Of a stretch of DNA of 26,719 nt, positions 1 through 26,719 are shown one piece after another. The number at the start of each line of letters is the position of its first letter. Positions within the stretch are counted from its first letter, which is position 1. A program made the translations under genes and the position numbers. Under the pieces are notes generated by a model, which saw nothing but the letters and a program-made list of their open reading frames with translations, searched no databases and had not been told where the DNA came from. This stretch comes from a virus: positions 1 through 26,719 of the IMG/VR virus record IMGVR_UViG_3300023210_000180, one strand, 5' to 3'.

Positions 1-1
1 A

Positions 2-172
2 GCGTTTAGCAAGTGGGAGGGTATGTTCAGAGATGAGGAAGAGCCAGAAGCGCCGCTCTTTCACTTCGAGTTCATGCGGGTAGGTGAGGAGTACGAGGAC
101 GTGCAGTACGAGTGCAGTAATTACTCCGCCCACGTACTCAACCTGAGCCGCGAAGTTTATATAGACCGTTGA
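2..172 (+). CDS. C-terminal fragment of an unrecognised acidic protein
   Basis: An open frame runs from the left edge to a TGA at 170-172 and gives 56 residues; the start lies outside the window. The residues are acidic and aromatic (FRDEEEPEAP, VGEEYEDVQYE, ending in EVYIDR). I recognise no domain, signal peptide or membrane segment. The stop lies 5 bases before the -35 box of the next promoter, so this gene closes a transcription unit that is separate from the MoxR cassette, although no terminator is visible between them. It is too short for a functional call. Confidence 0.6.
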   Translation, partial: AFSKWEGMFRDEEEPEAPLFHFEFMRVGEEYEDVQYECSNYSAHVLNLSREVYIDR

Positions 173-177
173 ACCAC

Positions 178-207
178 TTGACATTGTGTACCACAGTGTG
201 GTACAAT
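178..207 (+). promoter_or_regulatory. Sigma70-like promoter of the MoxR cassette
   Basis: A perfect -35 box TTGACA (178-183) is separated by 18 bases from TACAAT (202-207). Transcription would begin near 214, giving a leader of about 65 nt before the MoxR start codon. The leader carries the first copy of the AACCTACA palindrome. The spacer contains a 19-bp perfect palindrome, so the promoter is probably controlled by a repressor. Confidence 0.75.
187..205. promoter_or_regulatory. Putative operator, 19-bp perfect palindrome inside the promoter
   Basis: TGTACCACA-G-TGTGGTACA is a perfect odd-centred palindrome with 9-base arms. It fills the spacer of the promoter and overlaps the first bases of the -10 box, the classical position for a repressor that blocks RNA polymerase. 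Its length and symmetry fit a dimeric regulator. I found no second copy of this exact sequence in the window. Which protein binds it is not visible; the RHH protein at 4361 and the HTH protein at 15052 are candidates. Confidence 0.65.
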
Positions 208-241
208 ATAATTGTACGATCAAACCTTAACCGTAAAAACC

Positions 242-260
242 AACCTACAATTTGTAGGTT
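242..260. repeat. AACCTACA palindrome, copy 1 of 4 (leader)
   Basis: AACCTACA-ATT-TGTAGGTT: two 8-base arms around a 3-base centre. It lies in the untranslated leader, 6 bases before the GGAG ribosome binding site of the MoxR gene. The arms are identical in all four copies and only the centre changes. As DNA it could bind a dimeric protein; as RNA it would form an 8-bp hairpin just upstream of the ribosome binding site. Confidence 0.85.
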
Positions 261-277
261 ACAACTGGAGAACGACA

Positions 278-1342
278 ATGAGTGAATCTTTATTGAATGA
301 AATGCGCACTGTGAACCACAAGCAAGCAGGGGCGCTAATCTTAGCCAACCCCAACGTGCGCTACATGCTACGCGGTGAACCCGGGGTGGGTAAATCGATG
401 ATTGCTGAAGCTATAGCACAGGCAACGGGCTACGACCTAGCAATGGTCGACGTGCCTAACCTAGACTTGGGCGACGTAGCTATGCCTGTGATTGACCACG
501 AGCACAGGGTCACACGCTACTACCCTAACGCACGCTTCGGTCTGACTACAGGTAAGCCTGTGGTGATCTGCCTCGATGAGTTTACCAAGGGCGCCGACCC
601 TGTGAAGAACATGCTTCACCCTATGTTAGAAGTATTTAGACCTAGACTTGGTGACTTACCTATCCCTGAAGGCAGCATTGTCTTTATGACAGGCAACATG
701 GATACGGACGGTGTGGGCGATGGACTCGCGCAGCATACTAGGCAGCGCATCGTTGAGCTTACCATACGCAAGCCTAACTCTACCGAATGGCTACAGTGGG
801 CAGCAGCTAATAACATCCATCCTGTTGTTATGGCATGGGTAGACCGCTATCCGCAGGCCCTCGCATCTTACCTTGATGGTGCTAACAACGAGTTCATATT
901 CCACCCTGCTAACCCACAGGACAACGTGGTCTCGCCTCGTACCCTTGAGATTGCAAGCCGTATCATTTGGCAGATGGGATTCTTCGATTCAGATTCGCTA
1001 CTCGCTGCGTTAACAGGTGCAGCAGGTGCGCCGTATGCGGAGAGCCAAGTGTCATTCATTCGGTTCCAAGAGTCGCTGCCCTCAGTGAGTTCTATCATCA
1101 CGTCGCCTAACACAGCGATGATTCCAGAGGACGTGGGCGCTCGGTCGGTACTGACCTTCGGACTGTTACAGCACGTGGAGAAGGATAACCTGAGCAATAT
1201 CCTCAAGTACCTACGCCGCATGGAGGAGGAGTTCCAAGTCATATTCTGTGTGACTCTCGCACGGCACGAGTCCAAGAAGCAGATCGCCTTCACTAACGGT
1301 GACTTTGCATTGTGGGCAGCCGACAACGAAGACTTACTGTAA
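278..1342 (+). CDS. MoxR-type AAA+ ATPase
   Basis: A 354-aa AAA+ ATPase of the MoxR/CobS kind. Walker A is GEPGVGKS (residues 33-40), Walker B is VVICLDE (95-101), a sensor-1-like TGN is at 138-140 and an arginine-finger-like HTRQR at 153-157. MoxR ATPases are ring-forming chaperones that remodel or load metal into a partner, nearly always together with a VWA protein encoded next door, as here. The frame stays open upstream to 212, but I chose ATG 278 because GGAG lies 7 bases before it, the same arrangement as in the next two genes, and because the upstream stretch holds the leader palindrome. The substrate is unknown. In some cyanophages a relative is annotated CobS; nothing here points to cobalamin synthesis. 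Confidence 0.9.
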   Translation: MSESLLNEMRTVNHKQAGALILANPNVRYMLRGEPGVGKSMIAEAIAQATGYDLAMVDVPNLDLGDVAMPVIDHEHRVTRYYPNARFGLTTGKPVVICLDEFTKGADPVKNMLHPMLEVFRPRLGDLPIPEGSIVFMTGNMDTDGVGDGLAQHTRQRIVELTIRKPNSTEWLQWAAANNIHPVVMAWVDRYPQALASYLDGANNEFIFHPANPQDNVVSPRTLEIASRIIWQMGFFDSDSLLAALTGAAGAPYAESQVSFIRFQESLPSVSSIITSPNTAMIPEDVGARSVLTFGLLQHVEKDNLSNILKYLRRMEEEFQVIFCVTLARHESKKQIAFTNGDFALWAADNEDLL

Positions 1343-1360
1343 ACCTACAATATGTAGGTT
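1342..1360. repeat. AACCTACA palindrome, copy 2 of 4 (MoxR/VWA junction)
   Basis: AACCTACA-ATA-TGTAGGTT. Its first base is the last base of the MoxR stop codon, and the GGAG of the VWA gene follows directly after its last base. The whole intergenic gap is therefore palindrome plus ribosome binding site. Confidence 0.85.
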
Positions 1361-1371
1361 GGAGAACGACT

Positions 1372-2550
1372 ATGTTAGCAGACAGAAGATTCAAAGCGAT
1401 CAAGATCGGACTGATGCGTTCGAAGGAGTTCGGTCTACTGCGCGGCGTGGCTATGCACGGTAAGACTTATCTCACTACTGACGTACCCACAGCAGCAACC
1501 GATGGGCGTGACTGTTGGTTCAACCCCGACTTCCTGTTCAAGCAGGTGCATAACGAGGGAGACAAGGGTGCGGCGTTTGTCATGGTGCACGAGTGGTTAC
1601 ACAAGGCAGGCATGCACATGGTGACTTACCGTAGGCTTGCCGAGCAGGACGCTAGGCGTACCAACATGGCGACTGACTATTGGATAAACGACCGCATCAT
1701 TGTGGCTGACCCTTATCACACACTGACTGAGATGCCCATCGACGAGAACGGCAAGGCTATCGGTCTGTACGACAAGAAGTACCACGAGTGGGCAGTGAAG
1801 CGCATCTTCCAAGACCTTGAGCAGGAGGAGCAAGGCAGTGGGGGCAGCGGGTTCGATGAGCACGATTGGGAGGGTGCGAAGGACTTGGGCACTGAGGAGA
1901 AGGCGAAACTTGCAGAGGACATCAAGCAAGCTATCCGACAAGGACTGCATGCAGATGCCAAAGCAGGACAAGGCGGTCTACAGGACGCACTGGGGCTTGC
2001 CGAGCTGGTCACACCCAAGGTGAGTTGGCGCACATTACTGCGAATGTTTATGAACTCGACATGTAGAAAGAAGGAGCAGTCGACATGGCGACGACCAAAC
2101 CGCAGGTTCCTGCACAACGACGTGATAATGCCGACGTTGCAGGGTAACAGTATCAGTGAGGTGGTGATTACGCGTGACACTTCGGGGTCTATGCTCTTCG
2201 GTAACAGACTCAGAGATGCGACGAGCGAGATCATTGGCATTGCTAAAGCAGTCTCTATCGACAAGATACACTTCATTGATTGGGACGGACAGGTGGAGAA
2301 TCATGAGATTTACTCCAGTGACTCTTTGGTTGATGCACCTGCTATGCGATCTGCAACGGGTGGAGGCGGGACTGACCCGACGTGTGTATCTGACTACCTG
2401 AAGGAGAAGGGCATCAAGCCTGACTGCATAATCATGCTGACTGATGGCGAGATTTACAATTGGGGGAATTGGACTGCTCCAATTCTGTGGGCAATAACGA
2501 ACGACACGAAGATAACCGCCCCTGTGGGCAAAACAATTCAAATTGATTAA
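1372..2550 (+). CDS. VWA-domain protein with N-terminal metallopeptidase-like region (DUF2201 type)
   Basis: A 392-aa protein that looks like the DUF2201 architecture. The N-terminal part has an HExxH motif, HEWLH at residues 73-77, followed by a conserved-looking DYWIND stretch (102-107). The C-terminal VWA domain has a complete MIDAS: DTSGS (269-273), the threonine of GGGGTD (334) and TDGE (357-360). A charged linker (about 150-200) joins the two. VWA proteins of this class are the usual partners of MoxR ATPases and bind substrates through the MIDAS metal. ATG 1372 was chosen over an in-frame start at 1312 because GGAG is 7 bases upstream and the longer form would overlap the MoxR gene. Whether the HEWLH region is an active protease cannot be judged from sequence. 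Confidence 0.88.
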   Translation: MLADRRFKAIKIGLMRSKEFGLLRGVAMHGKTYLTTDVPTAATDGRDCWFNPDFLFKQVHNEGDKGAAFVMVHEWLHKAGMHMVTYRRLAEQDARRTNMATDYWINDRIIVADPYHTLTEMPIDENGKAIGLYDKKYHEWAVKRIFQDLEQEEQGSGGSGFDEHDWEGAKDLGTEEKAKLAEDIKQAIRQGLHADAKAGQGGLQDALGLAELVTPKVSWRTLLRMFMNSTCRKKEQSTWRRPNRRFLHNDVIMPTLQGNSISEVVITRDTSGSMLFGNRLRDATSEIIGIAKAVSIDKIHFIDWDGQVENHEIYSSDSLVDAPAMRSATGGGGTDPTCVSDYLKEKGIKPDCIIMLTDGEIYNWGNWTAPILWAITNDTKITAPVGKTIQID

Positions 2551-2568
2551 ACCTACAATATGTAGGTT
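2550..2568. repeat. AACCTACA palindrome, copy 3 of 4 (VWA/next gene junction)
   Basis: AACCTACA-ATA-TGTAGGTT, identical to copy 2. It starts on the last base of the VWA stop codon and is followed immediately by the GGAG of the next gene. Confidence 0.85.
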
Positions 2569-2579
2569 GGAGAAGAGTG

Positions 2580-3431
2580 ATGAGTGCAATATCAAACAGT
2601 GCAGTATTAGTGAAGCTAAACATTAGTGTGTGGGGTGCGAGCAAGCGCAACAAGCAGCTTGAGCAGGAGTTAGCAGCAAGCAAGAACGCTGACCCTAAAG
2701 CTACACGCACATACGACAACCTGATGGTGGGTTCGTCTGGTCACAAAGACCTGCAACTCTACGCAGGCAACTCTCGCCTTTGGCACGCAGCGATGACGCT
2801 GCCTTGGGACGACAAGGGTTGGCGCCTATGCCCGACGAGTATGTTTATGGACTACAAGGCGCAGCACAATTGGAAGCGCCAAGAGTTCGAGCGCATGGTG
2901 AATCAGTTTGGCAACAAGTACGCCACGTACCGCGAAGTAGCTAAGGAGTATCGGGGTGACATCTTCAGTGAGGAGGACTACCCCTCTGTTGATGAGGTGC
3001 TGAGTAAGTATGCGTGGAACTTTGCCGTAGCGCCTGTTCCCGCCAGTGGTCATCTGTGTATAGACCTGCCAGAGCAGGAGTTAGCAGAGATACGTACCGC
3101 CTGTGACAGCGAGGTGGAACGCAGGGTACAGGAAGCGGTGAAGGAGAACGAGCGCAGACTGCGTAAGCAACTCGATCACATAAGCGCGAAGTGCGCGGGT
3201 GCAGACGGGGACGACAAACGATGGCATGATACTTTTGTATCTAACCCATTGGAGCTATGCCGCATGCTTAAGCACCTGAATGTTACCAACGACCCCAAGC
3301 TGGAAGAAGCACGCAAGAAGCTAGAGGAGATCATGGAGGGCAAGACCAAGGAGATGTTCAAAGAGCAGCCCGAAGTGCGTGAAGAAGTTAAGAAAGAAGT
3401 CGACGAAATTATTAAAACCTATGAGTGGTAA
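2580..3431 (+). CDS. Unrecognised third protein of the MoxR/VWA cassette (possibly DUF3150-like)
   Basis: A 283-aa protein of unknown function. The opening LVKLNISVWGASKRNK resembles, from memory, the start of DUF3150 phage proteins, which also occur beside MoxR/VWA genes; this is a suggestion and not a firm match. The middle is aromatic and charged. The C-terminal third (about residues 165-280) is rich in Glu, Lys and Arg with heptad-like spacing, so it is probably coiled coil. No membrane segment or enzyme motif is visible. ATG 2580 is preferred to GTG 2577 because it keeps the GGAG-plus-7 spacing of the two genes before it. Shared palindromes and spacing show it is expressed with MoxR and VWA and may be their adaptor or substrate. 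Confidence 0.75.
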   Translation: MSAISNSAVLVKLNISVWGASKRNKQLEQELAASKNADPKATRTYDNLMVGSSGHKDLQLYAGNSRLWHAAMTLPWDDKGWRLCPTSMFMDYKAQHNWKRQEFERMVNQFGNKYATYREVAKEYRGDIFSEEDYPSVDEVLSKYAWNFAVAPVPASGHLCIDLPEQELAEIRTACDSEVERRVQEAVKENERRLRKQLDHISAKCAGADGDDKRWHDTFVSNPLELCRMLKHLNVTNDPKLEEARKKLEEIMEGKTKEMFKEQPEVREEVKKEVDEIIKTYEW

Positions 3432-3441
3432 GGAGAACAAC

Positions 3442-4377
3442 ATGAGCTTTAAAGAAGTATTCAGAACTGGAGGAATGGTCGGGCAAATAGCTACTCGACT
3501 AAAGCAAAACGATTTGTACAGGTTCACCAACCTGCCTGTGAATGTTTACCATTGGCGTACTTTTGATGAGCCAGTGGAGTTTCCTGAAGTAGTTAGCGAT
3601 ATTTACGTAGGAGCAAGACAGGCACAAAAGCTGTTGTATCAAACGCTACTTCAGATTGCGCCCAAGATGCACAAACTTAACTTTTGTGTAGACCTTGATT
3701 ACAACATGACTTTTACGAGCGTGTTCGTCTACGAGGGGCTAGAGTGTGTGGGTAGGATTACCTACAGCGACAACGGCTCACTTGAGTTTACCAACGCACG
3801 TATATATGAAGCTATGTACCGTAAGCGTGATATGAAAACTAGGTCGGTGGCTAAAGCGGTAACGATAATCCGTAAGTATTTTTATGGCATGACTAAGGTC
3901 GAACGCCTTAATTCCGTGGCAGAGAGAGTATCGGGAGCTATTTCCTCAGCGCACAGCGATACTGTATACAAACGGCGCAACGCTAAGTCGCGCGTGATGG
4001 AAGAACTAGAGAAAGCGATGCTAGGCAACCAACAGCTAATGCAAGCAGTTAAGCAGTTTTTTCAAGAGGAAAACAAACCCTACATACTAGAGCAGTACGT
4101 AGAAGCGGCAGACACCCACGAGCTAGTGGAGGAAGCATATCGCGCACGAGGGCAAGGTTTGTACATCCATGCAGTAGGCAATTGTTTCGAGGTGTACCGC
4201 AAAGGGGACACTCGCGTTCGCACTTACCAACGTGACGCCCTACCTGACAAGGTGCGTGGTGCGTTAGGCATGCTTAAACTTTCAAACGACAACAGTTTCG
4301 TTGATAACGTAGGCTTTAAGTTTGAGGCAGATAAATTTTGGGTAGCAGAGGAGATATCAAATGAGTTCGGAAACTAG
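3442..4377 (+). CDS. Hypothetical protein, fourth gene of the MoxR/VWA cassette
   Basis: A 311-aa protein that I do not recognise. It appears to be mixed alpha/beta: an N-terminal half with strands such as FTSVFVYEGLECVGRITY, a helical and charged middle (about residues 155-225), and a C-terminal strand-rich part with LYIHAVGNCFEVYRKGD. No Walker, protease or nuclease motif is apparent. AGGAG at 3431-3435 with a 6-base spacer supports ATG 3442; the frame is open further upstream to 3379 but that would overlap the preceding gene. Unlike the three genes before it, it is not preceded by a clear AACCTACA palindrome. Its end overlaps the RHH gene by 17 bases, so the two are probably translationally coupled. 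Confidence 0.75.
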   Translation: MSFKEVFRTGGMVGQIATRLKQNDLYRFTNLPVNVYHWRTFDEPVEFPEVVSDIYVGARQAQKLLYQTLLQIAPKMHKLNFCVDLDYNMTFTSVFVYEGLECVGRITYSDNGSLEFTNARIYEAMYRKRDMKTRSVAKAVTIIRKYFYGMTKVERLNSVAERVSGAISSAHSDTVYKRRNAKSRVMEELEKAMLGNQQLMQAVKQFFQEENKPYILEQYVEAADTHELVEEAYRARGQGLYIHAVGNCFEVYRKGDTRVRTYQRDALPDKVRGALGMLKLSNDNSFVDNVGFKFEADKFWVAEEISNEFGN

Positions 4378-4549
4378 ACGTAGAGGCGCAGGCGTTAAGC
4401 CTGCTATGGTACACACTAACGTGCGCCTGCCCGAGTACGTAGTCAACTACTTTAAGGACAACTACCCCAACTACACTGCGGAGATACGCAGGGTGCTCGA
4501 AGTCCACGTAGATAACGCAGTCGTGTTCGGAGACGACGCTACCAACTAA
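4361..4549 (+). CDS. Small ribbon-helix-helix-like DNA-binding protein
   Basis: A 62-aa protein with the layout of an Arc/MetJ-type ribbon-helix-helix fold: a basic N-terminal tail (SSETRRRGAG), a strand-like VHTNVRLPEYV (about residues 17-27), a first helix (VVNYFKDNYP), and a second helix starting at NYTAEIRRVLEVHV. RHH proteins dimerise and bind short palindromic operators, often controlling their own operon. It is the last gene of the cassette, overlaps the previous gene by 17 bases, and has GAGGAG at 4348-4353. A copy of the AACCTACA palindrome overlaps its stop codon. I infer that it may bind one of the two palindrome types in this cassette. The fold call rests on a pattern read by eye. 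Confidence 0.7.
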   Translation: MSSETRRRGAGVKPAMVHTNVRLPEYVVNYFKDNYPNYTAEIRRVLEVHVDNAVVFGDDATN

Positions 4550-4566
4550 CCTACAAATTGTAGGTT
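4548..4566. repeat. AACCTACA palindrome, copy 4 of 4 (cassette end)
   Basis: AACCTACA-AAT-TGTAGGTT, with arms identical to the other copies. It begins inside the stop codon of the RHH gene and ends 12 bases before the terminator stem. No gene start follows it directly, so unlike copies 1-3 it cannot act on a downstream ribosome binding site. Confidence 0.85.
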
Positions 4567-4578
4567 GCATTAAAGATT

Positions 4579-4605
4579 AACCCCGCCTAAGTGCGGGGTT
4601 TTTTT
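4579..4605 (+). terminator. Rho-independent terminator of the MoxR cassette
   Basis: An 8-bp stem AACCCCGC/GCGGGGTT (4579-4586 with 4593-4600) with a 6-base loop runs into seven consecutive T. It closes the cassette and separates it from the polymerase unit, whose promoter starts 5 bases later. Confidence 0.92.
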
Positions 4606-4609
4606 GTGC

Positions 4610-4638
4610 TTTACAAAGTCCAAACTATAGGCTATTCT
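4610..4638 (+). promoter_or_regulatory. Promoter of the nuclease/polymerase unit
   Basis: TTTACA (4610-4615), a 17-base spacer, and TATTCT (4633-4638). The predicted transcription start, 6 to 7 bases after the -10 box, coincides with the A of the ATG at 4645, which would make the mRNA leaderless. The boxes are near consensus and directly follow a terminator, which supports a true transcription boundary. Confidence 0.6.
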
Positions 4639-4644
4639 TTTTGA

Positions 4645-4977
4645 ATGGCTATGACTCCCGAGAAGAAAGTTAAGAACAAAGTAGTCCGCTTACTTAAAGA
4701 GTATGGCGCGTATTACTTTTTCCCCGCCAGTTACGGTATGGGCAGAAGCGGTGTTCCTGACATCGTGTGCTGTCTACGCGGTTACTTCATTGGCATCGAG
4801 TGCAAAGCTGGCAAGAACAAACCTACTCCACTGCAAGAGAAAGAGCTTGCAGACATTATCAAAGCTGGCGGTGTATCCTGCGTGATTAACGAGGACAACA
4901 TGGCGGAGCTTGAATCCATTCTAACTACAGTGATGAGCAAGGACAACAACGATGGACTTACTGGTGGTCGACTTTGA
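4645..4977 (+). CDS. VRR-NUC domain nuclease
   Basis: A 110-aa protein matching a stand-alone VRR-NUC nuclease of the PD-(D/E)XK superfamily: GVPD with D39, then the E-C-K motif (E52, K54) in GIECKAGKNKPTPLQ, and a helical C-terminus. Phage versions are thought to cut branched or Holliday-junction-like DNA during replication and recombination. It lies just before the DNA polymerase and overlaps its start by 26 bases. There is no Shine-Dalgarno sequence at normal spacing, and the promoter places the transcript start on the ATG; a second ATG at 4651 is an alternative start. Confidence 0.85.
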   Translation: MAMTPEKKVKNKVVRLLKEYGAYYFFPASYGMGRSGVPDIVCCLRGYFIGIECKAGKNKPTPLQEKELADIIKAGGVSCVINEDNMAELESILTTVMSKDNNDGLTGGRL

Positions 4978-6793
4978 GACTTACTACGCGAAAGACTACG
5001 GACTACGCAAGCTAACGACAGAAGAATATATCCGCGACCCTCGCTTCGAGGTGATTGGCGTTGCGGTCAAGAACTATCATCAAGATACAGCTGCTGCCCC
5101 ACTTTGGTTTTCAGGTTCAAAGAAACAGGTGGCGCAATTCCTTTCTCAGTTTGATTGGGGGAACTCAATCGCTCTTGCGCATAACGCCATGTTTGATATG
5201 GCGATTCTTAACTGGCACTTTGATATTCGCCCCAAGAAGATTGCAGATACTCTAGCAATGGCACGGGCTATCCACTCCATCGAAGTAGGTGGCAGCCTAG
5301 CCGCCCTATCTGAATACTATAACTTAGGCGCGAAGGGCACAGAGGTGCACGATGCGATAGGCAAGCGGCGCCTTGATTTCACCAAGGCAGAGATGGAAGC
5401 CTACGGTGGCTACTGCCAACAGGACGTGGAGCTTACCTACAAACTGTTTAAGGTACTCGTCAAAGATTTCCCTGTGTTCGAGCTTAACCTGATTGACCTT
5501 ACCATCCGCATGTTTAGTGAGCCTAGTTTAGTACTAGATAAAGAGATACTGAAGGCCCACTTAAAGGAGGTTAAGGATACTAAAGAAGCACTAATGGCTA
5601 AGGTGACGCACGACAAGAAAAAGCTAACGAGCAACCCACAGTTCGCTGAGCTGCTGCGGAGCTACGGTATAGAGCCGCCCACTAAGATAAGCCCCACGAC
5701 AGGCAAAGAAACATTCGCCTTCGCTAAGAGTGACGAGGCTTTCAAGGCACTGCAAGAACATGAGAACCCAGAGGTACAGGCTATAGTTGCTGCCCGACTT
5801 GGGGTTAGGTCTACGATAGAAGAGACACGCACTCAACGCTTTATCGACATTGCAGAACGTGGCACACTCCCAATCCCCCTGCGTTACTACGCTGCCCATA
5901 CGGGACGGTGGGGTGGGGATGACAAGATCAATATGCAGAACCTCCCCCGAGGCTCACAGCTTAAGAAGGCTATGTGCGCACCACGCGGGTACAAGTTTAT
6001 CGACTGTGACTTGTCGCAGATTGAAGCCCGTACTCTAGCATGGCTAGCGGAAGAGGATGACTTGGTGGAGGCGTTCGACAGAGGCGACGATGTGTATAAG
6101 ATCATGGCATCGGCTATCTATGACAAGCCCGAGACTGATATAACTAAAGATGAGCGGTTCGTTGGTAAGACTACGATACTAGGAGCAGGCTACGGCATGG
6201 GCGCTGCTAAGTTCCAAGCGCAGTTGAAAAACTTCGGAGTCTATCTGCCCGAGGAAGAATGCCAGAGGATTATTGATGTATACCGTGATACATACCCCCA
6301 GATACCTGCCCTGTGGAGAGAGGCTAACAAGGCACTCAAGACCATGCAGGACGACAAGGTGGACGAGCTAGGGCGTGCGGGTATACTCACAATAGAAGGC
6401 TCAACAGGTATACGCATGCCTAATGGACTGTACATAAAGTATCCCAACCTGCGAGTTCAAGAGTCAGAAGAGGAAGGCGGGTATGACGAAACGGTTTACG
6501 ACACCCGCAAAGGTAGGGCTATAATCCCTAACCGCATTTACGGCGGGAAAGTTATCGAGAATGTTTGTCAGGCATTGGCTCGTATTGTGATCGGCGAACA
6601 GCTTCTTAGAGTTGCTAAGAAATACAGAGTAGTAATGACGGTACATGACGCGATAGGTTGTATCGTCCCAGAAGATGAAGTAGAAGAGGCGATGCGCCAA
6701 GTTGAAAAAATAATGAGGGTGCGTCCTACTTGGGCACCTGATCTGCCTTTAGATTGTGAAGGTGGCTACGGTAATTCATACGGAGAATGTTAA
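4952..6793 (+). CDS. Family A DNA polymerase with 3'-5' exonuclease
   Basis: A 613-aa replicative polymerase of the phage PolA type. The N-terminal DEDDy exonuclease has VDFET (D7, E9), HNAMFD (N78, D82) and YCQQD (Y154, D158). The polymerase domain has motif A DLSQIEAR (catalytic D353), motif B with K406 and GYG (GKTTILGAGYG), and motif C VHD (H565, D566). There is no 5' nuclease domain, which is usual for phage replicative members. The position equivalent to E. coli F762, four residues after the motif B lysine, is leucine (L410). It overlaps the VRR-NUC gene and is followed by the largest non-coding gap in the window. It would be the main replicative polymerase. Confidence 0.95.
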   Translation: MDLLVVDFETYYAKDYGLRKLTTEEYIRDPRFEVIGVAVKNYHQDTAAAPLWFSGSKKQVAQFLSQFDWGNSIALAHNAMFDMAILNWHFDIRPKKIADTLAMARAIHSIEVGGSLAALSEYYNLGAKGTEVHDAIGKRRLDFTKAEMEAYGGYCQQDVELTYKLFKVLVKDFPVFELNLIDLTIRMFSEPSLVLDKEILKAHLKEVKDTKEALMAKVTHDKKKLTSNPQFAELLRSYGIEPPTKISPTTGKETFAFAKSDEAFKALQEHENPEVQAIVAARLGVRSTIEETRTQRFIDIAERGTLPIPLRYYAAHTGRWGGDDKINMQNLPRGSQLKKAMCAPRGYKFIDCDLSQIEARTLAWLAEEDDLVEAFDRGDDVYKIMASAIYDKPETDITKDERFVGKTTILGAGYGMGAAKFQAQLKNFGVYLPEEECQRIIDVYRDTYPQIPALWREANKALKTMQDDKVDELGRAGILTIEGSTGIRMPNGLYIKYPNLRVQESEEEGGYDETVYDTRKGRAIIPNRIYGGKVIENVCQALARIVIGEQLLRVAKKYRVVMTVHDAIGCIVPEDEVEEAMRQVEKIMRVRPTWAPDLPLDCEGGYGNSYGEC

Positions 6794-6995
6794 GTTTCGC
6801 AGGGGGTTTTAAGTGTTTTTCCCCCCTGCATGCCCCAGCGGGCGGTGGGTAGGTCGCGAAGCCACAACACCCGCAGTGTATAACAGTAGCTCATCACTCC
6901 TGCGTTAGCAGTTAGTTCTCCGCACTGTGTATACACCGGCTAGCCCACGCTACGGGCCTTTAATTTAGTAAGTATATAATTTTTAGGGGATAAAA
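6794..6995. other. 202-base intergenic region with several potential stems
   Basis: No credible gene lies here. Visible elements are: GCAGGGGG (6799-6806) pairing with CCCCCTGC (6822-6829), with no T run after it; GCGGG (6838-6842) with CCCGC (6870-6874), enclosing GTGG (6845-6848) with CCAC (6862-6865); GTGTATA (6876-6882) with TATACAC (6930-6936); and GCCC (6943-6946) with GGGC (6954-6957). A TATAAT at 6975-6980 has no good -35 partner. AGGGG at 6985-6989 serves the next gene. The region could be a structured RNA, a processing site or a replication origin next to the polymerase gene. I saw no tRNA signature. Confidence 0.5.
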
Positions 6996-7226
6996 ATGAC
7001 TACACGAAAAAAGAAAGCAAAGATAAGCAATGTAAATGATTTGCGCAACAATTTATCTGACGTTTTTGAAGCGTTGCGTGCCGGTAACATAGCGCATAAA
7101 GAGGCTAAAGAAATTTCTAACTTGGCGGGCAAGATGATTAACTCCGCTAAGGTGCAGCTTGATTACCATGGCCTTCGTAAGGACGAAGACTTTAAGATAG
7201 ATTTTCTGCACTCTGAGGATAAGTAG
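6996..7226 (+). CDS. Small hypothetical protein
   Basis: A 76-aa protein with a lysine-rich N-terminus (TTRKKKAKIS) followed by what appear to be amphipathic helices (VNDLRNNLSDVFEALRAGNI, KEAKEISNLAGKMINSAKVQL) and an acidic tail. I do not recognise it. AGGGG sits 6 bases before the ATG, so it is probably translated. It opens the long run of small overlapping genes after the stem-rich gap. A nucleic-acid-binding or regulatory role is possible, but no motif shows it. Confidence 0.7.
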   Translation: MTTRKKKAKISNVNDLRNNLSDVFEALRAGNIAHKEAKEISNLAGKMINSAKVQLDYHGLRKDEDFKIDFLHSEDK

Positions 7227-7228
7227 TT

Positions 7229-7924
7229 GTGGAGGTAAGAAAATGTTGCGGGTGCGGTAAAACGCACCCTCTTACCTTGTTTGGTGTTAGTGGCTACTAC
7301 ACAACAGCGGATGGAACACGCAAAATGAACAGGAGGAAAGAATGCAACTCTTGTAGACAGTTTAAACGCAACGGCGGTAGACCATCCAAGCCTAAAGTAA
7401 GCCCGTCTCAAACACTTGTTAAGGTAAAAGGAAAAACTTATAAGCAGTGCAGCACCTGCCAAGAAAGTAAAAAACTCGAAGCGTTTAACAAAGATAAAAA
7501 TGCACTAACGGGCTACGCACATTATTGTAGGAACTGTGCAAGCGAACGCAGAAGGAAAGATTATGCGACAAGACCGGAAACACGTATCGTAAAGCGGGCT
7601 TGGGACGCTAATAATAAAGCAAAAGTTAGGGCGCAAGAAAAAATAAGACACCAACGGTACTACGCTAAGCCAGAAGTAAAGGCACGACGTGCGGAATGGC
7701 TTAAACGTTGGAAATTGGAGAATGCAGAAAAATTAGTAACGGGGTCTAAAAAACGTGCAAAGGAAATGACCGAAGCCTACGTAAAACATTTGCTGTGCGC
7801 GGGCGCGGGCGGGAAGCATATACCCAAATCAAGATGGCCCGAGATACCACAAGAACTTATAGAAGTTAAGAGAGTACACCTCATGTTAAAAAGAGCGGTT
7901 AAACAATTAGAGGAAAACAAATGA
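7229..7924 (+). CDS. Zinc-ribbon protein, HNH/endonuclease VII-like zinc finger without a clear nuclease core
   Basis: A 231-aa basic protein with two treble-clef or zinc-ribbon-like units: C6/C7 and C9 with C39 and C42, then C74/C77 with C100/C103. The second unit, KQCSTCQESKKLEAF followed by GYAHYCRNC, is the pattern often found in front of HNH or endonuclease VII domains. What follows is a long Lys/Arg-rich helical stretch (about residues 105-180) and a C-terminal helix, without a recognisable HNH signature. The start is GTG 7229; the next ATG would remove the first cysteines. It begins 2 bases after the previous stop and ends with an ATGA overlap. It is probably a nucleic-acid-binding protein, perhaps a nuclease. 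Confidence 0.7.
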   Translation: MEVRKCCGCGKTHPLTLFGVSGYYTTADGTRKMNRRKECNSCRQFKRNGGRPSKPKVSPSQTLVKVKGKTYKQCSTCQESKKLEAFNKDKNALTGYAHYCRNCASERRRKDYATRPETRIVKRAWDANNKAKVRAQEKIRHQRYYAKPEVKARRAEWLKRWKLENAEKLVTGSKKRAKEMTEAYVKHLLCAGAGGKHIPKSRWPEIPQELIEVKRVHLMLKRAVKQLEENK

Positions 7925-8121
7925 GTGGTAAAGGTAGTAGACGTAGACCGACCCTTATCCCTGCTAAAGACTTCGGGGAAAACTGGGCAAAAATCTTTGA
8001 GAAACCAAAACAGAAGGAAGAAGAGAATGTTAACAGCAGAAGTACCAAGAACGAAAATGAGCGACCCCGTAGTGAACAAGCAGACAGCCCTACAGACACA
8101 AACGGGCGGGACGCATTATAA
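7921..8121 (+). CDS. Small basic hypothetical protein
   Basis: A 66-aa polar and basic protein (SGKGSRRRPTLIPAKDFGENWAKIFEKPK) with a low-complexity tail. Its ATG overlaps the stop of the preceding gene as ATGA, and GAGG lies 6 bases upstream, which argues for real translation. Its last 95 bases are also read in another frame by the DUF3310 gene. I recognise no function. Confidence 0.6.
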   Translation: MSGKGSRRRPTLIPAKDFGENWAKIFEKPKQKEEENVNSRSTKNENERPRSEQADSPTDTNGRDAL

Positions 8122-8293
8122 AGGCATGGCTATTCAACCTGCGGAATACGCAGAGAAGAACGGCTTATCCCTGCTAGAAGGTAATGTAGTGAAGTACATA
8201 ACTAGATGGAAGTTGAAGGGGCAACCCTTATCGGACTTACAAAAAGCTAAGCACTGCATCGACCTGCTAATCGAGATACATAACGTCAAATGA
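8027..8293 (+). CDS. DUF3310 family protein (T7 gp1.7-like)
   Basis: An 88-aa protein with the DUF3310 signature: GGTHYKGMAIQPAEYA, then NVVKYITRWKLKG, then LQKAKHCIDLLIE. The family contains T7 gp1.7, a nucleotide kinase that acts on TMP/dTMP, so a role in nucleotide supply is plausible, but small members may differ. The frame is open from 7925; ATG 8027 was chosen because AGGAAG lies 6 bases upstream and the family usually begins a short way before the GGTHY motif. It overlaps the previous gene by 95 bases in another frame and the next by 4 bases (ATGA). Confidence 0.85.
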   Translation: MLTAEVPRTKMSDPVVNKQTALQTQTGGTHYKGMAIQPAEYAEKNGLSLLEGNVVKYITRWKLKGQPLSDLQKAKHCIDLLIEIHNVK

Positions 8294-8418
8294 AAATAAC
8301 TATAGAAGTAGATGGGGCAGACGCCGAAGAGCTTATGGCTATGATACAACGTGCAGCCGAAGCGGTGGAAAAACTCGAAGCTATACTTGAGGAATTCGAA
8401 GATGCTGATAAAGTGTAA
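8290..8418 (+). CDS. Very small acidic helical protein
   Basis: A 42-aa frame whose ATG overlaps the stop of the DUF3310 gene as ATGA. The product is acidic with a strand-like MKITIEVDG start and a long amphipathic helix (AEELMAMIQRAAEAVEKLEAILEE). It is followed by a 17-base overlap with the GNAT-like gene. Its last part carries the ribosome binding site of that gene, so translation through it may couple the two. I recognise no family, and such a short frame may be only a translational coupler. Confidence 0.5.
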   Translation: MKITIEVDGADAEELMAMIQRAAEAVEKLEAILEEFEDADKV

Positions 8419-8917
8419 CTTCGCTGACCACGCGTACTTAATAGAGGATGACCCCGTACGCCCTAAGTTATTCAAAGATAACAGCGTGCGGTTTGAAGAC
8501 CCGTTTCATGTATACGCAGAAGTTAACGACGAGACGGGGGAGATAGCCGCAGTTGTTTGCACAATCATCTGCAAGTTTGTTCCGCAAGACGAGTACCAGA
8601 TAAAGCTAGTTGCTATGGGCAAAGTAGAGCAGATAGAAGAACAGCTAAAAGAACGTGAAGAAATGTACGGTGATTTAGGCGTGGTGCTTTGTCCATATTC
8701 TATCTGGTCTTACCAAAAAGGGCACGGTAGAAAGTTGATTAACAACCTGCTTGAAGTTGCACCAGTAATGCACCCAGAGGTAGACGCAGTAATAACTATG
8801 TCTCCGCATACAGAAACTGCTATGAAATTTCACTTGCGCAACGGGGCAGGAATATTTGCTACCAATACAAAGTGCGTAAATTACGAATACGAGGTGGAAG
8901 ATGTCATACTTCACTGA
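8402..8917 (+). CDS. GNAT-like acetyltransferase
   Basis: A 171-aa protein resembling a GNAT-fold acyltransferase. Central strands are visible (EIAAVVCTIICKFV), then WSYQKGHGRKLINNLLEV at about 102-119, where GHG plus RK fits the acetyl-CoA-binding GxG/A loop and following helix, and HTETAMKFHLRNGA (136-149), similar to GNAT motif B. The usual Q/R three residues before the first glycine is Tyr here. Phage GNAT-like proteins can modify host or phage proteins; the target is unknown. ATG 8402 is supported by GAGGA 8 bases upstream; the frame is open to 8351 but overlaps more. Similar proteins occur, as I recall, in marine metagenomic phages. Confidence 0.65.
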   Translation: MLIKCNFADHAYLIEDDPVRPKLFKDNSVRFEDPFHVYAEVNDETGEIAAVVCTIICKFVPQDEYQIKLVAMGKVEQIEEQLKEREEMYGDLGVVLCPYSIWSYQKGHGRKLINNLLEVAPVMHPEVDAVITMSPHTETAMKFHLRNGAGIFATNTKCVNYEYEVEDVILH

Positions 8918-9092
8918 CCCTATGGCTGCGATAGAAGAAGCAGAGTACTTGGCGAAAGAAAACCAAGTGCGTATGTTTGTAGTAGAAACTGCGCCTAACC
9001 GTATTGAAGTAATGACAGCCGAACAAGCGTACACGGTGGACGGCATAGTGCTAGAAACAATAGTCCCTAAAGGGGGACACGACATATTCTAG
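8901..9092 (+). CDS. Small hypothetical protein
   Basis: A 63-aa protein beginning MSYFTDPMAAIEEAEYLAKE and ending with strand-like segments (RMFVVETAPNRIEVMTAEQ, GIVLETIVPKGG). It overlaps the end of the GNAT-like gene by 17 bases and has GAGGTGG just upstream of its ATG. No domain is recognised. Its short strand-helix pattern suggests a compact folded protein. Confidence 0.65.
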   Translation: MSYFTDPMAAIEEAEYLAKENQVRMFVVETAPNRIEVMTAEQAYTVDGIVLETIVPKGGHDIF

Positions 9093-9101
9093 GAGATAAA
9101 G

Positions 9102-9287
9102 ATGTTTGTAAAAGACTATGGGTACTATGATATAGAAGGCAGCAAGCGCGGGCCTAACCGCAATAAGAAAAGTAATGAACGCAACGTTAAAAAACTTAAA
9201 GCCCTGTGGGATGAATTTGACGATGAAACACGGATGCGAGCGGCGAAAACAATACGCTGCTTAGAAACGCAGGAAGCGTACAGATGA
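9102..9287 (+). CDS. Small basic hypothetical protein
   Basis: A 61-aa, Lys/Arg- and Asn-rich protein (SKRGPNRNKKSNERNVKKLK) with a helical C-terminus (ETRMRAAKTIRCLETQE). AGGAG lies 7 bases before ATG 9102, and its stop overlaps the endolysin start as ATGA. The charge suggests nucleic acid binding, but no family is recognised. Confidence 0.65.
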   Translation: MFVKDYGYYDIEGSKRGPNRNKKSNERNVKKLKALWDEFDDETRMRAAKTIRCLETQEAYR

Positions 9288-9691
9288 TTACCCCTGCGCT
9301 TATGTGCGTAGCAATCGCCGTATACTTTGAGGCGCGGGGTGAACCGACAGCGGGGCAGCTTGCTGTAGCTCATGTGATACATAACAGAATTGAAGACCCA
9401 CGTTACCCAGACAATGCGTGTGACGTGGTTAAGCAGGGGTACTACTGGAACGGTGTACCTATAAGAAACAAGTGCCAGTTTAGTTTTTATTGTGACGGTA
9501 GGTCGGACGACCCGAAGAACAAACAGGCATGGTTTAACTCGTTGTACATTGCGCACTTAAGTGGCTTCGTACCTGATATTACAGAAGGTGCAACTCACTA
9601 CCACAGTACAAAAGTGTTCCCCCAGTGGGCGTATAACGGCGAGATAACTACTAAGATCAGCAAGCATATTTTTTACACAGGCATTAACTAG
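9284..9691 (+). CDS. SleB-type cell wall hydrolase (Hydrolase_2), probable endolysin
   Basis: A 135-aa protein matching the Hydrolase_2/SleB catalytic domain: YFEARGEP (putative catalytic E16), GQLAVAHVIHNRI, and the conserved CQFSFYCDG (64-72). The family cleaves peptidoglycan glycan strands as lytic transglycosylases, so this is the likely host-lysis enzyme. There is no cleavable signal peptide; the short hydrophobic ALMCVAIAVYF at the N-terminus belongs to the domain. No cell-wall-binding domain is present. AGGAAG lies 7 bases before the ATG. It sits among small early-looking genes and not beside the virion genes, and no holin or spanin is visible nearby. Confidence 0.88.
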   Translation: MITPALMCVAIAVYFEARGEPTAGQLAVAHVIHNRIEDPRYPDNACDVVKQGYYWNGVPIRNKCQFSFYCDGRSDDPKNKQAWFNSLYIAHLSGFVPDITEGATHYHSTKVFPQWAYNGEITTKISKHIFYTGIN

Positions 9692-9939
9692 TGACTACTA
9701 CCAAGATAGATGTAATGACTCCCGCAGAGAAAGAGAGACTGCGCATGGAGTTAGAACGGCAGGTTAAAGAGTATAAGAAAGCAGGGGGTGTCGTGACTCA
9801 GTGCCCCCCTCGCGCATTCACACCAGACGAAGGCCCGAAGAGAAAATTTGCTGGTAGCCAGTTTGATTCGCTAACCGACCCAACCAACCGAGACGTGGGT
9901 GCGATGCGCCCTACAAAAAACAAAGGTGGTAGCGAATGA
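9691..9939 (+). CDS. Hypothetical protein
   Basis: An 82-aa hydrophilic protein with an amphipathic N-terminal helix (PAEKERLRMELERQVKEYKKAGG) and a Pro/Arg/Asp-rich tail containing QCPPRAFTPDEGPKRKF. The start is uncertain: GTG 9691 directly overlaps the endolysin stop, while ATG 9715 (MTPAEK) is the alternative; neither has a strong ribosome binding site. No family is recognised. Confidence 0.55.
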   Translation: MTTTKIDVMTPAEKERLRMELERQVKEYKKAGGVVTQCPPRAFTPDEGPKRKFAGSQFDSLTDPTNRDVGAMRPTKNKGGSE

Positions 9940-10007
9940 AAGTGTGGCAAAGCGCCACAAAGTGTACAAAAAGCAACATATAAGGCGCATTAAAGTGGAA
10001 AAGCAAC
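9940..10007. other. Short gap with a hairpin and a direct repeat
   Basis: TGTGGC (9943-9948) and GCCACA (9954-9959) form a 6-bp stem with a 5-base loop and no T run. AAAAGCAACAT occurs twice, at 9969-9979 and 9999-10009, the second running into the SNase start codon. This is one of the few gaps in a block of overlapping genes, so a weak promoter or processing site is possible, but no good promoter boxes are seen. Confidence 0.4.
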
Positions 10008-10415
10008 ATGTATGAATACAATTGCAAGATCGTAAGAGTCGTTGATGGAGACACCGTAGATGTGGATATTGACCTTGGCTTTGATACTTGGCGTTGCGGG
10101 GAGCGCATACGTCTGTATGGTATTGATACTCCAGAGTGCCGCACGAGAGATGCAGAAGAGAAAGCTGCCGGACTCTTGGCAAAGGAGTTTGTCGAAGACA
10201 CGCTGCACGTCGGAGGAACGTACACCCTGACTACCAGAGAGAAGGGTAAGTTCGGGCCGTATTTAGGTGTTATAATGCTAAGCGACAGAACTTCTATTAA
10301 CGCCGCACTAGTAAGCGAGCACTTAGCGGTGCCGTACCACGGGCAAAGCAAGCAAGACATAGACGACGCCCACGCAGCAAACTACGAAATACTCAAAGAG
10401 AAGGGTCTCCTATGA
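10008..10415 (+). CDS. SNase-like (staphylococcal nuclease family) nuclease
   Basis: A 135-aa OB-fold nuclease of the thermonuclease family. It has VVDGDTVDVDID (D13, D15, D20) and RLYGIDTPE, giving R35, D40, T41 and E43, the calcium-binding and catalytic residues in the same relative positions as in staphylococcal nuclease. The segment where the second catalytic arginine (R87) normally sits, in a KYGR-like motif, reads KFGPYLG, with proline (P84) at that position. There is no signal peptide, so it should act inside the cell, for example in host DNA breakdown or DNA repair. GGAAAAG precedes the ATG, and it overlaps the next gene by 4 bases (ATGA). Confidence 0.85.
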   Translation: MYEYNCKIVRVVDGDTVDVDIDLGFDTWRCGERIRLYGIDTPECRTRDAEEKAAGLLAKEFVEDTLHVGGTYTLTTREKGKFGPYLGVIMLSDRTSINAALVSEHLAVPYHGQSKQDIDDAHAANYEILKEKGLL

Positions 10416-11077
10416 CAGCTTGGTCTTACAGCAGCATAAGCACGTTTAAGCAATGCCCTAAGAAATACTACCATTTGAAAGTGGCTAAGGATGTTAAAGA
10501 TTCAGGTAACGCTGCGACTTTCTATGGCAACGAGGTGCATAAAGCTGCCGAGCACTATATACGAGACGGTGAGCCTATACCCGCTAAGTTTAACTATGTT
10601 AAGAAAATACTAGATGCCTTTAATCGCATCGAGGGCGAGAAGCATTGTGAAATACGTATGGCGGTAGCCAAAGAAGACAACGTTTATAAACCCACTAGCT
10701 TTTTTGCTAAAGACGTTTGGTGGCGTGGTATTGTCGATTTGCTAATAGTAAATGGCGAGAAAGCGTACATTGTAGATTATAAGACAGGCAAGAACGCTAA
10801 GTACGCAGACACTAAACAACTTGACTTAATGGCTGGCGCTACGTTTGTGCATTACCCCGAAGTAAAAGTAATTAAGTCTGCTCTAGCATACGTAGTAAGT
10901 AACGAGTTCATACAAAAGAAACACACTGTGGACATGTATAAGTCATACCTTAGTGTGTTTGACGACGAGTTAGAAAGACTAGCAGTATCAGAAGAAAACG
11001 ATGTGTGGAATGCAATCGACGGACCGCTGTGTGCGTTCTGTCCGGTCACTAGCTGTGAGCATAATAGGAAACGATAA
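10412..11077 (+). CDS. Cas4/RecB-like PD-(D/E)XK exonuclease with probable Fe-S cluster
   Basis: A 221-aa nuclease of the RecB/Cas4 group. Visible elements are SYSSISTFKQCPKKYY (C15), GNEVHKAAE (H43), RGIVDLL (D109), and VDYKTGK (D122, K124), followed by a helix beginning at TKQLDLMAG. The C-terminal CAFCPVTSC supplies C207, C210 and C215. One N-terminal plus three C-terminal cysteines is the arrangement that binds a 4Fe-4S cluster in Cas4 and AddB. In phages such proteins act as 5'-3' exonucleases for recombination or host DNA degradation. It overlaps the SNase gene by 4 bases and shares a base with the next gene. No CRISPR genes are nearby, so a Cas4 adaptation role is not suggested. Confidence 0.85.
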   Translation: MTAWSYSSISTFKQCPKKYYHLKVAKDVKDSGNAATFYGNEVHKAAEHYIRDGEPIPAKFNYVKKILDAFNRIEGEKHCEIRMAVAKEDNVYKPTSFFAKDVWWRGIVDLLIVNGEKAYIVDYKTGKNAKYADTKQLDLMAGATFVHYPEVKVIKSALAYVVSNEFIQKKHTVDMYKSYLSVFDDELERLAVSEENDVWNAIDGPLCAFCPVTSCEHNRKR

Positions 11078-11448
11078 TGACCGCGCATAAAAAAGACAAC
11101 GGTCGAGCAAGACCTTGGGAGTATGGAGAAGAAGCGCATCAATGTTTTTATCCAAACTGCAATCTTATAGCAGGTATCGAGAGGGAGGACGCGCAAGTAG
11201 AATGGGACGCACGGCTTCAACTAGATACAATATATAAGATGTTTCCGCCAGTAGTGAAACTAGCTATACAAGAAAACACTAAGATTGACCAAAAATACCC
11301 TAGCATAATGCTACCTATTTACTTGCACCCCGAGTGCGCGGCTGAGTGGGGCATGCAGCTAATAAAAGATGCTTTGGAAGCGAACTACAGAGTAGGCAGG
11401 CGCCTAAGTAACAGAGAAAAGGAATGGGAAGATTATGACCAAGACTAA
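11077..11448 (+). CDS. Hypothetical protein with possible zinc site
   Basis: A 123-aa protein starting at the TAATG junction with the exonuclease gene. It contains HQCFYPNC (C23, C28) and a later HPEC, which together could form a CxxxxC...HxxC zinc site. The rest is helical (LQLDTIYKMFPPVVKLAIQEN, GMQLIKDALEANYRVGRRL) with an acidic end. I do not recognise the family. Its place between two DNA-processing genes suggests a role in DNA metabolism. Confidence 0.65.
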   Translation: MTAHKKDNGRARPWEYGEEAHQCFYPNCNLIAGIEREDAQVEWDARLQLDTIYKMFPPVVKLAIQENTKIDQKYPSIMLPIYLHPECAAEWGMQLIKDALEANYRVGRRLSNREKEWEDYDQD

Positions 11449-11737
11449 ACGAGATTACAAAGCTGAGTACGCTAAGTACCAAGGCACTGAAGAGCAAAAG
11501 AAGAAACGCGCTCAACGCAATGCTGCACGCCGTAAGGCTGAGAGAGAAGGCAAGGTATCCAAGGGTGATGGCAAAGATGTTGCGCATAAGAAAGCAATGG
11601 ATAAAGGCGGCAAAAACTCTGACGGTACTAAGGTAGAGACAGCAAGCCGCAACCGTTCTTTCAGTCGAGACTCCAAAGGCAACTTAGTCTCTGAGACTAG
11701 CAAGCGTGAGCGCAAGAAGAAGACAACTAAAGCATGA
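11435..11737 (+). CDS. Small basic protein, possibly a degenerate HNH-type protein
   Basis: A 100-aa, highly Lys/Arg-rich protein. The stretch EGKVSKGDGKDVAHKK, then GGKNSDGTKVETASRNRSF (about residues 39-75), resembles small phage HNH proteins in which KGDGKDVDHKDG is followed by NS..NL......NRS. Here the Asp before the His is Ala (A50), the following Asp/Gly is missing and no second His is visible. It may therefore be a catalytically dead or diverged HNH-like DNA-binding protein. It overlaps both neighbours by 14 and 4 bases, so it is translated within the nuclease/helicase run. The HNH link is an inference from motif memory. Confidence 0.6.
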   Translation: MTKTKRDYKAEYAKYQGTEEQKKKRAQRNAARRKAEREGKVSKGDGKDVAHKKAMDKGGKNSDGTKVETASRNRSFSRDSKGNLVSETSKRERKKKTTKA

Positions 11738-13287
11738 AGATAATAAACAATCGAGCAATGGTGCTTAAGACTAAGCGCCCGCACCTTGTGACTGAACGAG
11801 TAAAGAACTACAAAGTAGCGGAGCAGGAAGACGGCTACTTCAAACTAGCACTGCCGTGGCGCTTGCACGAAGCCCAAGTGCTAAACAGCTTAGGCGTAAA
11901 AAACGTGCCGTCTCCCATAGGGCGGGACTACGAGTGGTCGGGGCGCTTTGACCCGTTTGCTCACCAGAAGAAGACGGCTTCTTTTTTAACACTTAATAAG
12001 AAAGCGTTTTGTTTCAACGAGCAAGGCACAGGCAAAACTGCTTCTGTAATATGGGCAGCAGATTACCTTATGCAGCAGGGGATTATAAACCGCGTGCTTG
12101 TAATCTGCCCTCTGTCTATTATGAAATCAGCATGGCAGGAAGACCTGTTTAAGTTTGCTATGCACCGCACTTGTTCTGTGGCACACGGAACTTCAGCTAC
12201 GCGCAGAAGGATAATTAACGCAGGGTCGGAGTTCGTCATCATAAACTTTGATGGAGTAGCTGTAGTAAAAGAAGAAATAGAGAAGGGCGGGTTTGACCTG
12301 ATTGTGGTAGACGAGGCAAGTGCCTACAAGAACGCACAGACAAACCGATGGAAAATACTACGTGATTTGTGCAAAGGAATAGACTGGCTGTGGATGCTTA
12401 CGGGTACTCCAGCAGCACAAGCACCGACCGATGCGTTTGGATTAGCTAAACTTGTCGCCCCGAAAAACGTACCCCAGTACTTCGGGCAGTTCAAAGATAA
12501 GGTCATGTACAAAGTGTCGCAGTACACGTGGCGTCCTAAGCCTGACGCGAGTGAGACAGTCCATGCTGTGTTGCAACCGGCGATAAGATTCCGCAAGGAC
12601 GAATGCCTAGACTTGCCTAAAGTGACTTTTGTGGACAGAGAAGCGCCACTCACCAAACAGCAAGCGTCGTACTACAAACAACTAAAAGACCGCATGATAA
12701 TGGAAGCGGATGGCGAGCAAGTCACTTCAGTTAACGCCGCAACTAACCTCAACAAGCTACTGCAAATATCAGGCGGGGCTGTGTACTCGGACGACCGAGA
12801 GGTCATTGAGTTTGACGTTAGCAACAGGCTTAAGGTTATTAAAGAAGTAATAGACGAAGCGTCACACAAGATACTTGTATTCGTGCCCTTTACCCATACT
12901 ATTGAATTACTTAAAGAATTTTGTAACAAGAACAAGATCAGTGCGGACATAATTTCAGGCAAGGTGTCGGTCAACAAGCGTAGCGAGATAATTAAAGACT
13001 TTCAAACTACCGACAAGATCAAGGTGCTAATCATCCAGCCAATGGCAGCATCGCATGGTCTTACGTTAACCGCTGCTAACACAGTGATATGGTATGCACC
13101 CGTCACCAGTGTTGAGACTTACCTACAAGCAAACGCTCGCATCGACAGGCCGGGGCAACACAACCCAATGACTGTGGTGCACATTGAGGGTAGTGAAGTA
13201 GAGCGTAAGCTATACAAGATGTTGCGGTCTAACATAGACAACCACACTAAAATTGTAGATTTATATAAACAAGAAATAGATGCTTGA
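11734..13287 (+). CDS. SNF2-like superfamily 2 helicase/ATPase
   Basis: A 517-aa SNF2-type ATPase. It has NEQGTGKT (Walker A, K101/T102), LVICPLSIMKSAW (motif Ia), VVDEAS (DExx box, D193/E194), TGTPA (motif III, 223-227), HGLTLTAANTVIWY (motif V) and QANARIDRPGQ (motif VI). Family members translocate on double-stranded DNA and remodel protein-DNA complexes or branched DNA; phage members are linked to replication or recombination. No extra domain is fused. It overlaps the preceding gene by 4 bases, and its stop codon lies inside the -35 box of the next promoter. Confidence 0.93.
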   Translation: MKIINNRAMVLKTKRPHLVTERVKNYKVAEQEDGYFKLALPWRLHEAQVLNSLGVKNVPSPIGRDYEWSGRFDPFAHQKKTASFLTLNKKAFCFNEQGTGKTASVIWAADYLMQQGIINRVLVICPLSIMKSAWQEDLFKFAMHRTCSVAHGTSATRRRIINAGSEFVIINFDGVAVVKEEIEKGGFDLIVVDEASAYKNAQTNRWKILRDLCKGIDWLWMLTGTPAAQAPTDAFGLAKLVAPKNVPQYFGQFKDKVMYKVSQYTWRPKPDASETVHAVLQPAIRFRKDECLDLPKVTFVDREAPLTKQQASYYKQLKDRMIMEADGEQVTSVNAATNLNKLLQISGGAVYSDDREVIEFDVSNRLKVIKEVIDEASHKILVFVPFTHTIELLKEFCNKNKISADIISGKVSVNKRSEIIKDFQTTDKIKVLIIQPMAASHGLTLTAANTVIWYAPVTSVETYLQANARIDRPGQHNPMTVVHIEGSEVERKLYKMLRSNIDNHTKIVDLYKQEIDA

Positions 13288-13313
13288 CAATGTAAATCTT
13301 GTTGTTCTACACT
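13284..13313 (+). promoter_or_regulatory. Sigma70-like promoter of the SSB/primase unit
   Basis: TTGACA (13284-13289), an 18-base spacer, and TACACT (13308-13313). The -35 box contains the TGA stop of the SNF2 gene. Transcription would start near 13320, about 20 bases before the ATG at 13341, with a strong AAGGAGGAG binding site between them. The spacer lacks the palindrome seen in the promoter at 178, so the two promoters probably respond differently. Confidence 0.75.
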
Positions 13314-13340
13314 GGCTCTCCCTGCTATTAAGGAGGAGCC

Positions 13341-13727
13341 ATGAAAGACTCAGCAGACAAGCTAACCAAAATCTACATAAAGATGCGGAACGCTATCAGA
13401 GAGAAAGAAGAAGAGATAAAGCAAATAAAAAAGCAGCAAGAAACCGTAGTAGATAAGCTGCTTGCGCTCTGTGAAGAGCAAGACCTCGATAGTCTAAGGA
13501 CGGCCTCTGGCACAGTTAGCCGTAGAGTGCAGTCTCATTACTGGACTAGCGACTGGGAAAGAATGTACGACTTCCTCAAGGAGCACGACGCTTTCCATCT
13601 ACTCGAGAAACGTATATCTGGTCTCGCCATGAAACAGTTTCTTGAAGACAACCCTGACCTTATGCCTGCGGGTTTACAAGTCAACCGTAAGTATATTGTT
13701 TCTGTTTTAAAGCCGCGTAAAAAATGA
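13341..13727 (+). CDS. Phage protein with N-terminal coiled coil
   Basis: A 128-aa protein. Residues 1-45 are a Lys/Glu-rich coiled coil (KIYIKMRNAIREKEEEIKQIKKQQE). The rest, GTVSRRVQSHYWTSDWERMYDFLKEHDAFHLLEKRISGLA and ending in VSVLKPRKK, is a conserved type I recall from marine phage genomes without known function. It faintly recalls Gam-like nuclease inhibitors in having a helical hairpin, but there is no direct evidence. It is the first gene after the promoter at 13284, has AAGGAGGAG upstream, and overlaps the next gene by 4 bases, so it should be well expressed with the SSB. Confidence 0.75.
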   Translation: MKDSADKLTKIYIKMRNAIREKEEEIKQIKKQQETVVDKLLALCEEQDLDSLRTASGTVSRRVQSHYWTSDWERMYDFLKEHDAFHLLEKRISGLAMKQFLEDNPDLMPAGLQVNRKYIVSVLKPRKK

Positions 13728-15052
13728 TTCGACTAAGACATGAAAATGGGTGTTTCTTACACCCACGGACCAACTCCCCCCTAGATTCTCTACAGGTGAT
13801 GATAGTTGATACAGGAGAGTTATCTAGAAGCTACTACGACAGCAGTGGTTTGGCTTGTTGGTCCACTGGTTGCACGCGCCCTGACGACAACGTGCCTGAT
13901 GACAAGGTGCAAGCTAGGCGGTGCTTGGACTGCACTCGAAGCATAAAGAGCGGTGGCTTTAACCGTAGCGCCCCATGTAAGTTTTACCAGATCATCAAGG
14001 TGCTACTCCCCGAGGACGGCATAGTCTGTGAGGTACGCATAAGTGCAAGCAGCCTGTTCGCTAAGGAAACTAACAAGTTAGGTCTTTACAAGTACATTGA
14101 TTACTTGGAGAAGAACCGAGAAGAAGTAGAAGAAATTTTAACCGAATTATATCTAGTCGAGCAGTACAACTCGCACCGGATATATTTTAAACCAGTTCGA
14201 CCTTTAGCCGAGGAAGAACTTGCAACAGCGAGGCAGCAAATAGAAGCGGCTTCGCAATCACCAAATCCTTTCAAAGGAAACATAGAGGAAATATTTATGG
14301 CTAACCCATCTCACATCATCAAAGGCGTTGAAGCACGTTACCCTCGTCTAGACAAGCCTTACCGTTTTGATAACAAAGCAGGTAAGAACGGTAAGAGCGT
14401 ACCCTGCGAGCCTACCGAAGACGGTGCACGTTACGAGCTAGACTTCAGCATGACTGGTAAGCAAGCCAAAGAGCTGTACGGAATCATGCAGGATGCATAC
14501 ACCAACGCTAAAGGCCGTGATAAAACGTGGCCTGCTAAACTAGAGATGCCTTTCAAGAAGCAAGAAGATGGTTCTTTCATCGGCAAGACTAGCCTTAAGG
14601 CAGCGTATAGCGGCAATGCAACTGAGCCGCCCGCCCAGTTCGACGCGAAGAACGACCGTCTTGGTAGTGACTTTATGCTTACTACTGGTAGTACAGTAAA
14701 TGTAGCGGTCGAAATGATTCCATTTAAGATGGCAACTACTGGTGTTTCTCTCCGCCTTCGCGGTGTACAAGTCCTCAAGTATCTGCCTTACAAGCCTGCC
14801 TCTCCATTCGAGGAAGCTGACGGGTTTGTTGCTGACGAAGTTAAAAGCATGTTCTCTGCCGCAGAAGAAAACGATGATGACGTGTTCGAAGCGGAAGGAC
14901 AGATAACTAAGCAGCCTGACTTGTTCGACGAGGACGAAGAGGAAGAAGCAGAAGTCGCTGCGCCTGTGAAGCGCAAGAAAAAGAAAGAAGCTGCACCGGC
15001 TGACGACGAAGAGATGGCTGACATTATCGACATATGGGGCGACGAAGACTAA
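13724..15052 (+). CDS. Cys-rich phage protein fused in frame to an SSB-like protein
   Basis: A continuous 442-aa frame with two unlike halves. Residues 1-191 form a Cys-containing protein (C45, C50, C67, C70, C85: ACWSTGC, RRCLDC, APCKFYQ) of a type usually encoded alone in related phages, ending in FKPVRPLAEEEL plus a Gln/Ser linker. Residues 192-442 (from MANPSHIIKGVEARYPRLDK) look like a phage single-stranded DNA-binding protein of the T7 gp2.5 kind, with a long acidic tail ending DIIDIWGDED, the kind of tail that contacts partner replication proteins. No stop separates them, and a good ribosome binding site stands before codon 192. A fusion, two products from nested starts, or a lost stop are all possible. 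It overlaps its neighbours by 4 and 1 bases. Confidence 0.8.
   Translation: MIRLRHENGCFLHPRTNSPLDSLQVMIVDTGELSRSYYDSSGLACWSTGCTRPDDNVPDDKVQARRCLDCTRSIKSGGFNRSAPCKFYQIIKVLLPEDGIVCEVRISASSLFAKETNKLGLYKYIDYLEKNREEVEEILTELYLVEQYNSHRIYFKPVRPLAEEELATARQQIEAASQSPNPFKGNIEEIFMANPSHIIKGVEARYPRLDKPYRFDNKAGKNGKSVPCEPTEDGARYELDFSMTGKQAKELYGIMQDAYTNAKGRDKTWPAKLEMPFKKQEDGSFIGKTSLKAAYSGNATEPPAQFDAKNDRLGSDFMLTTGSTVNVAVEMIPFKMATTGVSLRLRGVQVLKYLPYKPASPFEEADGFVADEVKSMFSAAEENDDDVFEAEGQITKQPDLFDEDEEEEAEVAAPVKRKKKKEAAPADDEEMADIIDIWGDED
14297..15052 (+). CDS. SSB-like protein from a probable internal start
   Basis: The same frame as the long gene but starting at ATG 14297, giving 251 aa. AGAGGAA at 14284-14290 with a 6-base spacer is as good as the binding sites of confirmed genes nearby. 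The product would begin MANPSHIIKGVEARYPRLDK, a natural start for a phage SSB, and keeps the whole OB-like region and the acidic tail. I think that a separate SSB is made from here, whether or not the long form also exists. Confidence 0.6.
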   Translation: MANPSHIIKGVEARYPRLDKPYRFDNKAGKNGKSVPCEPTEDGARYELDFSMTGKQAKELYGIMQDAYTNAKGRDKTWPAKLEMPFKKQEDGSFIGKTSLKAAYSGNATEPPAQFDAKNDRLGSDFMLTTGSTVNVAVEMIPFKMATTGVSLRLRGVQVLKYLPYKPASPFEEADGFVADEVKSMFSAAEENDDDVFEAEGQITKQPDLFDEDEEEEAEVAAPVKRKKKKEAAPADDEEMADIIDIWGDED

Positions 15053-15285
15053 TGAGCTATGGCTACACTAAGCGGCTCAGTAGTCTGAATAAGCAGGCTG
15101 ACGGCTCCATGCTAGGTGTAAAGCTAGGTCGCGTGTGCATTTCGCAAGAAGTGCCCGTTGCCGAAGTCGCACACCAGCTTGGGGTTAGTCGGCAAGCAGT
15201 TTACAACTGGTTTACAGGTGTACATGAGCCGAGCAACGAGCTAAAAGATATTATTAAAAATCTAATAATAGAGTATAAAAAATGA
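15052..15285 (+). CDS. Small helix-turn-helix DNA-binding protein
   Basis: A 77-aa protein with a clear helix-turn-helix: VPVAEVAHQLGVSRQAVYNWFTG (about residues 33-55). It resembles XRE-type or phage regulatory proteins. ATG 15052 overlaps the SSB stop as TAATG; the frame is open to 15034 but the upstream ATG lacks a better binding site. It overlaps the primase gene by 4 bases. It may regulate phage transcription or bind origin DNA, and is one candidate for the palindromic operator at 187. Confidence 0.75.
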   Translation: MSYGYTKRLSSLNKQADGSMLGVKLGRVCISQEVPVAEVAHQLGVSRQAVYNWFTGVHEPSNELKDIIKNLIIEYKK

Positions 15286-18089
15286 CTGATTTCAACCTCA
15301 TAGATTACGTTGTCCCTACGGGCGGCTATTACTGTGTGGTTGGCGCAGGCTCAGGCTTTTTCTCTAAGTTCACCGATGACCGAGCGCAAGTAGATGTTCT
15401 AGCTGAACAGTTCGCTGAGGAAGGCAAGGATGTCTACTTCATGCTCGGTAAATTGGAGAAAGCCGGAAGCAGAGAAGCAACAAACGTAGAATCGCTACAG
15501 TCTATCTGGGTGGATATAGATTGTGGGGAAGGTAAGGCAAGTAGCATAGAGTCGTCTACTGGCCTGCCGCAGGGGTACGAAACTAAGAGAGATGCGCAGA
15601 TAGCACTTAAAAAGTTTTGTGAGACCGTAGGTCTACCCCTCCCTGCTGTAATAGATTCTGGGGGCGGAATACACGCATACTGGGCACTAACAGAAGAAGT
15701 GCCTAGAGCTAAGTGGCTACCTATATGCAAACGCCTTAAGCAAATCTGTGTAACACAAGAGTTTTACGCCGACCAACGAGTCTTTGACGCATCCCGTGTT
15801 TTACGGATGCCGGGGACCTTCAATCAAAAGTACGATCCTCCTGCTCCAGTAAGAGTAATAAGAGGCTCGACCAACCGCATTGACCCAGACGAGCTTCGTG
15901 AAATACTCGGGGTTGACCCCGATGCAGAAGAAGCGGAGAAGAAGCCACTTGCAAAAGACCCACTGCAAGAGCTGTTAAACCAAAACTACACAAGCGTATT
16001 TAAAAAGATAGTCACCCGTGCTGACGGCTGTTTACAGCTACATGACTGCATACGGAACAGAGAGACTCTAGCTGAACCTCGTTGGTTCGACGCATTGTCT
16101 ATAGCTAAGTTCTGCCAAGACAGCACTAAGGCGGCTAACATAATTTCACAGGGGCACCCAGACTACAGTCCCGAAGCGACCGAACGAAAGATGAAGGGCA
16201 TAAAAGGCCCGCACTCCTGTGCAGAGTTTGAAGCTAACAACCCAGAAGGTTGTAAAGGCTGCCCGCACAAAGGAAAGGTTAAAAGCCCCATAGTTCTTGG
16301 GCAGACCCTCAAGAAAGCGAAAGCGAGTAAGCAAGGAATTAAGTACCGGCCCCCCTATGTATGGGGAGAGAACGGCGGCATCTATATGCAGTCGGAAGAC
16401 GGGGAAGGCGCTCAGTTTGTCTACGAGTATGATTTCTACATCGAACAACGCATGACTGACCCTACAGACGGGGACGTTGCGATTGCTGTAGTACACCTAC
16501 CAAAAGACGGGGAGCGTAGATTTACGATTAAAAACGAACAGCTAGACTCGAGAGAGCTAACTAAAGTATTGGCAAAGAACGGCGTTTTAGCAGACAGAAA
16601 GACTACTCCCTACTTGCATAAGTATGTCATCGACTCTATTAAAGCGCTATCAACAGAAAATAAGGCGGACAAAATGCGCGTTCAGTTTGGTTGGGCAGAT
16701 AATTTTTCTGCCTTTATTGTGGGAGAAAGGGAGATACGGGCTGATGGTGTATACCACTCGCCGCCTTCCTCCGTTACAGCGACTTACAGCGACTACTTAG
16801 AGCCGCGTGGGTCTTACGAGAAGTGGAGAGAAGTGTTCGAACTGTATGACCGACCGGGGCTAGAGATGCACGCGTTTGCTGCGCTCAGCGGGTTTGGTTC
16901 GATACTGCTCACTTTTACAGGACAGAAAGGTGCCATCATTAACTTGGTGCACCCTAAAGCAGGCACAGGTAAAACCACAATCCTGCGCATGGCGAACAGC
17001 ATAGCCGGTGATCCCGAGATGCTACTAGGCACGCCAGACGATACGGTTACAGGCCGGATAAACAAGCTAGGCACGCTGAACAATATCGTCAACACGATAG
17101 ACGAGATGACAAACATTGAAGACAAGGACATAGGCAAGTTCGCTTATGCTGCGTCTCAAGGGCGGGGTAAAGAGAAAGCACACTTCCATATGAACGCTAA
17201 CCGTAAGAACGAGATTACGTGGCGTAACATAACCCTGTCATCATCAAACGCATCGTTCTATCAAAAGCTAATGAACACAAAGAACTCACCTGATGGTGAG
17301 CTGATGCGGATACTTGAGTTCTTCATTGACTACCAAGACGTAAACGTAATTTCAACTGCGGAAGGTAAGGCAATGTTTGACCATCAACTTAGCCAGAACT
17401 TTGGGCATGCGATAGAACCGTTCGTACAGTACATTATGTCTAACCCCGAGCATTGCAAGAACGTAGTGCTAAGCACACAGGCAAAGATAGACAAGGAGCT
17501 TCGTTTAACTCAGCGTGAGCGTAACTGGTCAGCAGCTATGGCTTGTAACATAGCAGGAGGAATCCTTGCAGTAGAAGCGGGTATCTTCACGCTTGGTATG
17601 AAACGCATATACCACAAAGCCGCACCGGAGATTAAGAAGCTACGTGAAACTACTATAGCACCAGTAAACGACTCCTTTGCACTCATCGGTGAGTTTATCA
17701 ATGAGCATACGCAAAACATATTGTCTATTGACGCAGCAGCAGACGCACGATCTGGCAAGGATAAACGTCCGTATCTAGAGCCGCGCGGGGCTTTGTATAT
17801 TAGGGAAGAACCAGATGCGAATATTATTTACATAGCTTCGGGCAGGCTTAAAGACTTCTTAAACAAAAGGCAGGTAAACTATGACTCCACGATAAGGGAG
17901 CTGAAAGACAAAGGCTGCGTTATTAGGACTCACAACAAAAACATGGGTAAGGGTATGGCTATGACGACTAGTGCTACCCGCTGTGTGTGGTTTGATTCTT
18001 CTCACCCAGAGTTTATTGGCACAAACACCATAGCCAAGGAAGCAGACAATGCTAGTGGAGAAAGTGAACTACCAGATCAACTGGACTAA
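15282..18089 (+). CDS. Primase-helicase: AEP/PrimPol-like domain plus DUF927-type ATPase
   Basis: A 935-aa two-domain replication protein. The N-terminal archaeo-eukaryotic primase-like domain has WVDID (D78, D80), SGGGIHAYW (126-134, H131) and VFDASRVLRMPGT (167-179). A zinc-knuckle-like CAEFEANNPEGCKGCPHKG follows (C313, C324, C327). The C-terminal half is a DUF927-like P-loop ATPase: HPKAGTGKTT (Walker A, K564), NTIDEM (Walker B, D607/E608), and ITWRNITLSSS, a sensor-like strand. Together it would prime and unwind DNA at the fork, working with the polymerase at 4952 and the SSB just upstream. AEP-type priming in place of a DnaG/T7-type primase is the notable choice. Confidence 0.9.
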   Translation: MTDFNLIDYVVPTGGYYCVVGAGSGFFSKFTDDRAQVDVLAEQFAEEGKDVYFMLGKLEKAGSREATNVESLQSIWVDIDCGEGKASSIESSTGLPQGYETKRDAQIALKKFCETVGLPLPAVIDSGGGIHAYWALTEEVPRAKWLPICKRLKQICVTQEFYADQRVFDASRVLRMPGTFNQKYDPPAPVRVIRGSTNRIDPDELREILGVDPDAEEAEKKPLAKDPLQELLNQNYTSVFKKIVTRADGCLQLHDCIRNRETLAEPRWFDALSIAKFCQDSTKAANIISQGHPDYSPEATERKMKGIKGPHSCAEFEANNPEGCKGCPHKGKVKSPIVLGQTLKKAKASKQGIKYRPPYVWGENGGIYMQSEDGEGAQFVYEYDFYIEQRMTDPTDGDVAIAVVHLPKDGERRFTIKNEQLDSRELTKVLAKNGVLADRKTTPYLHKYVIDSIKALSTENKADKMRVQFGWADNFSAFIVGEREIRADGVYHSPPSSVTATYSDYLEPRGSYEKWREVFELYDRPGLEMHAFAALSGFGSILLTFTGQKGAIINLVHPKAGTGKTTILRMANSIAGDPEMLLGTPDDTVTGRINKLGTLNNIVNTIDEMTNIEDKDIGKFAYAASQGRGKEKAHFHMNANRKNEITWRNITLSSSNASFYQKLMNTKNSPDGELMRILEFFIDYQDVNVISTAEGKAMFDHQLSQNFGHAIEPFVQYIMSNPEHCKNVVLSTQAKIDKELRLTQRERNWSAAMACNIAGGILAVEAGIFTLGMKRIYHKAAPEIKKLRETTIAPVNDSFALIGEFINEHTQNILSIDAAADARSGKDKRPYLEPRGALYIREEPDANIIYIASGRLKDFLNKRQVNYDSTIRELKDKGCVIRTHNKNMGKGMAMTTSATRCVWFDSSHPEFIGTNTIAKEADNASGESELPDQLD

Positions 18090-18243
18090 GTTTAAGGCAG
18101 GGTGGTCGTTCTTTATACCCTGCCTGCATTCCCCCTCCGCCCGTCAAGTAATACTGAAGGAAACCAAACGCTTAAAGCTTAAAGTGGTTACTAAAGTAGT
18201 AATTGAGGACGGAGTGCGGGGCATCCGGGTATGGCGAACTTAA
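18049..18243 (+). CDS. Small basic phage protein
   Basis: A 64-aa protein (INWTKFKAGWSFFIPCLHS, then RQVILKETKRLKLKVVTKVVIEDGVRGIRVWRT). It overlaps the primase gene by 41 bases in another frame and has AAGGAAG 7 bases before its ATG. The strand-helix-strand pattern of the second half suggests a compact fold, but the function is unknown. Its TAA stop overlaps the stop of the opposite-strand virion gene at 18240-18243. Confidence 0.7.
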   Translation: MLVEKVNYQINWTKFKAGWSFFIPCLHSPSARQVILKETKRLKLKVVTKVVIEDGVRGIRVWRT

Positions 18244-21200
18244 GGCTCTATAAAGTCAGCTAAGAACTTATCGTTTATCTTGCTCTGTAGCCCTTTATCG
18301 AACTTCATGCCAAGCACTAAGTCTTTCTCGTAAGCTTGTCTAGACTTGAAAGACCGCTCAAGTGTATCAGGACCGACAAGACCGGGGAAGCTACGGCTAA
18401 ACTCGTTGAACTCGCGCAGCGCTTCGCGCATCAAGTCGCTATCACCTGTAGTTACGCCCATGTAGTACTTCTTAAGTATCTTCTGCTTTTTAGTACGTAC
18501 TTTGGACTGGTAGTTAAGCGCGGCGGCACGGTTTTCATACAGGCTAGAGAGTTCAGCGGGGCTAAAACCAAACGCCTGTAAGAACAAATTGTATCCGTTT
18601 AGGTCTTCAACAATAGGTTGTCCGTCTATAGTACGCGCGCCTTCCTGCATGTAGCGCCCAGTCTTAAGCACATTGCGCACCGCACTTGGAGATATAGCTT
18701 CGAAGAACCGTCCGTACTCGCCCTGCTCTAGCAACCGCCCAGCGTTTCGTTCTATGTTAAGTGCGTAGCTGCCCACAGGACCCATAGCCTGCATGATAGC
18801 AGTCATAACATAGCCGTTTTGCTCGATGCTGTATGGGTCTTCTCGGAACAACAGACCGTTAGCAAGACCTACGCGGTTAGATATTTCTAGGTTAGTTATA
18901 TAGTTCAGCGGGCCTTTGTAAATGAATTCGTTGGTGAACGCACGCACTTCTTCCTTCGCGTTGAACGGTTCGTCATCATCGCCCAGTAGAGCACCCATCA
19001 TGTTCGCTAGTGTGGCAGCCGCGCCGTAGAAAGGCAGGCCGTTAATACCCGCGATAGCCGCACTCATACCGTAGATGCCAAGCACTTGCTTACGCGCTAT
19101 TGAGCGTATCTCCGCAGTCTCGCCACGGAGTGCATTGTTTGTTGCCATAGCGGTGATAACAGCACTGTTCCAGATGAAACTCTTAAACGTAAACATTACG
19201 CGACCGAAGTTACCCTGCATCAAGCTAGGACCCTCTGCCGCCATACCGGAAGTGTGCACATCCATAGTAAGTTTTACGGCTTCTTCAACTGCCTTAGCGT
19301 CGGACTTACCCTCTGCCTTAGCAAGTTCGTACGCTGCTATTGCTGTAGTAGCACGGCTGTACTTTTCTGCTTCGGTAAACGGCAAACTAGCAAGGTTCAT
19401 AGCCTTAGCACCGAGTGCATCGTAGTCCTGCGCACGCTGCCTAGAACCTTCTAGTATTTCACGCTGCATGGTGTGCTCGCGTTGCCCCATAGCGTCCAAG
19501 CCTTCTACTAAACTGGCGTACTTAGGGTCTTTAATCCACGCAGGTTCAAAGGTTTGAGTGTCAGAGTTCCAATCTTTTATGCTCGGCTTGGCAATACGCA
19601 TAGCGCGAAGTAAGGCTGCATTGCTCTTTCTAAATCCGTAAACACCTACAAGCAGAGGCCCAGATAGCAACGGAACTGCACTTAAGTTAACGATGGCGGA
19701 AGAAATATTACCTGTTAGGAATAGGTTATACGCAGTCGTTGCAAAGAAAGAAGTCATAGGACCGTAGTTTGGATTAGAAATAAACCCTTCACGGCGACCT
19801 ATCTCTTCTTTAACTGCTGCTTCTACACCAGTAACCTTAGCGGCTTTTATTTCGTTTAGACTGCTTTGTATCTCAGGTAAGAACTCTAAGTTACCTTGCT
19901 TGGTAACCCACTTAAGCATAGTGTCCGCATAACCCTGCACCAAGTCTTTTGTCTCACCACGTACCTTATCTGCCTTGCGAGTACGCTGCATGAAAGAGTT
20001 TTCGGGGTATAGAGTAAGAAGCTGTTCGTATACAATGGGTTGCTGCTCCGCAGGCAGGGCGTCCATTATATCTGACACAAAGCTCGTAGGTGGGAAGTCC
20101 GCTTTGCTAAAGGTAGCATTAGCAGTGCGATCAAATACCTTTTCGTCTGCAATGTTATTTCTATTAGCGTCTATAAATTTTTGCCTTTCACGCGGGGACT
20201 CGAATGCCTCAACCACACGCTCGTCTGTAGCTGGGTCAGTATAGTCTAAGAAGTAATCACCAAAACGTAGGAAAGGCACATACCCCGGAGCTGATGTTTC
20301 ACGTAGAAACCTCGCCTCTAACTCAGCCCGCTTCTTGCCGTCTTTAACTTGGTCAAGCACATAGCTCTTATATTGATCGTACATGCGCCGGTAGTCTTCC
20401 CGCATGTCTTTATACATCTGCTGCACGTCAGAATCTAAACGGCGCAGGCGCGTCATCATGTTGTTAAACTTAGCTTTTTGCTCAGCCGACAACGCGTTCA
20501 CGTCAAACTCTGGGTCCACTCCCACAAGGTCAAAGCCTTCCCGCCGTGCTTCTGAGGCTAACTCTGCAAGCTGCTCCGCCTGCTTGGGTTTCTTTCTAGC
20601 TATCTTTTTAAAGTTTATGTACTTTATCTGTGCAGCTTTTCTAGCTTTTTCTACTGCACCTTGGCGTTTAAGGATAGCGTCACGCAGTGTTTTTAGCGCA
20701 GGTATCTTGTCGCCGTATAGCTCTACCAAATCATTCAAGCGAAGCGCACGCAGGGCGTTGCTAAGTATTCTGCCCCCGCCGCTAGTGGTGCCAAGCTTAG
20801 ATAAACCATTTAACAGGCTTTCTTTCTTGCTGCCCACTAGCTCTTTACCACTGGTCATTATGTCGCCAATAGCCTTTACGCCCATCTTAGGTGTGCCTAA
20901 GAACAACTGGTCGGTAAGCGTAGGCTCTACACCCTGAGACACATCAAGCACTTGGTCTATAAAGTCTAGGCCCTTGTCGTATGCACTCTGACCTTTACGG
21001 AACCCAAAGAACTTAGCTATGGCATCCATAATGGTTTGCCACATAGTCTTCTTGCCCTCTGGGGCCTTTATCTGCTTAAGCAACGCTTGGAACTCAGGGT
21101 TGCCTACCAGCTCCGCCGTAAACTCTTGTAAGTCTTGGCCGCCGTAGAACCCGTCCATTGTGGGCACTATCTGCGAATAAAAATCGAAGAAGTCTTTAGT

Positions 21201-23534
21201 TATTTGTAGGTCTGGGTTGTTGAGTGCCTGTGCTAAAGCAGCGTGAGTAACCTCATGCAACGCAGTATGCTCGTTCATCCCATTTGTTGGGTCGAGTGTA
21301 ATTACATCAGTGGCAGCGTCATAGAAACCGCTTGTGCCTTCTGGAGTAGCACCAACAACAATGCGAGTACGTAAGTTTTGAGATGCTATTTTACGCAAGA
21401 TGCGTTGTATCTCAGGAGACTGGGAAGGAATAAGTTTATTAAGCAAAGGTGCGAGCCGCCCGCGCGTTGCAAGCTGGCTTATCTCGGGGTTGAAGGCAGC
21501 GCCCTTATAGACAGGACCAAATGCTTTCTTACCAGTGCGGTTGAAGGCATTCTTAATACCCTTCTGTATCTTGGTGTCTACATCGTCCTCTACAGTGACG
21601 TTTTCCTGTACAACAGCTTCGCCTTCTGTAGTGACTTCAAGGTCTTTGGGCGCAGTGCTTAGTAAGCTAGCCGCAGTCATACGAGGGGCGGGCGCAGGCT
21701 TAGTAGGTGCTTTCTTAGTGGGCGCAGGCTCAACAGTCTCCGCAACAGGTGCAACGGTAGGCTCAACAGTCTCCGCAACAGGTGCAACGGTAGGCTCAAC
21801 TACAGGCTCAACGGTAGGTTGAGCGGCAGGTTCAAGCTGCTGTATGACATTATCAATAGCGTTAATGTTAGCAGCGGACCCACTGCGCTCCGCCACGGCA
21901 CGTAGATCAGTTACTACTTGAGCGCGCTGCTCAGGCACAGTCAAGTCGCGCCCTGCAAAGGCTTTCTTAGTAGCAGCGTTAACTGGCAACCCTTGGCTTT
22001 TCAAGAAGTCATTGAGGGCCTTGCCTACGCTAGGTGCACGGGTTTGTTCGCCGGGAAGCCCAGCAAATATATCACCCTGCCGTGCAGCAACCGCATCTTC
22101 TGCAACATCTGTAGGGGCTACGGCAGGTTGTAAGTCTAGTTCTAACTGTTCAGCGCTAAGCAAACGAGCACGTCGCTCTGTAGCTAATTTTTCTGCTGCT
22201 GCTTCTTCTGCTTCTGCACGCTTGCGCACTGTAGGAGTAAGTTCTCCTTCCTCAGTGAACATCTCGCGTTGTCCTGTGGCTTGTCGCTTTTCCTGCTGTG
22301 CCGCTGTTTTTGCCACTTCTTTGGCAGTTTGCACGTCGCGCGTAAGTATATCCAGCTCAGCTTGAACTTCGGTGCCTTTTTCTTGCGCACGTCGCTCTGC
22401 TTCTTGCTGTATATCTTTTTTCTTAAACTTAGCTAATTCTGTTTGCTCTGGGGTAGGCATCAAAGTAGAAGCTACAGGAGCGCCGAATAAATCACCTTGC
22501 TCTGGCTGCGCTTGTATATCTTCAATGGTAGCGGTTAGCTCGGCTTCTTCTGCCGCCTTTCTATTAAGCTCGTCTCTTAGTTTACGCGATTCTTCTAGAT
22601 CAGCTAGCCGTTGGGCACGTTCCATGCCTTCTCTAGCACCTTGAACACCACCGCCAACTGTACCAAAGCCGCCGCCAGCCACAGCGCCACGGACACTAGC
22701 TTCCATGATGCGGTCAAACTCTTTACTACCAAAAATATCTGGGTTGTCGTCAATGAACCGCTCGGCAGCGATGCTGATGCCTTCTTGTGCACCTTCGGTT
22801 AGACCTTCTGTACCGAGACCTTTTGCTAAGCCCGCAGTGCCCGACCGTAATACACCTCGTGACATGCCCGACTTTTCGAGTAGCTTTTCTACTACTCCTG
22901 CTTTCATAGGACCAGAGATATTTTTAGCTAAAGCAGCAGGAAGGATCGAATCTAGTGCAGCGGCAGCAGAACCAAATAGCAATGCTGTACCGGGTGCAGT
23001 CTCTCCGGTCTCTTGGTAGATATTTTGGAAGATTTCAGGTGCGTTTAAGGCATACGAACCAAAGCCAGCGCCAGCAAGCTGACCCGCCGCACGAGTGGCA
23101 CCCAACACAGGAGCAGCCGCACCGCCTGTTAACGCCGTAGCTAAAGCCACACCTAGGTTAGGTATCTGCTCACCAATAGTCTCGGCAACGAACTTAGTGA
23201 AGTCCCCTACGCCCTCTACATCTTTGTAGCTTGGGAATATAGGAGCAGGCAAAGCCGCCTCTTTCTCGGCAGCCTCTTGAAACTGACGTTGAGCATACTC
23301 TTCGGCGCCTACAGCACTTCCCACTAATGCAGGGATGATGTCCGTAACAGTAGAGCCAAGTCGACCCACGCCACGCTCAAAGCCAGTAGTAAACGCTTCA
23401 CCTATACCTACCTCGGGTTCGGGTGGGGGTACTTGGCTTAGCGCGTATTGGTATGCTTGTGCGTCTGTGGTTTCTTCTGGTGCTTCTACTTGGTAAACGC
23501 CGCCATCAGGCATTTGTATTTCAAAAGTAGCCAT
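18240..23534 (-). CDS. Giant internal-virion-like polyvalent protein with zincin motif
   Basis: A 1764-aa protein. Parts in order: an N-terminal MATFEIQMPDGGVYQVEAPE domain; a Gly/Ala-rich, possibly membrane-active region (about 45-300); a long coiled-coil region rich in Ala, Glu, Gln and Arg (about 300-470); a Pro/Thr/Val/Glu linker with 11-residue repeats (about 570-605); a zinc-metallopeptidase-like motif HEVTH (760-764) with E804 or E808 of EFTAELV as possible third ligand; further helical regions; and hydrophobic segments near 1270-1300 (FLTGNISSAIVNLSAVPLLS) and 1495-1520. Such proteins are packed in the virion and injected with the DNA, in the manner of T7 internal core proteins. AAGAG lies 8 bases before the ATG, and the upstream gene ends at the adjacent base. 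Confidence 0.82.
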   Translation of the reverse strand: MATFEIQMPDGGVYQVEAPEETTDAQAYQYALSQVPPPEPEVGIGEAFTTGFERGVGRLGSTVTDIIPALVGSAVGAEEYAQRQFQEAAEKEAALPAPIFPSYKDVEGVGDFTKFVAETIGEQIPNLGVALATALTGGAAAPVLGATRAAGQLAGAGFGSYALNAPEIFQNIYQETGETAPGTALLFGSAAAALDSILPAALAKNISGPMKAGVVEKLLEKSGMSRGVLRSGTAGLAKGLGTEGLTEGAQEGISIAAERFIDDNPDIFGSKEFDRIMEASVRGAVAGGGFGTVGGGVQGAREGMERAQRLADLEESRKLRDELNRKAAEEAELTATIEDIQAQPEQGDLFGAPVASTLMPTPEQTELAKFKKKDIQQEAERRAQEKGTEVQAELDILTRDVQTAKEVAKTAAQQEKRQATGQREMFTEEGELTPTVRKRAEAEEAAAEKLATERRARLLSAEQLELDLQPAVAPTDVAEDAVAARQGDIFAGLPGEQTRAPSVGKALNDFLKSQGLPVNAATKKAFAGRDLTVPEQRAQVVTDLRAVAERSGSAANINAIDNVIQQLEPAAQPTVEPVVEPTVAPVAETVEPTVAPVAETVEPAPTKKAPTKPAPAPRMTAASLLSTAPKDLEVTTEGEAVVQENVTVEDDVDTKIQKGIKNAFNRTGKKAFGPVYKGAAFNPEISQLATRGRLAPLLNKLIPSQSPEIQRILRKIASQNLRTRIVVGATPEGTSGFYDAATDVITLDPTNGMNEHTALHEVTHAALAQALNNPDLQITKDFFDFYSQIVPTMDGFYGGQDLQEFTAELVGNPEFQALLKQIKAPEGKKTMWQTIMDAIAKFFGFRKGQSAYDKGLDFIDQVLDVSQGVEPTLTDQLFLGTPKMGVKAIGDIMTSGKELVGSKKESLLNGLSKLGTTSGGGRILSNALRALRLNDLVELYGDKIPALKTLRDAILKRQGAVEKARKAAQIKYINFKKIARKKPKQAEQLAELASEARREGFDLVGVDPEFDVNALSAEQKAKFNNMMTRLRRLDSDVQQMYKDMREDYRRMYDQYKSYVLDQVKDGKKRAELEARFLRETSAPGYVPFLRFGDYFLDYTDPATDERVVEAFESPRERQKFIDANRNNIADEKVFDRTANATFSKADFPPTSFVSDIMDALPAEQQPIVYEQLLTLYPENSFMQRTRKADKVRGETKDLVQGYADTMLKWVTKQGNLEFLPEIQSSLNEIKAAKVTGVEAAVKEEIGRREGFISNPNYGPMTSFFATTAYNLFLTGNISSAIVNLSAVPLLSGPLLVGVYGFRKSNAALLRAMRIAKPSIKDWNSDTQTFEPAWIKDPKYASLVEGLDAMGQREHTMQREILEGSRQRAQDYDALGAKAMNLASLPFTEAEKYSRATTAIAAYELAKAEGKSDAKAVEEAVKLTMDVHTSGMAAEGPSLMQGNFGRVMFTFKSFIWNSAVITAMATNNALRGETAEIRSIARKQVLGIYGMSAAIAGINGLPFYGAAATLANMMGALLGDDDEPFNAKEEVRAFTNEFIYKGPLNYITNLEISNRVGLANGLLFREDPYSIEQNGYVMTAIMQAMGPVGSYALNIERNAGRLLEQGEYGRFFEAISPSAVRNVLKTGRYMQEGARTIDGQPIVEDLNGYNLFLQAFGFSPAELSSLYENRAAALNYQSKVRTKKQKILKKYYMGVTTGDSDLMREALREFNEFSRSFPGLVGPDTLERSFKSRQAYEKDLVLGMKFDKGLQSKINDKFLADFIEP
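21727..21792 (-). repeat. Two perfect 33-bp tandem repeats plus a partial third
   Basis: The 33-base units 21727-21759 and 21760-21792 are identical on reading, and a shortened third copy follows. In the minus-strand protein they encode 11 residues of the type VEPTVAPVAET, part of a Pro-rich linker. The DNA identity suggests recent duplication by slippage or recombination. Confidence 0.8.
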
Positions 23535-26351
23535 CTAGTTTACTCTTGTGACTGTTACACCTTCAGGTAATCCGGGCATCCCGCCAACGCTTCCTGCCAT
23601 ACCTATAGTACTTAAATACGCTTCTAGCTCGGGCCGAACTGCTTGGAGTACGCGGGGGTCAAACATACTTTCTGCCCCTATTTGCTCTTGTATATCCATA
23701 AGCCGCACGCGGTTTTGCTCTATAAATTTACCCACAGCTTCGCGTTGCTCTTTGCTTAAGGTCGCTAAAGCTTTAGACTCCGCCACTGTTTTAGTAGCCC
23801 CAATTTTCTCGCGCTCAACCCCAAGTTGCTGACGAAGCTTATCTAATTGATCTTGACGTGCCTGAGCTATTTGTCGAGCCTTTGCGCTTTCCTCTACAAT
23901 CTTAGCAGCTTCAAAACCTTTAGATGCACCGGCACCTCGACCCAATGTTTCGGCAACGTTTAACAAACCTTGCGTACCGCCTATTTTATCCAGCAAACCA
24001 GCGAGACCTGCACCACGCTGCGCTGGCCTATCGCCCCCTCCTCTTGCAACCCTTGCACGTTCGTCAGTCCGCTGTTGGGCTGTCATTTCGGGAGCGTCAG
24101 GGAACATATCTCTAAGCGCCGCCTGTTCGCCTTCATTTGCATCTATAGCCCGGACCAAAGCTGCGGGGGCGTCACGGCGGAATATGTCTGCTTCAGTTGG
24201 TACAGTGACATCTGTAGGAGCTACCGAAGGTTCTTCACCTATAAGAGCATCTGCTACTTTAGCTCCAAGCGCACCAGTAACAGCTGTCCTTCCGGGGCTA
24301 AACTGCCGATTTAAGGGTACACCTGCTTCTCTTGCTTTCTCAGCGGACATCATTTTGCCCTTTGGTCCTCGTACGGCACTGCCCGGTCCAGACATCTTAG
24401 GAGTAGTCACAGCTTTCGCAGCTAAGTCCTTAGCTCTTTGCACCGCTGCGGGACCGTATTTTTGGACCACCGGCTTTAGCGCTTTACTTGACAGATTTAA
24501 AAGCTTAGCGCCACCGTACGCCCCCAATATAAGGTTTGCAGCTGCCCCTACTGGGTCGTCTTTGAAAGGCTCTATAAGATCGCTAGGAGACATACCAGCT
24601 TCTACTATTTCTCCTGCTGTTAAATCTACGCCTTCTAAAGATTCACGCTCTGGCGCTATCAAATTGCGAAGGAACCCTGTAACGCCCCCACCCTCGTTGA
24701 AGTTTTGTACATCAGCGGCGGGGTCAATACCTTCTAGCATCTGCTGCATTTGAGCTTGTTGCTTTAAGTAATCCACTGCACGTTGGGCTTCAGCCATTTC
24801 GTTTGCTTCGCGTTGTGCTTGTAAACGGCTCGCTACGCGTAATGCTCCAATACCACCCATTTCTTTATCCGCTGCGTAGTCAGCCGCAGCTTGTGCAGCT
24901 TTAGGGAAAGCCTCAGAGAACGCGTTGCGACGGCTTTCTTGTAACCTGCCCATAGTTCGTAGTGCGCCTAGGCCGCCTAACTTTTTATCTTCCGCATAAT
25001 CAGCAACTGCTTTCTCAGCTTTGGGGAATGCTTGTGCAAATCGCGTTCTATTATTGTCTTCTTGCTTTGCCCCCATATCACGGAGGTAGTTGGCAGGGTC
25101 AGAAAAACGGGGGTCACGCTCGCCCATGTTCATAGTAGGGCCGCCCATAAGGTCTGTTTGGGCTTTAGCAACTGCTAGTGCGTCAGGAATGTTTGGCTCG
25201 TAAAGCTCCGACTTAGTTTCTTCTGGTACTGTAGCAAACCGAGAAGCTAGTGCCCGATCTGCACGCTCTTTAGTCTCGCGTCGCTGGCGTTCTGTATAGC
25301 TTTCAGGTGCGGTTGTAGAGATGGTCCTGCCGCCGCCCATTTGTAAATCTCTTCTGCGATCTTCTCGCTCAACCTGCCCCATAATTTTGCTTACATAAGG
25401 CTTAGTCTGCATGGCTTGTGGCAGGACATCGTAGTCTTTACCGGCAGCGACAAACTTATCAGCATTACCCGGACCGGCGTTGTATGCAACAAGAGCAGCT
25501 TCCATATCGCCGTCGTACCGGTCGATCATCGCTTGTAGATATTGCTTGGCAAACTTTCGGCTAGCCTCTGGGTCAAACCGACTGCCCTCCATAGGAGACA
25601 CACCAAAGCCCGGATCAGCCGCAGTTGCAGGCATTATTTGGTACGCGCCTTCAGCGCCTGCGCTACTTACCGCACGAGGGTCACCACCACTTTCCGCCAT
25701 CATAAGCGAATCAAGCAGTGCATCTATGTCTACACCCCCACCTTTTTTGTAACCGACAATACCGCCCATAGCCATACCATTTGGTGTGTCGTACTCACCA
25801 CGGGCTTTGGCAGCTTCTACTTCAATGTTGTAACCGCCTTGATTGACGTTGTTGTAGCTATCTAAGTCTGCCTGTATGCGGTCTAAAGTTTCTTGGGGGG
25901 CACCAGAAGCACGTAACTTATTGTAGGCATCTTGCAGTTTCATGAAAGTTTCTAACTGCTCTTGCATTGGGTCTTGCTGTTGGACATCTCCGCCTTCCGC
26001 GTAACCAACAATACCACCGCCCGCCATACGGGCTAAGTTAGGGGCGGCTTGTCCGGGTAGTCCCATAGCGGCACGGTTTTGCATCTGCATACTGCGCTGG
26101 CCTTGCATCTGAACTCCCGGTGCTAGACGCTTAGCTAGACTAGTCTCCATTTGCCCTACAACGTTAGCAGGGGTGGGCATTTGCTGAGCCATATCACGCT
26201 CACGAGCAGCGGCTTCAACCAACTTAGTAGCCTGCTGTAAAGCAAGAGCGTACTTAAGCTGAGGGTCTACACTCTGCCTACGCATAAGTTCAGGTACGCC
26301 CAACTCTGTAAGCTGGTCAATTTCGTATCCAATGCCGCCTGTCATAGCCAT
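23535..26351 (-). CDS. Virion protein with lytic transglycosylase (SLT) domain
   Basis: A 938-aa protein. The SLT domain spans about residues 205-325: MMAESGGDPRAVS with catalytic-type E220, GAYQIMP (235-241) and AYNAGPG (289-295). In T7-like phages this domain sits in an internal core protein that opens a passage through peptidoglycan during DNA entry, the likely role here. Two GGIVGYxxGG motifs (about 111-121 and 196-205) and a 40-residue tandem repeat follow or flank it. The C-terminal third contains coiled coil (about 840-895). Weak AAAGAG lies upstream of the ATG; a second ATG two codons later is possible. It abuts the giant protein gene, so the two are cotranscribed. Confidence 0.85.
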   Translation of the reverse strand: MAMTGGIGYEIDQLTELGVPELMRRQSVDPQLKYALALQQATKLVEAAARERDMAQQMPTPANVVGQMETSLAKRLAPGVQMQGQRSMQMQNRAAMGLPGQAAPNLARMAGGGIVGYAEGGDVQQQDPMQEQLETFMKLQDAYNKLRASGAPQETLDRIQADLDSYNNVNQGGYNIEVEAAKARGEYDTPNGMAMGGIVGYKKGGGVDIDALLDSLMMAESGGDPRAVSSAGAEGAYQIMPATAADPGFGVSPMEGSRFDPEASRKFAKQYLQAMIDRYDGDMEAALVAYNAGPGNADKFVAAGKDYDVLPQAMQTKPYVSKIMGQVEREDRRRDLQMGGGRTISTTAPESYTERQRRETKERADRALASRFATVPEETKSELYEPNIPDALAVAKAQTDLMGGPTMNMGERDPRFSDPANYLRDMGAKQEDNNRTRFAQAFPKAEKAVADYAEDKKLGGLGALRTMGRLQESRRNAFSEAFPKAAQAAADYAADKEMGGIGALRVASRLQAQREANEMAEAQRAVDYLKQQAQMQQMLEGIDPAADVQNFNEGGGVTGFLRNLIAPERESLEGVDLTAGEIVEAGMSPSDLIEPFKDDPVGAAANLILGAYGGAKLLNLSSKALKPVVQKYGPAAVQRAKDLAAKAVTTPKMSGPGSAVRGPKGKMMSAEKAREAGVPLNRQFSPGRTAVTGALGAKVADALIGEEPSVAPTDVTVPTEADIFRRDAPAALVRAIDANEGEQAALRDMFPDAPEMTAQQRTDERARVARGGGDRPAQRGAGLAGLLDKIGGTQGLLNVAETLGRGAGASKGFEAAKIVEESAKARQIAQARQDQLDKLRQQLGVEREKIGATKTVAESKALATLSKEQREAVGKFIEQNRVRLMDIQEQIGAESMFDPRVLQAVRPELEAYLSTIGMAGSVGGMPGLPEGVTVTRVN
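24830..25050 (-). repeat. Coding tandem repeat, 40-residue period
   Basis: On the minus strand, two units of about 120 bases encode FxxAFPKAxxAxADYAxDKxxGGxGALRxxxRLQ. The units are conserved in protein but diverged in DNA, so the duplication is older than the 33-bp repeat at 21727. Boundaries are approximate. Confidence 0.7.
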
Positions 26352-26364
26352 AATCGTAATCTCT

Positions 26365-26694
26365 TTAAACTTTAGGTGCTTCTTTAGAGTCGCTAGGGTT
26401 CAGGAAATCAAGCCCTAAGTTTTTATACAACTCACCCAAAAGTCCTACATACCCTAGGCCAGTACTAAGACCACTAGGCTCAATATAAGTTGTTTCTTGC
26501 TTAGAAATAGGCAAGCCTTGTAGTAACGACTGCTGGTACTGAACCTGCTTGTATGGATAGTCTCGCTCTTCTGCGAACTGTGCGTAGTCAGCGGCAATGC
26601 CTTGACTCTCGATGTCACGCTGTAACCCACCGCCCACTTGCTGCGCTGCCAATGCAGATAAACCGTAACGGTTAGTTAAGTCTTGAGCTGCCAT
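26365..26694 (-). CDS. Probable C-terminal part of a larger structural protein
   Basis: 109 codons from ATG 26694, ending 13 bases before the transglycosylase gene. The sequence GGGLQRDIESQGIAADYAQFAEERDYPYKQVQYQQSLLQGLP resembles, from memory, the C-terminus of long virion proteins of marine phages, not a free-standing small protein. The ATG lies in the loop of an inverted repeat at the window end, has no ribosome binding site, and the in-frame TAG just upstream lies inside the repeated arm. If that arm is an assembly or amplification artefact, the true gene continues beyond the window. I would treat the start as unreliable. Confidence 0.6.
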   Translation of the reverse strand: MAAQDLTNRYGLSALAAQQVGGGLQRDIESQGIAADYAQFAEERDYPYKQVQYQQSLLQGLPISKQETTYIEPSGLSTGLGYVGLLGELYKNLGLDFLNPSDSKEAPKV

Positions 26695-26719
26695 TTGACG
26701 TAACTAACCGTTACGGTTT
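26660..26719. repeat. Inverted repeat at the window edge (23-base arms, 1 mismatch)
   Basis: Arm 26660-26682 and arm 26697-26719 are reverse complements over 23 bases with a single mismatch (the fourth base of the right arm), separated by a 14-base loop. The right arm is exactly the last 23 bases of the window, and the left arm is coding sequence. This is typical of a fold-back chimera at a contig end, although a real hairpin cannot be excluded. Confidence 0.85.

Follow-up and report, generated by a model that had tools for sequence, protein, structure and literature searches.

The window, that is, the whole stretch of DNA analysed here, is a viral record of 26,719 bp (IMG/VR, IMGVR_UViG_3300023210_000180) that begins just 5′ of an operon led by a gene for a MoxR-like AAA ATPase and closed by a terminator-like hairpin (Table 1). 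Four copies of one palindrome, AACCTACA-N3-TGTAGGTT, with identical arms of 8 bp, are distributed along this operon; the 5′ junction of gene 4 carries none in the window. The different palindrome found inside the predicted promoter is probably a separate operator.

Table 1. Features of the window related to the palindrome array.
Feature	Position	Strand	Remarks
Sigma-70-like promoter	178..207	+	TTGACA-18-TACAAT, TG before the -10; predicted only
Second palindrome, TGTACCACAGTGTGGTACA	187..205		Inside the promoter; unlike the array's; kept in several relatives
Palindrome copy 1	242..260		AACCTACA-ATT-TGTAGGTT; leader of the MoxR operon, 3′ of the promoter-like site, roughly +29 to +47 relative to the predicted start of transcription
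MoxR-like AAA ATPase	278..1342	+
Palindrome copy 2	1342..1360		Centre ATA; MoxR/VWA junction; GGAG adjoins at 1361
Metallopeptidase-like/VWA-like protein (DUF2201)	1372..2550	+
Palindrome copy 3	2550..2568		Centre ATA; VWA/gene 3 junction; GGAG adjoins at 2569
Gene 3	2580..3431	+	Distant relative (24%) of a protein of phage MinM2 annotated DUF3150
Gene 4	3442..4377	+	Rapidly evolving protein without assigned function
Small RHH-like protein	4361..4549	+
Palindrome copy 4	4548..4566		Centre AAT; overlaps the RHH stop codon; terminator directly 3′
Terminator-like hairpin and T-tract	4579..4600	+
XRE-type HTH protein	15034-15285		Conserved

No fifth match to the palindrome exists in the 26,719-bp record when up to three mismatches are allowed, and the number of such matches expected by chance is 0.14 ± 0.35 (dinucleotide shuffles of the window). 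A preliminary description of this DNA had reported four copies at these positions and nowhere else in the window, with invariant arms around the centres ATT, ATA, ATA, and AAT, and both statements proved to be exact. It was equally right about the junctions: copies 2 to 4 overlap the stop codon of the preceding gene, copies 2 and 3 touch the following GGAG, and copy 4 precedes the terminator. The overlap consists of the last A of the upstream TAA in copies 2 and 3, and of two stop bases in copy 4.

The search was extended to related phages. A pattern scan of IMG/VR for the exact palindrome returned 29 stretches, in many of which it is repeated and located at gene junctions, and 27 loci that include the VWA gene were recovered by a protein-based scan. 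At the junctions before MoxR, between MoxR and VWA, between VWA and gene 3, and after the RHH gene, a palindrome is usual in the relatives, often with a different sequence, for example AACCTATA, GCGTACGG, AACATTGA, AAGGTCTC, AAGCTAGGG, or AGGTACGG, among others. The preliminary description had named the loss of the palindromes from close relatives that keep the cassette as an argument against a control function. The original sequence is indeed often lost, but a different palindrome is found at its place. The idea of a dedicated, repeated control element is thus strengthened, since the same junctions are occupied in diverged relatives and the arms are nearly identical within each genome. In contrast, the association with the MoxR/VWA cassette alone has to be abandoned, since in relatives the array comprises the whole rightward early region, from a divergent small-terminase-like gene to the terminator that precedes the resolvase and DNA polymerase genes; in the window's clade, no copies were found beyond this terminator. 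Related uncultivated phages have 3-13 copies, which reach several kb 5′ of the window's equivalent, and most of the array therefore lies outside a window that begins just 5′ of the MoxR operon.

Each of the larger contigs has its own palindrome family, with 2-13 copies in an any-palindrome scan that includes fragments covering part of the region. A wider search with gene 3 as profile yielded 80 loci and brought the distinct palindrome sequences to about two dozen; some distant relatives in this set lack a clear array. The sequence is lineage-specific, and the sites are perfect dyads whose arms measure 7-9 bp. In selected contigs, 194 of 250 copies are perfect and the single mismatches are nearly confined to the one or two outermost positions, in a tally that by design admitted at most one mismatch. 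As the arms are near-identical in each genome, a sequence-specific reader is indicated; the need for a hairpin alone would let them drift. The centres measure 0-6 bp in lineages other than the window's. The spacer differs by one base within the single genomes G004, G006, and L159, which is unusual for the sites of a rigid dimer.

Genomes that are more than 95% identical in core genes may carry wholly different palindrome sets. Several core proteins of G014 and G016, for instance, are 96-98% identical and the palindromes are unrelated; the palindromes of L116 and L120 are likewise unrelated, with MoxR 98.9% and gene 3 99.3% identical. Alignments of the flanks reveal that the palindromes were replaced in place, the flanks being conserved. 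The puzzle is how 7-13 dispersed sites get rewritten together in phages that are more than 95% identical in core proteins. The genome G006 has AACCTACA in its MoxR cassette and GAGTTTAGG in its upstream array, a combination at odds with a simple array of one reader. Its MoxR, VWA, and gene 3 products are 82-91% identical to those of AACCTACA phages, and its polymerase 64%. This cassette was apparently transferred together with its palindromes, and similar repeats are reported to recombine in Cluster O phages (PMC4351075). Both observations would fit sites that act as recombination or mobility boundaries of gene cassettes, an option of the preliminary description, or as REP-like spreading elements. 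Nonetheless, the positions are stable and the sequences differ, whereas a spreading element would present the opposite pattern. Because positions stay while sequences are replaced in place between conserved flanks, the boundary proposal is unsupported, and this whole group of explanations is very improbable.

The first gene of the early region, which lies 5′ of the window and is absent from it, co-varies with the palindrome sequence. In most lineages with a complete region, it has one palindrome upstream and another at or after its end. Its product is predicted to be all-helical, with about 160-265 aa, and is assigned to no known family, no significant match having been obtained in Pfam, PHROG, or PDB sequences. 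Among 22 genomes, the first-gene proteins were alignable in 14 of the 14 pairs that share a palindrome (31-92% identity). In the pairs G018/G010 and G002/G006, which have different palindromes, they are unalignable, with MoxR 85-91% identical. The genomes L116 and L120 align at about 91-98% over most of the region and not at all across the first-gene module, the first gene being the main non-aligning early stretch. Related first-gene proteins are also present in some pairs with different palindromes, mostly similar ones; the exception is L116/L122.

The phage L174 provides a more specific contrast. Its palindrome, AACCTAGA, is the same as that of L124, and its first-gene protein shares 58-59% identity with the proteins of G004 and G024, which have AACCTACA, and 44% with that of L124. 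The AACCTACA-type and AACCTAGA-type proteins are distinguished by just 3 of 126 comparable columns (P49A, R95Q, and Q98K), and residues 95 and 98 are both situated in one predicted helix, 93-102. This pattern is suggestive of a specificity helix, not proof of it, because a single phylogenetic contrast is involved. The structural model of the protein is of moderate quality (pLDDT 75.6, pTM 0.51), and its use in searches of the PDB and of viral models returned common helical arrangements and no convincing match. The AlphaFold model of a second first-gene family is poor (54.1), too poor for use, and homology between the two first-gene superfamilies is not established (hhalign probability 12%).

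The co-variation also bears on the possibility that a host factor reads the sites, so that the palindrome would vary with the host and the first gene for unrelated reasons. The joint change of the whole set between close phages could result from a host shift. However, a host factor predicts neither palindromes that flank one particular gene nor the co-variation of that gene, nor the R95/Q98 pattern, and this explanation is considered improbable. A scan of bacterial genomes revealed no host or prophage, the matches being two metagenome-assembled contigs only.

Other phage proteins were considered as readers. The preliminary description had suggested binding tests with the RHH protein, which is encoded in the same operon as the palindromes and belongs to a class whose members often bind palindromes. 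Its predicted DNA-contact strand does not track the palindromes: phages with GCGTACGG and phages with AACATTGA have an identical VHVNVRLP, and the strand differs between G000 and G006, both with AACCTACA in the cassette. The protein is for this reason rejected as specificity factor, and that it binds the palindromes at all is extremely improbable. The product of gene 4 was discarded since G012, with GCGTACGG palindromes, groups in this gene with the AACATTGA phages. The XRE-type protein was set aside because its recognition helix (VSRQTVYNWF) is nearly unchanged over six palindrome classes. Finally, the product of an early gene of 284 aa does not track the palindromes either: it is 92% identical in G010 and G018, which differ in palindrome class, and 70% in G018 and G020, which share one.

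Whether the sites are read as DNA or as RNA deserves closer attention. As RNA, they would form hairpins in the nascent or mature message, read by the first-gene protein in antitermination or processing. In an arrangement like that of lambda N and nut, the first early gene would encode an antiterminator, with hairpins near promoters and before terminators; in a processing arrangement, the hairpins would be processing sites between genes. The palindromes do fold into stable hairpins, they are located between stop codon and Shine-Dalgarno sequence and also directly 5′ of terminators, and a hairpin would easily tolerate one-base changes of loop length within a genome. In addition, the co-variation of an early first gene with phage-specific hairpins is reminiscent of lambda N and boxB, where the first early gene varies together with hairpins near promoters. 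Nevertheless, the loop of lambda boxB is conserved and its sites are few, whereas the present arrays have 3-13 sites with a variable loop and conserved arms, which is the reverse of boxB-type recognition. No obvious arginine-rich stretch is seen in the aligned first-gene proteins. The 56 copies with a single mismatch comprise 15 G.T, 17 A.C, and 24 others, and G.U covariation, a sign of RNA structure, is therefore not apparent, G.U being in no excess over A.C. Moreover, in several lineages the conserved dyad reaches within 0-2 nt of the centre (TGCATAGG-AATT, CCTAACA-N1, and AGATATCT-N2), and this symmetry favours DNA because such positions cannot pair in an RNA hairpin. Centres are found in both orientations, that is, together with their reverse complements, which also argues against RNA. 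The RNA alternative, the foremost competitor of the DNA reading, is thus unlikely, and DNA as target, judged from these sequence features, is well ahead but not beyond doubt.

Promoter-like sites were detected for 14 of the 24 operon-leading palindromes examined; 12 of these 14 palindromes begin at +29 to +34, a spacing that likewise favours DNA. The promoters concerned are consensus matches that are partly homologous to one another. On balance, the palindromes may with fair probability be regarded as the operator array of one phage regulator, most likely the product of the first early gene, which would act on the early genes. The mode of action is probably a transcription roadblock, since sites with this distribution, some 30 bp 3′ of promoters, at gene junctions, and before terminators, would most simply act by a block of the polymerase. 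The first-gene protein would bind each dyad as a dimer and would halt RNA polymerase, or reduce its speed, at every boundary, starting just downstream of the promoters, in such a way that the early genes, its own included, would be turned down. When the regulator gene is exchanged, or its specificity changes, the sites would be rewritten in place across the region. The site after the last gene and before the terminator would be of no obvious use to a roadblock. It is tentatively conceivable that the first-gene proteins represent a novel family of small helical regulators whose recognition helix can be swapped, and that regulator and sites, up to 13 identical ones, switch together like key and locks. 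The switch of a whole set might serve to escape from control by competing relatives. If so, the arrangement would resemble heteroimmunity, in phages without sign of lysogeny: a search of 18 larger contigs, records that may be incomplete, for integrases of the tyrosine type gave none, and a lysogeny repressor is therefore not indicated.

Dispersed palindromic repressor sites are also present in phage phiC31. The closest description is the 17-bp repeat of Cluster O (Corndog) mycobacteriophages, 5′-TGTTCGG-N3-CCGAACA, with 34 copies and of unknown function (PMC4351075). It resembles the present sites in its invariant arms, variable A/T-rich 3-bp centre, many intergenic copies, lack of clear orientation, and proposed dimeric binder. 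The window palindrome, with arms invariant per genome and a variable 3-bp centre, is of the same kind, but the arms TGTTCGG/CCGAACA are absent from the palindrome families listed for the lineages under study. The Cluster O repeat differs in being genome-wide, with about a third of the copies inside genes, and neither a binder nor coordinated switching between lineages is described in the available part of its report (PMC4351075). The stoperators of Cluster A (PMC6550527, PMC9283540) are likewise dispersed and have a lineage-specific motif that changes together with its regulator. However, they are asymmetric 13-bp sequences mostly in one orientation to transcription, unlike the present sites, which are symmetric and found in both orientations; motif and repressor diverge gradually as genomes become more distant, whereas the present sets are wholly replaceable between near-identical genomes. 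The SPBRE sites of SPbeta are repeated and intergenic and are read by one phage protein, the repressor MrpR, but they are 15-bp motifs in promoter regions and MrpR is a tyrosine-recombinase-like protein (PMC10516654). In Cluster K, the SAS and ESAS elements are located near start codons and the inverted-repeat consensus of ESAS varies by subcluster; nonetheless, SAS are asymmetric 13-bp sequences at the translation start, and ESAS have imperfect arms of 17 bp with variable spacers, mostly of 4-13 bp (PMC3203893).

No description of the arrays of these phages was found in the openly accessible literature. Multi-copy palindromes are known in a few phages, such as those of Cluster O, without an identified reader in the available part of that report. 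What is added here is a candidate reader without an assigned family, together with the coordinated switching between near-identical phages. With about two dozen site sequences, the co-varying proteins, and the near-identical genomes, the question of the reader becomes directly testable. Among cultured phages, KPP25, which has a related polymerase, yielded no array of this type over the stretch scanned, and two others show the same layout as the uncultivated ones. Synechococcus phage MinM2, with MoxR, DUF3150, and VWA genes, has about 20 copies of GGTTCAG-N-CTGAACC, and Rhizobium phage RHph_TM3_14A has about 19 looser copies of GTTACC-N6-GGTAAC. Their arrays reach beyond the early region, unlike those of the window's clade. 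In both phages sites are found on both sides of the first early gene, and both are possible laboratory systems.

The predicted MoxR promoter of the window carries a second palindrome, TGTACCACAGTGTGGTACA, which is also present upstream of another early operon (seen in the related phage genomes G001–G005) and is probably an operator for a regulator other than the reader of the palindrome array. The small XRE-type HTH protein of the window is kept in many of the related phages, with an almost unchanged recognition helix.

Positions of the features discussed
Feature	Source	Position	Remark
Second palindrome TGTACCACAGTGTGGTACA	Window	187-205	Between -35 and -10 of the predicted MoxR promoter
Small XRE-type HTH protein	Window	15034-15285	
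Two palindrome families	L068 (G006)	5044-16055	Whole contig, oriented coordinates
Two palindromes 5′ of first early gene	L123	1722-1901	
Palindrome pair	L077 (G014)	3727-3780	Oriented coordinates
Tandem-repeat stretch	L116	11867-12961	5′ of last palindrome
Tandem-repeat stretch	L120	10764-11447	5′ of last palindrome

Different palindrome sequences can be found within a single related phage. In L068 (G006), the MoxR cassette, which looks like a transfer, contains AACCTACA, while the region upstream contains GAGTTTAGG. In locus L123, both palindromes 5′ of the first gene are TGCCTAGG and the remaining copies retain TGCATAGG, as if the set were in the middle of a switch between the two. The paired palindromes of L077 (G014), 35 bp apart from start to start, have only a ribosome-binding-like sequence and no gene between them, which looks like the trace of a clean gene deletion.

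A copy of the palindrome is also contained in the coding sequence at the 3′ end of the RHH gene of L073 (G010) and L076 (G013), where it is translated as RTAAVR. The tandem-repeat stretch of L116 and L120 has an antisense open frame built from short repeats.
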